A stretch of 54,733 nucleotides of DNA from an uncultured Rhodospirillales bacterium (GTDB taxonomy: Bacteria > Pseudomonadota > Alphaproteobacteria > Reyranellales > Reyranellaceae): the NCBI GenBank assembly GCA_945957125.1, contig CAMFJT010000009.1, positions 1 through 54,733 of the forward strand, given 5' to 3'. Below the pieces are notes generated by a model. That model saw only the letters and a program-made list of their open reading frames with translations, was not told the DNA's origin and did no database searches. Each line of letters starts with the position of its first letter. Positions within the stretch are counted from its first letter, which is position 1. The position numbers and the translations under genes were made by a program. Positions 1 through 54,733 of this stretch are shown here, piece by piece.

Positions 1-26
1 CCCCTCCGTCGCGGATTACCGCGCCA

Positions 27-48
27 CCTCCCCCGAAGACGGGGGAGG
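27..48. repeat. GC-rich hairpin repeat (CCTCCCCC type)
   Basis: Two 9-base arms, CCTCCCCCG and CGGGGGAGG, face each other around AAGA. The element lies just beyond the 3' end of the DUF4239-like gene and is followed by a purine-rich GGAGGGAGAAGAGGAGG tract. It is the same general type as the hairpins at 2633-2653 and 14011-14182. Bases 1-76 hold nothing else that I recognise. Confidence 0.6.
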
Positions 49-76
49 GAGAAGAGGAGGGGGGGGCGACGGCCTC

Positions 77-859
77 CTAAATCTGCCGGCGCTCCATCGC
101 GGTCACTACGTCGGAGATCGCCGCCGGGGTCACCGCGTCCTCGCCGGAGAAGGGCGAGTCCATGACGAACACGAAGCCGACGAAGGCGCCCAGCACGGCG
201 AGCTGGCAGGTGAGGACGGCGGTGCGGAACGGTGTGCGCGGGATCATGCAGCTCACCAGCGTGATCATCAGCACGCTGAACAGGACCACGACCCAATAGG
301 TCATCGGCAGGGACATCTTGATGCTGTCGAGCCGGCGGTCGCGCGAATCGGCGATCGCGTCGAGCGAGCGCAGCATCTCGCCGAAGAACTGCGTCTGCCG
401 CGTCGATTTCGGCTCGATCGCCATGATGGCGCGCGAGACCTGGGAGAACGCCTCGGTGACCGTGGCATTGTCCCGGCCGTTCTTCAGCATGGCCGGCCAT
501 TCCTTCACGATCGCCTTGCCGTAGGCCAGCAGCGGCGCGCGCGCGGCCTTGGCCGCCGGGTCGTCGAAGCGGGTCAGCAGCCGGTCGAGCTGGTTGATCT
601 GCGAGGCCTCCGCGGTGACGCTGGCGTCGATCTGGCGGAAATTGCGCTCGGCCTCGACCAGCGTGAAGGTCAGCACCAGCGCCGTCAGGGTGAACAGCGG
701 CGCCTGCATGCGGATCGAGAACTCGAAGCCCTCGTTGGTCGGCGCGAGAAAGGGAACCCGCTGGACGAACCGCGGCAACCAGATCTGGGCCGTGCCCAGC
801 AGCAGGGCGGCCAGCACGATCACCAGCAGCTCGGGCAGCGCGTAGAGCCAGGCGGTCAT
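77..859 (-). CDS. DUF4239-like (bestrophin-like) membrane protein
   Basis: A 260-residue membrane protein. One hydrophobic segment lies near residues 8-27, another near 50-65, and a pair near 185-235. Between them is a long soluble helical stretch with the feel of the DUF4239/bestrophin-like family (segment TLVEAERNFRQIDASVTAEA). That family has no firmly established function; an anion-channel-like role has been suggested from its fold. The start ATG at 859 has GGAG upstream at moderate spacing. It lies 31 bases downstream of the next membrane-protein gene on the same strand, so the two may be co-transcribed. The family assignment is by eye from the topology and the AERNFRQID-type motif. Confidence 0.6.
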   Translation of the reverse strand: MTAWLYALPELLVIVLAALLLGTAQIWLPRFVQRVPFLAPTNEGFEFSIRMQAPLFTLTALVLTFTLVEAERNFRQIDASVTAEASQINQLDRLLTRFDDPAAKAARAPLLAYGKAIVKEWPAMLKNGRDNATVTEAFSQVSRAIMAIEPKSTRQTQFFGEMLRSLDAIADSRDRRLDSIKMSLPMTYWVVVLFSVLMITLVSCMIPRTPFRTAVLTCQLAVLGAFVGFVFVMDSPFSGEDAVTPAAISDVVTAMERRQI

Positions 860-890
860 GGCGGAAGGGCTCCCCGGCGTCGGGTTGGGG

Positions 891-1412
891 TCAGTGCGCG
901 CCGTGCCTCTTCGGCGCGGCGGCGGGCGGCAGCGCGGCGTCCCGGCCGGGAAGCAGGAACAGCAGGGTGATGCCGCCGCGCGCCAGCAGGATCGCGCCGA
1001 TCGTCATGAACACCATGGCGCCGATGATGAGATAGTCGTCGACCTCGCCGGTATAGATGATCGTGTTGGGGATCTTGATCATCTCGATGCAGATCTCGGC
1101 GAACAGGCCGAGCACGAGCTGGCCCGCGCCGTACTTGTGGCAGACATGGTCGACCATCTGCTCCCAGGCCTCGTGCGGGCCCTCGAGCAGGCCGAACACC
1201 TCGCGCAGGACGTGCCGCTCCTCCAGCGCCACGCCGACGCCGATCATGATCACGCCCAGGCCGGTGACGATGTCCTGGTCCTCGTGCAGGTCGGGGACGT
1301 GGAACAGGTGCGGCCAGATCTCGACGACCGCGAGGATGAGCGGCGGCACGAGGATCAAGAGCAGCAGGCCGATGACCCAGCGCGACAACAACACCCGACC
1401 CAACACACGCAT
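891..1412 (-). CDS. membrane protein of unknown function
   Basis: A 173-residue protein. It has an N-terminal hydrophobic helix (about residues 8-30), a weaker one around 48-62, a central amphipathic stretch containing HVLREVFGLLEGPHEAWEQM, and a C-terminal pair of hydrophobic helices around 120-155. I do not recognise the family. The start at 1412 has GGGGAC about 6 bases upstream. The gene lies between an M20 hydrolase and a DUF4239-like protein, all on the same strand. Several acidic and His residues next to the second helix (LFHVPDLHEDQD) could bind metal, but that is a guess. Coding looks genuine because hydrophobic segments alternate regularly with charged loops. Confidence 0.55.
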   Translation of the reverse strand: MRVLGRVLLSRWVIGLLLLILVPPLILAVVEIWPHLFHVPDLHEDQDIVTGLGVIMIGVGVALEERHVLREVFGLLEGPHEAWEQMVDHVCHKYGAGQLVLGLFAEICIEMIKIPNTIIYTGEVDDYLIIGAMVFMTIGAILLARGGITLLFLLPGRDAALPPAAAPKRHGAH

Positions 1413-1448
1413 GCCCGTCCCCAGTCCGACACCTCGGCGAAGGATAGC

Positions 1449-2603
1449 TCAGCCGAGCAGGCGCTGCACCACGTCGAGTTGGATTTCCGCGGCCTCGACC
1501 ATCTCGGCGATCGGAACGCTCTCGTTCGCCGCATGGCCCTGCGCGCCCGAGCCGGGACCGAAATTGATGATCTCGATGCCGTCGTCGGCGTAGTAGCGGC
1601 CGTCGCTCACGCCGGTGGCGTTGAGGAACTTCGGCTTGCGGCCGGTCCGCTGCTTCACCGCCGCCTCGAACGCGCCGACCGCCTGGCCGTTCTCCGGCGC
1701 GAAGAAGCCGTTGGTGCCGGTCAGGAATTCGACCTTGTACTGGCTCCGCGGCTCGCCCGCGCCGTCCACCACCTTCTTCAGCTCGGCGAAGGCGGCCTTC
1801 ACCTTCTCGTCGGGCAGCAGGCGGCGGTCGATCTCGACCGTGCAGGCCGAGGGCACGACGTTGGTGTTGTGGCCGCCATGGAACATGCCGATGTTGACGG
1901 TCGACCTCATGGCGCCCGAGGTCCGCTTCGCCAGCGCCTTGTCGTAATAGGACTGCAGCGCGCCGACGAGCCGCATCATGCGCAGGATGGCGTTGTCGCC
2001 GGCCGCCGGATTGCCGGCATGGGCGGCCTTGCCCCTGGTGGTGATCTTCGCCCACAGCACGCCGCGCTCGGCGACGATCAGGTTGTTCTCGGTCTGCGCG
2101 CCCAGGATCAGCGCGTCGGGGCGGACCTTGCCCGATCCGCGCAGGAACTCCATGCCGTCGGGGCCGAGATTCTCCTCGTCGGCCACGAAGGTGAAGATCA
2201 GCTCGCCCCGGGCCGGGCCGCCGCGGCGGGCGATCTCCTCGGCCAGCCAGAGCTGGACGGCCATGCTGCCCTTGCAGTTGCCCGCGCCCAGCCCGTAGAC
2301 CAGCCCGCCCTTGACCAGCGCCTTGAAGGGATCGCTCTTCCAGTTCGCCCGCTCGCCGACGCCCACCGTGTCGACATGGGCGTTGAACGCGATGACGGGT
2401 CCCTTAGCCTTGCCCTTGCGGCGGGCGACGACGTTGTCGACGCCCTTGGTCCTGGTGGCGATCTCGACCTTGTACCCGGCCGCCTTCAGCCGCCTGGCCG
2501 CATAGGCGCAGATCTCGACCGACGTGCCGGGCGGGTAGGGGCTCGGCAGCGCGATCAGGTCGGAGAGGATGGAGACCAGTTCTTTCTTCATGGATGTCCT
2601 CAT
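1449..2603 (-). CDS. M20-family metallohydrolase (ArgE/DapE-like deacylase)
   Basis: A 384-residue cytosolic M20-type amidohydrolase, expected to hydrolyse an N-acyl or N-carbamoyl amino acid or a small peptide. NAHVDT (residues 74-79) holds the first zinc His and the catalytic-support Asp, and ADEEN (141-145) holds the general-base Glu pair. An internal dimerisation lid follows. The usual G-x-x-D-x-K-G motif reads GAGNCKGS, so the Asp that normally bridges the two metals is Asn109. Start ATG at 2603 has a strong GAGGAGGGGG just upstream; an in-frame ATG at 2591 is the alternative. The next gene upstream is another M20-type hydrolase, suggesting one nitrogen-scavenging unit. The substrate cannot be read from sequence. 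Confidence 0.8.
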   Translation of the reverse strand: MRTSMKKELVSILSDLIALPSPYPPGTSVEICAYAARRLKAAGYKVEIATRTKGVDNVVARRKGKAKGPVIAFNAHVDTVGVGERANWKSDPFKALVKGGLVYGLGAGNCKGSMAVQLWLAEEIARRGGPARGELIFTFVADEENLGPDGMEFLRGSGKVRPDALILGAQTENNLIVAERGVLWAKITTRGKAAHAGNPAAGDNAILRMMRLVGALQSYYDKALAKRTSGAMRSTVNIGMFHGGHNTNVVPSACTVEIDRRLLPDEKVKAAFAELKKVVDGAGEPRSQYKVEFLTGTNGFFAPENGQAVGAFEAAVKQRTGRKPKFLNATGVSDGRYYADDGIEIINFGPGSGAQGHAANESVPIAEMVEAAEIQLDVVQRLLG

Positions 2604-2632
2604 AGCCTTCCCCCTCCTCGAGGAGTCATGAG

Positions 2633-2653
2633 CCCTCCCCCGCAGGGGGAGGG
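2633..2653. repeat. GC-rich hairpin repeat (CCCTCCCCC type)
   Basis: A perfect 9-bp stem (CCCTCCCCC / GGGGGAGGG) with a GCA loop, followed by TTGGGTGGGGG. It sits between the two M20-hydrolase genes, within the presumed transcript. There is no T-tract on the coding strand, so it looks like a dispersed palindrome rather than an intrinsic terminator. Confidence 0.65.
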
Positions 2654-2686
2654 TTGGGTGGGGGACGGCAACAATGGAGATGTTCT

Positions 2687-3928
2687 TTACCGATTCGCCA
2701 ACGCCTCCAGCACCTCGACCAGCACCTTGGTGCCGGCGGCGAGGTCCGCGGGCGTCGCGTTCTCGATCTCGTTGTGGCTGATGCCGCGCTCGCAGGGCAC
2801 GAAGATCATGCCGGTCGGGCAGAGCCGGGCGACATGCATGGCGTCGTGGCCGGCGCCCGAGGGCATGTCCATGTGGCTGAGGCCGAGGCCCGCCGCCTTG
2901 TCGCGCACCAGGTCGATCACCGCCGGGTCGAAATGGGTCGGCGGCACGTTGGTGACCTTCTGCAGGCTGGCCGCGCAGGGCGTGGTCTTCTCGCCCACCA
3001 GCCGCTCGATGATCGCCTCGTGCCGGGCCAGCACCGCGTCCTCCGGATGGCGCATGTCGATGGTGAAGGTCACCTTGCCCGGCACCGTGTTGGGCGAGCC
3101 GGGCAGCACCTCGACCCGGCCGATGGTGAAGCGCAGCGTGTCGTCGGCGTCGGTCGTCGCCTCGTACAGCGCCGCCGCCAGCCGGGTCGCCGCCGCGTAG
3201 GCGTCCTTGCGTGCCGCGCGCGGCGTGGTGCCGGCATGCGCCTCCTCGCCGTCGATGGTGACGATGTAGCGCCGGCTGCCCTGGATGGCGGTGACGACGC
3301 CGATCGTCCGCCGCTCGTTCTCCAGCCGCGGCCCCTGCTCGATATGCGCCTCTATATAAGAGTCGACCGCGAAGCCCGGCGCGCCCTCGCGCAGCGGGGC
3401 GGGGGCGGCGGCCAGCGTCTCGGCCAGCGCGTCTTTCAGCACCACGCCCTTCCAGTCCTTCTGCCCGAGCATGTCGTCGAGCCTGTAGGTCCCGGCGAAC
3501 ACCGCCGAGCCCATCGCGCCCGGCTGGAAGCGCGAGCCCTCCTCGTTGGTCCAGGCGACGGCCATCACCGGCCGCCGGGTCCGGATGCCGGCATCCTCCA
3601 GCGCCTCCAGTGCCTCGAACGCGGCGAGGACTCCGTACATGCCGTCGAAGCGGCCGCCGGTCGGCTGGCTGTCCATGTGGCTGCCGCTCAGCACCGGCGA
3701 GAGTGTGGGATCGGTGCCCTCTTTGCGTATGAAAAGGTTGCCGATCGTGTCGGCAAACAGTGAGAATCCGCGAGCTTTTGCCCACGATATGAGCTGGTTT
3801 CGCGCCGCCGCATCCTCCGGCGACAGGGCCTGGCGGTTGACTCCGCCCCGGGGCGTGCCGCCGAGCTTCGCCATATCGGCGTGCCGCTGCCAGAGCCGGT
3901 CTTCTTTGACCGCATCGGCCCCGCTCAT
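2687..3928 (-). CDS. Zn-dependent N-carbamoyl amidohydrolase (hydantoinase/carbamoylase, allantoate amidohydrolase type)
   Basis: A 413-residue M20-type amidase of the group that includes N-carbamoyl-L-amino-acid hydrolase, beta-ureidopropionase and allantoate amidohydrolase. These hydrolyse ureido bonds and release ammonia and CO2. The family motifs are clear: GSHMDSQPTGGRFDGMYGV with His and Asp metal ligands, WTNEEGSRF with the catalytic Glu pair, EAHIEQGP with a His ligand, and PSGAGHDAMH near the C terminus. Length is normal. Start ATG at 3928 is chosen because AAGGAGG sits at ideal spacing; 18 upstream codons are also open but lack a site. It is divergent from a PuuE-type allantoinase 46 bases away, which favours an allantoate- or carbamoyl-type substrate. 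Confidence 0.85.
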   Translation of the reverse strand: MSGADAVKEDRLWQRHADMAKLGGTPRGGVNRQALSPEDAAARNQLISWAKARGFSLFADTIGNLFIRKEGTDPTLSPVLSGSHMDSQPTGGRFDGMYGVLAAFEALEALEDAGIRTRRPVMAVAWTNEEGSRFQPGAMGSAVFAGTYRLDDMLGQKDWKGVVLKDALAETLAAAPAPLREGAPGFAVDSYIEAHIEQGPRLENERRTIGVVTAIQGSRRYIVTIDGEEAHAGTTPRAARKDAYAAATRLAAALYEATTDADDTLRFTIGRVEVLPGSPNTVPGKVTFTIDMRHPEDAVLARHEAIIERLVGEKTTPCAASLQKVTNVPPTHFDPAVIDLVRDKAAGLGLSHMDMPSGAGHDAMHVARLCPTGMIFVPCERGISHNEIENATPADLAAGTKVLVEVLEALANR

Positions 3929-3974
3929 GCATCCTCCTTCGATCGTCGGCGGAGCTATAGTCGGGAGACCCTCA

Positions 3975-4889
3975 ATGCACAATCATCTGGACCGCGATCT
4001 GGTCGGCTACGGCGCCAACCCGCCCGATCCGCAATGGCCGGGCGAGGCGCGGATCGCGGTCAGCTTCGTGCTGAACTACGAGGAGGGCGGCGAGAACACC
4101 ATCCTCAACGGCGACCCCCATTCCGAGAGCTACCTGACCGAGGTGTTCGGCACCGTGCCGCTGCCGGGCGAGCGCGATTACTCGACGGAGTCGATGTACG
4201 AGTACGGCAGCCGGGCCGGCTTCTGGCGCATCCTGCGCCTGTTCGACGAACGCGGCATGAAGTTCACCTCCTGGGCGGTCGGCCGGGCGCTCGAGCTCAA
4301 CCCCGCCGCCGGCAAGGCGATGGCCGACTCCGGGCACGAGGTCGCGACCCACGGTTACCGCTGGATCAACTACAAGGACTTCACGCTGGAGCAGGAGCTC
4401 GACCATATCCGCCGGACCGTGAAGGCCACGATCGACAGCGCCGGCAAGGCGCCGGTCGGCTGGTACACCGGCCGGTTCGGCAAGAACTCGCTGCGCGCCG
4501 TCGTGCAGCACGGCGGCTTCCTCTATTCGAGCGACTCCTACAGCGACGACCTGCCCTATTGGGTCAAGGTCGAGGGCACGCCGCACCTGGTCATCCCCTA
4601 CACGCTGGAGGTCAACGACATGAAGTTCGCGGTGCCGCCGGGCTTCGGCATCGCCGACGGCTGGCTGCAGGCGATGAAGGACGCCTTCGACATGCTCTAC
4701 GCCGAGGGCGCGCGGTCGCCGAAGATGATGTCGGTCGGCATCCACTGCCGGCTGGGCGGCCGGCCGAGCCGCGCGCTCACGCTGGCGCGCTTCCTCGACT
4801 ACGTCGCCTCCAAGCCCAAGGTCTGGGTCGCCACCCGCGAGCAGATCGCGCGTCACTGGATGAAGGTGCATCCGGCGCTGACAACGTGA
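3975..4889 (+). CDS. puuE: PuuE-type allantoinase / polysaccharide-deacetylase-fold protein
   Basis: A 304-residue protein of the polysaccharide-deacetylase (NodB) fold, in the PuuE branch that opens the hydantoin ring of allantoin to allantoate without a classical metal centre. Diagnostic segments are RDLVGYGANPPDPQWPGEAR near the N terminus, VLNYEEGGENTIL, ESMYEYGSRAGFWR, GHEVATHGYRW (the NodB-like His region) and GWYTGRFGKNSLRAVV. The length fits the family. It starts 46 bases from the divergent ureido hydrolase, consistent with joint ureide breakdown (purine or pyrimidine nitrogen recovery). A related cyclic-amide substrate cannot be excluded. Confidence 0.85.
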   Translation: MHNHLDRDLVGYGANPPDPQWPGEARIAVSFVLNYEEGGENTILNGDPHSESYLTEVFGTVPLPGERDYSTESMYEYGSRAGFWRILRLFDERGMKFTSWAVGRALELNPAAGKAMADSGHEVATHGYRWINYKDFTLEQELDHIRRTVKATIDSAGKAPVGWYTGRFGKNSLRAVVQHGGFLYSSDSYSDDLPYWVKVEGTPHLVIPYTLEVNDMKFAVPPGFGIADGWLQAMKDAFDMLYAEGARSPKMMSVGIHCRLGGRPSRALTLARFLDYVASKPKVWVATREQIARHWMKVHPALTT

Positions 4890-4915
4890 AGTTGTAAATC
4901 ACCTTATCAGAGCAC

Positions 4916-4956
4916 GCCCCAGGAGTATTTTTCCGAGGCGGGAACCTTCCTGGGGC
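4916..4956. promoter_or_regulatory. inverted repeat in the puuE / Rpf-like gene gap
   Basis: Nine-base arms GCCCCAGGA (4916-4924) and TCCTGGGGC (4948-4956) are perfect complements separated by 23 bases that contain a T run. It lies 27 bases after puuE and about 50 bases before the first Rpf-like gene. It could terminate puuE transcription or serve as an operator/leader hairpin for the next gene. A T-tract follows neither arm directly, so the function is open. Confidence 0.4.
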
Positions 4957-5007
4957 TGTGGATAACTGGGTTTACACGCCACGTTTTGGCCGCCAAACAG
5001 GTGTTGC

Positions 5008-5463
5008 ATGAAAGCAACACTGCCTCTGGGCCTCCTGGTTTCGTCGCTCGCGCTAGCGGGCTGCGTCCAGCACACCGCCTCGAAAGCTCTTCCTGGACCG
5101 GTCATGACCATCCAGGAAGCGAAGGCTTATGCCGTTGAGCAGCGCAAGAACGAGATTATGCGCGACCTGGCGACTTGCGAGAGCGGTGGCCATGGCGAGT
5201 CCGACCGGCCGATCGTCGGCGGGCGCGGCGCTTATGTCGGCCGCTTCCAGTTCAGTCCCCGCACCGTCGTCGCCTATGTCCAGCAGAAGGAAGGCCGCCA
5301 GCTCAGCCTGAGCGAGGCCAAGGAGCTCGCCCACAACTATGACCAGGCCGCCGAGCTGGCCAAGTACATGATCTTCGACCTCGACCGCGCCGGCGACTGG
5401 CCGCTGTGCGCCCGCAAGCTCGGCCTTCGCCAGCAGGTCGAGGAAATCCGGTCTGCTCTCTAG
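5008..5463 (+). CDS. small lipoprotein with Rpf/lysozyme-like signature (first of a tandem pair)
   Basis: A 151-residue lipoprotein: the signal peptide ends in lipobox LAGC, with the lipidated Cys at residue 19. The mature part carries ATCESGG (Cys57-Glu58), GAYVGRFQFSPRTV (residues 74-87) and DWPLC (Cys134). The order Cys-Glu-Ser-Gly-Gly, Tyr-x-Gly-x-x-Gln-Phe, then Trp-Pro-x-Cys is that of actinobacterial resuscitation-promoting factors. There the Glu is the catalytic acid of a lysozyme-like fold and the two Cys form a disulfide. By analogy this may cleave peptidoglycan glycan strands at the outer membrane. It is followed 42 bases later by a paralogue. The motif match is seen; the activity is inferred. 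Confidence 0.6.
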   Translation: MKATLPLGLLVSSLALAGCVQHTASKALPGPVMTIQEAKAYAVEQRKNEIMRDLATCESGGHGESDRPIVGGRGAYVGRFQFSPRTVVAYVQQKEGRQLSLSEAKELAHNYDQAAELAKYMIFDLDRAGDWPLCARKLGLRQQVEEIRSAL

Positions 5464-5505
5464 CCGCACCGTGCAGGAACCGGGCGCCCGACCTTCCGTT
5501 GAAAG

Positions 5506-5940
5506 ATGGTGGCGCACCGGTTCCTCCCTCTCCTTTGTTTTCTGACCCTCCCTGCCAGCGTCCTGGCGGCCGCCCCAGCGCCTGAGCCGCCCCCCGATCC
5601 CGCCGCCGAAGCCCGCTCCATCACCATCGAGGTCCGCCGGGACGCTCTCGTTCGCAAGCTCGCCGACTGCGAGACGGGCGGCCGGGGCGAGGCCGCGGTC
5701 GGCCGCGGTCCCTATGTCGGGGTATTCCAGTTCTCGCCCGGCACCGTCGTGGCCTTCGTGCGCGAACGTGACGGCCGGACCCTGAGCGCTCCCGAAGCGA
5801 TCGCGCTTGCCCGCGACTACGGGCGTGCCTCGAAGCTGGTGCAGTACGTGATCTTCGAGCGCGGCGGCCACTCCCATTGGCCGGGATGCAGCTCCAAGCT
5901 CGGCATCGCTCGTCAGGTCGCCGCCATCAAGGCGCTGTAA
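5506..5940 (+). CDS. small secreted protein with Rpf/lysozyme-like signature (second of a tandem pair)
   Basis: A 144-residue paralogue of the gene before it. It begins with a cleavable signal peptide ending near VLAAAP instead of a lipobox, then a Pro-rich linker (PAPEPPPDP). The domain repeats the same landmarks: ADCETGG (Cys55-Glu56), GPYVGVFQFSPGTV (68-81) and HWPGC (Cys128), followed by KLGIARQV, which matches KLGLRQQV in the first copy. The loop between Glu56 and the GPYVG segment is shorter than in the lipoprotein. It probably acts free in the periplasm while the first copy is membrane-anchored. Start ATG at 5506 has GAAAG close upstream. The gene ends 13 bases before the convergent livF. 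Confidence 0.6.
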   Translation: MVAHRFLPLLCFLTLPASVLAAAPAPEPPPDPAAEARSITIEVRRDALVRKLADCETGGRGEAAVGRGPYVGVFQFSPGTVVAFVRERDGRTLSAPEAIALARDYGRASKLVQYVIFERGGHSHWPGCSSKLGIARQVAAIKAL

Positions 5941-5953
5941 CGCTTCCGGCCCG

Positions 5954-6652
5954 TCAGACCTCGAGCCATTCCTTGCGGATGGCGGCATTGGCGGCCAGCT
6001 CGGCGGGGGTGCCTTCGAAGACGATCCGCCCGTGTCCCATGACGTAGAGGCGGCGGGAGATGCGGAGCGCAATGGTCAGCTTCTGCTCGACCAGCAGGAT
6101 CGCCGTGCCGCGGCGGGCGATCTCGTCGAGCAGGGTGCCGACCTGCTCGACCAGCCTGGGGGCCAGCCCCTCGGTCGGTTCGTCGATGATGACCAGGTCC
6201 GGGTCGCCCATCAGTGTGCGGCACATGGTGAGCATCTGCTGCTCGCCGCCCGACAGCACGCCGGCCGGATTGTCGCGCCGGGCGCCGAGATTGGGGAACA
6301 GGGCGAAGACGTCGTCGAACGTCCAGCGGCCGAACACGCCCGCCCGCTTCAGCCCGAGCTCGAGATTCTGGCGAACCGACAGGCCGGGGAAGACCTGTCG
6401 GTCCTCCGGCACGTAGCCGACCCCGGCATGGGCGATCTGATCCGGCCGCAGCCCGGCAATCGACCGGCCCTTGAAGCTGATCTGGCCGAGCGGCGGCACC
6501 AGCCCCATGATCGCCTTGCAGGCGGTCGAGCGGCCGACACCGTTGCGGCCCAGCAGGCTCACGATTTCGCCTTCGCCGACCGTCATGTCGACGCCCTGCA
6601 GGATGTGGCTTTTGCCGTAGAGCGCATGAAGGTCGCGGACCTCGAGCATCAT
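5954..6652 (-). CDS. livF: LivF-type branched-chain amino acid ABC transporter ATPase
   Basis: A 232-residue ABC ATPase, the second ATP-binding subunit of a high-affinity branched-chain-amino-acid (or related amide) importer. The signature LSGGEQQM, Walker B VIIDEPTEGLAP and the switch His region are normal. The Walker A loop reads GRNGVGRST, with Arg41 where the phosphate-binding Lys is expected. The first ATG (6652) follows GAGGGGC; a second ATG is adjacent. It is the last gene of livH-livM-livG-livF, 10 bases after livG. Function in a heterodimer with an intact LivG is plausible despite the Walker A change. Confidence 0.9.
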   Translation of the reverse strand: MMLEVRDLHALYGKSHILQGVDMTVGEGEIVSLLGRNGVGRSTACKAIMGLVPPLGQISFKGRSIAGLRPDQIAHAGVGYVPEDRQVFPGLSVRQNLELGLKRAGVFGRWTFDDVFALFPNLGARRDNPAGVLSGGEQQMLTMCRTLMGDPDLVIIDEPTEGLAPRLVEQVGTLLDEIARRGTAILLVEQKLTIALRISRRLYVMGHGRIVFEGTPAELAANAAIRKEWLEV

Positions 6653-6662
6653 GCGGCGCCCC

Positions 6663-7415
6663 TCATGCGGCTACGGTCCCGAGATAGGCCTCTTGCACGG
6701 CGGCATTGCCGCGAATGGCGGCCGGCGCGTCGGAGGCGATGACCTCGCCGTAGACCAGCACCGTGATGCGGTCGGCCAGCCCGAACACCACGCTCATGTC
6801 GTGCTCGACCATGAGCAGCGTCTTGCCCTCCGACACGCTGCGGATCAACGCCACGGCGCTTTCCGTCTCGCTGTGGCTCATGCCGGCGGTCGGTTCGTCG
6901 AGCAGGATGATGTCCGCCCCGCCGGCGATGGTGATGCCGATCTCCAGCGCCCGCTGCTCGGCATAGGACAGCAGGCCGGCCGGCAGGTTGCGCCGGTCGC
7001 CGAGCTTCAGCCGCTCGAGCAGCGCCTCGGCCGCCCGGTTCAGCGTCTTCTGCCGGCCGAGCAGGTGCCAGAACGAGTAGCGATAGCCCTGCGACCAGAG
7101 CAGCCCGCAGCGCAGGTTCTCGAACACCGTCATGCGCGGGAAGATCGAGGTGATCTGGAAGCTGCGCGACAGGCCGAGCCGGTTGATCTCCTGCGGCGCC
7201 AGCCCGGCGGTCGACCGGCCGTTCACCGCGATGGTGCCGGAGGTGATCGGGAAGCGCCCGGAAATGAGGTTGAACAGGGTCGTCTTGCCCGCCCCGTTGG
7301 GGCCGATGATCGCGTGCCGCTCGCCACGCGGAATGACGAGGTCGACGCCGCGGATGATCTCGGTCTGCCCGAAGCTCTTGCGGACCTGGCGCAGTTCGAT
7401 GGCCGGCGCGCTCAC
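6663..7415 (-). CDS. livG: LivG-type branched-chain amino acid ABC transporter ATPase
   Basis: A 250-residue ABC ATPase and partner of LivF. Walker A IIGPNGAGKTT is canonical, the signature is LSYAEQRALEI and Walker B is IILLDEPTAGMS, a combination characteristic of LivG subunits. The start is GTG at 7415, whose TGA overlap with the livM stop (GTGA) implies translational coupling. An in-frame ATG start is not available nearby. Because LivF has an altered Walker A, this subunit may supply most ATP turnover. Confidence 0.92.
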   Translation of the reverse strand: MSAPAIELRQVRKSFGQTEIIRGVDLVIPRGERHAIIGPNGAGKTTLFNLISGRFPITSGTIAVNGRSTAGLAPQEINRLGLSRSFQITSIFPRMTVFENLRCGLLWSQGYRYSFWHLLGRQKTLNRAAEALLERLKLGDRRNLPAGLLSYAEQRALEIGITIAGGADIILLDEPTAGMSHSETESAVALIRSVSEGKTLLMVEHDMSVVFGLADRITVLVYGEVIASDAPAAIRGNAAVQEAYLGTVAA

Positions 7416-8689
7416 GACATCACCCCCTGCCGCCGGGCGTCCTCGATCAGGGCGTCCCAGCGCGCGCGGAAGCCGCGTGCGGCAAAGCGCATCCACAGGA
7501 TGCCCAGCCCGAGGGCGCCCGCCGCCACCAGCCAGGGCAGCGGCGAGCCGGTGTCGATCACGGCGCCGGCGATCGCGAGTTTCTTGCCCTGCGCGGCGCC
7601 AATCGTGGTGAACGAGGCGAGTTCGACCAGCATGACGAAGCCCGCGAGGATCAAGAGCGCCGCTGGCAGGGCCTTCAGGTAAGGCACGGTGAGCTCGCGC
7701 AGCCGGCCGATCCGCCAGATCGGCGCGTGCATGAAGATCAGCCCGATCAGCCCGCCCGGCGCGTACATCACCATGACGATGAACAGCACGCCGACGTAAA
7801 GAAGCCAGGCGTTGCTCAGCAGGCTGACGCCGCTCTGCAGCAGCACAACCACGATGGTGCCGAGGATCGGCCCGAAAAAGCCGCCCGCGCCGCCGATATA
7901 GACCGCGAGCAGGGCATTGGCCGACTTGGCCGCCGACACCGTGTCGAAGGTGACGATCTCGTAGATCAGCACGTACAGCCCGCCGCCGACGCCGGCGAAG
8001 AAGCCCGACAGGGTGAACTGGAGCAGGCGCACCATCCGCGGGTCGTAGCCGACGAACTGGGCGCGCTCGAAATTGTCGCGCGTGGCGTTGGCGATGCGGC
8101 CGAGCGGCGTCTGGGTCTGGAGCTGCATCAGCGCCGCGGCGATGAACGCCCAGGCCAGCACGAGGCAGTAGACCTGCCACGGCGAGGTATAGGCGACGCC
8201 GAGCAGGCTGGTGTCCATCACCCGGTCGATGCTGATGCCGCCCTCGCCGCCGAAGAAGCCCATGAACATCAGGGCGGCGGCGGAGACCAGCTCGCCCAGC
8301 CCCATGGTGATCATGGCGAAGGCGGTGGCGCGCTGCTTGGTCACCAGCCAGCCCAGCACGTAGCCGAAGAACATGCCGCCCAGCCCGCCGGCCAGCGGCA
8401 CCAGCTCGGTCGGCAGCCAGATCGTGCCCGCCTTGACGAGGTTCACGACGTGCGCCGCGCAATAGGCGCCCAGCCCGAACAGCACGGCATGGCCGAACGA
8501 CAGCAGGCCGGCCTGGCCCATCAGCATGTTGTAGCTCAGCGCGAAGATCGCCATCACGCCGATCTCGCTCATCAGGGTGAGCACGAAGCCGGAATGGCGG
8601 CCCTTGGTCCAGTCGTAGAACAGGAACGGGAAGGCGAGCAGGACGGCGAGCGCCAGCAGCCAGATCCAGTGGCGGCGGAACGCGCTCAT
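7412..8689 (-). CDS. livM: LivM-type branched-chain amino acid ABC transporter permease
   Basis: A 425-residue integral membrane permease with eight to ten hydrophobic segments. It carries the LivM hallmark NMLMGQAGLLSFGHA and the EAA-like loop near NATRDNFERAQFVGYDPRMV, which contacts the ATPases. It has a C-terminal extension of two extra hydrophobic helices (around residues 335-395), making it longer than the E. coli protein's core. The start ATG at 8689 overlaps the livH stop as ATGA, and its stop overlaps the livG GTG, so livH-livM-livG are tightly coupled. Confidence 0.92.
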   Translation of the reverse strand: MSAFRRHWIWLLALAVLLAFPFLFYDWTKGRHSGFVLTLMSEIGVMAIFALSYNMLMGQAGLLSFGHAVLFGLGAYCAAHVVNLVKAGTIWLPTELVPLAGGLGGMFFGYVLGWLVTKQRATAFAMITMGLGELVSAAALMFMGFFGGEGGISIDRVMDTSLLGVAYTSPWQVYCLVLAWAFIAAALMQLQTQTPLGRIANATRDNFERAQFVGYDPRMVRLLQFTLSGFFAGVGGGLYVLIYEIVTFDTVSAAKSANALLAVYIGGAGGFFGPILGTIVVVLLQSGVSLLSNAWLLYVGVLFIVMVMYAPGGLIGLIFMHAPIWRIGRLRELTVPYLKALPAALLILAGFVMLVELASFTTIGAAQGKKLAIAGAVIDTGSPLPWLVAAGALGLGILWMRFAARGFRARWDALIEDARRQGVMS

Positions 8690-9633
8690 GTATCGCGGGT
8701 TCCCATCAGCCCGCGCGGCCGGAAGACCAGGATCAGCACCATCATCAGGAACGGCAGCAGGGCGCCGATGCGTGGCAGGGTCACGGTCAGCACCTCGGCG
8801 AACGGCGTCTCCTTGGTCACCACGAAGCCGAAGCGGGCCAGCAGGTCGGCCAGCGACACGTCGAACACCACGGCGAAAGTCTGGATCAGCCCCATCAGGA
8901 TCGAGGCGATGAAGCATCCGGTCAGCGAGCCCAGCCCGCCGAATACGACCACGACGAAGACGATCGGCCCCATGGTGAAGGCCATCGCCGGCTCGGTGAC
9001 CTGGTAGTTGCCGCCGATCACGCCGGCCAGCCCGGCCAGCGCCGTGCCGGCGGCGAAGACGAGGGTGAAGATGCGCGGCACATTGTGGCCGAGCGCGGAG
9101 GCCATCTCGGGATGGGTCAGCGCGGCCTGGATGATCAACCCGATGCGGGTGCGCGTCAGCCCGAGCCAGATCGCGCCGAACATCAGCGCGGAGACCAGCA
9201 GCATGAAGGCGCGGTAGGCCGGAAAATGCGTGCCGTAGATCGTGAACAGCGGGAAATCGAGCAGCTCCGGGATCCGATAGGGGACCGGCAGCAGGCCCCA
9301 GGTCATCTGCACGACCTTCTCGATGATCAGGGCGAGCCCGAATGTGAACAGCAGTTCGGCGACGTGGCCGTTGCGATGGACCCGCCGCAGCCCCCACATC
9401 TCGATCGCCGCGCCGATCAGCCCGCATAGCAGCGGCGCGATCACCAGCGCCGGCCAGAAGCCGATATGCTGGCTGATCGTGAAGGCGAAATAGGCGCCCA
9501 GCATGTAGGCGCTGGCATGCGCGAAGTTCAGCACGCCCATCATGCTGAGGATGAGCGTCAGCCCGCTCGCCAGCATGAACAGCAGCATGCCGTAGACCAG
9601 GCCGTTGAGGAGGGAGACGACGAAGACTTCCAT
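8686..9633 (-). CDS. livH: LivH-type branched-chain amino acid ABC transporter permease
   Basis: A 315-residue permease with about eight membrane segments. The N-terminal ASGLTLILSMMGVLNFAHAS is the conserved LivH signature, and the central GHNVPRIFTLVFAAGTALAG corresponds to the ATPase-contacting loop region. It pairs with LivM to form the channel. It starts 59 bases after the binding-protein stop, with a strong hairpin in between, so transporter genes are probably made at a lower level than the binding protein. The ribosome site in front of the ATG is weak. Confidence 0.92.
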   Translation of the reverse strand: MEVFVVSLLNGLVYGMLLFMLASGLTLILSMMGVLNFAHASAYMLGAYFAFTISQHIGFWPALVIAPLLCGLIGAAIEMWGLRRVHRNGHVAELLFTFGLALIIEKVVQMTWGLLPVPYRIPELLDFPLFTIYGTHFPAYRAFMLLVSALMFGAIWLGLTRTRIGLIIQAALTHPEMASALGHNVPRIFTLVFAAGTALAGLAGVIGGNYQVTEPAMAFTMGPIVFVVVVFGGLGSLTGCFIASILMGLIQTFAVVFDVSLADLLARFGFVVTKETPFAEVLTVTLPRIGALLPFLMMVLILVFRPRGLMGTRDT

Positions 9634-9654
9634 CGGAGCCGATCGCTACAAAGC

Positions 9655-9686
9655 AAGGCCCGCTTCCTGTCGGGGAAGCGGGCCTT
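9655..9686 (-). terminator. hairpin between binding-protein gene and livH
   Basis: A perfect 13-bp stem (AAGGCCCGCTTCC / GGAAGCGGGCCTT) with a 6-base loop lies 7 bases after the stop of the binding-protein gene. On the transcribed (minus) strand the stem ends in CTT followed by GCTTTG, a poor T-tract. This is best read as a partial terminator or mRNA-stabilising hairpin that leaves the periplasmic binding protein in excess. Confidence 0.75.
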
Positions 9687-9692
9687 TGGTCC

Positions 9693-10937
9693 TTACATCT
9701 TCGGGCGCTTCATCTTGCAGCTGTTGGGCTGGTCGATGTCCTTGGCGAGCACGGTCGCCGCGGTGCCCCAGCCGAGGCCGGTGCCCTCGGCGTCGTATTT
9801 CACGCCCTTCTTGAAGACGCCGACGAAGTACACGCTGACGATCTGGTGGTCGTCCTTGCGCATGGTGCTGTCGAAGCCGAGGAAGTCCTTGTGCGAGAGG
9901 CCTTCCATCGCATAGGCGATCTTGGTCGGATCGAGCGACCCGGCCTTGTTTATCGCCGCCTGGAGATATTCGAAGATGGTGCGGAAGCCGGCCGAGGAGA
10001 AATCGAACTTGTGCTTCTCGCGGAAGCCCCGGGCGAAGGCCTCGGCCTCGGCATTGCCGATCTCCGGCGCCACGTTCTCGTTGAACGGCATCACCGCCAG
10101 CACGCGGTTGTCGCCGCCGGCGCCGATCGCCGTCGGTCCGCCCGCGAGGTGGGCGTAGAAGGTGTAGTAGCGGAGGTCGGCGCCGGCATCGACACCGGCC
10201 TTGATCAGCAGGTTCATGTCCGGGCCCCAGTTGCCGGTCAGCAGCGCCTGCGCACCCGAGGCCTTGATCTTGGTGATGTAGGGCGAGAAGTCCTTGATCT
10301 TGCCGAGCGGGATCAGCTCGTCGCCGACCACCTGCACGTCGGGCCGGAGCTTGGTGAGGTAGTTCTTGACCTCACGCTGGACCGACTGGCCGAACAGGTA
10401 GTCCTGGTTGATCAGGTAGACCTTGGTGATGTCCTTGGGCAGGGCGCGGACCATGACCTCCGCCTTCATGGCGGCGTGCAGGTCGAAGCGGAAGTGCCAG
10501 AAGCTGCACTGCTCGTTGGTCAGCTCGGGCGCCACCGCGCCGCAGTTCAGGTAGATGATGCGGTTGTCGGGATTGCGGTCGTTGTGCTTGTTGACCGCCT
10601 CGATCAGGGCGGCGGCGATGTTCGAGCCGCTGCACTGCATGATGAACGGCATGTTCTGGTCGGTCGCGCTCTTGAGCGCGATCAGCGCGTCGGACGGCTG
10701 CGACTTGTTGTCGAACGGCACCAGCTCGAACTTCTTGCCCAGCGCGCCGCCCTTCGCGTTGATGAAGTCGATGATGTACTGCATCTGCTTGAGGTTGGCG
10801 TCGCCGACCTGGGCGAACGGCCCCGACAGCGGGTCGGTGTAGGCGATCTTGATGGTCTGCTGCGCCCACGCCGTCCCGCCGGCGGCGAGCGCGAGCACGA
10901 ATCCCAATAGCGCGGAGAGCCCTTTACGCGGCTGCAT
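9693..10937 (-). CDS. branched-chain amino acid/amide-type ABC transporter substrate-binding protein
   Basis: A 414-residue periplasmic binding protein of the Peripla_BP_6/LivK type. A signal peptide cleaves after AWA (residue 25), and the mature protein opens with IKIAYTDPLSGPFAQVGDAN, typical of this family. Several Cys are present (QCSGSN, NCGAVAPELTNEQC, NSCKMKRP), more than usual for a LivK. The start ATG at 10937 has GGAAGGAA upstream. It heads the liv operon. The ligand cannot be told; family members bind branched-chain amino acids, short amides, urea or aromatic acids. The upstream amidohydrolase on the same strand hints at aromatic or amide substrates. Confidence 0.9.
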   Translation of the reverse strand: MQPRKGLSALLGFVLALAAGGTAWAQQTIKIAYTDPLSGPFAQVGDANLKQMQYIIDFINAKGGALGKKFELVPFDNKSQPSDALIALKSATDQNMPFIMQCSGSNIAAALIEAVNKHNDRNPDNRIIYLNCGAVAPELTNEQCSFWHFRFDLHAAMKAEVMVRALPKDITKVYLINQDYLFGQSVQREVKNYLTKLRPDVQVVGDELIPLGKIKDFSPYITKIKASGAQALLTGNWGPDMNLLIKAGVDAGADLRYYTFYAHLAGGPTAIGAGGDNRVLAVMPFNENVAPEIGNAEAEAFARGFREKHKFDFSSAGFRTIFEYLQAAINKAGSLDPTKIAYAMEGLSHKDFLGFDSTMRKDDHQIVSVYFVGVFKKGVKYDAEGTGLGWGTAATVLAKDIDQPNSCKMKRPKM

Positions 10938-11081
10938 GTGCGATTTCCTTCCCGGTGTTGCCCGCTCTTTTTGATGGTCCGGCGGTGCTGATGAAAAACT
11001 ATAGGATGGACACGGCGCGGGCCGCTACAACGAATCCGATTCAACCGTTGTGCGATGGACAGGTTTGATTTCAGACCGTCT

Positions 11082-11123
11082 TCCGCTGGGGACGTGCCAC
11101 TCCAGTGGCGCGCCCCCAGCGGA
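11082..11123. repeat. GC-rich palindrome (CCACTCCAGTGG core)
   Basis: Two 20-base arms with two mismatches around a CC centre, starting TCCGCTGGGG and ending CCCCAGCGGA, with core GCCACTCCAGTGGC. It lies between the amidohydrolase stop and the liv binding-protein start. The same core recurs at 35238-35273 and 53206-53237, and a close relative at 24046-24110 and 38731-38791. Confidence 0.8.
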
Positions 11124-11152
11124 ACTCATCCGACTGAAGAGGCGCAGCCTCG

Positions 11153-12292
11153 CTAGTTGCCGAGCCGGTAGAGCTTCATCGCGTTGTCGCGCACGATCTT
11201 GCGCTTGGCCTCGGGCGAGACCTCGGTCAGCTCCGTGCCCAGGAATTCCTGGCTGTCGGGCCAGATGCCGTCGGGGTGGGGGAAGTCCGATCCCCACATG
11301 ACGTTATCCTCGCCGAGATGCTTCAGCAGCTCGATCCCGACCGGATCGGTCTGGTAGGTCGCGTAGAACTGGCGATGCCAGTATTCGCTCGGCTTCATCT
11401 TGAGGTCGAGGTCGCGGAACTGGTCCTCCCATTCGAGGTCCATGTGCTGCAGCACGTAGGGGATCCAGCCGAGCCCGGCCTCGCCGATCACGATCTTGAG
11501 GTTGGGATAGCGTGCCGGCGCACCGGAGTAGATCAGCCCCATCAGCATGGTGCTCATGTGCATCTGGAACCCGGTGATGTGCACGGCGAAGATGCGACGC
11601 TGCACGTGCGGCGGGAAGGGCGTGACGTCGGGCGAGCGGCCGCCGATCGTGTGGAAATGCAGCGGGATGCCGGTCTCGTGGCCGAACTTCCACAGCGGTT
11701 CCCAGTGCTCGTCCCATAGCGGCGTCATGTCGGGCCGGTTGGCGATGTCGAGACCGCGCACGCCGCGCTTGGCGCAGCGCATCGCCTCGGCGACCGATTC
11801 CTCCATGTCGTAGTTCGGGATGTTGGCCAGGCCGACCAGCCGGTCGGGCGCCTGCTTGCAGAAGTCGTGGAGCCAGTCGTTGTAGATGCGCAGCATCTCC
11901 AGCGCCGCTTCCGGGTCGTTCAGCCGTCCGCTCGAGCCCAGCACGCCGTACAGCACCTCGGCTTGAACGCCGTCGCGGTCCTGGTCCTTCAGGCGCAGGT
12001 CGACCTCGGTCAGGCGGCGGACGCCCTTCCTGCCGTCGTCGTAGAGGCCGGTCGAGGCCATGCGGTCGGACCGATGGATAATGCCCGGCACGTACTCGCG
12101 GCCGGCCGATCCCATGCCGTTCACCAGCCCGAACTTGGCCCCTTTGGCGCTGACCCATTCCGGACCTTTCGGCCCGTCGACGACGTGGGGCATGCGATCC
12201 TTCAGCGCCGCCGAGGCGTTCTTCGTGAACAGGTCGGGCGGCAGCCAGATCAGGTCGACATGGCCGTCGGCGGAGATGACCTCGTATTGCAT
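11153..12292 (-). CDS. amidohydrolase-2 (ACMSD-like) family metal-dependent hydrolase/decarboxylase
   Basis: A 379-residue TIM-barrel protein of the amidohydrolase-2 family, which holds decarboxylases and C-C or lactone hydrolases of aromatic catabolism. Visible metal-site landmarks are SADGHVDL near the N terminus, PLHFHTIGG in mid-protein, and WGSDFPHPDGIWPDS containing the conserved Asp near the C terminus. Start ATG at 12292 is fixed by AGGAGG at good spacing; the open frame continues 36 codons upstream but without a ribosome site. It lies about 215 bases upstream of the liv binding-protein gene on the same strand and may act on an imported compound. The reaction cannot be specified. Confidence 0.8.
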   Translation of the reverse strand: MQYEVISADGHVDLIWLPPDLFTKNASAALKDRMPHVVDGPKGPEWVSAKGAKFGLVNGMGSAGREYVPGIIHRSDRMASTGLYDDGRKGVRRLTEVDLRLKDQDRDGVQAEVLYGVLGSSGRLNDPEAALEMLRIYNDWLHDFCKQAPDRLVGLANIPNYDMEESVAEAMRCAKRGVRGLDIANRPDMTPLWDEHWEPLWKFGHETGIPLHFHTIGGRSPDVTPFPPHVQRRIFAVHITGFQMHMSTMLMGLIYSGAPARYPNLKIVIGEAGLGWIPYVLQHMDLEWEDQFRDLDLKMKPSEYWHRQFYATYQTDPVGIELLKHLGEDNVMWGSDFPHPDGIWPDSQEFLGTELTEVSPEAKRKIVRDNAMKLYRLGN

Positions 12293-12425
12293 GACCCTTC
12301 CTCCTGTGGGGCGATCATCCTCCCTGGCGGGGCGCGCAAGCAAGGTCCCCCTGGCCGATCCGATCACCCAGCGGCTCGGAGGCAGCGCTATCGGGGGCAA
12401 GGAGCATGAGGACGTGTGCCGCCCG

Positions 12426-13982
12426 TCACCGGATCGTCGCGCGCAGGCTCGCGCGGAGGCGGCTGCGGTCCATGTCGCTGCTGATCTTGTCGGCCTTGAC
12501 CATGATCGAGCACTCCTCGAGCGTCTTGATCTGGGCGTCGGCCTCGCCGTTCAGCTTGGTCATCTTGTCGGTGAGATAGGTGTTGATGCCCGATTGGACC
12601 TGGTCGCGGACCTCGAGCGGCAAGCCGAGGAAGGCGTTCTGGATCTGGTCGAAGGCATCCTTCGGGCCGCCCTGGATCACCGTGACCTTCTCCCGCCATT
12701 CGCGCAGCTTCTGGTCGAGGCCGACGGCGACGATCCCGTTGATGGTCACGATCCACTTGTCGGGATTGAGGAGCGCCTTCTCCGTGTCGGTGCTGAGCCC
12801 GCCCATGAAGCGGCCGTCGTTGGCGCGGTAGAAATCGTCGAACGACTTCTCGGCGTCGGCGCGCCGCTTGTCGAAGATGTCCTTGAGGCTGCGGCGGACG
12901 TCCGCCCAATCCGACTTCTGCCCGTCGGTCAGCGGGCCGGACGCGAGCCCGTCGATGTCGGCCACGATCCGGTCGTAGGCGGCGCGCGTGTCGTTCAGGC
13001 TGGTCTTCTTGAGGAACTCGTCGACCTGGTTGCGGATGCCGCCATAGGCCACGATCACCACGCCCTGGTTGTCGAGGTTCGATTTGTAGCGCGTCATGTT
13101 GGCCTGGTACTGGCCTTCGATGAGCTGGCGCAGCGGCTTCTTGGCCTTGTCGTAGGCGTCCTGCACGTCCTTGGCGTCGCCGTCCACCTTGGGCGTGATC
13201 TGCGACATGACGAGGCCGCCGATATTGAGCGAGCGGGCGACGCTGATCGCCTGGTTGACGACCTCGATGTTCACGCCGGCCGTGGAGGCGATCTGCGCGG
13301 CGGTGCCGGCCCAGGACGAGACCTTGAACATCGCGTCGACCACGGAGCTGGGGGTGCCCGCACCGACCAGCGTCGCCTTGACGTAGTCGTTGATCGTCGA
13401 GCCGATCTTCTTCCAGCCGTCCTGCAAGGCGATCATGCCGGCGCCGGCCTGGACGTAGTACGGCATCGCCGTCGCCAGCGCCGTCTCGAGCATGTCCTTG
13501 ATGTCCTGTGCTGCCTTCTGCTCCTCCTGCTCGACCTTGAGATCCTCCTCGCTGAGGTTCTGCCAGCGCTTGTCGAGGACCGAGATCATCTCGCGGACAT
13601 TGCGGCTGTTGGTGATCAGCAGGTCGCGCGATTCGGCCAGCGTCAGCTTGCCGACCAGCGCCCAGAAGGCCATCTCCTCGAAATCGACCTTCTCGCGAAA
13701 CTTCACGGCCGCCGCGCTCGGGCTGGAGACGCCGGACAGCATGTTGTCGAGCTTGTCCTGGGCCGACCGCACGGTGTCGCGGAACTTGGAATTGTATTCC
13801 GGCGTGAGCGGCTCGGCGCTGTCGTCGGCGAGGAACGTCACGATCATGGTCAGGATCGCGTCGCGCGCGTTGAAGTACTCGTCCAGCACGGCCGCGATGC
13901 GCAGACGCTCCGCCCCAAGCTCCGCGCCCGCCCCGGCAAGCGCATTGGCGACTTCCTTGCGGCGATAGTCATAGGACGGCAT
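12426..13982 (-). CDS. helical protein of unknown function (518 residues)
   Basis: I do not recognise this family. There is no signal peptide. The protein is predominantly helical and charged, with long amphipathic stretches (for example SEEDLKVEQEEQKAAQDIKD). A less polar central region lies around residues 165-260 (TAMPYYVQAGAGMIAL, SSWAGTAAQIASTAGV, SLNIGGLVM), then more helix to the C terminus. A hydrophobic hairpin flanked by long helices resembles the layout of alpha-helical pore-forming proteins, but that is architecture only. The start at 13982 has AAGGA nine bases upstream. A perfect 43-bp inverted repeat lies between it and the next gene upstream on the same strand. Confidence 0.6.
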   Translation of the reverse strand: MPSYDYRRKEVANALAGAGAELGAERLRIAAVLDEYFNARDAILTMIVTFLADDSAEPLTPEYNSKFRDTVRSAQDKLDNMLSGVSSPSAAAVKFREKVDFEEMAFWALVGKLTLAESRDLLITNSRNVREMISVLDKRWQNLSEEDLKVEQEEQKAAQDIKDMLETALATAMPYYVQAGAGMIALQDGWKKIGSTINDYVKATLVGAGTPSSVVDAMFKVSSWAGTAAQIASTAGVNIEVVNQAISVARSLNIGGLVMSQITPKVDGDAKDVQDAYDKAKKPLRQLIEGQYQANMTRYKSNLDNQGVVIVAYGGIRNQVDEFLKKTSLNDTRAAYDRIVADIDGLASGPLTDGQKSDWADVRRSLKDIFDKRRADAEKSFDDFYRANDGRFMGGLSTDTEKALLNPDKWIVTINGIVAVGLDQKLREWREKVTVIQGGPKDAFDQIQNAFLGLPLEVRDQVQSGINTYLTDKMTKLNGEADAQIKTLEECSIMVKADKISSDMDRSRLRASLRATIR

Positions 13983-14010
13983 GGCCGGTTTTCCTTCAGG
14001 CGTTGCACAT

Positions 14011-14182
14011 CATGCTCCTCTCCCCCGCTAGGGGGAGAGGCGGGGAGAGGGGGCGGCGCTCGATGGGATTTGCACACCCGATGCTCATCTTGCGCTGCTT
14101 GGCATGAAGGGTAGAGCGTGTGGCGGGAACCGTCTGAAACCCCCTCTCCCCGCCTCTCCCCCTAGCGGGGGAGAGGAGCATG
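14011..14182. repeat. REPIN-like doublet: perfect 43-bp inverted repeat
   Basis: Bases 14011-14053 and 14140-14182 are exact reverse complements (43 of 43), starting CATGCTCCTC at one end and finishing GAGGAGCATG at the other. Each arm contains its own hairpin, CCTCTCCCCC and GGGGGAGAGG around GCTA or TAGC, followed by CGGGGAGAGG. The 86-base centre has no repeat structure that I can see and no convincing ORF. Two palindromic units in inverse orientation are the REPIN arrangement. It occupies most of the gap between two same-strand genes. Confidence 0.85.
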
Positions 14183-14220
14183 AGGGAATTTCCCAGAGCC
14201 GCCTTCGTGCTCACGACCCC

Positions 14221-15918
14221 TCAGATCTCCTGGATCGTGCTGATGCGCCATGGGCCGTCGCCGAGGCGTTGCAGGCGCCACCAGCGGCTCACCGTCACGT
14301 CGTTGAAGGTGCGCACCGTGCCGTCGAACTGGCCGACATGCTCGAGCTCGACGATGACCTCTTCGAGGCGCGGCTGGCCGGGATAGTCTGTGCCCGGGAT
14401 GACGGCCCGCACCTCGTCGATCCAGACCGGGCGCGCGTCCCACACACGGGTCATGATGCTCTGGCGTGCCCTCTCGAAGTAGCTGTCCGGCACGCGCTGG
14501 GCATTGGCGCGGAACAGGACCCGGCCGTCGTCCAGCAAGTCGATGCCCCAGGTCGCGAACGTTGCCGTATAGAGCGCCTGGTCGCCGGCCTTCAGGGCCG
14601 CGACCATGGCCTTCACGACATCGATCGGGCCGGCGCTGTCGGGCGGGAGATCGGCGCTCGGCCGGCGCAGCACCTCCTCGCCCGCGAACAGGGCGATGCC
14701 CTTGTCGGGCTTGCGCATGTCGACGAACAACGCCTCGCCGATCAGTGCCGCGACCGGACGCAGTGCAAGGCCGAAATAGGCGCGTTCGCCGATCACGAGC
14801 TGCCCCGGCTGGGCGAGGACCTCGCCGATGATCTGGTAGCTCTCGTCGATGTGCGGCACGACGAGCCGCCTGTAGCGGTTGCGCGCATCGAGCATGAGCC
14901 CGGCCTCGGTGCCCTCGGCATCGGCAAAGTACCAGCCGTCGCTCCGGTTGCCGGCCACGAACCAGGTATGGCCGGCCTCGCCGACCCAGTCGCGGTTACG
15001 CAGTGGCGGCAGCACGACATACTTGCCCTGCACGCTGGCGCGATCGCCGTGGATCGGATGCACCGCGGGGAAGGGCTGGACGATCAGCCGGTCGGCCAGC
15101 TCGGCCTGGATCGCTGCCCACGCCTCTTTCGCCTTGCCACGGATCTCGTCGGCCCGCTTCTCACCCAGCTCGCGGAAATCGAGGGCGTCCGGCGGCAGCG
15201 TGACCGGCGGGCCTTTCAGCCGGGCGACGGCGGCGTTGAAGTCGGCCGCGACCGCCCGCGCGAAAGGTCCCGGATACTTGCGCTGCAGCAGCTCGACCCT
15301 CGGGCGCTGCTGCTCGAGCTGCTTGGCCTCGTATTCGGTGCTCAGCGACAGGGCGAAAAGCGGATCGTCCAGCACCGCGCCGAGGGATTTCGCGAAGTTG
15401 TCCGCCCAGTCGCGCCAGCTCCGGTCGAAGCCGTCATACTCGTACATCTCGGGCGGGCCGCCCGGGCCGAGCAGGTTGCGGTTGCCGGCGTCGCGGGTGA
15501 AGACCTGGCCCTTCACCTGGCCCGCGATGTCGAGCGTCTGCCAGCCCTGTCCGGGTGTCGCGCGGCGCAGCACCTTCAGCACGACTTTCGCACCCTCGCC
15601 CTTCTTCGCCTCGCTCCAGTGCTGCGGCTCGCCGTAGCTGCCGATCGCCTTGTAGTTGTTGCGCTGTTCCTCTGGCGTTGCCGGCTTTTTCACCGGCATG
15701 CCGTCGACGGCGACGATCAGGTCGCCGATCCGCAGCCCGCTGTCGCGGAAGCCGCTGAACCAGCCGATGCCGGTCACGCGATAGGCGGGCGGCTTGTTGT
15801 CCAGCATCGCGAGGGTCGTGATCCCCGTGGAGACATCGCCGGCGGCCCATGCCGTCCCCGCGATAAGCCCACTTGCGGCGAGACCCGAGACGAGGACCGT
15901 ACGGCGATCGACAGTCAT
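14221..15918 (-). CDS. probable Tat-exported PDZ-like protein with NTF2-like C terminus
   Basis: A 565-residue protein. The N terminus MTVDRRTVLVSGLAASGL...TAWA has a twin-arginine signal pattern (DRRTVLV then a hydrophobic run and an A-x-A site near residue 25), so export through the TatABC system encoded further right is likely. Residues about 45-75 (FSGFRDSGLRIGDLIVAVDG) resemble the ligand-binding half of a PDZ domain. The last 120 residues look NTF2/SnoaL-like (ending WWRLQRLGDGPWRISTIQEI). The middle is unassigned. Start ATG at 15918 follows GAGGACC; 12 further codons are open upstream. It precedes the unknown 518-residue gene on the same strand. The function is unknown. Confidence 0.6.
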   Translation of the reverse strand: MTVDRRTVLVSGLAASGLIAGTAWAAGDVSTGITTLAMLDNKPPAYRVTGIGWFSGFRDSGLRIGDLIVAVDGMPVKKPATPEEQRNNYKAIGSYGEPQHWSEAKKGEGAKVVLKVLRRATPGQGWQTLDIAGQVKGQVFTRDAGNRNLLGPGGPPEMYEYDGFDRSWRDWADNFAKSLGAVLDDPLFALSLSTEYEAKQLEQQRPRVELLQRKYPGPFARAVAADFNAAVARLKGPPVTLPPDALDFRELGEKRADEIRGKAKEAWAAIQAELADRLIVQPFPAVHPIHGDRASVQGKYVVLPPLRNRDWVGEAGHTWFVAGNRSDGWYFADAEGTEAGLMLDARNRYRRLVVPHIDESYQIIGEVLAQPGQLVIGERAYFGLALRPVAALIGEALFVDMRKPDKGIALFAGEEVLRRPSADLPPDSAGPIDVVKAMVAALKAGDQALYTATFATWGIDLLDDGRVLFRANAQRVPDSYFERARQSIMTRVWDARPVWIDEVRAVIPGTDYPGQPRLEEVIVELEHVGQFDGTVRTFNDVTVSRWWRLQRLGDGPWRISTIQEI

Positions 15919-16040
15919 GCTCAGGTCCTCGATTGGCGATTCACGCTGCGGCACTATGGTCCGGCGGGATCGGAGGAATCAATCCGCAACGCACCTGCAT
16001 GATGGTTTTGCAGAAGCGATGTCGCGTAGCCGCCGTCCGA

Positions 16041-16874
16041 TCAGCGACGCGGGCGGGCGATGGTGAGCGCGATCCCGCCCAGGATCGTGGCGGAGGCGAT
16101 CAGCAGCCGGGGCGAGAGCGGCTCGGCCAGCAGCACCACGCCGCCCAGCGCGGCGATGGCCGGCACGCTGAGCTGGATCACGGCGGCCGTCGCGGCCTTG
16201 AAGGAGGGCAGCACGGCATACCACAGCACGTATCCCAGGCCCGAGGTGACGGCGCCGGACGCCACGGCATAGAGCGCTCCGGTTTGGTCGACGCTGGTGC
16301 GCGAGGCGACGGCGAGGCTGAGCGCGGCGGCGAACGGTACGGCGCGCAGGAAGTTGCCGGCGGTCGCGGCGGTCGGGTCGCGGGTTCCCCGGCCGAGCAG
16401 CGAGTAGCCCGCCCAGGCGATGCCGGCGGCGATCATGAAGGCGGCGCCCTCGATCGGCGGGGCGGCGAGGCCGGGCAGCAGCATGTAGACCAGCCCGCCG
16501 ACGGCGACGAGCAGGCCGGCGAGCTGCATCGGGCGCAGCCGCTCGCCCATCGCCACGGCCCAGGACAACATCGCGATCTGCACCGCACCGAACAGCAGAA
16601 GCGCGCCTGTCGCGGCGGAGAGTTGGCGATAGGCGAAGGAGAAGCCGGCGGCATAGGCGAACAGGCAGGCCGCAGCCGGCCAGCTCCCGCCGCCGGCAAG
16701 CCGGCCCTTCCGCGCCCGCACGATCAGCGCCAGGACAAGAGCGCCCGAGGCGAGGCGGATCGAGGTGAAGCTCGCCGCGTCGATGGTCGTGTCGCGCAAC
16801 GCCATGCGGCAGAGCAGCGAGTTGCCGGCGAAGGCCAGCATGGCGAGCGTGGTGAGGACGATGAGGCGGGGCAT
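16041..16874 (-). CDS. EamA/DMT-family transporter
   Basis: A 277-residue membrane protein with ten hydrophobic helices in two repeated halves, each an EamA domain: RMALRDTTIDAASFTSIRL and FSFAYRQLSAATGALLLFG in the first, GYVLWYAVLPSFKAATAAVI in the second. Members export or import small metabolites such as amino acids or nucleotides. The start codon at 16874 lies only 6 bases from a perfect 26-bp inverted repeat, and no ribosome site is visible between them, so expression may be limited. An internal Met at residue 12 would cut the first helix and is unlikely to be the start. Confidence 0.85.
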   Translation of the reverse strand: MPRLIVLTTLAMLAFAGNSLLCRMALRDTTIDAASFTSIRLASGALVLALIVRARKGRLAGGGSWPAAACLFAYAAGFSFAYRQLSAATGALLLFGAVQIAMLSWAVAMGERLRPMQLAGLLVAVGGLVYMLLPGLAAPPIEGAAFMIAAGIAWAGYSLLGRGTRDPTAATAGNFLRAVPFAAALSLAVASRTSVDQTGALYAVASGAVTSGLGYVLWYAVLPSFKAATAAVIQLSVPAIAALGGVVLLAEPLSPRLLIASATILGGIALTIARPRR

Positions 16875-16880
16875 GGAGCT

Positions 16881-16956
16881 GGGAGCGCGGCTCTCCAGAG
16901 CCGCTCATGGGATGTTGGAAAGCGAAGGAAGAGCGGCTCTGGAGAGCCGCGCTCCC
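16881..16956. repeat. REPIN-like doublet (GGGAGCGCGG type)
   Basis: Bases 16881-16906 and 16931-16956 are exact 26-base reverse complements, beginning GGGAGCGCGGCTCTCCAGAG, separated by 24 bases. Each arm itself contains GGCTCTCCAGAGCC. It lies between the divergent EamA and monooxygenase genes. A near-identical copy is at 19203-19284 and a reduced copy at 46352-46389. Confidence 0.85.
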
Positions 16957-17026
16957 GGCAAGCGCGCCGGTAGGCGGCGTTTCGTATCACGTTGCGGCGT
17001 GCTTGGCTGCGCGCTAACGAAGAGCG

Positions 17027-18772
17027 GTGACCGAGCAGGAACAATGGCTGGCGCGGTTCGCGGCGGCCCTCGAACGCGGCGACGCCGATGCGGCCGCTTC
17101 GCATTTCATCGAGACGGGCTACTGGCGCGATCTCGTCGCCTTCACCTGGAACATCGTGACGTTCGAGAATCGTGCCGCGATTGCCGCCATGCTGAAGGCG
17201 CGGCTGGCGGACGTGCGGCCATCGGCCTTCCGGATGGAGAGCGGCGAGGGCTGGTTCACCTTCGAGACGGCGGTCGGGCGCGGACGCGGCCACGTGCGGC
17301 TGAAGGACGGAAAGGCCACGACGCTGTTCACTGCCCTGATGGAGCTGAAGGGCTTCGAGGAGAAGGCCGGCTCCACGCGCGAGGCCGGCACCGAGCATGG
17401 GGCGTTCCGCAACCGCGTGACCTGGACCGACCGGCGGCAGGCCGACGCCGAGGAGTTCGGCATCACACGCCAGCCGTTCGTGCTGATCGTCGGCGGCGGG
17501 CAGGGCGGCATCGGGTTGGGCGCGCGGCTGAAGCGGATCGGCGTGCCGGCGCTGATCGTCGATGCCCACGAGCGGCCGGGCGATGCCTGGCGCAAGCGCT
17601 ACAAGTCGCTCTGCCTGCACGATCCGGTCTGGTACGACCATCTGCCGTACCTGCCGTTTCCCGACCATTGGCCGATCTACACGCCCAAGGACAAGATGGG
17701 CGACTGGCTCGAGTCCTACGTGAAGATCATGGAGCTCGACTACTGGCCCTCCTCGCCGTGCAGGAGCGCGGTGTTCGACGAGGCGGCCGGCGAATGGACG
17801 GTCGTCGTCGAGCGCGCGGGCAAGCCCGTGACGATCCGGCCCAAGCATCTCGTGCTGGCAACCGGCATGTCGGGCTTCCCGGAAGTCCCGCGCTTTCCCG
17901 GTGCGGAGACGTTCAAGGGCATGCAGCACCATTCCAGCAAGCACACCGGCGGCGAGGGCTGGGCCGGCAAGCGCTGCGTCGTCGTCGGGTCGAATAACTC
18001 CGCGCACGACATCGCTGCCGACCTGTGGGAGCACGGCGCCGACGTGACGCTGCTGCAGCGCTCGCCGACGCTGGTGATGCGCGCGGAGTCGCTGGCGCGC
18101 CATCGGCCGCTCTATTCCGAGGACGCGCTGGCCAAGGGCATCACCACCGAGAAGGCCGACTTCATCGCCGCCTCGCTGCCCTATGCGCTGCAGCCGGCGG
18201 CCGCCCGGCCGATGACGGCGCAGATCCGCAGCGATGACGCCGATTTCTACGCGCGGCTGGAGAAGGCGGGTTTCAGGCTGACCTTCGGCGAGGACGAGAC
18301 CGGCATCGGCACGATGTATATGCGCCGCGGCTCGGGCTACTACATCGATGTCGGCGCCTCGGCCCTGATCGCCTCGGGCGAGATCAAGCTCGAGTCGTCC
18401 GAGGTCGACCATCTCACGGCGACGAGCGTGGTGCTGAAGGACGGCACCGAGCTGCCGGCCGACCTCGTCGTCTATGCCACGGGCTACGGCTCGATGAACC
18501 AGTGGGCGGCGGCTCTGATCTCGCCGGAGGTCGCCGACAAGGTCGGCAAGGTGTGGGGGCTGGGCTCCGGCACGGCCAAGGACCCGGGCCCGTGGGAAGG
18601 CGAGCCGCGCAACATGTGGAAGCCCACCGCGCAGGAGAACCTGTGGTTCCATGGCGGCAACCTTGCCCAGTCGCGGCACTATTCGCGCTTCCTCGCGCTG
18701 CAGCTCAAGGCGCGGCTGGAAGGGCTCGCCACCCCGGTCTACGCTCGCGCTCCCGTCCATCACAAGGCCTAG
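17027..18772 (+). CDS. flavin-containing monooxygenase with N-terminal NTF2-like domain
   Basis: A 581-residue cytosolic flavoprotein. Residues 1-130 look like an NTF2/SnoaL-type domain. From about residue 152, VLIVGGGQGGIGLGARL is the FAD-binding Rossmann loop, and a second nucleotide site CVVVGSNNSAHDIAADL is for NADPH. Between them FKGMQHHSSKHTGG resembles the FMO/Baeyer-Villiger fingerprint region, and VVYATGYGSMN is the conserved ATGY segment. It probably oxygenates a soft nucleophile or ketone with O2 and NADPH. The start is GTG at 17027; no better ATG lies nearby. Five bases separate its stop from the next gene, a CHRD lipoprotein. Confidence 0.85.
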   Translation: MTEQEQWLARFAAALERGDADAAASHFIETGYWRDLVAFTWNIVTFENRAAIAAMLKARLADVRPSAFRMESGEGWFTFETAVGRGRGHVRLKDGKATTLFTALMELKGFEEKAGSTREAGTEHGAFRNRVTWTDRRQADAEEFGITRQPFVLIVGGGQGGIGLGARLKRIGVPALIVDAHERPGDAWRKRYKSLCLHDPVWYDHLPYLPFPDHWPIYTPKDKMGDWLESYVKIMELDYWPSSPCRSAVFDEAAGEWTVVVERAGKPVTIRPKHLVLATGMSGFPEVPRFPGAETFKGMQHHSSKHTGGEGWAGKRCVVVGSNNSAHDIAADLWEHGADVTLLQRSPTLVMRAESLARHRPLYSEDALAKGITTEKADFIAASLPYALQPAAARPMTAQIRSDDADFYARLEKAGFRLTFGEDETGIGTMYMRRGSGYYIDVGASALIASGEIKLESSEVDHLTATSVVLKDGTELPADLVVYATGYGSMNQWAAALISPEVADKVGKVWGLGSGTAKDPGPWEGEPRNMWKPTAQENLWFHGGNLAQSRHYSRFLALQLKARLEGLATPVYARAPVHHKA

Positions 18773-18776
18773 GCGC

Positions 18777-19202
18777 ATGAACGGCATCAAGGTCCTGCTC
18801 GCGGCGAGCGTGCTCCTCGGCGGCTGCGGCGGCTTCTATCCCGGCGACCCGGTGGAGACCAAACCGCGCTTCGCCGCCTCGCTCGCCAGCGAGAGCACGG
18901 CCCGTGGCAGGCTCACCGCCAACTACTCGCCCTCGCGTCGGCTGCTGTCGTGGGACCTGAGATATGCCGGCCTGAGCAGCCCGATCACCTGGGCGGAGTT
19001 CCGCGGCCCCGACATCGAAGGCGCCGATTCCGCGATCGTGCCGATCAACGACCAGATCGAAGGCAACCGCCATCCCGGCGGCGCGACCCTGACCGACCGG
19101 CAGGCCGCCGACCTCGAGGCCGGCCGCTGGTATGTTGTCATCAAGACGGAGAAGTACCCCTCCGGCGAGCTCAAGGGCCCCGTGGTCGGGACGGGGCGGT
19201 AA
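18777..19202 (+). CDS. CHRD-domain lipoprotein
   Basis: A 141-residue lipoprotein with lipobox LGGC, the lipidated Cys near residue 17. The mature part matches the CHRD (chordin) domain: a beta-rich fold with ARGRLTANYSPSRRLLSWDL, then ADLEAGRWYVVIKTEKYPSG and GELKGPV at the end. CHRD proteins are common in bacteria without a settled role. The ATG at 18777 follows the monooxygenase stop by 4 bases, so it should be co-translated with it. A REPIN-like repeat follows immediately. Confidence 0.8.
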   Translation: MNGIKVLLAASVLLGGCGGFYPGDPVETKPRFAASLASESTARGRLTANYSPSRRLLSWDLRYAGLSSPITWAEFRGPDIEGADSAIVPINDQIEGNRHPGGATLTDRQAADLEAGRWYVVIKTEKYPSGELKGPVVGTGR

Positions 19203-19284
19203 GCTGGGGGCGCGGCTCTCCAGAGCCGCTCATGGGATGTCCCAAGGCGAAGAAGGAGCGGCTCTGGAGAGCCGCACTCCCAGC
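19203..19284. repeat. REPIN-like doublet (GGGGGCGCGG type)
   Basis: Outer ends are GCTGGG (19203) and CCCAGC (19284). The 20-base inner arms, GCGGCTCTCCAGAGCCGCTC and its complement at 19256-19275, are perfect. It is the same element as 16881-16956, including the central CATGGGATG. It lies between convergent genes and could act as a bidirectional transcription-end or mRNA-protecting hairpin. Confidence 0.85.
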
Positions 19285-19291
19285 GAGGAAC

Positions 19292-20116
19292 TCAGAACCT
19301 GAAGTTCCAGCCGATCCATTTCGCGAGGCCGCGGCCCATCACCTTCTCGAGATCCTCGCCCTTCAGCCACGGCAGCTCGTCGGTGAAGAAGGTGACGCAC
19401 TGGCGGTAGGTGCAGGGCATGCGGGTGATGTCGGTGCCCCAGAAGAAACGGTCCGGGCCGAAGGCGTCGAACAGGCGGTGCAACGGGTCGTGCAGGTTGC
19501 GGAACGGGTAGGGCTGCGTCGAGTAGCCCGGCGCGCCGGTCGCCTTCAGGGCCACGTTGGGCAGCCTGGCCAGCGGCAGCAGCTTGTCGAGATGCACCAG
19601 CGCCGCCTCGTCCTTCGCGCCCGACTTCAGGCCGCAGTGATCGATGATCAGGGTGAGGTCCGGATGGGTCTCGGCGATCCAGCGGAACTTGTCGAGGAAG
19701 TTGCCCGCCAGCATCGCGACGGGCAGCCCCGCCTTCTCGACGGCCGGCCAGATCCAGTCGAACTGGCCCTCCTGCAGCTGGCGGGGCTGGTCGCCATAGG
19801 CGAACACCCAGCGAAAGCCCTTCATGCCGGGCTGTTGCCGCCAGGTCGCGATCAGTCTCTCGTTCGACCGGTCGCCCGGTGGAAACTGCCCCAGGATGGC
19901 GAAGCGGTCGGGATGCTTCCTGCATGCCTCGACCGACAGCGCGTTCGAGGTCGGGTCCCAGCTGAACGGCGGATGGATCAGTGCGCCGTCGACGCCGGCC
20001 TCGGCCATCTCGGCTAGCAGCTCCTCGGCGCTGAAGCTCTGGACCTGGCGATGGTTGGAAACCGGCGGGATGATCGCCTGCGACCAGAGATGGACCTGCG
20101 CGTCGACGATCTTCAT
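19292..20116 (-). CDS. amidohydrolase-2 family hydrolase (second copy of a tandem duplication)
   Basis: A 274-residue metal-dependent TIM-barrel hydrolase. It has DAQVHLW at the N terminus (metal-binding D-x-x-x-H), DHCGL in mid-barrel, and FFWGTDITRMPCTYRQC with the catalytic Asp. It is more than half identical by eye to the gene directly upstream, especially over the last 70 residues. Related enzymes hydrolyse lactones or decarboxylate. The start ATG at 20116 overlaps the stop of the first copy (ATGA), so both copies are translated together. One copy probably specialises on a variant substrate, or they form a heteromer. Confidence 0.85.
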   Translation of the reverse strand: MKIVDAQVHLWSQAIIPPVSNHRQVQSFSAEELLAEMAEAGVDGALIHPPFSWDPTSNALSVEACRKHPDRFAILGQFPPGDRSNERLIATWRQQPGMKGFRWVFAYGDQPRQLQEGQFDWIWPAVEKAGLPVAMLAGNFLDKFRWIAETHPDLTLIIDHCGLKSGAKDEAALVHLDKLLPLARLPNVALKATGAPGYSTQPYPFRNLHDPLHRLFDAFGPDRFFWGTDITRMPCTYRQCVTFFTDELPWLKGEDLEKVMGRGLAKWIGWNFRF

Positions 20117-20940
20117 GTGAACTTGTAGTCCCAGCCGACCCACTTGCAGAGCGAGCGGCCCATCACCTTCTCGAGGTCCGGGCCCTTCAGCCACGGCAGC
20201 TCCTCGGTGAAGAAGGTCACGCACTGCCGATAGGTGCAGGGCATGCGGGTGATGTCGGTGCCCCAGAACAGGCGGTCCGGCCCGTAGGCATCGAAGATGC
20301 GGTGCAGGCCATCCTGGATGTTGCGGAACGGATAGGGCTGCGTCGAATAGTGCGGCGCGCCGGTCATCTTGACCGCGACGTTGGGCAGCTTGGCGAGCGC
20401 CGTCATCTTCTCGAGATGGATGAAGGCTTCCTCGTCCTGGCCGAGCCGGTTGAGGCCGCAATGGTCGAGGATCAGGCGGAGGTCGGGATAGCGCTCGGCG
20501 ATGCCGCGGAACTCCTTCAGGAAGATGCCGCCCATCATCGCGACGGCGAGGCCCGCTTTCGCGGCTTCCGGCCAGATCCAGTCGAGCGCGCCCTCGTGCA
20601 GCAGCTTCTGCTCCGGCGGATGCAGCAGCGCCCAGCGCAGCCCGACCATGCCGGGCTGCTTGCGCCAGCCCGGGATCAGCGCGCGGTTGGCCGGGTCCTT
20701 CGGATCGAAATTGCCCATCACCGCGAAGCGCCCGGGATATTTCGCGGCCGCCTCGAGCGCCATTTGCTGGGAGTTGGGATCCCAGCTCGTTGGCGGATGG
20801 ATGAGCGCGGCATCGACGCCGGCCTCGTCCATCTCCTTCAGCATCTCCTCGGCCGTGACCTGCGTGACCTTGCGATGCTTGCCGGTCGGTGGCGTGATCG
20901 TCTGGCCCCAGATATGGACCTGGGCGTCGATGATGTTCAT
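20113..20940 (-). CDS. amidohydrolase-2 family hydrolase (first copy of a tandem duplication)
   Basis: A 275-residue TIM-barrel amidohydrolase with DAQVHIW, LDHCGLN and LFWGTDITRMPCTYRQC landmarks. Start ATG at 20940 has a strong GGAGGAAA; the open frame extends 29 codons further without a site. It is a paralogue of the following gene, with stop and start overlapping. It lies 97 bases downstream of an aldo/keto reductase on the same strand. The trio looks like a small catabolic operon in which the reductase/dehydrogenase makes a lactone or carbonyl that the hydrolases open, as in L-fucose-type pathways. That pathway assignment is an inference. Confidence 0.85.
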   Translation of the reverse strand: MNIIDAQVHIWGQTITPPTGKHRKVTQVTAEEMLKEMDEAGVDAALIHPPTSWDPNSQQMALEAAAKYPGRFAVMGNFDPKDPANRALIPGWRKQPGMVGLRWALLHPPEQKLLHEGALDWIWPEAAKAGLAVAMMGGIFLKEFRGIAERYPDLRLILDHCGLNRLGQDEEAFIHLEKMTALAKLPNVAVKMTGAPHYSTQPYPFRNIQDGLHRIFDAYGPDRLFWGTDITRMPCTYRQCVTFFTEELPWLKGPDLEKVMGRSLCKWVGWDYKFT

Positions 20941-21037
20941 GGGTGTTTCCTCCAGTGGCGCGTTCTTGTCTTTTCTGCGCGGTGCGGGCTCTCGCGCCTC
21001 TGAAGGCGCTGCCGCCCGCCAGCGCATGTGAATGCGC

Positions 21038-22066
21038 TCAATTCGGCGTCGGCGAGGCCGGGTCGATCAGGTTCTCTCGCTTGAGCTCGCTCCACAGCTC
21101 CGTCGGGATCCTGGCCGAGAGGCGTTCGACGTTCTGCTTCACCTCCGTGCTGTTGAGCGCGCCGGGGATGACCGCGCAAAAAGCGGGATGGAACAGCGGG
21201 AACTGCATCGCCGCCGCGCCCAGCTCGACGCCGTGGCGCTTGCAGACCGCCTCGAGCTTGCGCGCCTTCTCGATCAGGTGGGCCGGCGCCTGGGCATAGT
21301 CGTGCGTCGACTGGTCGCTCACGCCGCCGGTCAGGATGCCGGAGTTGTACGGGCCGCCGAGGATCACCGACACGCCGCGCCGGGTGCATTCCGGCAGGAA
21401 GGCGTCGAGCGCGCCCTGCTCGAGCAGTGTGTAGCGGCCGGCCAGCAGCATGCAGTCGAAGTCGCCGGCCTGCACGAAGCGCAGGCTGGTGTCGCTCTCG
21501 TTGATGCCGACGCCGATCGCGCCGATGACGCCGGCCTTCTTCAGCTCGACGAGCGCCTTGTAGCCGCCCTCCATGACCGTCTTGAAGCGTTGGTCGAGGA
21601 TCGCGCGGTCCTTGATGGTCCAGAAATCGACGTCGTGGATCAGCGCGATGTCGATCTTCGCCATGCCGAGCCGCAGATGGGAATGCTCCAGCGAGCGCAT
21701 CACGCCGTCGTAGCTGTAGTCGAACACCGGCGAGAAGCCGGGCAGGCCGTTCTCGCGGAACTCCGGCGGCTTCTTCTCGCCGGGCCTGAGGGGATGGAGG
21801 ATGCGGCCGATCTTGGTCGACAGCACGAACTCCTCGCGCGGCCGGTTGCGCAGGGCCGCGCCCATGCGCAGCTCGCTGCGGCCGTAGCCGTAGAACGGCG
21901 AGGTGTCGAAGTAGCGCACGCCGAGATCGTAGGCGGCGTCGGTCAGCCCGACCGCCTCGGCGTCGGTGATGGCGGCGCGGAAGCCGCCCATCGGCGCGCC
22001 TCCGAGGCCGAGCGTGGTGACTTCCAACGATGTCTTGCCGACCCTGCGGCGCGGTAGGCTGGTCAC
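21038..22066 (-). CDS. aldo/keto reductase (aldose/L-fucose dehydrogenase-like)
   Basis: A 342-residue NAD(P)-dependent aldo/keto reductase. The catalytic tetrad region is visible: DTSPFYGYGRSE with Asp and Tyr, STKIGR with Lys, and IDIALIHDVD with His. The layout GLGGAPMGGFR and FVQAGDFDCMLLAGRYTLLE is typical of the branch containing D-threo-aldose 1-dehydrogenase (L-fucose dehydrogenase) and pyridoxal 4-dehydrogenase. The start is GTG at 22066 with GAGGGAAG upstream; the open frame reaches further but that extension is unlike the family. It heads the operon with two amidohydrolases and is divergent from the next secreted protein. Confidence 0.85.
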   Translation of the reverse strand: MTSLPRRRVGKTSLEVTTLGLGGAPMGGFRAAITDAEAVGLTDAAYDLGVRYFDTSPFYGYGRSELRMGAALRNRPREEFVLSTKIGRILHPLRPGEKKPPEFRENGLPGFSPVFDYSYDGVMRSLEHSHLRLGMAKIDIALIHDVDFWTIKDRAILDQRFKTVMEGGYKALVELKKAGVIGAIGVGINESDTSLRFVQAGDFDCMLLAGRYTLLEQGALDAFLPECTRRGVSVILGGPYNSGILTGGVSDQSTHDYAQAPAHLIEKARKLEAVCKRHGVELGAAAMQFPLFHPAFCAVIPGALNSTEVKQNVERLSARIPTELWSELKRENLIDPASPTPN

Positions 22067-22134
22067 GTTTCTTCCCTCGAATTTCTTTGCGGCTGCAATC
22101 GGAACGCAGCACAATACTCGCGAAATCGGTTCCG

Positions 22135-23103
22135 ATGCGCCATCGATTGTTGTCGATCCTGTTGCTTGCCTGCCTGGGCTTGGCGCCGAGCCAGGCCGGC
22201 GCGCTCGATTGCCAGAGCCCGGCGCGCACCGATCTCCGCGCGATCTGCCGCGATCCCGCGCTGAAGGCGGCCGACGAGCGGCGCATTGCCCTGTACGACC
22301 GCATCCGCGCCGGCCTTCCGGTCGCGGACAAGCCGGCTTTCGCCGCTTACGAGAACGGTTGGCTGGTCGCGCGCAGCGGCCGTTGCCCGATGCGCGAGGG
22401 CGAGATCGACAAACGCTGCCTGCGCGAGGCGATCGACGAGCATGCCGCCGAGCTGGCGGCGCTCGACGGGCTGGTCGGCGGCCCGGCGGGGCGCCTGCGC
22501 TTCCGCTCGCGCAAGAAAGCGGACGTCAATCCGAACGTCGACATCCATGCGACCTATGTCGAGTTCGAGGGCCCGCAGACGGCCGCGGAACGTCTCTTCA
22601 ACGAGCAGGTGCTGAAGCTCGTCAACCGCCTGCCATTCGCGCAATCGATCGATCCCAGGACCACCAACACGTGGCAGGACACGATCGACGTGCGCACCAT
22701 CTACAGCTCGCCCCGGCTGATCGCGGTGAAGTTCGCCGAGTGGGTATGCTGCGGCGCCTACGGCTCGGGCGGCTTCTATGCCCTCAACATCGATGCGGCG
22801 AACGGCACGGTGCTGGTTCCCGAACGATGGTTCCATCTCGACGAGGTCGCCGCGGCCTGCTGGTACCAGTTCGTCGACGGCGACAAGGGCGGCGAGCCGT
22901 TCCGCCGTCTCTATCCGCTGCGCGAGGCGATCGAGCGCTTCGGCGAGAACCTGCGCCGACCGTCCATCTGGTCCTTCTCGCAGCGCGGCGTCGAGCTGCA
23001 GTTCTCGTCGCTGATGGGTTATGCGAGCGGGCCGTACACCTGCCGCCTCGGCTACGCCGAGCTGGCCCGCTCGACCGTGGCGGGCTTCCAGTTGCCCCCC
23101 TGA
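22135..23103 (+). CDS. secreted protein with LprI-like N terminus
   Basis: A 322-residue exported protein. The signal peptide ends near SQAGA (about residue 22). Residues 25-60 (DCQSPARTDLRAICRDPALK, then YDRI) resemble the Cys-rich LprI/DUF1311 lysozyme-inhibitor-like module, with further Cys at SGRC and KRC. The C-terminal half (EWVCCGAYGSGGFYALNID, VPERWFHLDEVAAAC) recalls the DUF3298/RsiV-type ligand-binding domain. A role in cell-envelope defence is possible but unproven. Start ATG at 22135; no strong ribosome site is visible. Confidence 0.6.
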   Translation: MRHRLLSILLLACLGLAPSQAGALDCQSPARTDLRAICRDPALKAADERRIALYDRIRAGLPVADKPAFAAYENGWLVARSGRCPMREGEIDKRCLREAIDEHAAELAALDGLVGGPAGRLRFRSRKKADVNPNVDIHATYVEFEGPQTAAERLFNEQVLKLVNRLPFAQSIDPRTTNTWQDTIDVRTIYSSPRLIAVKFAEWVCCGAYGSGGFYALNIDAANGTVLVPERWFHLDEVAAACWYQFVDGDKGGEPFRRLYPLREAIERFGENLRRPSIWSFSQRGVELQFSSLMGYASGPYTCRLGYAELARSTVAGFQLPP

Positions 23104-23127
23104 CCGGCGTGGCGAAGCGTCGAGGCC

Positions 23128-24033
23128 TTACGCCGATGGCGCAATCGTCGTCGCTTCGATCTGCTCCGCCGTCGGTCCGTCGCCCTTCGTGGTCGTGCGG
23201 CGCAGGTCGCGGGTGGTGTTGAGATCGTCGTAGCGGCGTACCCGGTGCATGGTGGTGCGATTGTCCCACATCACCAGATCGTGCTGCGTCCAGCGGTGCG
23301 AATAGACGAACGCCTCCTGCGTGGCGTGCTCCGTCAGGTCGCGGATGAAGGCCATCGCTTCGGGTTGCGGCCAGCCGACGATGGTGCCGATGTGCGCCGA
23401 CAGGAACAGCGACTTGCGGCCCGAGGTCGGGTGCGTTCGCACCAGCCGGTGGCGGACCGGCGCCATGCCGGAAAGCTCCTCGGCCTTGTAGGCCTCGAAG
23501 CCGAGCTGGGCGCGCGAGAAGATCAGCGAATGCTCGCAGATGAGGTCCTCGACCTCCGCCTTCGTCGCGCTGTCCAGGGCATCGTAGGCGGCGCGCATGT
23601 CGGCGAACTCGGTGTTGCCGCCCCGGGTCACGACGATGCGGCCGCTCAGGATCGAGTAGTTCGCCGGCACGACGCGGAACGAGGCGTCCGAGTGCCAGAG
23701 CCGGTTGCCGAGCGAGGCCATGCGCCGGCGGTCGTCGCGGGCGAGCTTCTGCCCGCCCTTGTCGAGGTTGGAGACATCGGCGAAGGCAGGGTCGAGGCGT
23801 AGCTCCTGCTTGCGCTCCGTCGAGTTCGCGCCGTCCTGGAAGGGGCCGAAGTTGGCCGTGAAGGCAAGCTGCTGGGCGTCGGTGATGTCCTGCCCGGGCA
23901 GCACGAGCACGGCGTACCGGTCCATGCCGGCATCGATCGCCTTCACCTCTTCCGGCGTCAATGGCTTGCGCGCATCGATGCCGGTCATGCGGCCGCCGAC
24001 GTGGCGGGTGAGGGGCTCCACTTCGATCGTCAT
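23128..24033 (-). CDS. TauD/TfdA-family Fe(II)/2-oxoglutarate dioxygenase
   Basis: A 301-residue non-heme iron dioxygenase. The facial triad is seen as WHSD (His114, Asp116) and TTMHRVRRYD near residue 262. Arg in TRDLRRTT is the 2-oxoglutarate carboxylate binder. The LFLSAHIGTIVGWP segment is typical of the TfdA (2,4-D) and related branch rather than strict taurine dioxygenases. It probably hydroxylates an aryloxyalkanoate, sulfonate or similar compound, releasing a smaller fragment. It lies downstream of the fused aldolase/dehydrogenase gene? No: that gene is on the same strand but downstream of this one, separated by a palindromic repeat. Confidence 0.85.
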   Translation of the reverse strand: MTIEVEPLTRHVGGRMTGIDARKPLTPEEVKAIDAGMDRYAVLVLPGQDITDAQQLAFTANFGPFQDGANSTERKQELRLDPAFADVSNLDKGGQKLARDDRRRMASLGNRLWHSDASFRVVPANYSILSGRIVVTRGGNTEFADMRAAYDALDSATKAEVEDLICEHSLIFSRAQLGFEAYKAEELSGMAPVRHRLVRTHPTSGRKSLFLSAHIGTIVGWPQPEAMAFIRDLTEHATQEAFVYSHRWTQHDLVMWDNRTTMHRVRRYDDLNTTRDLRRTTTKGDGPTAEQIEATTIAPSA

Positions 24034-24045
24034 GCTCTCCTCATT

Positions 24046-24110
24046 GCTGGGACCGCGCCACTCCGTGGCGCTTCATGATGATGAGCGCCACAGAGTGGCG
24101 CGGTCCCAGC
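24046..24110. repeat. GC-rich long palindrome (GGGACCGCGCCAC type)
   Basis: A 65-base element with outer arms GCTGGGACCGCGCCACTC (24046-24063) and its complement ending CCCAGC (24110), and inner arms of CGTGGCGCTTCAT type. It fills the gap between the dioxygenase start and the stop of the aldolase/dehydrogenase gene. The same element, slightly diverged, is at 38731-38791. Confidence 0.8.
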
Positions 24111-24113
24111 GAA

Positions 24114-26150
24114 TTATCGCAAGGCTGCTGCGATGTTTCCGCCGTCCACGGTCAGCACCGCGCCGGTCGTCTTGGGCGCCTTGGCGAGCGACAGGAAGCA
24201 CTGCGCCACGTCCTCCGCCGTCACTTCGAGGCCGAGCAGGTTGCCGCCCATGTAATCCGACTCGCTCAGCCCGCGCGCCTTCGAGCGCTGGGCGATCATG
24301 TCGTCGGTCAGCAGGCCCGAGCGGATGCGGTCGGCGTTGACCGCATTGGAGCGGATGCCGTCGGCGCCATGGTCGAGCGCGTACTGGCGCATCAGGAACA
24401 GCGTCGCCGCTTTCGGCAGGCCGTAAGGGCCGAAATCGGGGCCGGGGTTCACCGCCTGCTTGGAGGTGTTGAACAGCAGGCACCCGCCCAGCCCCTGCGC
24501 GCGCATGATCCGCACCGCGTTCTGCGCCACGCTCTGGTGCGCCCAGAAATTGAGCTCGAAGCTCTGGCGCAGGACGGCGTCGTCGACCGTGCCGATCCGG
24601 CCCTGCCAAGCCGCGCCGGCATTGGACACCGCGATGTCGACGCCGCCGTAGGTCGCGGCGACCTTGTCGAAGGCGGCGCGCACCTGGGCGGCATCGGTCA
24701 CGTCGCAGGCGATGGCGAAGCCCTTCACCCTGGAAACGTCGCGGTCGATCACCACGACCTCGGCGCCGTCCTTCGCGAGCGCCGCCGCCGTCGCCGCGCC
24801 GATGCCCGAGGCGCCGCCGGTCACGACGGCGATGCGCCGCGCCAGCGGCTTCTCGGCGGCCGAGCTCAGCTTGGCCTGCTCGAGCGACCAGTATTCGATG
24901 TCGAAGATGTCCGGCTCGGGAATGCACTGGTAGGTGCCGAGCCGCTCGGCGTCGGCGATCACCGCGACCGTGGTCTCCGCGAGATCGGCCGCGATCTTCG
25001 CATCCTTCGACGAATTGCCGACGCCGAACAGGCCCACGCCAGGCACCAGCACGACTCGCGGGACGGGATCGAGCTCTTTCTTCGCCACGACCTGCTTGCC
25101 GTTGTGGCGCTCGAAATAGGCGTGGTAGTCGGCTGCGAACTTCTCGAGTGCGGCCCTGGCCTCGGCCTTGAAGGCTTCGAGCTTGCCGGCCTCGGGCGCC
25201 GGCGCGATGAACGGCAGGTTCTTGGTGCGGATCGCATGGTCGGGCGTGACCGGGCCCTGCTGGCTGTAGCGGCCGATCTCCTTGCCGTTCACGAAGGCCA
25301 GGATCTCGGGATTGGTGCGGAACTCGAGCACGAAGCGCTGCGCCGCCTCGCGGCCGCCGCCCTTCGCCGGGATCGACATCAGCCCGCGCAGGATCGGCGC
25401 GATCTCCTCGACCCCGGCCGGTTGCGCGGGCAGGTCGGCTCCGGCGAAGATCTTGCGCGTCGCTTTCGCCAGCCGCTGCTCGGCCATGGTGACGAGATCG
25501 ATCATGCGGACATAGGCTTCCTCCGCCGTCGCGCCCATCGAGAAGATGCCGTGCTTGAGCAGGATCAGCCCTTCGACGTCCGGATTCGCCTGGCCGACCT
25601 CGCTGCACTTCTTGGCGAGCGCGAAGCCCGGCATGACGTACGGCACCAGTGCGGCGCGCTTGCCATAGAGGTCGGCCGCCAGCTCGGCACCGTCGGGCTG
25701 GTCGGTCAGCGCCAGCACCGCGTTGGAATGGGTGTGGTCGATGAACTTGTGCGGCAGGAACGCGTGCAGCAGCGTCTCGACCGACGGGTTGGGCGACTTG
25801 CTGTCGAGCAGGTTGCTGCGCTGCACGTTGACCATGTCCTCGTCCGACAGCGCCTGCAGCCCGTGCAGCTCCCGCAGCGGCGCGAGCCGCACCGCCGGCA
25901 GGCCGGGCGCCTCGATCGTGCCCATGTCCCAGCCGCTGCCCTTGACGCACAGCACGTCGATCGTCTGACCGGTGATGTCCGGCATGCGTGTCTTCACCGA
26001 GGTGTTGCCGCCGCCGTGCAGCACCAGCTTCGGCTCCCCGCCCAGCAGCCGCGTCGTGTAGACGCGCAAGGCGAGATCCTCGCCGATGCCCTTCCTGGCG
26101 TGGGCGGCGACGGCGGCCTTGGCGTCGGAATCGGACCATAGATTTTGCAT
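24114..26150 (-). CDS. bifunctional class II aldolase / short-chain dehydrogenase
   Basis: A 678-residue fusion. The first 400 residues are a class II (zinc) aldolase domain with LVLHGGGNTSVK, the metal-binding FIDHTHSNAVLAL and LILLKHGIFSMG. From about residue 435 a short-chain dehydrogenase follows with VVTGGASGIG, VSNAGAA and the active-site YGLPKAA (Tyr-x3-Lys). This fusion is the one used in rhamnose-type pathways, where rhamnulose-1-phosphate is split and the lactaldehyde oxidised by the same protein. No rhamnose kinase or isomerase is in the window, so the sugar is uncertain. It is divergent from an AraC-type regulator 127 bases away. Confidence 0.85.
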   Translation of the reverse strand: MQNLWSDSDAKAAVAAHARKGIGEDLALRVYTTRLLGGEPKLVLHGGGNTSVKTRMPDITGQTIDVLCVKGSGWDMGTIEAPGLPAVRLAPLRELHGLQALSDEDMVNVQRSNLLDSKSPNPSVETLLHAFLPHKFIDHTHSNAVLALTDQPDGAELAADLYGKRAALVPYVMPGFALAKKCSEVGQANPDVEGLILLKHGIFSMGATAEEAYVRMIDLVTMAEQRLAKATRKIFAGADLPAQPAGVEEIAPILRGLMSIPAKGGGREAAQRFVLEFRTNPEILAFVNGKEIGRYSQQGPVTPDHAIRTKNLPFIAPAPEAGKLEAFKAEARAALEKFAADYHAYFERHNGKQVVAKKELDPVPRVVLVPGVGLFGVGNSSKDAKIAADLAETTVAVIADAERLGTYQCIPEPDIFDIEYWSLEQAKLSSAAEKPLARRIAVVTGGASGIGAATAAALAKDGAEVVVIDRDVSRVKGFAIACDVTDAAQVRAAFDKVAATYGGVDIAVSNAGAAWQGRIGTVDDAVLRQSFELNFWAHQSVAQNAVRIMRAQGLGGCLLFNTSKQAVNPGPDFGPYGLPKAATLFLMRQYALDHGADGIRSNAVNADRIRSGLLTDDMIAQRSKARGLSESDYMGGNLLGLEVTAEDVAQCFLSLAKAPKTTGAVLTVDGGNIAAALR

Positions 26151-26277
26151 GCCCGCCTTTTACAGGGTCGGCGGCCGGTCTGCGATATCCGTGTTGCAAG
26201 GCGCGCGAGCCACGGCGCGACCGCAGCGGCGAACCGGACACTTGACCTTTTGCGACAATTCCGCTGGCCTCCGCCCC

Positions 26278-27330
26278 GTGAACGATTCGACCTCGACCGG
26301 CATGGCGCGCATCGGCGAAGGTACGCTCCGGGTGGGGCCGCTGCTTCAGATGCCGGAAGTGGCCGCCGAATTCGGCCTCGCCCTCGAGCCATTGTTCGGC
26401 GAGATGGGTTTGCCGCTTTCCCTGCTGGACGACGCCGAGCGCATCCTCGACGTCCAGACGGCGGCGCGGCTGCTGACCCTTTGCGCGGAACGGAGCGGCT
26501 GCCCGCATTGGGGCCTGCTCGTCGGCCAGAAAGCCATGCCGGCCTCGCTCGGCGTGGTCGGTCTGGCGCTGCTTGATGCCGCGACCGTGGGCACCGCGCT
26601 GCGTGGCCTTATCCTCACGCTGCACCTGAACGGGCGGGCGATCGTGCCCACGCTGGTCGTCCGCAACGGCATCGCCACTCTCGGCGTCTCGCCGTACGGC
26701 GACTATGAAGCTGGCGCCCAACAGGTGACCGACCTTGCGATCGCCATGGCCGTCAACCTGATGCGCGCGCTCTGCGGGCCGCAATGGGCGCCGGCCGAAG
26801 CCATCTTCTCGTGCCGCGTGCCGGCGGACCGGCGTCCCTACAGCCGCTTCTTTCGCGCGCCGCTCCGCTTCGACGCCCCCATGACGGCGCTCGTCTTCTC
26901 CGCCGATTGGCTCGCCCGCGCGATCCCGGGCGCCAGCGCGGTGGCGCGGCGGCGGCTGCAGGCGCAGATCGCGGCCTTGACCGACCGGCAGGATCTCGAC
27001 CTTGCCAATCGCGCGCGGCGCGCCCTGTTCACGCTGATCGCCCATGACGACGTGTCGGTCGAGGCCGTGTCGGCCATGCTGGGGATGCACCGGCGCACGC
27101 TCAATCGGCGGCTGACCGAGCACGGCACGGCGATCGCCACGTTGTTGGCCGAAGTCCGCTACCAGATCGCCCGCCAGCTCCTGGCGGACACCGACCTGCC
27201 GCTGGTCGAGATCGCTGCGACCCTCAACTACACCGATGCCAGCGTCTTCTCGCGCGCTTTCCATACCTGGTCGGGCCAGACGCCGACGGCGTGGCGGGCG
27301 CAGTCGCGACGAGGCCGGCGGCCGGTCTGA
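26278..27330 (+). CDS. AraC-family transcriptional regulator (Arabinose_bd type)
   Basis: A 350-residue regulator. The N-terminal 200 residues (GPLLQMPEVAAEFGLALEPL, LTLCAERSGCPHWGLLVGQ) match the arabinose-operon-protein-like effector domain of the OruR/ArgR-type AraC branch. The C-terminal 100 residues hold two helix-turn-helix motifs (VEAVSAMLGMHRRTLNRRL and LVEIAATLNYTDASVFSRAF). Divergence from the aldolase/dehydrogenase gene suggests it controls that gene. The start is uncertain: GTG at 26278 is taken, ATG at 26302 is equally possible, and neither has a strong ribosome site. No clear operator repeat is visible in 26151-26277. Confidence 0.85.
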   Translation: MNDSTSTGMARIGEGTLRVGPLLQMPEVAAEFGLALEPLFGEMGLPLSLLDDAERILDVQTAARLLTLCAERSGCPHWGLLVGQKAMPASLGVVGLALLDAATVGTALRGLILTLHLNGRAIVPTLVVRNGIATLGVSPYGDYEAGAQQVTDLAIAMAVNLMRALCGPQWAPAEAIFSCRVPADRRPYSRFFRAPLRFDAPMTALVFSADWLARAIPGASAVARRRLQAQIAALTDRQDLDLANRARRALFTLIAHDDVSVEAVSAMLGMHRRTLNRRLTEHGTAIATLLAEVRYQIARQLLADTDLPLVEIAATLNYTDASVFSRAFHTWSGQTPTAWRAQSRRGRRPV

Positions 27331-27390
27331 TCGGGCGCCGCTCTCTCGCCCGGGACGGTGCCACGGACCGACAAGCCTGATCGTCCTTCG

Positions 27391-27596
27391 TCAGAAGACC
27401 TTCGGGAATCGACGCTTCACAAGCTCCCAGGACGGCGAACGGGAAAGTTGACGCATCTGCATGTCGTTCGGCCGCTCGATCGGGTTGGCCCGAACATGGC
27501 GGTAGTCATCCCGCGTCAGCGGTCGAACGGCTTCAGTTTTCGCTGCCACGCCTCATCGGCAGGGTTGCCCTCGCCGCGCTCTAGGGAAGCGAACAT
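27391..27596 (-). pseudogene. frameshifted remnant of a small conserved-looking protein
   Basis: Directly after the MDR oxidoreductase stop (one base between) an ATG opens a 26-codon frame (MFASLERGEGNPADEAWQRK then LKPFDR) that stops near 27519. One base out of phase, the reading continues sensibly as LTRDDYRHVRANPIERPND to RRFPKVF and a TGA at 27391. Joined with one base added, the two halves make a fluent charged protein of about 72 residues. The family is not recognised. It may be a decayed gene, a real programmed shift or a sequence error. The rest of the 267-base gap shows nothing else. Confidence 0.45.
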
Positions 27597-27597
27597 A

Positions 27598-28608
27598 TCA
27601 ATGCGCGATGACGACCTTGCCGAAGTGGCCCTGGCCTTTCAGGTGGCGGTAGGCCTCCTTCGCCTCGGCGAAGGGGAATATCCGGTCGATGACCGGTTCG
27701 AGGCCGCCGGCGGCGATGGCGCGGTTCATCGCCTCGAACATCTGCCGGCTGCCGACATAGAGACCCTGGACGCGGAGGTTGCGGCGCAGGATCGGCATCG
27801 GATCGACCTGCGAGGGGCCGGTCAGCAGGCCGATCACCGCGATTCGCCCGCCGAGCCGCGCGGCGAGGAAGGAGCGGGGCAGGGTGCCGGCGCCGCCGAC
27901 CTCGACCACGATGTCGGCGCCTCGGCCACCGGTCAGCCGGAGCGCTTCCTGGTCCCAGTCCGGCGTCGCGCGATAGTCGATCACTGCCTCGGCGCCCATC
28001 GCCTTCAGCCGTTCCGCCTTGGCAGCGGAACTGGAGGTCGCGATCACGCGGGCGCCGAACATCCGAGCGAACTGCAGCGCGAAGATCGACACGCCGCCCG
28101 AGCCCTGCACCAGCACAGTGTCGCCGGCCTTGATCCTTCCGATCTCGACCAGCGCGTTCCAGGCGGTCACGGCCGCGCAGGGCAGCGTGGCACCCTGCTC
28201 GAAGCCGAGATGGGTGGGCAGCACGACGGCGCCGTCCTCCTCGAGCACCGCGAGCTCGGTCAGCATGCCGTCGATCGCGCCGCCCATCGCCGAGGCCTGG
28301 GCCGTCGCGTCGATCTCGCCGCCGATCCATTTCTGCATGAAGCAGCCCGCGACCCGGTCGCCGACCGCGAGCCGCGTTACGCCGGGGCCGACCGCGACCA
28401 CCTCGCCGGCGCCATCGGACAGCGGGATCAGGTCGGGCTTGGGGGCAGCGCGGGCATATTTGCCCTCGACCGTGATCAGGTCGCGATAGTTGAGCGACGT
28501 GGCCCGCACCCTGACCAGCACCTGGCGCGGACCGGGCGTCGGGTCGGGCCGTTCGACGAGGTGCAGGCCGTCGATGGTGCCCGGCGCGGAAAGGACGTAG
28601 CAGCGCAT
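27598..28608 (-). CDS. zinc-independent MDR-family NAD(P)-dependent alcohol dehydrogenase/quinone reductase
   Basis: A 336-residue medium-chain dehydrogenase/reductase. The N-terminal catalytic domain has SLNYRDLITVEGKY and LIPLSDGAGEVVAVG. The Rossmann domain has the nucleotide loop VLVQGSGGVSIFALQFA. The Cys ligands of the structural zinc lobe are absent, and the catalytic-zinc Cys-His pattern is not obvious, pointing to the quinone-reductase-like branch. Its ATG overlaps the gpt stop by one base (TGATG), so it is translated after gpt. The physiological substrate is unknown. Confidence 0.85.
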   Translation of the reverse strand: MRCYVLSAPGTIDGLHLVERPDPTPGPRQVLVRVRATSLNYRDLITVEGKYARAAPKPDLIPLSDGAGEVVAVGPGVTRLAVGDRVAGCFMQKWIGGEIDATAQASAMGGAIDGMLTELAVLEEDGAVVLPTHLGFEQGATLPCAAVTAWNALVEIGRIKAGDTVLVQGSGGVSIFALQFARMFGARVIATSSSAAKAERLKAMGAEAVIDYRATPDWDQEALRLTGGRGADIVVEVGGAGTLPRSFLAARLGGRIAVIGLLTGPSQVDPMPILRRNLRVQGLYVGSRQMFEAMNRAIAAGGLEPVIDRIFPFAEAKEAYRHLKGQGHFGKVVIAH

Positions 28609-29111
28609 CACTGCCCGCCTGTCTTCATCTCGAGGATGGTCTTGGCCATGACCGCTTCCTGGTCCCACGGGAACAGGATCCAAGTGTCCTGGCTCACCTC
28701 GGTGATGTAGCTGTCGACCGTCGGCCGGCCGGCGGGCTTGGCGTAAACCGTGGCGAAATGGGCCTCGGGCAGCATGGCGCGGACGGCGCGGGCGGTGACG
28801 CCGGTATCCACGAGATCGTCGACGATCAGCCAGCCCTTGCCCTTCTCCTGCTCGGCCATTGTGCCCTTGAGCGTCTCGACCTTCGCACCGCGCTCCATCC
28901 GGTCGTATGTCGAGCAGCATACGGTGTCGATCAGGCGCAGGTTGAGCTCGCGGGCGACGATGGCGGCCGGGACCAACCCGCCGCGCGTCACGGCGACCAG
29001 ACCCTTGAACGGTCCGAGATCGGCCAGCCGCCAGGCCAGGGCGCGTGCATCCCGGTGCAGCTCGGTCCAAGAGACCGGGAACATCTTGTTGTAGCCGGTG
29101 CTGGCCGCCAT
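28608..29111 (-). CDS. gpt: xanthine-guanine phosphoribosyltransferase
   Basis: A 167-residue purine salvage enzyme converting xanthine, guanine or hypoxanthine plus PRPP to the nucleotide. The PRPP-binding motif [14 protein letters not shown], the [16 protein letters not shown] loop and the C-terminal WILFPWDQE substrate-recognition segment are all diagnostic of the short Gpt type rather than HPRT. Length is normal. The ribosome site GGGGGAGA precedes the ATG at 29111. The downstream MDR gene overlaps it. It is divergent from the first TerC gene 112 bases away. Confidence 0.92.
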
Positions 29112-29223
29112 GCGATTTCGTCTCCCCCGTCCGGTTTGGCTTGCCCCCCGGCAAGGCCTGCACTAACACCGTCGGTCGATGCAATGAAGATGCGCAGGTA
29201 TAGCAGGGTGGAGACGGCAGCGT

Positions 29224-29961
29224 ATGGGATTTGAACTGACACCGGCCTTCTGGAGCGGTCTTCTCCAGATCATCCTGGTGAATATCATCCTGTCGGGCGA
29301 CAACGCGCTGGTCATCGCGCTGGCCTGCCGCAACCTCGAGAAGAAGCACCAGCGGCCGGCGATCATGATCGGCAGCGGTGGTGCCATCGTCCTGCGCATC
29401 ATCTTCGTGCTGGTCATCGACCAGCTTCTGCATGTCGGTTACCTCAAGCTCATCGGCGGCCTCCTGCTGCTGTGGATCGGCGTCAAGCTGGTCCAGGGCG
29501 AGGAGGAGGGCGAGGACGGCGTCAAGGCGGCGGGCTCGCTGTGGGGCGCCGTTCGCACCATCATCATCGCCGATGCGGTGATGAGCCTCGACAATGCGAT
29601 CGCCATCGCCGCCGCGGCGAAGGGCGACGTCACGCTGATCGTGCTCGGCCTGCTGATCAGCATCCCGCTGATCATCTTCGGCGCCACGCTGATCATGATG
29701 CTGCTCAACCGCTTCCCGATCATCGTGATCGCCGGCGGCGCGCTGCTGGGCTGGATCGCGGGCGAGGTGCTGGCGACCGATCCGGCCTATGCCGAATGGC
29801 TCGCCGCCAGGCTGCCCAACGCGAAGACGGTCTTCGAGATCGGCGGCGCGGTGCTGGTCGTGGCGGTAGGCTATGCGCTGCGCTACCGCGCCCGCAAGCG
29901 TGCCCATGCGGAGCCGGTCGACCTGGCCGAGGAAAAAGCCGGCGACGCATCGAGGAAGTGA
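29224..29961 (+). CDS. TerC-family membrane protein 1 (YjbE/YkoY-like, predicted metal exporter)
   Basis: A 245-residue inner-membrane protein with seven hydrophobic helices. It carries the two TerC signatures, ILSGDNALVIALACRNL in helix 1 and AVMSLDNAIAIAAAA in mid-protein; the buried Asp-Asn pairs are the proposed metal site. TerC proteins of this branch in Bacillus move Mn(II) out of the cytosol and help load secreted enzymes. The C-terminal tail is charged and cytosolic. A GGAG precedes the ATG by 9 bases. No yybP-ykoY riboswitch pattern is visible in the 112-base leader. The next gene, a universal stress protein, starts 7 bases after its stop. Confidence 0.88.
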   Translation: MGFELTPAFWSGLLQIILVNIILSGDNALVIALACRNLEKKHQRPAIMIGSGGAIVLRIIFVLVIDQLLHVGYLKLIGGLLLLWIGVKLVQGEEEGEDGVKAAGSLWGAVRTIIIADAVMSLDNAIAIAAAAKGDVTLIVLGLLISIPLIIFGATLIMMLLNRFPIIVIAGGALLGWIAGEVLATDPAYAEWLAARLPNAKTVFEIGGAVLVVAVGYALRYRARKRAHAEPVDLAEEKAGDASRK

Positions 29962-29968
29962 GGGAAGG

Positions 29969-30400
29969 ATGGCACAGATGAAGGCGATCCTGGTGCCGGT
30001 GGACGGCTCGGAGAATTCCGATCGCGCGATCAAGCATGCGCTCGGCCTCGTGGCGGCCGGGCTGGCTGCCGACCTGCACCTGCTGAACGTGCAGCCGAGC
30101 TTCGGCGGCGCGATCTCGACCTTCGTCGGTCGCGACCAGATCGATTCCTACCGCCGCGAAGAGGGCAACAAGGGCCTCGCCTCGGCCGTCGCCCTTGCGG
30201 CGGCGGCTTCCATCCCGGCCAAGGTGCATATCGGCGTCGGCCGCCAGGGCGAGGTGGTCCGCGATTATGCCCGCAAGCTGGGTGCCGACCTGATCGTCAT
30301 GGGCACGCGCGGCCATACCGGCCTGAGCGGCGTGCTGCTCGGCTCGGTGGCGCAGGACGTCATCGCGCATTCGGACGTGCCGGTCACGCTCGTGAAGTAG
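29969..30400 (+). CDS. universal stress protein (UspA family)
   Basis: A 143-residue single-domain Usp with the N-terminal [20 protein letters not shown] and the ATP-binding loop [20 protein letters not shown] (Gly-x2-Gly-x9-Gly-Ser). It therefore belongs to the nucleotide-binding group. The strong site AGGGAAGG precedes the ATG. It is sandwiched between two TerC genes on one strand (7 bases before, 27 after), so it is likely expressed with them and may tie metal transport to energy or stress state. The sequence does not show the partner. Confidence 0.92.
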
Positions 30401-30427
30401 GACGCCGCGCGCGTCGGCTGGAGGCAC

Positions 30428-31045
30428 ATGGACGCGCTGGGGCTGGATCAATCCGTCATATCCGCCTTCATCCAGGTCGTGCTGATCGACCTGGTGATGT
30501 CGGGCGACAATGCCATCATCATCGGCATGGCCGTGGCCGGGCTTCCGGCCGAGCATCGGACCCGCATCATCTTCTGGGGCGTGGCCGGGGCGACGGTGCT
30601 GCGGCTGATCTTCGCCGGCATCGCCACCGAGCTGCTGCAGATCATCGGCCTCACCCTGGCGGGCGGCTTGCTGCTGCTGTGGGTCGCCTGGCGCATGTAT
30701 CGCGAGTTGCGCTCCAAGGGACATTCGGAGGCAGCAGAAGGCGGCGGGACAGCCGCGCCGAAGACGCCCCGCCAGGCGATGATCCAGATCATCGTGGCCG
30801 ACATCTCCATGTCGCTCGACAACGTCCTGGCGGTCGCCGGCGCGGCGCGCGACCACAAGGTAGTGCTGTGGGTCGGCCTGGCCCTCTCCGTCGTGCTGAT
30901 GGCGGTGGCGTCGAACCTGATCGCACGGATCCTCGACCGCCATCGCTGGGTGGCGTGGATCGGCTTCCTGATCGTGCTCTATGTCGCCGCCGACATGATC
31001 TGGGAAGGTGGCCACGAGGTTGTTGCGGCGACGAGGAAAGCGTAG
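30428..31045 (+). CDS. TerC-family membrane protein 2
   Basis: A 205-residue, shorter TerC paralogue with [19 protein letters not shown] in helix 1 and [18 protein letters not shown] in mid-protein, and about six hydrophobic helices. A short hydrophilic, Gly/Ala-rich loop ([16 protein letters not shown]) separates the halves. It sits 27 bases after the Usp gene and 23 bases before dgt, in one transcription unit by spacing. Its substrate, by family, is a divalent metal such as Mn(II). Confidence 0.87.
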
Positions 31046-31068
31046 AAGTCGGCGGCAACGGAGGATTC

Positions 31069-32256
31069 GTGGCCGACGAGCTGTGGCGAAGGCAGGCACT
31101 GGCACCCTATGCCACCCTGCCCTGGACGAGCCGGGGGCGCCTGCATGCGGAGCCCGAGGCGCCGAACCGCAGCCCCTTCCAGCGTGACCGGGACCGAATC
31201 ATCCACTCGACCGCTTTCCGGCGGCTGAAGCACAAGACGCAGGTTTTCGTCTATCACGAGGGTGACCACTACCGTACGCGGCTCACCCATTCGCTCGAGG
31301 TCGCGCAGATCGCGCGCACCATCTGCCGGACCTTGCGGTTCGACGAGGACCTCGGGGAAGCGGTGGCGCTGGCGCACGACCTCGGCCATACGCCGTTCGG
31401 CCATGCCGGCGAGGACGCGCTCGATGCGGCGATGAAGCCGTTCGGCGGCTTCGACCACAATGCCCAGACCCTGCGCATCCTGACCAAGCTCGAGGAGCGC
31501 TATGCCGAGTTCAACGGCCTCAACCTGACCTGGGAGACGCTGGAAGGCGCGGTGAAGCACAACGGGCCGCTGCTGGTGGAAGGCCGCGTGCTGGCCGACC
31601 TGCCGGCGGCGATCGTCGATTATTGCCGCGACCACGATCTCGAGCTCGAAGGCCACGCCGGGCCCGAGGCCCAGGTCGCCGCGTTGTCCGACGACATCGC
31701 TTACAACAATCACGACATCGACGACGGGTTGCGCGCCGGCCTTTTCGAGATCGCCGACCTGCGCGAGCTGCCGCTGGTCGGCGAGATGTTCGTCGCGGTC
31801 GAGCGCAAATATCCCGGCATCGACCAGGCGCGCCTGATCCATGAGGCGATCCGGCGCATGATCAACGCCATGGTCGAGGACGTCCTCGCCGAGACCGCCC
31901 GGCGCCTGGCCGAGGCCCGGCCGGGATCGGTCGCCGAGGTCCGCGCGCTCGGCCGGCCGGTCGTGGCCTTCTCCGAGAAGATGGCGGCGACCGACCGCAC
32001 GGTGAAGCGCTTCCTCTACAAGCGCATGTACGAGCACTGGCATCTCAACCGCTCGCACTCCAAGGCGCGGCGGGTCGTGATGGACCTGTTCGGCCTGCTG
32101 TTCGCCGAGCCCGACTGCCTGCCGCCGCCGTGGCGCGAGCGCGCCGAGGCCGCCGAACGGGCTGCCCGGGCGCGGATCGTGGCCGACTACATCGCCGGCA
32201 TGACCGACCGGTACGCGCTCGACGAGCACCGGCGGCTGTTCGATCTGTGGTCGTGA
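31069..32256 (+). CDS. dgt: dGTP triphosphohydrolase-like protein (HD domain)
   Basis: A 395-residue HD-superfamily hydrolase that removes triphosphate from deoxynucleotides, controlling dNTP pools. Metal ligands are seen as LTHSLEV (His74), [12 protein letters not shown] (His103-Asp104), and later a [13 protein letters not shown] segment with the final Asp. HNAQT and AVKHNGPL are also conserved. Length fits the shorter, Dgt-like proteins that often cleave several dNTPs. The start is GTG at 31069 with GGAGGA five bases upstream. In many Alphaproteobacteria dgt directly precedes argS; here about 3.8 kb of other genes lie between them. Confidence 0.92.
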
Positions 32257-32263
32257 CGGCGTA

Positions 32264-33154
32264 TCAGCCGCGCACCGTGCGGTGCGGGCGCTGCTCCTGC
32301 AGCCAGAGGAAGCCCGCAGCGAGCGGCAGCCAACCGAGCCAGCGCACCGCTTCGACCAGATAGGCGCCGGTCTCGGTGGCGAGCAGGCCGCCCATCCGCT
32401 CGAGGTGCGGGTCCACGATCTCGAAGGCGAGCAGCCAGAGCAGCAAGGCCGGCAGCACGACGACGAGCGGCTGCATCTGGCGCGACAGGCGCTGCGACCA
32501 CCACGGCGCGAGCGAGGCGGAGAATACCAGCACGGCGATGATGAAGCGGGCGGCGGGGTGTGCGGTGAGCCACGGCTGCAGCAGCGGCTCGCGCACGATC
32601 ATCGTGTAGCCGGTCCATGCCAGCACGGCGCCGCCCAGCAGGATGACCGACGGAAACCGGTCGACCAGCCGGATCACCAGATGGCTGCCCCAGACGATGA
32701 TCGGCACGCTGATGGCGAGGCCGAGCACGATCAGCAGGAGGCTGCCGGACGCCGCGCCGCCGATCGCCAGCACGTTGTCGATGCCCATGACGGCATCGGC
32801 GATGACGATGGTGCGCAGCGCGCCAGCGAAGCTGGTCGCCGCGGCAGCGCCGCCGTGCGAGTCGCCTGCCGCTTCTGCGGGCATCAGCAGCTTGCGGGCG
32901 ATCCAGATCAGGGCGATGCCACCCGCCAGCATGAAGCCGGGCACGGCGAGGATGTAGACGACGAGGGCGGCCATGAGGGCACGTACGGCGATCGCGCCGA
33001 AGGTTCCCCAGAAGATCACCTTGCGCTGGGTGTTCTTCGGGAGATTGCGGGCGACCAGGCCGATGATGAGGGCGTTGTCGCCCGCCAGCACGAGGTCGAT
33101 CAGGACGATGACGAGCAGGGCCGACAGGAAGCCGGCCGAAAAAAGTTCGGGCAT
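32264..33154 (-). CDS. TerC-family membrane protein 3 (long form)
   Basis: A 296-residue TerC protein, the longest of three in the window. Signatures are LVLAGDNALIIGLVARNLP and AVMGIDNVLAIGGAASG. The usual seven helices are followed by an extra C-terminal membrane region (ARFIIAVLVFSASLAPWW, then LVVVLPALLLWLLAFEI and LVEAVRWLGWLPLAAGFLWL), making about ten helices. The N-terminal helix pair is most like TerC2. It converges on dgt with 7 bases between stops and is preceded on its own strand by a small membrane protein. Confidence 0.87.
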   Translation of the reverse strand: MPELFSAGFLSALLVIVLIDLVLAGDNALIIGLVARNLPKNTQRKVIFWGTFGAIAVRALMAALVVYILAVPGFMLAGGIALIWIARKLLMPAEAAGDSHGGAAAATSFAGALRTIVIADAVMGIDNVLAIGGAASGSLLLIVLGLAISVPIIVWGSHLVIRLVDRFPSVILLGGAVLAWTGYTMIVREPLLQPWLTAHPAARFIIAVLVFSASLAPWWSQRLSRQMQPLVVVLPALLLWLLAFEIVDPHLERMGGLLATETGAYLVEAVRWLGWLPLAAGFLWLQEQRPHRTVRG

Positions 33155-33187
33155 GACGAAGACTCCGACGAAAGACGACTGAAAGGC

Positions 33188-33550
33188 TCAGAAGGACTTC
33201 TGTCGGAACTCGATCGGCACCTTGTCGAGGGCGCGCCGGGCGGCGGGACGCAAAGGGCGGAAAAGGCGGGTGAATCCTGCCTTCACGGCACAAATGCCGC
33301 CCGCAAACGCTGCGCCGGCCAAAAGCAACTGCAGCAGGCTCCATTGATGCAGGCCCAGCAGGGACAACTCCCCGCCGAAATCGAACAATGCGAATTCGAG
33401 GCCTGCTTCACCGAGCCATGTCGAATCGACGGCGTCGCCCAATGCCAGCAGCAGCATGGCAACGACCACGGAGGCGACGAACAGCTCGCCGCCCGGAGAA
33501 ACACCCCGGATGGCATCGGCGGAACGGCGCGAGCGGTGGACGAGCAGCAT
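33188..33550 (-). CDS. small membrane protein of unknown function
   Basis: A 120-residue protein with two or three hydrophobic segments (LFVASVVVAMLLLALGDAV, then LHQWSLLQLLLAGAAFAGGI) and a basic C-terminal tail (RLFRPLRPAARRALDKVPIE). The family is not recognised. It lies 33 bases upstream of TerC3 on the same strand and could be co-expressed with it. The start ATG at 33550 lacks a clear ribosome site. The 229-base gap to glgA on the other side shows no repeat or RNA gene that I recognise; it should hold the divergent promoters. Confidence 0.5.
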   Translation of the reverse strand: MLLVHRSRRSADAIRGVSPGGELFVASVVVAMLLLALGDAVDSTWLGEAGLEFALFDFGGELSLLGLHQWSLLQLLLAGAAFAGGICAVKAGFTRLFRPLRPAARRALDKVPIEFRQKSF

Positions 33551-33779
33551 CGGACTGTCATGATATTGCGCTACACCGGCACGGTTTCAAGTCGTCGTCG
33601 CGGGTAGCTGCGACAACTTGCTCATGTGGCCAAAGTGCGGCATCGCGCGTTGTTCCCTTGAGAAATCGAGAGGTGAAGCCCTCATAGGGGAAGTGGCGCG
33701 ATTGTTGCTTCGCGATCTTCATCGATCGGACAAGACGCGAGACCCGCTCTGCAGCCCCGATCGGTGGTGAAGTCCAGAC

Positions 33780-35204
33780 ATGCGTATCCTGTTCGCTGCA
33801 TCGGAGTTCGAGGATTTCGTCCGCGTCGGCGGTCTTGCCAGCGTCTCGGCGGCGTTGAGCCGTGCGCTGAAGCGGAATTATGACGTCCGCGTCATCCTGC
33901 CGGGGTTTCCTTCCGTCCTGAAGGGGTTGAGGGCGACCAGCCGCGTCGCTCAGTGCAGGCGCGTCGGTCATTTTCCCGCTTACTCGATCGTGCAGGGGAC
34001 GTCGGCGGACGGGCTGCCGATCTACGCCATCGACTGCCCGCAGCTGTACGACCGCGACGGCACGCCCTATGGCGACCGGCACGGCGCGGACTGGCGGGAC
34101 AACGACGTGCGCTTCGCGTTGCTCGCTTCGGTTGGCGCGCGGCTGGCCGCCGGCCAGCTCGATCCGAACTGGCGCGCCGACGTGGTGCACGCCAACGATT
34201 GGCAGACTGCCCTGATTCCGGCCTACCTGGCCTGGATGGAGGCCAAGGTCCCCAGCCTGCTGACCATCCACAATCTCGCCTACCAGGGCCTGTTCTCGCC
34301 GGAGACCCTGCAGCGGATCGGCGCGCCGCAGAGCGCGTTCCAGATCGATGGCGTCGAGTTCTACGGCAAGGTTTCCTTCCTCAAGGGCGGCATCTACTAC
34401 GCCAACCACCTGACGACAGTGAGCAAGACCTACGCGACGGAGATCACGACTCCCGAGCAGGGCTGCGGGCTCGACGGGCTGTTGGCCTTGCGGTCTCGCG
34501 AGGGCCGACTCTCCGGCATCCTGAACGGGATCGACGAAAGCTGGGATCCGCGCTCGTGCAGCGCTCTGGTTTCGCCGTTCGGCGCCGGCGAATGGGAAGG
34601 CAAGCAGGTCAATGCCGACCATGTGCGGCGGGAATTCGGCCTTGCCGTCTCGGAGGGGCCGCTTTTCGCGCTGGTCGCCCGGCTGGTCCACCAGAAGGGG
34701 ATCGACCTCGTCGCCGCCGCCGCCGACACCATCGTCGAGGCGGGCGGGCAGATCGTCGTCACCGGCCGCGGCGAGCCGCATCTCGAGCGCGCGCTCGAGG
34801 ACGCGCGGCGGCGGCATCCGGAATCGATCGCCGTCGCGCTGGACTTCGAGGACGCCAAGGCGCGCCGCATCTTTGCCGGTAGCGACTTCACCCTGATGCC
34901 GTCGCGCTTCGAGCCGTGCGGCCTGAGCCAGATGTACGCCCAGCGTTTCGGCTCCTTGCCGATCGGCTATCGCACCGGCGGCCTGTCCGACACGATCGTC
35001 GATGGCAAGACCGGCTTCCTGTTCAGGCGCTGCTCCGCCGACGGCCTGATCGGCGCAGTGTGCCGGGCGTTCGCGACCTTCGGCACGAAGTCGCGACTGC
35101 ATTCGATGCGCAAGCGTGCGATGGCCCAGCCGTTCGGCTGGGACGAATCGGCTCGTGCCTACCGGACCCTTTACGGCACCATGGCCCGCTCGAAGGCAGC
35201 CTGA
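33780..35204 (+). CDS. glgA: glycogen/starch synthase (GT5 family)
   Basis: A 474-residue GT-B glycosyltransferase that extends alpha-1,4-glucan from ADP-glucose. Recognised segments are VVHANDWQTALIPAYLAW, TIHNLAYQGLF with the active-site His, ALVARLVHQKGIDL, and SRFEPCGLSQMY with the catalytic Glu. The N-terminal donor-binding loop reads RVGGLASV where typical GlgA has K-T/V-G-G-L-A-D-V, so the ADP-glucose-contacting Lys is Arg15 and the following Asp is Ser. No glgB, glgC or glgP is nearby, which is unusual. Start ATG at 33780. Confidence 0.88.
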   Translation: MRILFAASEFEDFVRVGGLASVSAALSRALKRNYDVRVILPGFPSVLKGLRATSRVAQCRRVGHFPAYSIVQGTSADGLPIYAIDCPQLYDRDGTPYGDRHGADWRDNDVRFALLASVGARLAAGQLDPNWRADVVHANDWQTALIPAYLAWMEAKVPSLLTIHNLAYQGLFSPETLQRIGAPQSAFQIDGVEFYGKVSFLKGGIYYANHLTTVSKTYATEITTPEQGCGLDGLLALRSREGRLSGILNGIDESWDPRSCSALVSPFGAGEWEGKQVNADHVRREFGLAVSEGPLFALVARLVHQKGIDLVAAAADTIVEAGGQIVVTGRGEPHLERALEDARRRHPESIAVALDFEDAKARRIFAGSDFTLMPSRFEPCGLSQMYAQRFGSLPIGYRTGGLSDTIVDGKTGFLFRRCSADGLIGAVCRAFATFGTKSRLHSMRKRAMAQPFGWDESARAYRTLYGTMARSKAA

Positions 35205-35237
35205 TCGTCGTCCCGCAGTTTGGAAATGTTGTTTTCT

Positions 35238-35273
35238 GCCGGGGGCGCGCCACTCCAGTGGCGCTCCCCCGGC
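35238..35273. repeat. GC-rich palindrome (CCACTCCAGTGG core)
   Basis: Seventeen-base arms with one mismatch, GCCGGGGGCGCGCCACT and AGTGGCGCTCCCCCGGC, around CC. It lies between the convergent glgA and short-chain dehydrogenase genes. Same family as 11082-11123 and 53206-53237. It may protect both mRNA ends. Confidence 0.8.
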
Positions 35274-35290
35274 GAAACGCACTTGATCGA

Positions 35291-35989
35291 TCAAGCCTTG
35301 CCGTAGATCGGGATCAGGGCGCCCGAGTTGATCGGATCGGAGAGGCCGAGCTGGGCCACGATGACGTCGGCGATGGCGGCGGGCGCGACCCAGCTTGCGT
35401 GGTCGGCCTTGGGCATGTCGGCGCGGTTGGTCGGCGTGTCGATGGTCGAGGGGGCGAGCGCCACCACCGAGATGCCCTCGCCCTTGAGCTCCTCGGCGAG
35501 CGCCACGGTGAAGGCGGCGACGGCGGCCTTGGAGGCGGTGTAGGCGGTCATGCCGGCACCTTGCCGCGGATTGAGCGCCGGCCGCGCCGAGATGTTGACG
35601 AGGTGCCCGCCCTTGCCGGCCTTGCGGAAATTGGCCACCGCCTCGCGGCAGCTCAGCACGCACGACACGAGGTTCATGGCGAGCTGCTCTTGCAGCACCT
35701 TCAGCGGGCTGTCGGCGATCGGCGCCCAGGCGAAGCCGCCGGCGATGTTCACCACGGCGTGCAGCGGCGGCAGGCTGGCATAGAAGCCGGCGACCGACGC
35801 CTCGTCCGACAGGTCGATGTTCGGAGTGACCGACACCTTGCCGGCCGGGAACAGGTCCGGCGGCACCGAAGTCTCGATCGCCGGCACATGGCAATGGGCG
35901 CCGGCCTCGACCAGGGCACGCGCCACGGCCCGGCCCAGCGCGCCCGTCCCGCCGGTAATGACAACGTGGGCATCCTGCAAAGTCCGCAT
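35291..35989 (-). CDS. short-chain dehydrogenase/reductase
   Basis: A 232-residue classical SDR with nucleotide loop ITGGTGALGRAVA, NIAGGFAW (the N-A-G motif), and the active-site YTASKAAVAAF (Tyr-x3-Lys) preceded by Ser in LVNISARP. The C-terminal substrate loop is short, so the substrate cannot be guessed. The start ATG at 35989 has GAGGCC upstream; a longer open frame begins 57 bases earlier without a site. It is divergent from argS 68 bases away and lies inside the stretch that separates dgt from argS. Confidence 0.87.
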   Translation of the reverse strand: MRTLQDAHVVITGGTGALGRAVARALVEAGAHCHVPAIETSVPPDLFPAGKVSVTPNIDLSDEASVAGFYASLPPLHAVVNIAGGFAWAPIADSPLKVLQEQLAMNLVSCVLSCREAVANFRKAGKGGHLVNISARPALNPRQGAGMTAYTASKAAVAAFTVALAEELKGEGISVVALAPSTIDTPTNRADMPKADHASWVAPAAIADVIVAQLGLSDPINSGALIPIYGKA

Positions 35990-36057
35990 GTTCAGGCCTC
36001 GTCTGGGGTTGGCGATGCTACATGACAAACTTGGCGGATTAGGCAATACCCCGCGCC

Positions 36058-37800
36058 ATGAATCCCTACCGTCATTTCATTGCCGAGATCGAGGCGGCGC
36101 TGCGCGCCCTGCAGGCGGCAGGCGAGTTGCCCGCCGGGCTCGATTTCTCCGGCCTGACCGCCGAGCCGCCCCGCGACGCCGCGCATGGCGACATCGCCAC
36201 CAACGCCGCCATGGTGCTGTCGAAGGCCGCGAAGAAGAAGCCGCGCGACATCGCCGAGGCGCTGCTGCCGCGGCTCGAGGCCAATCCCGACGTGGTCGGC
36301 GGCGCGATTGCCGGGCCGGGCTTCATCAACCTCAAGCTCCGCGACGATTTCTGGCGGGCGCGGCTCGGCGAATGCCTGGCGGAAGGCGCGGCCTACGGCG
36401 CCTCGACGATGGGCGGCGGCCAGAAGGTCAATGTCGAATACGTCTCGGCCAATCCGACCGGGCCGTTGCACGTGGCCCACGCGCGCGGCGCGGTGGTGGG
36501 CGATGCGCTTGCCAACCTGCTCCTCAAGGCGGGTTACGACGTCACCAAGGAATATTACATCAACGATGCCGGCGCCCAGGTCGACATCCTCGGGCGCTCC
36601 ACCTACCTGCGCTACAAGGAGGCACTGGGCGAGGAGATCGGCCAGATCCCCGACGGTCTCTATCCCGGCGAGTACCTGAAGGAGGTCGGCGCGGCAGTCG
36701 CCAGGCGCGACGGCGCGCGCTGGATCGGCAAGCCCGAGGCCGACTGGCTGCCCGAGATGCGCAGCTTCGCTATCGCCACGCTGATGGCCGAGATCAAGCA
36801 GGACCTCGAGACGCTGGGCGTGAGGATCGATGTCTACTCGTCGGAGCGCGCGCTGGTCGAATCGGGCGCCGTCGATCGCGCCTTCGAAGAGCTGACACGC
36901 CAGGGGCTCATCTATCAGGGCCGGCTCGAGCCGCCCAAGGACAAGAAGCCGGACGACTGGGAGGATCGCGAGCAGACCCTGTTCCGGGCGACGAAGTTCG
37001 GCGACGACATCGACCGCCCGTTGAAGAAGTCGGACGGAAGCTGGACCTATTTCGCCAACGACATCGCCTATCACCACGACAAGTTCCGGCGCGGCTTCGT
37101 CGACATGATCGACATCTGGGGCGCCGACCACGGCGGCTACGTCAAGCGCATGAAAGCGGCGGTCAGCGCCATCACCGAAGGCAGGGGTGCGCTCGACGTC
37201 AAGCTCTGCCAGCTCGTGCGCGTGCTGCGCAACGGCGAGCTGGTGCGCATGTCCAAGCGCGCCGGCACATTCGTGACGCTGCGCGACCTGCTCGACGAGG
37301 TCGGGCCCGACGTCGTGCGCTTCACCATGCTGACGCGCAAGAACGACGCGCCGTTCGACTTCGACCTGGTCAAGGCCACCGAACAGTCACGCGACAACCC
37401 GGTGTGGTACGTCCAGTATGGGCATGCGCGGACGCGCAGCGTCATGCGCCAGGCCGCCGCTGCTGGCATCGCGCTCGACGGCCTGCGCGATGCGCCGCTC
37501 GACCGACTCTCCGACGCCGGCGAGCTCGCGCTGATTCGCCTGATCGCGCAATGGCCGCGTCAGGTCGAGGCGGCCGCGTCGGCGCACGAGCCGCACCGCA
37601 TCGCCTTCTATCTCTACGATCTCGCGGCCGCGTTCCATGCCCATTGGAACCGCGGCAAGGACGAGCCGTCGCTGCGCTTCGTGGTGGAAGGTGATCCCGA
37701 AACGACTCGCGCGCGGCTTGCGTTGGTGCAGGCGGTGGGATTTGTGATAGAGTCCGGCCTGTCGATCTTCGGCGTAACACCCGTCGAAGAGATGAGATAA
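36058..37800 (+). CDS. argS: arginyl-tRNA synthetase
   Basis: A 580-residue class I synthetase that charges tRNA-Arg. The HIGH-type motif is [15 protein letters not shown], the Arg-tRNA-synthetase N-terminal Add-1 domain precedes it ([17 protein letters not shown]), and the KMSKS equivalent is [15 protein letters not shown]. The C-terminal DALR anticodon-binding domain ends the protein. Length is normal. It begins the conserved operon-like block; the SPOR gene follows 7 bases later. Confidence 0.95.
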
Positions 37801-37807
37801 GGAAAAA

Positions 37808-38707
37808 ATGCACATCCGCCGGCCCCCCTCCGGCGACGGTCCAACGATCTACCGACCGAACGAGTCGGTTGCCGTACGGCGTGAACCGCCGGCCCGGCCC
37901 GTCGCGCACGAACCCGATTCGATCCCGCCACCGCCGCGCGATTCGCTGTTGGCCAAGGTCAACCGGCGACGCGGCACGATCCTCACCATGATGGTTTCGA
38001 TCGCCGCCATCGCGAGCTTCGGCTCGGTGGTGTGGTGGGCGCACAACCAGGACGTTCGTGCCGGCGGCAAGGGGCTGGAGCCGCTGGTCGTGCAGGCGCC
38101 AACGACGCCGACCCGGGTGAAGCCGGAAAATGCCGGCGGGCTCGTGCCTCCGGACCAGGACAAGGAAGTCTACAACCGCATCGCGCCCGGCGCGGTGCCG
38201 ACCCAGCCCGAGAAGCTGTTGCCCGGGACGACGACGCCCCGGCTGCCGGCCGGGGGCGTCATGCCGACGCCGTCGCCTCCCAAGGAGGAAGCGGCCAAGA
38301 CCCCGACGCCGGTCCAGGCAGCGGGCGCGGCACCGGCTGCGGCGCCTCCACCGGCGGCGAACCAGCCGACGGTGACGCAGGCGCCGTCCTCGACGCCGGC
38401 CAGCGAGAGCGGTCCGAGCATCGCCAGCCTGATCGAGGGCATGTCCGGGGCGAGCGGCGGCTGGCGCATCCAGCTCGCCTCCGTGAAGAGCGAGGACATC
38501 GCCAAGTCGACCTGGGCACGGCTGCAGGCCGCGCACGGCGACGTGCTCGCCAGCCTGCGGATGCAGCCCGCGCGCGTCGATCTCGGCGACAAGGGCGTGT
38601 GGTACCGCGTGCAGGCCGGCCCGCTCGACGAGAAGCAGGCCCACAGCGTCTGCAGCACGCTGAAGTCGCGCAAGACCGACTGCGTCGCCGTCCCCCCGGC
38701 CAAGTAA
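37808..38707 (+). CDS. SPOR-domain inner-membrane protein
   Basis: A 299-residue protein with a cytosolic N terminus of about 55 residues, one membrane helix (TILTMMVSIAAIASFGSVVW), a long Pro/Ala/Thr-rich periplasmic linker (about residues 85-200) and a C-terminal SPOR domain (WRIQLASVKSEDIAKSTW to the end). SPOR domains bind glycan strands stripped of side peptides at the division site. Its place between argS and nagZ is conserved in Alphaproteobacteria. AAGGAAAA directly precedes the ATG at 37808. Confidence 0.9.
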   Translation: MHIRRPPSGDGPTIYRPNESVAVRREPPARPVAHEPDSIPPPPRDSLLAKVNRRRGTILTMMVSIAAIASFGSVVWWAHNQDVRAGGKGLEPLVVQAPTTPTRVKPENAGGLVPPDQDKEVYNRIAPGAVPTQPEKLLPGTTTPRLPAGGVMPTPSPPKEEAAKTPTPVQAAGAAPAAAPPPAANQPTVTQAPSSTPASESGPSIASLIEGMSGASGGWRIQLASVKSEDIAKSTWARLQAAHGDVLASLRMQPARVDLGDKGVWYRVQAGPLDEKQAHSVCSTLKSRKTDCVAVPPAK

Positions 38708-38730
38708 CGGCCCTCTCATGATCTTCGCCC

Positions 38731-38791
38731 GGACCGCGCCACACCGTGGCGCTCATGATCATGACAAGAGCGCCACGGAGGGGCGCGGTCC
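38731..38791. repeat. GC-rich long palindrome (GGACCGCGCCAC type)
   Basis: Outer arms GGACCGCGCC (38731-38740) and GGCGCGGTCC (38782-38791) enclose inner arms CCGTGGCGCTC and GAGCGCCACGG around ATGATCATGACAA. It lies between the SPOR gene and nagZ inside the conserved block, so the hairpin would be in the operon mRNA. Copy of 24046-24110. Confidence 0.8.
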
Positions 38792-38824
38792 CAGCCCTGA
38801 GCGCTACTGGAGCGGCGCGCGCCG

Positions 38825-39847
38825 ATGAAGGCGGCGATCTTCGGGTGCGCCGGGACGGTGCTATCGGCCGAGGAGCGGGCGTTCTTTCGCGACGCCGATC
38901 CGCTGGGCTTCATTCTCTTCGCCCGGAACATCGAGTCTCCCGATCAGGCGCGACGCCTGACCGAGGATCTTCGCTCGTGCGTGGCGCGGGCCGAGGCGCC
39001 GGTGCTGATCGACCAGGAAGGCGGTCGCGTCGCGCGACTGCGGCCGCCGCACTGGCGCAAGGCGCCGCCGGCCCGGCTGCTGGGCGAGCTCTATGCGCGC
39101 GATCCAGAGACCGGGCTGGAGGCAGCGAGGCTCAATTCGCGCCTGCTGGCGGCGGACGTGAGCTCGATCGGCTGTGACGTCGATTGTCTCCCGGTGCTCG
39201 ACATCGCCTTCCCCGAGACCCATTCCGTGATCGGCGATCGGGCCTATGCCGGCCGCCCCGAACCGGTTGCCGCACTGGGCCGCGCCGCCGCCGAAGGCCT
39301 GCTGGCCGAAGGCGTGATGCCGGTCATCAAGCACATTCCCGGCCACGGCCGCGCCACGGTCGATTCGCACGACACCCTGCCGAGGGTGAGCGTTCCGCGC
39401 GACGTGCTCGAGCGGACCGATTTCGTGCCCTTCAAGTTCCTGGCCGACCTGCCCTGGGCGATGACGGCCCATGTGCTCTACGAAGCGATCGACCCGACCG
39501 CGGCGCTGACGGTTTCGGCACTGGGTGTGCGCGATGTCGTTCGCGGTCATATCGGTTTCGACGGCCTGCTCCTGTCGGACGATCTGTCGATGCAGGCGTT
39601 GGGCGGCACGCTGGGGGGGCGGGCAGCGCGCGCGCTCGCGGCGGGATGCGACATCGCCCTGCACTGCAACGGGCGGATGGACGAGATGGGCGAGGTCGCT
39701 GCAAGCGCCGGCCCGATGACGGTTGCTGCCCGGAGTCGATTCGAGGCCGGCCGGCGCCATCTGGCCCGCCATCGCAGCCCGCTCGGCAAGTCCGGTCTTG
39801 CAGAGGCCCGGCGAAGGCTCGGCTCGCTCCTCCCCGAGTGGGGATAA
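38825..39847 (+). CDS. nagZ: beta-N-acetylhexosaminidase (NagZ)
   Basis: A 340-residue GH3 enzyme of peptidoglycan recycling that removes GlcNAc from GlcNAc-anhydroMurNAc peptides in the cytosol. The family signature KHIPGHGRATVDSHDTLP with its catalytic His/Asp dyad is intact, as are LIDQEGGRVARL, SIGCDVDCLPVLDI and LLLSDDLSMQA (nucleophile Asp). There is no signal peptide, as expected. In bacteria with inducible AmpC the product is a beta-lactamase-inducing signal; no ampC is visible here. It is followed by scpA after 53 bases. Confidence 0.93.
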   Translation: MKAAIFGCAGTVLSAEERAFFRDADPLGFILFARNIESPDQARRLTEDLRSCVARAEAPVLIDQEGGRVARLRPPHWRKAPPARLLGELYARDPETGLEAARLNSRLLAADVSSIGCDVDCLPVLDIAFPETHSVIGDRAYAGRPEPVAALGRAAAEGLLAEGVMPVIKHIPGHGRATVDSHDTLPRVSVPRDVLERTDFVPFKFLADLPWAMTAHVLYEAIDPTAALTVSALGVRDVVRGHIGFDGLLLSDDLSMQALGGTLGGRAARALAAGCDIALHCNGRMDEMGEVAASAGPMTVAARSRFEAGRRHLARHRSPLGKSGLAEARRRLGSLLPEWG

Positions 39848-39900
39848 GGCGCGCCAAATCCAGTGGCGGCCGCCGCCCGGGCTGACTACACCGAACTTGC

Positions 39901-40707
39901 ATGAGCGACCCTGCCGCGCCCCCTTCCCAAGACGGCTTCAATGCCGCCGGACCCGACGTGATCGCGCCGGGCGAAGGGGCGCTGATCGTCAATCTCGAAG
40001 GCTTCGAAGGTCCGCTCGACCTGCTGCTGGCGCTCGCGCGCGACCAGAAGGTCGACCTGCTCCGCATCTCGATGGTGGCGCTGGTCGACCAGTATCTGTC
40101 GTACGTCGCCCAGGCCCGTCGCATACGCCTCGAGCTCGCGGCCGACTACCTCGTGATGGCGGCCTGGCTTGCCTATCTCAAGTCGCGCCTGCTGCTGCCC
40201 GAGCCGCCCGCCGGCGAGGAGCCGTCGGGCCAGGAGATGGCCGACGCGCTGCAATGGCAGCTCCGCCGTCTCGAAGCCATGCAGGAGGCCGGCGCGCGCT
40301 TGATGGCCCGCCCGCAGCTCGGCAAGGACATCTTCGCGCGCGGCCAGCCCGAAGGCGTGGTCGTGGTACGTCGCACGGTCTGGGACGTGAAGCTCTACGA
40401 TCTGCTCAAGGCCTACGGTCATCAGGTCCGGCCCAAGGATGCCGACACCTATCAGATCGCGCCGATGCAGTTCTTCTCGGTCGAGGAGGCGGCCGAGCGG
40501 CTGGGCCGCATGCTCGGCATCGCGATCGACTGGCAGACCCTGGAGGCGTTCCTCCCTGCCGGCCTCACCGATCCGACCAAACGGCGCTCCGCCATCGCCT
40601 CGACCTTCGTGGCCGGGCTCCAGCTGGCCAAGGACGGCCAGATCGAGCTGCGCCAGACCGAACGCTTCGGTCCCATTCAATTGCGTAAACGTAGCGAACC
40701 GCGGTGA
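39901..40707 (+). CDS. scpA: segregation and condensation protein A
   Basis: A 268-residue kleisin that bridges SMC heads and is bound by ScpB. The N-terminal LEGFEGPLDLLLALARDQKV and the helix with YLVMAAWLAYLKSRLLLPEP are the family hallmarks; the C-terminal winged helix ends at RFGPIQLRKR. No smc gene is in the window. The stop overlaps the scpB GTG (GTGA). Position between nagZ and scpB is the typical alphaproteobacterial order. Confidence 0.93.
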   Translation: MSDPAAPPSQDGFNAAGPDVIAPGEGALIVNLEGFEGPLDLLLALARDQKVDLLRISMVALVDQYLSYVAQARRIRLELAADYLVMAAWLAYLKSRLLLPEPPAGEEPSGQEMADALQWQLRRLEAMQEAGARLMARPQLGKDIFARGQPEGVVVVRRTVWDVKLYDLLKAYGHQVRPKDADTYQIAPMQFFSVEEAAERLGRMLGIAIDWQTLEAFLPAGLTDPTKRRSAIASTFVAGLQLAKDGQIELRQTERFGPIQLRKRSEPR

Positions 40708-41909
40708 CGTCGATCATGCCAGCAGCAGAATTGCCTCTTGCCGACCCTGTCGAAGAGCCCGCCGACCAGCTCACCGCCGCCAAGGAGAAATCCGGCGTCG
40801 AGGACACGAGCGGGGAGACGCCAGCGGAGGAATTGGACGAGGACGAGGCGGAAGACGACTTCGACGACGATGATGATGACGACGAGGAGGAAGCCGTCGA
40901 CTTCGACGACGACGACTCCGACGACGATGGTGACGATGAAGCCGAGGAGGCCCCCGCAGAGGAGGAGGCCGATGCGGAAGACGGAGACGACGACGACGAC
41001 GACCTCGAAGATGATGATGATGACGACGACCTCGACGATGACGATGAGGCCGACGAGGCGGAGGAGGACGACGCTTCCGCCAGGCTCGGCGAGCATGAGG
41101 AGGGGCAGGGCGCCATCGCCGAGGCGATAGCGCCGGCCGCGGCGGACACGATCGAGGACCGACAGGAAAGCACGGAAATCGAGCAGGTCGTGGCCGAGCC
41201 CGTGGCGGTGCCGATACCGGTGATCGCGCCGGCGCCGCCGCAGATCACGGAGGGAACGTCATCCGACCATGTCCAGCACCTGCGCCTGCTCGAAGCGCTG
41301 CTCTTCGCCGGCACCCAGGCGCTGGGCGAGCAGGAGCTGGCCGACCGCCTGCCCAACGACGCCGACCTGCCCCGCCTGCTGGCCGATCTCGCCGAGCTTT
41401 ATGCCAATCGAGGCATCAACCTCGTGAAGGTGGCGGGCGGCTACGCTTTTCGCACGGCGCCTGATCTTTCCGAGAAGCTCAAGATCGAGCGGCCGGTGAC
41501 GCGCAAGCTCTCGCGTGCGTCGGTCGAGACGCTGGCGATCATCGCCTTTCACCAGCCGGTGACGCGGGCGGAGATCGAGCAGGTCCGTGGCGTGGGCCTG
41601 AGCAAGGGTACGCTCGACCTGCTGTTCGAGCAGAACTGGATCAAGCCGATGGGACGGCGCCGGGCGCCGGGCAAGCCGGTGACGTGGGGAACGACCGACT
41701 TCTTCCTCGAGCATTTCGGCCTGGGGTCACTCGATGACCTGCCGGGGCATGAGGAAATGCGCGCCGCCGGCCTCTTGGATGCGCGCGCCCAGCCCCCCAT
41801 ATTCCGTCCCGAGGAGGCCGACCTGCCGCTGGAACCGACGGACGACGAAGCCGACGAGCCGCTCGCGGCGGAGGAGAAGGGGGCCGACCGTGCCACCGGG
41901 CCGCAATAA
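40704..41909 (+). CDS. scpB: segregation and condensation protein B with a long Asp-rich N-terminal extension
   Basis: A 401-residue protein. Only residues about 188-360 are the ScpB double winged-helix core (LRLLEALLFAGTQALGEQEL, RASVETLAIIAFHQPVTRAE). The first 187 residues form an extension: residues 42-134 are almost entirely Asp and Glu, then an Ala/Pro/Val linker. Typical ScpB is about 180-240 residues. The acidic part could act as a DNA mimic or counter-ion sink near condensin. The start is GTG 40704 overlapping the scpA stop, or ATG 40716. The acidic coding repeats are GAC/GAT runs and may be prone to slippage. A moderately acidic tail follows the core too. Confidence 0.9.
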   Translation: MTSIMPAAELPLADPVEEPADQLTAAKEKSGVEDTSGETPAEELDEDEAEDDFDDDDDDDEEEAVDFDDDDSDDDGDDEAEEAPAEEEADAEDGDDDDDDLEDDDDDDDLDDDDEADEAEEDDASARLGEHEEGQGAIAEAIAPAAADTIEDRQESTEIEQVVAEPVAVPIPVIAPAPPQITEGTSSDHVQHLRLLEALLFAGTQALGEQELADRLPNDADLPRLLADLAELYANRGINLVKVAGGYAFRTAPDLSEKLKIERPVTRKLSRASVETLAIIAFHQPVTRAEIEQVRGVGLSKGTLDLLFEQNWIKPMGRRRAPGKPVTWGTTDFFLEHFGLGSLDDLPGHEEMRAAGLLDARAQPPIFRPEEADLPLEPTDDEADEPLAAEEKGADRATGPQ

Positions 41910-41925
41910 GGCCTTGATCGGCAGG

Positions 41926-41955
41926 TTGCCCGGCATTTGTGCCGGATGGCATAAT
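41926..41955 (+). promoter_or_regulatory. possible sigma70-type promoter upstream of tatA
   Basis: TTGCCC (41926-41931) and CATAAT (41950-41955) are spaced by 18 bases, in the 86-base gap between scpB and tatA. The match is modest, but it is the most promoter-like stretch in this otherwise closely packed block, and would let tatABC and downstream genes be transcribed separately. Confidence 0.3.
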
Positions 41956-41995
41956 CGGGCATAGCGAACGCAACGGTTTTATTGGGAGCAATCAC

Positions 41996-42250
41996 ATGGG
42001 TAGCTTCAGCGTATGGCATTGGCTGATCGTGCTCGCCGTCGTGCTGCTACTGTTCGGCGGCAAGAACAAGATCTCCGGCCTGATGGGCGACTTCGGCAAG
42101 GGCTTGTCGGCGTTCAAGAAGGGCGTGTCCGGCGACGGTACAGACACCGCGCAAGCGGGCCAGCCCGGCGATTCGGCCAAGCCGATCGCGGCGCAGACCA
42201 CCACCTCCTCGCCGAGCCAGGCGCACCAGGACAACACCGCGAAGGTCTGA
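41996..42250 (+). CDS. tatA: twin-arginine translocase subunit TatA
   Basis: An 84-residue TatA. It has one N-terminal membrane helix ([19 protein letters not shown]) with the Phe-Gly hinge, an amphipathic helix [20 protein letters not shown], and a polar tail rich in Ala, Gln, Ser and Thr. TatA oligomers form the transient pore for folded proteins. Start ATG at 41996 has GGGAG upstream; longer open frames exist but would spoil the N-terminal helix. tatB follows after 26 bases. Confidence 0.93.
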
Positions 42251-42276
42251 CCAGGCTTTTCGGGCTTCGGTGATAC

Positions 42277-42768
42277 ATGTTCGGCATCGACAGTCCTGAG
42301 CTGCTGGTGATCGCGGTCGTGGCGCTGGTCGTCATCGGCCCCAAGGAGCTGCCCAACCTGTTGCGCTCGTGGGGCAAGTGGATGTCCCAGATGCGCGGCA
42401 TGGCGGCGGAGTTCCGCGGCCATGTCGACGAGATGGTGCGCCAGTCCGAGCTGGACGAGGTGAAGAAGCAGCTCGAAGGGGCAAGCGGCGGGCTGGACCT
42501 GCAGTCGCTCGACCCGACCAAGCAGATCAAGCAGCACATTCAGGAAGGCATGGCGGAAGGCGACAAGGCTTGGGCCGAGGCCAAGTCGAGCCTCGACAAT
42601 CCGCTGGCCGAGCCGGAATCGGCGCCGCAGATCGCGGCCGAGCCCGCGCCTGCAGTCGATGCAGTGCCTGCGGTCGAGGCCGTGCCGGCGGAAACTCCAG
42701 CAATCGCGGCGGAAAAGCCTGCCGAGCCCCTTCCCGAAAGCAAGCCGGCCAAGGCCGCCGCCGAATAG
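42277..42768 (+). CDS. tatB: twin-arginine translocase subunit TatB
   Basis: A 163-residue TatB. The N-terminal MFGIDSPELLVIAVVALVVI helix, the conserved GPKELPNLLRSWGKWM hinge and a long amphipathic helix (MRGMAAEFRGHVDEMVRQSE) are typical. The C-terminal 60 residues are an Ala/Pro/Glu linker. TatB with TatC recognises the twin-arginine signal. The window encodes at least one likely substrate (14221-15918). Confidence 0.93.
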   Translation: MFGIDSPELLVIAVVALVVIGPKELPNLLRSWGKWMSQMRGMAAEFRGHVDEMVRQSELDEVKKQLEGASGGLDLQSLDPTKQIKQHIQEGMAEGDKAWAEAKSSLDNPLAEPESAPQIAAEPAPAVDAVPAVEAVPAETPAIAAEKPAEPLPESKPAKAAAE

Positions 42769-42837
42769 GCGAATTAGCGCTTTGAATTGCCGGCCAAAGG
42801 GCGGCATAACGCGCCACCCACGGACGCGAACACTGCC

Positions 42838-43614
42838 TTGACCCAAGCGCACGACGGACCCGAAGACGACAAGCCGATGCCGCTGCTCGATCACCTGATC
42901 GAGCTGCGCAAGCGGCTGATCTATGCGTTGATCAGCTTCTTCGCAGTGTTCTTCGTCACCTTCTACTTCGCCAAGCCGATCTTCTCGTTCCTGATGCAGC
43001 CGGCGCTCAACGACGGCTACAAGGTCATCGTTCTAGATATCTTCGAGTTCTTCTTCGTCACGGTGAAGCTGTCGGCCTTCGTGTCGCTGATCGTCGGCTT
43101 CCCGCTGATCGCGGTGCAGATCTGGATGTTCGTGGCGCCAGGGCTCTATCGCCAGGAGAAGCGGGCGTTCCTGCCTTTCCTCGTGGCCACGCCGTTCATG
43201 TTCTATGCCGGCTGCGCGGTGATGTACTACATCGTGCTGCCCTACGTGATCAATTTCATGCTCACGCAGTACGCGCCGCCCGACATCGAGAAGACCCTGC
43301 GTTCGTCCGATTATCTCGAACGCATCCTGCAACTCGTCTTCGCGTTCGGTTTCGCCTTCGAGATGCCGGTGCTGCTGATCCTGCTGATCAAGGTCGGCAT
43401 TGCGAGCTCCGAAGGGCTGCGGTCCAAGCGGCGCTATGCCATCGTGATCTGCTTCGTGGTTGCCGCCGTGCTGGCGCCGCCCGACGTGATCAGCCAGATC
43501 GCGCTGGCCGTCCCGCTGCTCGCCTTCTACGAGATCAGCATCATCGTCGGCTCGTGGATCGAGAAGAAGCGAGACGAAGAGGAAAAGAAGGCCGAGGAAG
43601 CCGCCGGCAGCTAG
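42838..43614 (+). CDS. tatC: twin-arginine translocase subunit TatC
   Basis: A 258-residue polytopic protein with six membrane helices and the conserved [19 protein letters not shown] at the N terminus, [17 protein letters not shown], and the [13 protein letters not shown] periplasmic loop. It is the receptor for the twin-arginine signal. The start is not certain: TTG at 42838 (giving [19 protein letters not shown]) looks natural, ATG 42877 would begin directly at PLLDHL, and an upstream TTG at 42787 is also open. A charged Glu/Lys tail ends two bases before serS. Confidence 0.9.
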
Positions 43615-43616
43615 CC

Positions 43617-44906
43617 ATGCACGACATTAGATTCATCCGCGAGAACCCCGCCGCCTTCGATGCCGGCCTCCAGAAGCGCCACCTGGCGCCCCTGTCGGCC
43701 GAGCTGCTCGACATCGACAAGCGCCGCCGCGCGGCGATCTCGGAGAGCGAGGGCATCCAGGCCCGGCGCAAGGCGCTCAGCCAGCAGATCGGCGTGGCCA
43801 AGCGCAAAGGCGAGCCGGCCGATGCGCTGATGGCCGAGGTCGCCGCGCTCGAGGAGTCGCTCAAGAAGGGCGAGGCGCTGGCCGCCGAGCTCGACGCCGA
43901 GCTGACCCATCGGCTGGAGGTGCTGCCGAACCTGCCGTTCCACGACGTGCCGGACGGCACGGACGAGACGGGCAATGTCGAGATCCGCCGGGTCGGCAGC
44001 CAGCGCAACTTTCCCTTCCCGCCCAAGGATCACGTCGCGCTGGGCGAGGCGACCGGCGAGATGGATTTTGCCGCCGCCAGCAAGATGTCCGGCGCGCGCT
44101 TCGTCGTGCTCAAGGGCCGGCTCGCCAAGCTCGAACGCGCCATCGCGCAGTTCATGCTCGACCTGCATACCTCGGAGGAGGGCGGCTATACCGAGGTCAA
44201 TCCGCCGTTCCTGGTGCGCGACAACGCCGCCTACGGCGTCGGCCAGCTGCCGCGCTTCGCAGAGGACATGTTCCATACCGACAACGGCTTCTGGCTGATC
44301 CCGACGGCCGAGCTGCCGCTCACCAACCTGGTGAACGACACGGTACTGGACGAGAAGGCGCTGCCGCTGCGCTACACAGCCTGGACGCCGTGCTTCCGTT
44401 CGGAGGCAGGTGCGGCGGGCAAGGACACGCGCGGCATGATCCGCCAGCACCAATTCCCCAAGGTCGAGCTGGTCTCGGTCACGACGCCCGAGCAATCGGA
44501 GGCGGAGCATCAGCGCATGACCGGCCGGGCGGAAGAGGTGCTGAAGCGGCTCGGCCTGCCGTTCCGTACCATCATCCTGTGCGGCGGCGACATGGGACCG
44601 GCCTCGCGCAAGACCTACGACATCGAGGTCTGGCTGCCCGGCCAGAGCGCCTATCGCGAGATTTCGAGCTGCTCGAACTGCGGCGAGTTCCAGGCTCGCC
44701 GCATGGGTGCGCGCTTCCGGCCCAAGGAAGGGAAGGGCACGCGCTTCGTGCATACGCTCAACGGGTCGGGCCTCGCGGTCGGCCGCACCCTCGTCGCGGT
44801 GCTGGAGAACTACCAGAACGAGGACGGCTCTGTGACCGTGCCCGAGGCCCTGCGCCCCTACATGGGCGGGCTGGAAACGATACCCGGACCGGTGAAGGCA
44901 AAGTGA
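43617..44906 (+). CDS. serS: seryl-tRNA synthetase
   Basis: A 429-residue class II synthetase. The N-terminal long coiled coil (about residues 25-100) grips the tRNA-Ser variable arm. Motif 2 is [20 protein letters not shown], motif 3 is [19 protein letters not shown], and the [12 protein letters not shown] segment is conserved. Length is normal. Two bases separate it from tatC, and its stop overlaps the surE GTG start (GTGA). Confidence 0.95.
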
Positions 44907-45685
44907 AGATTCCCGACCTTTCTCGCGCGCGCATCCTCGTCACCAACGACGACGGCATCAATGCGCCAGGGCTCGAGGCGCTGATCGAGATCGCCACGCA
45001 GCTTTCGAGCGACGTCTGGGTGGTGGCGCCCGAATTCAACCAGAGCGGCGCGGGACATTCGCTGTCGATCTCCCATCCGATCAGGGCGCGCGAGGTGAAC
45101 GAGACCAAGTTCGCCATCGAGGGCACGCCGACCGACTGCGTTCTGTTCGCCGTCAAGCACCTGCTGAAGGGACGCAAGCCGCACGTCGTCCTGTCGGGCG
45201 TGAACCGCGGCACCAACATGGCCGACGACGTGACCTATTCCGGCACTATCGCCGGCGCGATGGAAGGCTGCATGCTGGGCATCCCCTCGATTGCCTTCAG
45301 CCAGGCCTACGCGCATCCCCATCCGGTGAAGTGGGGTACGGCGACGGCGTATGGCGCGGACGTGGCGCGCCGCGTGCTGGCGATGGACTTCCCGCACAAC
45401 GTCTTCGTGAACGTGAACTTCCCCGACGTCGTGACTGCCTCGGTCAAAGGCATCAAGGTCACGCGCCAGGGCGTGCGTGCCTTCGGCAGCAGCATCATCG
45501 AGCGCACCGATCCGCGCGGCGGCGCCTACTACTGGATCGGCTACGCGCCGGGCGAGCATCAGGTCGATGAGGAGAGCGACCTGTTCGCGATCCGCAACGG
45601 CTGGATCTCGGTGACGCCGCTGCATCTCGATCTCACCCACGAGGCCACGCGCCGCAAGCTCGCGGCGCAATTCGAATCGGCCTGA
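44903..45685 (+). CDS. surE: 5'/3'-nucleotidase SurE
   Basis: A 260-residue survival protein and metal-dependent nucleotidase acting on nucleoside monophosphates and short polyphosphates. The N-terminal [17 protein letters not shown] supplies the metal-binding Asp16-Asp17, followed by [14 protein letters not shown] and [19 protein letters not shown], all signature regions. Start is GTG 44903, overlapping the serS stop. It is paired with pcm 17 bases downstream, the classical stationary-phase survival pair. Confidence 0.94.
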
Positions 45686-45702
45686 GCGGGCGGGCGGGCG
45701 CG

Positions 45703-46350
45703 ATGAACGCTCTCGCGATGCAGCGCCTGATCGCCGAGCTGCGGCAATCGGGCATTGCCGACGAGGCCGTGCTGGCCGCGATCGCCGCGGTCGATCGCGA
45801 GCGTTTCGTGTCGGCGCCGTTCGCCGAGCGCGCCTGGGAGAACACCGCCCTGCCGATCTCGTTCGGCCAGACCATCAGCCAGCCGCTGGTGGTGGCGGCG
45901 ATGACCGAGGCGTTGCGCGTCGGCCCGCGCATGAAGGTGCTCGAGATCGGCACAGGCTCGGGCTATCAGGCCGCCGTGCTCGGCAAGCTGGCGCGCCGGG
46001 TCTATTCGATCGAGCGCTTCAAGCCTCTGTCGAAGGAGGCCGAGCGGCTGCTGCTCAATCTCGGCATCTACAACGTAGTGTGCGACGTGGGCGACGGCAG
46101 CAGGGGATGGCCGGGCCAGGCGCCGTTCGATCGCATCATCGTCACTGCCGCCGCCGAGGAGCGGCCGCAGGCGCTGATCGACCAGCTCGCCGTCGGCGGC
46201 ATCCTGATCGTGCCGGTCGGGCGCGACCCCACCTCCCAGGTGGTCGAACGCATCGTCAAGAGCGAGAGCGGCCTGCAGCGAGACACGCTGATGCCCGTCC
46301 GCTTCGTCCCGCTGATCCCCGGCCCGTTGCCCGTGCTGGGGCAGGGGTGA
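45703..46350 (+). CDS. pcm: protein-L-isoaspartate O-methyltransferase
   Basis: A 215-residue SAM-dependent methyltransferase that starts repair of isoaspartyl residues in aged proteins. SAM-binding motif I is VLEIGTGSGYQAAVL, preceded by the family's PISFGQTISQPLVVA, and post-motif residues PFDRIIVTAAAEERP. Length fits. In related genomes an M23/LysM gene follows directly; here it is 2.2 kb away beyond the sigma-factor/bufferin module. A palindromic repeat begins 2 bases past the stop. Confidence 0.94.
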   Translation: MNALAMQRLIAELRQSGIADEAVLAAIAAVDRERFVSAPFAERAWENTALPISFGQTISQPLVVAAMTEALRVGPRMKVLEIGTGSGYQAAVLGKLARRVYSIERFKPLSKEAERLLLNLGIYNVVCDVGDGSRGWPGQAPFDRIIVTAAAEERPQALIDQLAVGGILIVPVGRDPTSQVVERIVKSESGLQRDTLMPVRFVPLIPGPLPVLGQG

Positions 46351-46351
46351 G

Positions 46352-46389
46352 CGCTGGGAGCGCGGCTCTCCAGAGCAGCGCTCCCAGCG
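46352..46389. repeat. GC-rich palindrome (reduced copy of the GGGAGCGCGG element)
   Basis: Eleven-base arms CGCTGGGAGCG (46352-46362) and CGCTCCCAGCG (46379-46389) flank CGGCTCTCCAGAGCA. It matches the left half of 16881-16956 joined to its outermost right end, as if the centre had been deleted. It lies between the convergent pcm and DoxX genes. Confidence 0.8.
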
Positions 46390-46402
46390 ACACCGTGCGG
46401 CT

Positions 46403-46879
46403 CTACGCGCCGTAGTCCGACGGCGGGCGGTTGGGGCGCAGCCGTCTCAGGATGAGGTGGTCGAGCGAGACCGGGCCGGGGCCGGCGATGCCGAGCCAGG
46501 CGAACATCACGAGGTAGGATACCTCCTCGAAGCCGAGCAGGGTCTGCAGGGAATCGACGTCGCCCCATTTCGCCGAGACGATGGCGACGATCATGATGAT
46601 CATCATCGGCACCGAGACGAAGCGCGTCAGCAGGCCGAGCAGAAGCATCACTCCGCCGACGAACTCCATGCCCGAGGCGAAGGGCGTCAGGATCTCCGGC
46701 GCGGGGATCCCCCACGAGCGAAAATTCTCGATCATGCGCGGCAGGAAGTGCAGCTTCTGCCAGCCGGTCCAGAGGAAGACCCAGCCGACGACGATGCGCA
46801 CGGCGAGCGGGCCGGCCCAGGCGAAATAGCCGGCGACGATCCGGGACCAATCGTAGAACACCGTGGCGAAGAGATTCAT
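46403..46879 (-). CDS. DoxX-family membrane protein
   Basis: A 158-residue inner-membrane protein with four hydrophobic helices. GWVFLWTGWQKLHF and the LTPFASGMEFVGGVMLLLGL segment fit the DoxX family, members of which associate with respiratory, thiol-redox or metal-stress systems. It follows the bufferin-like gene on the same strand by 64 bases and should be co-transcribed. In Caulobacter a DoxX gene is the last member of the SigF-controlled bufferin operon, supporting a role in the same response. Confidence 0.85.
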   Translation of the reverse strand: MNLFATVFYDWSRIVAGYFAWAGPLAVRIVVGWVFLWTGWQKLHFLPRMIENFRSWGIPAPEILTPFASGMEFVGGVMLLLGLLTRFVSVPMMIIMIVAIVSAKWGDVDSLQTLLGFEEVSYLVMFAWLGIAGPGPVSLDHLILRRLRPNRPPSDYGA

Positions 46880-46943
46880 GGCATCATCCTGGAAGGCGAG
46901 GGTGCGGGCGTCCGCGACTGTTTGCCGGGACGCCCGCGGCCGC

Positions 46944-47177
46944 TCACATCACCTTGCCGCCCTGGGCGGTGCAGGCGGCGCCGTCCTTGGCCTCGGTGAA
47001 GCCCTGGCCCTTGCAGGCATTCTGCCCCTTGCAGGCGTTGGTCGCGCTCTTGCACGCGCTCTGCCCCTTGCAGGCATTGGCGCCGCTGCAATGGACGGGG
47101 GCGGCCTGGGCGGTGGCGACGAAGCTGGTGGCGGCGAACACCGACGCGGCGGTGGCGAGGAACGTGCGCTTGTTCAT
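46944..47177 (-). CDS. BufA2-like periplasmic Cys-rich bufferin-type metallophore peptide
   Basis: A 77-residue exported peptide. The signal peptide cleaves after AQA (about residue 25). The mature part has six Cys in a repeated N/S-A-C-K-G-Q pattern (HCSGANAC, KGQSAC, SATNAC, KGQNAC) and ends DGAACTAQGGKVM. This layout is that of BufA2-type bufferins, ribosomally made copper-binding peptides whose Cys are oxidatively modified by an MNIO (DUF692) enzyme. No MNIO gene or its DUF2063 partner is in the window, which is unusual. A strong AGGAGA site precedes the ATG. A SigF-like promoter motif lies upstream. Confidence 0.75.
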   Translation of the reverse strand: MNKRTFLATAASVFAATSFVATAQAAPVHCSGANACKGQSACKSATNACKGQNACKGQGFTEAKDGAACTAQGGKVM

Positions 47178-47220
47178 GAAGTGTCTCCTGTGCATCGGGC
47201 AAGGCGCCCGTACCAGTTCA

Positions 47221-47246
47221 TTCGCGGGGAGGAGCCGGGTCGTTAC
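47221..47246 (-). promoter_or_regulatory. predicted SigF-type ECF promoter for the bufA2-DoxX operon
   Basis: On the minus strand GTAACG (47246-47241) and CGAA (47224-47221) are spaced by exactly 16 bases, 44 bases upstream of the bufferin start. As I recall it, the Caulobacter SigF consensus is GTAACC-N16-CGAA, so this matches at nine of ten positions. The divergent sigma-factor gene has the same arrangement. Confidence 0.65.
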
Positions 47247-47287
47247 AGTGCGACGATGATTTTTTTCGCCCGAGGCGGGAGCGGCCT

Positions 47288-47313
47288 GTAATGTCCGCCC
47301 CTCTGCACACGAA
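47288..47313 (+). promoter_or_regulatory. predicted SigF-type ECF autoregulatory promoter for the sigma factor gene
   Basis: GTAATG (47288-47293) and CGAA (47310-47313) are spaced by exactly 16 bases, 20 bases before the sigma-factor start codon. It shares GTAA-T/C-G, spacing and CGAA with the oppositely oriented site at 47221-47246, as expected if the sigma factor drives both transcripts. Confidence 0.6.
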
Positions 47314-47333
47314 TACGTGAAAGAGCAATCGCG

Positions 47334-47882
47334 TTGGCCGACCTCGACGACCTCTCGGCATTGATGCGCTCGGCAAGACGGGGAGACGACGAGGCCTATC
47401 GTCGGCTGCTCGTCGCGGTGGCGGCGTGGTTGCGGGGTGTCGTGCGGCGGGGACTGGTGTCGGCCGGGCGCGGCGCGGCAGACTGCGAGGATATCGTGCA
47501 GGAGACTTTGCTGGCGGTGCATCTGAAGCGCGACACGTGGGACGAGACGCGGCCGATCGCTCCCTGGCTGCGCGCCATCGCGCGCCACAAGCTTGCCGAT
47601 CATCTGCGTCGCAGAGGCTTCACCGACCACGTCGACATCGACGACCACGCCGATTCCCTCGAGCTCGCCGTCCAGGCCGATGCCGCATCTTCCCTGGAGT
47701 CGCGGCAGATCCTGGCCAGCCTGCCGGAGCGCCAGCGGCGGATCGTGCAGGAGATTTCCCTCGAGGGAAGAGGCGCCGCCGACGTGGCACGCAGCCTGGG
47801 CATGAGCGAGGGCGCGGTGCGCGTGACGCTCCATCGCGCGCTCAAGGCGCTGGCGGTATTCTATCGACAGGATCGCCGATGA
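47334..47882 (+). CDS. ECF sigma factor, SigF-like
   Basis: A 182-residue extracytoplasmic-function sigma factor. Region 2 is seen in CEDIVQETLLAVHLKRDTWD and PIAPWLRAIARHKLADHLRR, and region 4 in LPERQRRIVQEISLEGRGAA and MSEGAVRVTLHRALKAL. The sequence most resembles Caulobacter SigF, which responds to chromate and cadmium. The start is TTG at 47334 with a weak site. Its stop overlaps the ATG of the membrane anti-sigma (ATGA), so the two are made together. It is predicted to transcribe itself and the divergent bufferin operon. Confidence 0.85.
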   Translation: MADLDDLSALMRSARRGDDEAYRRLLVAVAAWLRGVVRRGLVSAGRGAADCEDIVQETLLAVHLKRDTWDETRPIAPWLRAIARHKLADHLRRRGFTDHVDIDDHADSLELAVQADAASSLESRQILASLPERQRRIVQEISLEGRGAADVARSLGMSEGAVRVTLHRALKALAVFYRQDRR

Positions 47883-48514
47883 AGACCGAACAGCTCGTCG
47901 AGGCCCTGGTCGCCGACCGTGCGGCGGGCCGCAGGCCGATCTCCATGGCGCTGGCCGCGGCGCTCGCGCTCGGCGGCGCGGTGTCGCTCGTGCTCTTCCT
48001 CGTCGACCTCGGCGTACGTGCGGATATCGGGCCCGCGCTCGCCACCTGGCGCTTCGATCTCAAGATCGCGATGGTCCTGGTCGCGTTCTCCCTGGCCTTC
48101 GCCCTCTGCCTCGATTGCGCGCGACCCGATCCGTCCGGTCCGCCGATGCGGCGCCTCCTGCCGCTTGCCGCGCTGGCGATCCTGGCGGTCGTCGTGGAGC
48201 TGGCGATCGTGCCCGGGACGAGTTGGGGCGCGCGTCTGGTCGGGAGCAACTCGCTGATCTGCCTGTCGGCGATCCCGTTGCTGTCGATCGCCCCTCTTGC
48301 CGCAGTTCTGGCGATCCTGAAGCGGGGTGCGCCGGCATCGCCGGCTCTCGCCGGCGCGGCAGCCGGCCTGCTGGCCGCGACCTCGGGCGCGACGTTGTAC
48401 GCCTTCCACTGCTTCGACGACTCGCCGCTCTTCGTCGTGACCTGGTACAGCCTTGCCGCGATTCCCGTGATCGCGGCGGGCGCCCTCGTCGGTCGCCGCT
48501 TGCTGCGCTGGTGA
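47879..48514 (+). CDS. NrsF/DUF1109-like membrane anti-sigma factor
   Basis: A 211-residue membrane protein with six hydrophobic helices and a short basic N terminus, the DUF1109/NrsF layout. Cys128 (in SNSLICLSAIP) and Cys178 (in YAFHCFDDSP) are 50 residues apart. As I recall, the Caulobacter homologue has two essential Cys with the same spacing that sense the metal or oxidant. Two further Cys occur at FALCLDC. It should hold the sigma factor at the membrane until the Cys pair reacts. It overlaps the sigma gene by four bases. Confidence 0.82.
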   Translation: MKTEQLVEALVADRAAGRRPISMALAAALALGGAVSLVLFLVDLGVRADIGPALATWRFDLKIAMVLVAFSLAFALCLDCARPDPSGPPMRRLLPLAALAILAVVVELAIVPGTSWGARLVGSNSLICLSAIPLLSIAPLAAVLAILKRGAPASPALAGAAAGLLAATSGATLYAFHCFDDSPLFVVTWYSLAAIPVIAAGALVGRRLLRW

Positions 48515-48576
48515 GGCGGCGAGAAATCGCAGCCTGCCGGATTCCCGCCGGAATCGCGATGCAGTAGGATGGAATC

Positions 48577-49476
48577 ATGAATACTGCCCCTCGCATCCCC
48601 TCGCGATGGGCCGGCTGGTCGCGATCGCTGATCTCAACGGCGGCGCTGTCGGCTGCGCTCGGCGCCTGCACCTCCATGGACAACGTCATGTACGGCGCCC
48701 GCGAGGGCACGATGGAATATCCGGGCTCCGGCGCCGGACCCAACGCCGTGCCGACCTATGTCGTGAAGCAGAAGGATACGGTCGACGGCATCGCCAGCCG
48801 CTACGGCGTCTCGCGGCAAGCCATCATCGAGCGCAACAATCTCCAGGCGCCCTATGCGCTGCGTCCGGGTCAGACGCTCCAGGTGCCGGGCGCCAGATAT
48901 GTGCCGGACGGCAGCGCCGCGGCGACGGTGGCGGCTGCGCCCTCGGGTGCGCCGGGGCCGGTGAAGCGCGAGGCCTTGCCGCCGCCGCCCGGTGCGTCGG
49001 AGTCCAAGGTCGGATCTTCGGCGTCGGCGTCATCGTCCGCAGGCCAGCCGACGCCGCTCAGCGCGCCCGCAGCGGCAGCACCCCCGAGCGCGGCGCCGCG
49101 TTTCCAGTGGCCGTTGCGCGGCAAGATCATCACGCCCTACGGATCGACCGGCGGCGGCCAGAAGAGCGACGGCATCGACATCGCTGCCGATACCGGCGCG
49201 CCGGTAAAGGCAGCGGACGGCGGCAAGGTGGTCTATGCCGGTGACGGCGTGCCTCACCTCGGCAACCTGCTGCTGATCGAGCATCCGGGCGGCTACATCA
49301 CCGCCTACGGCAACAACGAGGCGTTGCTGGTCAAGAAGGGCGAGGAGGTCAAGAAGGGCCAGACGATCGCCCGCGCCGGGGCGACCGGCGGCGCGGCCAG
49401 CCCGCGCCTGCATTTCGAGGTCCGCCGCGGCGGCGCCAAGACCGTCGACCCGGTGTCGGTGCTGCCGGCTCAGTGA
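48577..49476 (+). CDS. LysM/M23 lipoprotein (NlpD/LppB-like, catalytically degenerate)
   Basis: A 299-residue lipoprotein with lipobox LGAC (Cys31), a LysM domain at about residues 60-108 (YVVKQKDTVDGIASRYGVSR), a Pro/Ser/Ala linker, and a C-terminal M23 domain from about 180. The metal site is incomplete: the HxxxD motif reads SDGID, the catalytic His of the Y-x-H-N loop is Asn (AYGNN), and the HxH motif is RLHFE. Such degenerate M23 proteins (NlpD, EnvC) activate cell-wall amidases rather than cut peptidoglycan. Start ATG at 48577 follows AGGATGG. It usually sits next to pcm; here the sigma/bufferin module intervenes. Confidence 0.87.
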   Translation: MNTAPRIPSRWAGWSRSLISTAALSAALGACTSMDNVMYGAREGTMEYPGSGAGPNAVPTYVVKQKDTVDGIASRYGVSRQAIIERNNLQAPYALRPGQTLQVPGARYVPDGSAAATVAAAPSGAPGPVKREALPPPPGASESKVGSSASASSSAGQPTPLSAPAAAAPPSAAPRFQWPLRGKIITPYGSTGGGQKSDGIDIAADTGAPVKAADGGKVVYAGDGVPHLGNLLLIEHPGGYITAYGNNEALLVKKGEEVKKGQTIARAGATGGAASPRLHFEVRRGGAKTVDPVSVLPAQ

Positions 49477-49483
49477 CGGGGCC

Positions 49484-49819
49484 TCAGACGATCTTGCCGT
49501 CCATCTGATACTGGCCTCGCCGGTCCTCGATCTCGAGGACCCAGACGTCGGGATCGACCTTCACCTGGCGCGCGATATAGGCGTCGGCCTCGGCCTCGCT
49601 GACCGGCTTGGGGCCGGTGCCGCGGCTCCACGCCGGCGTGTCGGTCATGGTGCTGGCCTGGGTATAGACCGTCACGCCGTCCTCGAAGCGATTGAGCTTC
49701 AGCAGCACCGTGCCGGCATCCGGATCGCCGCGGCGCACGACGGTCGCGGGAATGAAGGCGCGATCGCAAATCCGCACCTGGGCGCTCACCCAGAGTCCCG
49801 TCGTCAATCCCATCACCAT
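49484..49819 (-). CDS. small protein of unknown function with N-terminal hydrophobic segment
   Basis: A 111-residue protein whose N terminus (MVMGLTTGLWVSAQVR) looks like a weak signal or membrane segment, followed by a soluble domain (VSEAEADAYIARQVKVDPDV, WVLEIEDRRGQYQMDGKIV). The family is not recognised. Start ATG at 49819 has GAGGT eight bases upstream; ATG 49813 is an alternative. It begins 10 bases after the stop of the next unknown gene on the same strand, so the two are probably one operon, converging on the M23 gene. Confidence 0.55.
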   Translation of the reverse strand: MVMGLTTGLWVSAQVRICDRAFIPATVVRRGDPDAGTVLLKLNRFEDGVTVYTQASTMTDTPAWSRGTGPKPVSEAEADAYIARQVKVDPDVWVLEIEDRRGQYQMDGKIV

Positions 49820-49829
49820 GAGCGCTACC

Positions 49830-50750
49830 TCACGCCAGCGCGTCGTCGAGCCCGTCGAAGACGGCTCGCGCGCCGCGCCATGTGTAGCGCACACAGGTGA
49901 AAGGCAACGCCTCGAGCGCCGCGTCGCAGCGATCCGGGGCGACGAGGATCGGCCGCACCGCCATGCGTCGCTTCAGCGAAGCCCGCGACAGAGACCGGAC
50001 GGCGCGCTCCAGTTCATCCGCCTGGTCGTCGGCCACCACCGCGAACAGCGGACGCGGCCGCTCGCCGCGCAGCGAGAAGAGATCGGGGGTGCCACCGAAC
50101 AGGCCGCGCTTGGCGAGCTCCTCGTGCAACGACACGTCGACCAGTCGCCGGTCGCAGGCCGCAGCGGCCGAATCGCGCGGCGAGGGTTGCAGGCAATGAC
50201 CGGTGCGGCGGGTTGGGCGCGCGTCGCCGATCTTGAAGCCACGCACCGCCGCGACGAAGCGTCCGAGCAGGCGCATCAGCCGCGGGCTGTCGAGCGGCGC
50301 CACGACCAGCGCCTCGGTCTGGCGGTCGTCCGGCCACTTCGTCTTTCGCCAAACGCCGTCGGCGAGAAAGTCGCGGAACGCCAGGCCGTGCGGGCTCTGG
50401 CCGGCCAGGCGGCCCGAATGGGCGAGATAGAGCCGTCCTGCGCCATCGGCGGCGACCATACCGGCGGTCCGGCGGCTGGCGCCGGACCGGGTGAGATTGA
50501 GGCTGCAGGTGATGCTCTCCCGCCGGGTCGGCGCTTCGGGGGCGTGGCCGAGCAGGAGCGTGTCACGATCGGGACGCGGCTCGAGGGCCCACCAGAATCC
50601 GTCGTCGGGCGCCCAGTGGATGGCCGTGCGCAGCTCGCCGCCGCCGCGCCAGGTGAGCCGCACGTCCCGCGCGGGAACGCCCGTCAAAGCCTCACGAAGG
50701 CGCACGATCGCCTCGTCTATCGCCTTCGGATCGCTCACGACCTGCAGCAT
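49830..50750 (-). CDS. protein of unknown function (306 residues)
   Basis: Not recognised. The protein is cytosolic-looking, without signal or membrane segments, rich in Arg, Asp and Ala. It has notable Cys (ITCSLNLTRSG, HCLQPSP, AACDRRLVD, DRCDAAL, FTCVRYTWRGARAVFDG). The C-terminal third (VRPILVAPDRCDAALEALPF) resembles the alternating beta-alpha pattern seen in some nuclease or nucleotide-binding folds, but no catalytic signature is clear. It is transcribed together with the following small gene and divergent from the ABC-F gene, 79 bases away. Confidence 0.5.
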   Translation of the reverse strand: MLQVVSDPKAIDEAIVRLREALTGVPARDVRLTWRGGGELRTAIHWAPDDGFWWALEPRPDRDTLLLGHAPEAPTRRESITCSLNLTRSGASRRTAGMVAADGAGRLYLAHSGRLAGQSPHGLAFRDFLADGVWRKTKWPDDRQTEALVVAPLDSPRLMRLLGRFVAAVRGFKIGDARPTRRTGHCLQPSPRDSAAAACDRRLVDVSLHEELAKRGLFGGTPDLFSLRGERPRPLFAVVADDQADELERAVRSLSRASLKRRMAVRPILVAPDRCDAALEALPFTCVRYTWRGARAVFDGLDDALA

Positions 50751-50829
50751 CGGCGCACCATAGCGGCATAGTTATCCTTGCCCATGTGGACAGCTTCGGC
50801 CAAACACGCCGCTCCCAGTCCGAGTGCCC

Positions 50830-52635
50830 ATGGCCGATCCGCCTCTCCTGACCCTTGCCGGGATCCGTTTCCATCTCGGCGACCAGACCATCCTCGACGG
50901 CGTCGATCTTTCGATCGCGCCCGGCGAGCGCCTGTCGCTGGTCGGCCGCAACGGCGCGGGCAAGTCGACCCTGCTGCGCATCCTCGAAGGCCAGCCGATC
51001 TTCGACGGCGGCACGCGCTTCGCGCAGCCCGGCGCCACGATCGCCACCCTGCCGCAGGAGCCGGACTTCACCGGCCATCCGACGGTGGCGCACTACGTCG
51101 CCTCGGCGCTGCCCGATTCGCTCGGACCGTCTGACTATCGGGTCGAAGCGCTGCTCGCCGACCTGAAGCTGGACGGCACGCGCGAGCCGGCCGGGCTCTC
51201 GGGCGGCGAGGCGCGTCGCGCGGCCCTCGCGCGCGTGCTGGTCGCCGAACCCGAAGTGATGCTGCTCGACGAGCCGACCAACCATCTCGACCTGCCGACC
51301 ATCGAATGGCTGGAGGAGAGGCTGTCAGGCTGGAAGGGCGCCTATGTGCTGGTCAGCCACGACCGGCGTTTCCTGTCGACGCTGACGCGCGCGGTGCTGT
51401 GGCTCGACCGCGGCATCGTGCGCCGCCTCGACAAGGGTTACGACGCCTTCGAGGAATGGTCGACCGGCATCCTCGAGCGCGAGGCCACCGAACGGCACAA
51501 GCTCGACCGGCTGATCGAGCGCGAGACCGAATGGGCGGGCAAGAGCATCCGCGCCCGTCGCACGCGCAACGAAGGCCGGCTGCGGGCTCTGCGCGAGCTG
51601 CGCAAGCAGCGTCGCCAGCAGATCGGCCCCACCGGCCGCGCCACGATCGAGGTCGGCGAGGCGACGCAATCGGGCGCGCTCGCGATCACCGCGCGAAACA
51701 TCTCCAAGCGCTTCGGCGAGCGCACGATCGTGCGCGATTTCTCCACGCGCATCTTCCGCAAGGATCGGGTCGGGCTGATCGGACCCAACGGCGCGGGCAA
51801 GACGACCTTGCTGCGGATGCTGATCGGCGAGCTCGAGCCCGACACCGGCTCGGTCAAGCTCGGCGCCAACCTGATGCCGGTCGTGATCGACCAGCGCCGC
51901 ACCGCGCTCGACCCCGACAAGACCCCGTGGGAGATCCTGGCCGATCGCAACGACCACGTGCTGGTGCGCGGCACGCCGCGGCACGTCATGACCTACCTGC
52001 GCGAGTACCTGTTCAAGGACGAGCAGGCGCGCCAGCCGGTGCGAACCCTGTCGGGCGGCGAGCGCAACCGCCTGCTGCTGGCCAAGGCGCTGGCCGCGCC
52101 GTCCAACATGCTGGTGCTCGACGAGCCGACCAACGATCTCGACGCCGATACGCTCGACCTCCTGCAGGAGGCGCTGGCCGAGTTCGACGGCACCGTCCTG
52201 CTGGTCAGCCACGACCGTGACTTCCTCGACCGGCTGGTGACCTCGACCATCGCGCTCGAAGGCGACGGCACGGCGACCGAGTATGCCGGCGGCTACAGCG
52301 ACTACCTGATGCAGCGCGGCCCGCGTGAAGCGCCGGCTTCGACCGTCTCCGCGCCGCGCAAGGAGAAGGCCGTCGCGCCGGCGGTGCGCGAGACGAAGGC
52401 GCGGCTGGGCTACAAGCGCGAACGCGCGCTGGCCGAGCTGCCGAAGAAGATCGAGGCGCTGCAGGCCGAGATGGCAGGCCTCCAATCCGCGCTTGCCGAT
52501 CCCGACCTTTACCGCCGCGATGCCGCGGATTTCCAGGCCAAGACCAGGCGCCTCGATGCCGCTCAGGCCGAGCTGGACACCGCCGAGACCGAATGGCTGG
52601 AACTCGAGATGCTGCGGGAAGAGCTGGGCGGTTGA
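50830..52635 (+). CDS. uup: ABC-F ATPase, Uup type
   Basis: A 601-residue cytosolic ATPase with two complete nucleotide-binding domains. Walker A is GRNGAGKST and GPNGAGKTT; signatures are LSGGEARRAAL and LSGGERNRLLL; each Walker B has LLDEPTNHLD or VLDEPTNDLD. Between them lies a charged linker of the ABC-F kind, and a C-terminal coiled coil (about residues 530-600, KRERALAELPKKIEALQAEM) characteristic of Uup. These proteins act on ribosomes or branched DNA intermediates rather than in transport. ATG 50830 is taken; GTG 50824 is possible. Confidence 0.92.
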   Translation: MADPPLLTLAGIRFHLGDQTILDGVDLSIAPGERLSLVGRNGAGKSTLLRILEGQPIFDGGTRFAQPGATIATLPQEPDFTGHPTVAHYVASALPDSLGPSDYRVEALLADLKLDGTREPAGLSGGEARRAALARVLVAEPEVMLLDEPTNHLDLPTIEWLEERLSGWKGAYVLVSHDRRFLSTLTRAVLWLDRGIVRRLDKGYDAFEEWSTGILEREATERHKLDRLIERETEWAGKSIRARRTRNEGRLRALRELRKQRRQQIGPTGRATIEVGEATQSGALAITARNISKRFGERTIVRDFSTRIFRKDRVGLIGPNGAGKTTLLRMLIGELEPDTGSVKLGANLMPVVIDQRRTALDPDKTPWEILADRNDHVLVRGTPRHVMTYLREYLFKDEQARQPVRTLSGGERNRLLLAKALAAPSNMLVLDEPTNDLDADTLDLLQEALAEFDGTVLLVSHDRDFLDRLVTSTIALEGDGTATEYAGGYSDYLMQRGPREAPASTVSAPRKEKAVAPAVRETKARLGYKRERALAELPKKIEALQAEMAGLQSALADPDLYRRDAADFQAKTRRLDAAQAELDTAETEWLELEMLREELGG

Positions 52636-52711
52636 GCGCTTCTTCGCGACCGGGCCATCGCGCGTCCTGAGGCGGTCACGTGGTTGACTCTCGCGGCCGC
52701 CGCCGCACGAT

Positions 52712-52735
52712 CCCAATCTGATTGATGCGATTGGG
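52712..52735. promoter_or_regulatory. short inverted repeat ahead of a lipoprotein gene
   Basis: CCCAATC (52712-52718) and GATTGGG (52729-52735) are perfect complements 10 bases apart, 12 bases before the start codon of the next lipoprotein gene. It could be an operator or a hairpin affecting translation start. A TTGACT at 52683 could be a -35 box, but no matching -10 is convincing. Confidence 0.3.
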
Positions 52736-52747
52736 GGGCGAATCCTG

Positions 52748-53194
52748 ATGCGGTGGCTGATCGTCGCGATTCTCTTTTCGGTTGCCGCATGCACCCCCGG
52801 CAACGAGCCGCCGAGCACCCGATATGCGCCGGAAAAAACCGGCTACGATGTTGCACGCGACACGACCGTCATCGGCCAGTACATCGCCTCCGGGAGCTAT
52901 GTCGAAGCGCAGGGCGTCAACCCGGAGGAAGTCAAATGGCGAGCGCTGCTCAAGGGCATGGAGGCGGCGCGCAAGGACGGCTACGACCTCGCCGTGTGGA
53001 TGCAGGCCGGGACGGGCACCGCGACCCAGAGGCTCACCTATGTAGGCTCGACGGGGACGTCCACGAGCCGCGGCCGCGGCTTCATCTACGTCGTTCGCGG
53101 CTACCGGTCGACGGACGATCATCCATCGGTTGCACGGCCCATCGCGGAGCTGATCGAGCAGATCAATCGCGCTCTCGCGACTTTCAAGGCGTAG
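52748..53194 (+). CDS. small lipoprotein, possibly CC0125/CC1285-like
   Basis: A 148-residue lipoprotein with lipobox VAAC (Cys15), then a mature domain with ALLKGMEAARKDGYDLAVWM and a beta-rich Gly/Thr stretch (YVGSTGTSTSRGRGFIYVV). The alternation of a helix containing the G-Y-D motif with beta strands recalls a small alphaproteobacterial lipoprotein family of unknown function. The assignment is tentative. A short inverted repeat precedes the start; a palindromic repeat follows the stop by 11 bases. Confidence 0.6.
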   Translation: MRWLIVAILFSVAACTPGNEPPSTRYAPEKTGYDVARDTTVIGQYIASGSYVEAQGVNPEEVKWRALLKGMEAARKDGYDLAVWMQAGTGTATQRLTYVGSTGTSTSRGRGFIYVVRGYRSTDDHPSVARPIAELIEQINRALATFKA

Positions 53195-53205
53195 AGGCCT
53201 TCCGC

Positions 53206-53237
53206 TGGGGGCGCGCCACTGGAGTGGCGCGCCCCCA
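53206..53237. repeat. GC-rich palindrome (CCACTGGAGTGG core)
   Basis: Fifteen-base perfect arms, TGGGGGCGCGCCACT and AGTGGCGCGCCCCCA, around GG. The left flank TCCGC is shared with the copy at 11082. It lies between a convergent lipoprotein and the binding-protein gene, 32 bases before the latter's stop. Confidence 0.8.
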
Positions 53238-53269
53238 ATAAAAGATCCATGCAGGCCGGCGGCGACCGA

Positions 53270-54733
53270 TCAGCTCTTGTCGATATTCCACAGCACCGTT
53301 ACCGGCGCCTTCAGCCAGCCGTTCACATTGGCGCGCGCCGCACCCGGCCCGTACCACTGGCCGAGCCAGGCATACTGCGCCGTCTCGAGCGCGCGGTTCT
53401 GCACGGCCGCGGCCAGCGCCTTGGATTTGGCCGGATCGGTTTCCTTGGCATAGGCGTCGCGAAGCTTTTCCATCTCCGGATCGTTCGGCCAGCCGAACCA
53501 GGCCTTCTCGCCGCTGGCGACGGTGAAGTTGGCGGCGATCGGATTGAGGATGTCGGCGGCGATGGCGTAGGTGTGGAAGAGGCTCCAGCCGCCCTTGTCG
53601 GCCGGGTCCTTCTTCGCGCGCCGGGAGACGACCGTCTGCCAGTCCATCGACTGCATGTCGACCTTGAAGCCGCCCTGCTCGAGCAGCGCCTTGGTCACCG
53701 GCGCCATGTTGGTCAGCACCGGCAGCGTCGTCGACTGCATCAGCACGACCGGCGTGCCGTCGTACCCGGCCTCCTTGAGCAGCGCCTTCGACTTCTCGAA
53801 ATCCGGCTTGGTCAGCAGGTCGCCCTTGATCTCGACGGCGTTGGGCGTGCCGCAGACGAAGGCCGCGGTGCAGACCTTGTAGTATTCCGGCTCGCCGACC
53901 GTGGCCTTGAGGTAATCCTCCTGCCGGATGCAGAGCAGGGCGGCCTGGCGGATCTTGGGATTGTCGAACGGCTTGGTCAGGTGGTTCATGCGGAAGACGA
54001 ACTGCTGGCCGAGCGGGTTCCAGTTCACCGTCTTCACGCCCTTGTCCTTCTTCAGCACCGGGATCAGGTCGTGCGGCACCTGCTCGACCATGTCGATCTC
54101 GCCGGCGATCAGCGCGTTTACCTGCTGTTGCGGGTCGGGCATGTCGATGAACTCGACCCGGTCGACCTTGGCGATCTTGCCGCCGGCCAGACCCGAAGCG
54201 GGCTCTGAGCGCGGCTTGTACTTCGCATTCCTGACGTAGACGTGCTTCTCGCCCGGCTTGGACTCGGCATTGACGTAGATGAACGGCCCCGAGCCGACCT
54301 GGCTGTCGATCTGCTTGAACGGATCGGTGTCGGCGATCCGCTTGGGCATCATGAAGGGCACGTTGGACGACGGCTTGCCCAGCGTGTCGAGCACCAGGCC
54401 GTATGGCTCCTTGAGCTTCAGGGTGAAGGTCCGGCCATCGACCGGCTTCCACTCGACGACGAAGTCGGCGAGCTTCTGGCCCATCGGATCGCGAACCTGC
54501 CAGCGCTTGAGCGAGGAGACGCAATCCTCGGCCGTCACCGGCGCGCCGTCATGCCATTCGAGGCCGTCGCGCAGGGTGAAGGTCCACAGCGTCTTGTCGG
54601 CGGAGACTTCGTGCTTGTCGACCATCTGCGGCTTGACCGCGCCCGATTCGTCGGTCGCGAACAGGACGTCGTAGATCATGTAGCCGTGGTCGCGCGTGAC
54701 GTAGGCCGTCGTCCAGATCGGATCGAGGATCGT
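53270..54733 (-). CDS. peptide/nickel-type ABC transporter substrate-binding protein (N terminus outside the window)
   Basis: The last 487 residues of a family-5 binding protein (DppA/OppA/NikA type). The frame runs open to the window edge, so the signal peptide and first 30-60 residues are missing. Family landmarks are LWTFTLRDGLEWHDGAPVTA, DCVSSLKRW, VGSGPFIY, IDMPDPQQQVNALIAGEIDM and FDNPKIRQAALLCI. It is expected to be periplasmic and to bind oligopeptides or similar ligands. Partner permease and ATPase genes are not in the window. It converges on the small lipoprotein gene, with a palindromic repeat between them. Confidence 0.9.
   Translation of the reverse strand, partial: TILDPIWTTAYVTRDHGYMIYDVLFATDESGAVKPQMVDKHEVSADKTLWTFTLRDGLEWHDGAPVTAEDCVSSLKRWQVRDPMGQKLADFVVEWKPVDGRTFTLKLKEPYGLVLDTLGKPSSNVPFMMPKRIADTDPFKQIDSQVGSGPFIYVNAESKPGEKHVYVRNAKYKPRSEPASGLAGGKIAKVDRVEFIDMPDPQQQVNALIAGEIDMVEQVPHDLIPVLKKDKGVKTVNWNPLGQQFVFRMNHLTKPFDNPKIRQAALLCIRQEDYLKATVGEPEYYKVCTAAFVCGTPNAVEIKGDLLTKPDFEKSKALLKEAGYDGTPVVLMQSTTLPVLTNMAPVTKALLEQGGFKVDMQSMDWQTVVSRRAKKDPADKGGWSLFHTYAIAADILNPIAANFTVASGEKAWFGWPNDPEMEKLRDAYAKETDPAKSKALAAAVQNRALETAQYAWLGQWYGPGAARANVNGWLKAPVTVLWNIDKS

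Follow-up and report, generated by a model that had tools for sequence, protein, structure and literature searches.

Introduction

Bufferins are described as copper chelators (PMC12452194). In the accessible text of that survey, sigma factor and NrsF genes are reported in Buf1 and not in Buf2 clusters, none of 864 complete Buf2 genomes is without an MNIO gene, and no genome has more than four Buf2 genes. A sizeable share of precursors is encoded apart from MNIO genes, and for such orphans modification from another locus, or none, has already been suggested (PMC12452194).

In Caulobacter, SigF responds to chromium and cadmium, and its motif is given as GTAACC-N16-CGAA (Kohler et al. 2012, PMC3511200). 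The accessible text of that study places two bufferin-type operons, CC3254-CC3257 and CC2907-CC2905, in the SigF/NrsF regulon; both contain paralogous second genes (CC2906/CC3255) and DUF2063 genes (CC2905/CC3256), and the NrsF protein carries a cysteine pair, C131/C181. A literature search lying mostly outside subscription journals found no paper on Reyranella bufferins or on a SigF-controlled orphan BufA2. Here we describe such an orphan, its surroundings and its recurrence in relatives.

Results

The window, by which we mean the whole 54,733-nucleotide stretch of DNA analysed, contains at 46403-48514 four genes arranged as two divergent pairs, with a SigF-type motif directed towards each:

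46403-46879, minus strand: doxX, encoding a membrane protein of the DoxX family; follows bufA2 on its strand
46944-47177, minus strand: bufA2, 77-residue bufferin precursor, NF050166 match
47221-47246, minus strand: SigF-type motif GTAACG-N16-CGAA, towards bufA2-doxX
47288-47313, plus strand: SigF-type motif GTAATG-N16-CGAA, towards sigF-nrsF
47334-47882, plus strand: sigF-like ECF sigma factor gene, TTG start as listed
47879-48514, plus strand: nrsF, anti-sigma factor gene

The first-pass annotation had read 46944-47177 as a Cys-rich exported BufA2-like peptide. Profile search bears this out, as the product scores 81.3 bits (E 4.2e-23) against NCBIfam NF050166, Cu_RiPP_BufA2, with a cut-off of 60. 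The gene is a BufA2 bufferin precursor by family model, and its being a non-bufferin is ruled out by that score. The signal peptide, read by eye from the sequence, spans about 25 residues and ends in AQA. There are six cysteines, at positions 30, 36, 42, 49, 55 and 69; a lysine directly follows each of Cys36, 42, 49 and 55, with Cys30 and Cys69 flanking. By analogy with its family, the peptide would be expected to undergo conversion of Cys to thiooxazole and to bind copper.

The remaining gene calls of the first-pass annotation also held. The product of the gene beside bufA2 matches DoxX (PF07681, 77.6 bits) and does not reach the NCBIfam HvfX equivalog model (72.8 bits, cut-off 80). On the other strand, the sigma factor has Sigma70_r2 and r4_2 above cut-off and scores 224 bits against NCBIfam NF009165 (cut-off 198). 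Its gene is overlapped by four bases by nrsF, whose product matches PF06532 at 161.9 bits, so that an ECF sigma factor followed by a PF06532 protein gives the order of a SigF/NrsF pair. The NCBIfam NrsF equivalog NF042994 was not reached (86.7 bits, cut-off 300), and the window NrsF, the one NrsF found by genome search, is a homologue rather than the curated equivalog. Its Cys128 and Cys178 lie 50 residues apart, as do C131/C181 of Caulobacter NrsF, and both are kept in all 42 aligned NrsF rows, 40 of them different. Likeness to Caulobacter, as far as the accessible text of PMC3511200 describes it, thus extends to the ECF SigF with NrsF, the 50-residue cysteine pair, the motif and a DoxX operon beside sigF. 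The four genes lie between surE-pcm and an M23 gene (names from the first-pass annotation and the sequence). No MNIO or DUF2063 match was returned by tblastn of 40000-54733, as had been claimed for the neighbourhood. A search for sigma-70 promoters found none.

Both divergent promoters match the Caulobacter SigF motif except for the last one or two -35 bases. The pattern TGTAAYS-N16-CGAA has two matches in the 6.41-Mb assembly, both at the window locus, and its reversed control likewise gave two matches in the same assembly. GTAAYG-N16-CGAA has five, two of them at the window locus; the three further matches, GTAACG-N16-CGAA on contigs C28, C46 and C127, fall within long open frames and look like chance. 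The control pattern for the first genome-wide motif search gave 11 matches. By this measure the SigF regulon of the genome would amount to one divergent pair, an exact-motif count from which weaker variants would escape.

That the usual maturation enzyme is missing, as the first-pass annotation had stated, is true of the locus and not of the genome. In the assembly (6.41 Mb, 91.7% complete), a genome-wide profile search for DUF692 found one MNIO, the sole PF05114 match, on contig C21. It scores 378.4 bits against the BufB model NF050167 (cut-off 310), and in the C21 neighbourhood a DUF2063 partner (PF09836, 72.9 bits) lies directly behind it. A genome devoid of DUF692 or of DUF2063 protein is therefore rejected; the maturase is missing locally only, the BufB/DUF2063 pair being encoded on C21. 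Four tandem BufA2 genes precede BufB there. The genome has seven BufA2 above cut-off: five on C21, one on C8 and one in the window. One C21 peptide (L002 3679-3912) shares 65% identity and the Cys-Lys pattern with the window BufA2. The BufA2 gene at C21:30445 stands alone, and Pfam gave no match for two genes upstream of it. Unlike Caulobacter, in which both SigF operons contain a DUF2063 gene, the window genome has the motif only before bufA2-doxX and sigF-nrsF, and its MNIO/DUF2063 pair lies outside the motif-defined regulon.

We searched 75 genomes of the same family, own included, and found 146 BufA2 above cut-off in 53 of them. Eleven of the 53 exceed four BufA2 genes, with a maximum of nine and seven in our own, although the model differs from that of the survey and the genomes are mostly drafts. 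Among the matches listed, 59 of the 146 have no MNIO match on their contig or are separated from it by more than 3.5 kb; an NrsF match lies within 4 kb of 22 of those 59. This neighbour count used the 146 BufA2, 61 listed MNIO matches and 27 listed NrsF matches; contigs were counted as MNIO-free after a check by eye with no listed MNIO nearby, and contig ends may hide neighbours (in G061, for example, the MNIO match begins at the contig end).

The four-gene module occurs at 22 loci in 20 genomes, own included, all of one genus, Reyranella as judged from named relatives. The order, nrsF-sigF and then divergent bufA2-doxX, is the same at every locus, and no MNIO or DUF2063 match was found in the 5.5-14.7 kb around each, several of these stretches stopping at a contig end. 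One locus (L094) has a partial nrsF, with sigF and bufA2 about 1 kb apart. The exact motif towards bufA2 is present at 22/22 loci and that towards sigF at 20/22, and all 22 orphans have six cysteines with the same spacing and the four central Cys-Lys sites (own included in each count). In pairwise comparison of the orphan cores, dN is below dS in 226 of 231 pairs. With this gene order repeated at all 22 loci, the grouping seen in the window is not chance. An MNIO-less four-gene module recurring in one genus is, to judge from the literature search, new here.

Outside the family the picture is different in the 385 genomes drawn from the class. BufA2 above cut-off occurs in 21, of which 19 lie outside the family; in all 19 a BufA2 is beside an MNIO, and in none is one beside an NrsF match. 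In one of the 19 (G242), another BufA2 lies on a contig that has no MNIO match. Within the genomes searched, the module is confined to Reyranella. Measured against the Buf2 clusters in the accessible text of PMC12452194, the likeness lies in a six-Cys precursor with a Sec signal, DoxX, and BufB with DUF2063 in the genome; the differences are the pairing of BufA2 with SigF/NrsF and the want of an adjoining MNIO. The stand-alone precursors described there are likewise apart from any MNIO, but the window orphan belongs to a four-gene module that carries a defined motif and is conserved across 20 genomes of a single genus.

We then considered which module-bearing genomes keep a BufB. Because the NCBIfam BufB model mixes Buf1- and Buf2-linked enzymes, the label BufB2 rests here on identity and neighbours, namely 77-100% identity to our own genome's enzyme and BufA2 genes beside it. 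BufB2 is present in 16 of the 20 and, among the MNIO matches listed, was not found in G025, G030, G042 and G048. The listed MNIOs of G025, G030 and G042 are of 39-42% identity only, with one of 32% also in G030; in G048 the sole listed match is a partial MNIO of 27%, and no BufB was found. Four 39-42% enzymes tested from the former three genomes score 340-386 bits against the BufB model (cut-off 310) and so pass it, the MNIO at L147 being left out of this test for a stop in its stretch, and the precursors beside those four pass DUF2282. Three of the four genomes in question thus hold a Buf1-linked BufB. All four are drafts (G025 96%, G030 92%, G042 96% and G048 82% complete); completeness alone would give about 1.4 absences in 20, and the probability of four or more is 0.04. 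In each of them the module keeps the motif towards bufA2 and the six cysteines.

To score BufB operons we used a weight matrix built from 42 motif sites, with training scores of at least 18.4. A SigF promoter common to the C21 BufB operon was rejected, as its best score is -0.6 and 25 of 60 shuffles were as good. Across the 17 BufB2 operons of the 16 genomes, 15 score below 8. The operon at G034:C42 scores 19.8; its motif stands before the first gene and it adjoins a distant SigF/NrsF of its own. That of G045 scores 9.8, with the motif preceding bufB2 itself by 76 bases. The operons of G013 (6.2) and G041 (7.3) outscored 59 and 60 of 60 shuffles, respectively; their sites, which lack the GTAA core, fall within or after the bufA2 genes. 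The 58 other fetched loci, 393,968 bases in total, contain 26 motif matches; 24 of these belong to loci that had been chosen for their SigF/NrsF pair.

SigF/NrsF also goes with bufferins in other arrangements. By coordinates only, and among the matches listed, 15 genomes of the genus have an NrsF match above 150 bits about 1 kb from an MNIO match; none is among the 20 module-bearing genomes, and 14 are without a BufA2 above cut-off. In the five that were fetched (L098-L101, L107), a SigF 66-73% identical to that of the window is divergent from an MNIO operon. All five have an MNIO 42-45% identical to our own genome's and a DoxX of 27-30%, three have a DUF2063 match, and four carry the GTAAYG-N16-CGAA motif on both sides, the fifth on one. 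At L098, the only one tested further, the precursor passes PF10048 (DUF2282) and the MNIO passes BufB. This Buf1 form in the same genus has the SigF type and motif seen at the window, but its MNIO is in the divergent operon. In G025 (L106) and G030 (L105), an MNIO lies near another, more distant SigF/NrsF type (34-54%, one match partial), and one genome can therefore contain both the module and a SigF-linked operon of Buf1 type. In G006, G032 and G034:C42, BufA2-BufB2-BufC lies near a distant SigF/NrsF (26-40%) with GTAACC motifs.

One named record, L156, combines the SigF/NrsF type of the window with a divergent bufA2-bufB2-bufC-doxX operon, and both sides carry a motif. Its precursor has five cysteines and scores 59.2 bits, just below the BufA2 cut-off, and, as judged by eye, a further MNIO in that genome follows two additional BufA2-like genes. 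In a SigF+NrsF tree, which took 13 of 36 named loci, two of them repeats (L154, L155), and left out L094 with its partial nrsF, L156 is nested among the orphan forms (support 100/96). The orphan forms do not fall in one clade; G013, G039 and G051, with the module, and G017 and G035, with the Buf1 form, are unresolved.

Discussion

For our own genome, the best explanation is probably that the locus is a metal-inducible source of bufferin precursor, with the maturation enzyme acting in trans. SigF would be held at the membrane by NrsF and, as in Caulobacter, might be freed when metal reaches the two conserved NrsF cysteines, 128 and 178. It would then transcribe its own operon and, from the back-to-back promoter, bufA2-doxX; the motifs for both are observed. 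The four Cys-Lys cysteines of BufA2 would be modified by the C21 BufB/BufC, and the peptide, presumably exported by Sec, may bind periplasmic Cu(I) or a metal like it, as its family suggests. Since the C21 BufB operon is without a SigF motif, the alarm would raise the dose of precursor and not that of enzyme.

The first-pass annotation had offered an MNIO acting from elsewhere as one of two possibilities, and it is the one that fits best. It is supported by a single MNIO, a BufB that has a DUF2063 partner and stands behind four BufA2 genes in tandem, by the BufB2 operon held in 16 of 20 module genomes, and by L156, where the same SigF/NrsF type is paired with bufA2-bufB2-bufC-doxX. The 65%-identical C21 peptide with its shared Cys-Lys pattern would point the same way. 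The failure to find BufB2 in four of the 20 counts against modification in trans, as does the place of the C21 operon outside the motif-defined regulon, for the enzyme might become limiting under stress.

The peptide could be modified in trans and still have a job other than copper buffering, answering to chromate, cadmium or another thiol-reactive signal and working together with DoxX under redox or sulfur stress. In Caulobacter, chromium and cadmium elicit a SigF response (PMC3511200), and doxX accompanies bufA2 at 22 of 22 loci; bufferins, however, are described as copper chelators in the accessible text of PMC12452194, and we hold this to be unlikely, if still worth keeping in view.

It seems to us quite unlikely that BufA2 under SigF control has become independent of any MNIO and buffers metal as a small thiol peptide without being modified. 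Such a peptide would suit the four genomes in which BufB2 was not found and the module nonetheless keeps its bufA2 motif and six cysteines. Other enzyme classes may not substitute there, as an EGKCG-class MNIO did not process an NACKG substrate in the accessible text of PMC13097082. However, BufB2 is kept in 16 of 20 genomes, every orphan retains its four central Cys-Lys sites, and all four genomes without BufB2 are drafts of 82-96% completeness. Three of these (G025, G030, G042) moreover hold Buf1-linked MNIOs that pass BufB, whose action on BufA2 would be hypothetical.

It is very improbable that the module is a drifting remnant of a complete SigF-bufA2-bufB2-bufC-doxX operon after loss of the enzyme: the operon is indeed complete in L156, beside SigF/NrsF of this type, but the bufA2 motif and the six cysteines persist at all 22 loci, dN is below dS in nearly every pair of orphan cores, the five-Cys precursor is L156's own, and, because L156 is nested among orphan forms, a gain there is at least as simple as many losses.

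The description of the locus as a minimal copper/chromate response is doubtful for our own genome, because BufB and its DUF2063 partner are encoded on C21 behind four BufA2 genes. It may apply to the four relatives in which no BufB2 was found, three of them with a Buf1-linked BufB. It also seems quite unlikely that certain Reyranella carry a BufA2-DoxX pair that is under SigF control, has survived the loss of its maturase and now serves as a metal-induced Cys peptide without modification, the modified BufA2 set and its separately regulated maturase being retained or lost on their own. If that were true, a bufferin would have reverted from a modified natural product to a plain small metal-binding protein.

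Taken together, the module pulls apart two things that are usually studied together, the metal-induced expression of the peptide and the supply of the modifying enzyme. The genus provides natural cases on whether a bufferin needs its modification, with 16 genomes that have the orphan and BufB2, four without detected BufB2 and one with the complete operon, and also on whether one BufB class can serve the precursors of another. To the picture of SigF/NrsF going with Buf1, it adds a Buf2 case.

Other BufA2 genes and SigF/NrsF pairs

The BufA2 peptide also occurs away from both a maturation enzyme and an anti-sigma partner. Judged against the MNIO matches listed, 37 of the 146 BufA2 genes of the family are orphans without an adjoining NrsF match. 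Two solo genes lie in the window's own genome (G000), each with no MNIO and no SigF motif in the fetched stretch:

Contig C8, 19975-20181 (locus L110): solo BufA2 gene
Contig C21, 30445-30651 (locus L109): solo BufA2 gene

A SigF/NrsF pair 55-60% identical to the window's occurs in a record titled Devosia equisanguinis (CAMDBL010000003.1, locus L173), with no bufferin and no MNIO match around it in the fetched stretch. A separate high-scoring NrsF/SigF type, represented by L112 (G046, contig C21), L113 (G044, contig C159) and other NrsF matches near 200 bits, is 37-44% identical to the window's pair and is accompanied by a GTAACC motif; no bufferin or MNIO match falls within the fetched stretches.

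The BufB operon locus on contig C21 of G000 (L002) holds a further feature, read from the sequence:

L002, 6050-6360: tRNA-Leu-like gene, directly past the bufC gene

A group I intron appears to split this gene. Rfam Intron_gpI matches 6075-6260 with an E-value of 2.1e-8, but its 38.6 bits fall short of the gathering score of 50, and Rfam gave no match at that threshold. ARAGORN called no tRNA in 6050-6360.

A SigF motif upstream of bufB2

Genome G045 carries two copies of the orphan module, sigF-nrsF divergent from bufA2-doxX without an MNIO. In this genome bufB2 has a SigF core motif 76 bases upstream (L117, contig C110, 3959-3984), so that the maturase, too, appears to be linked to SigF.
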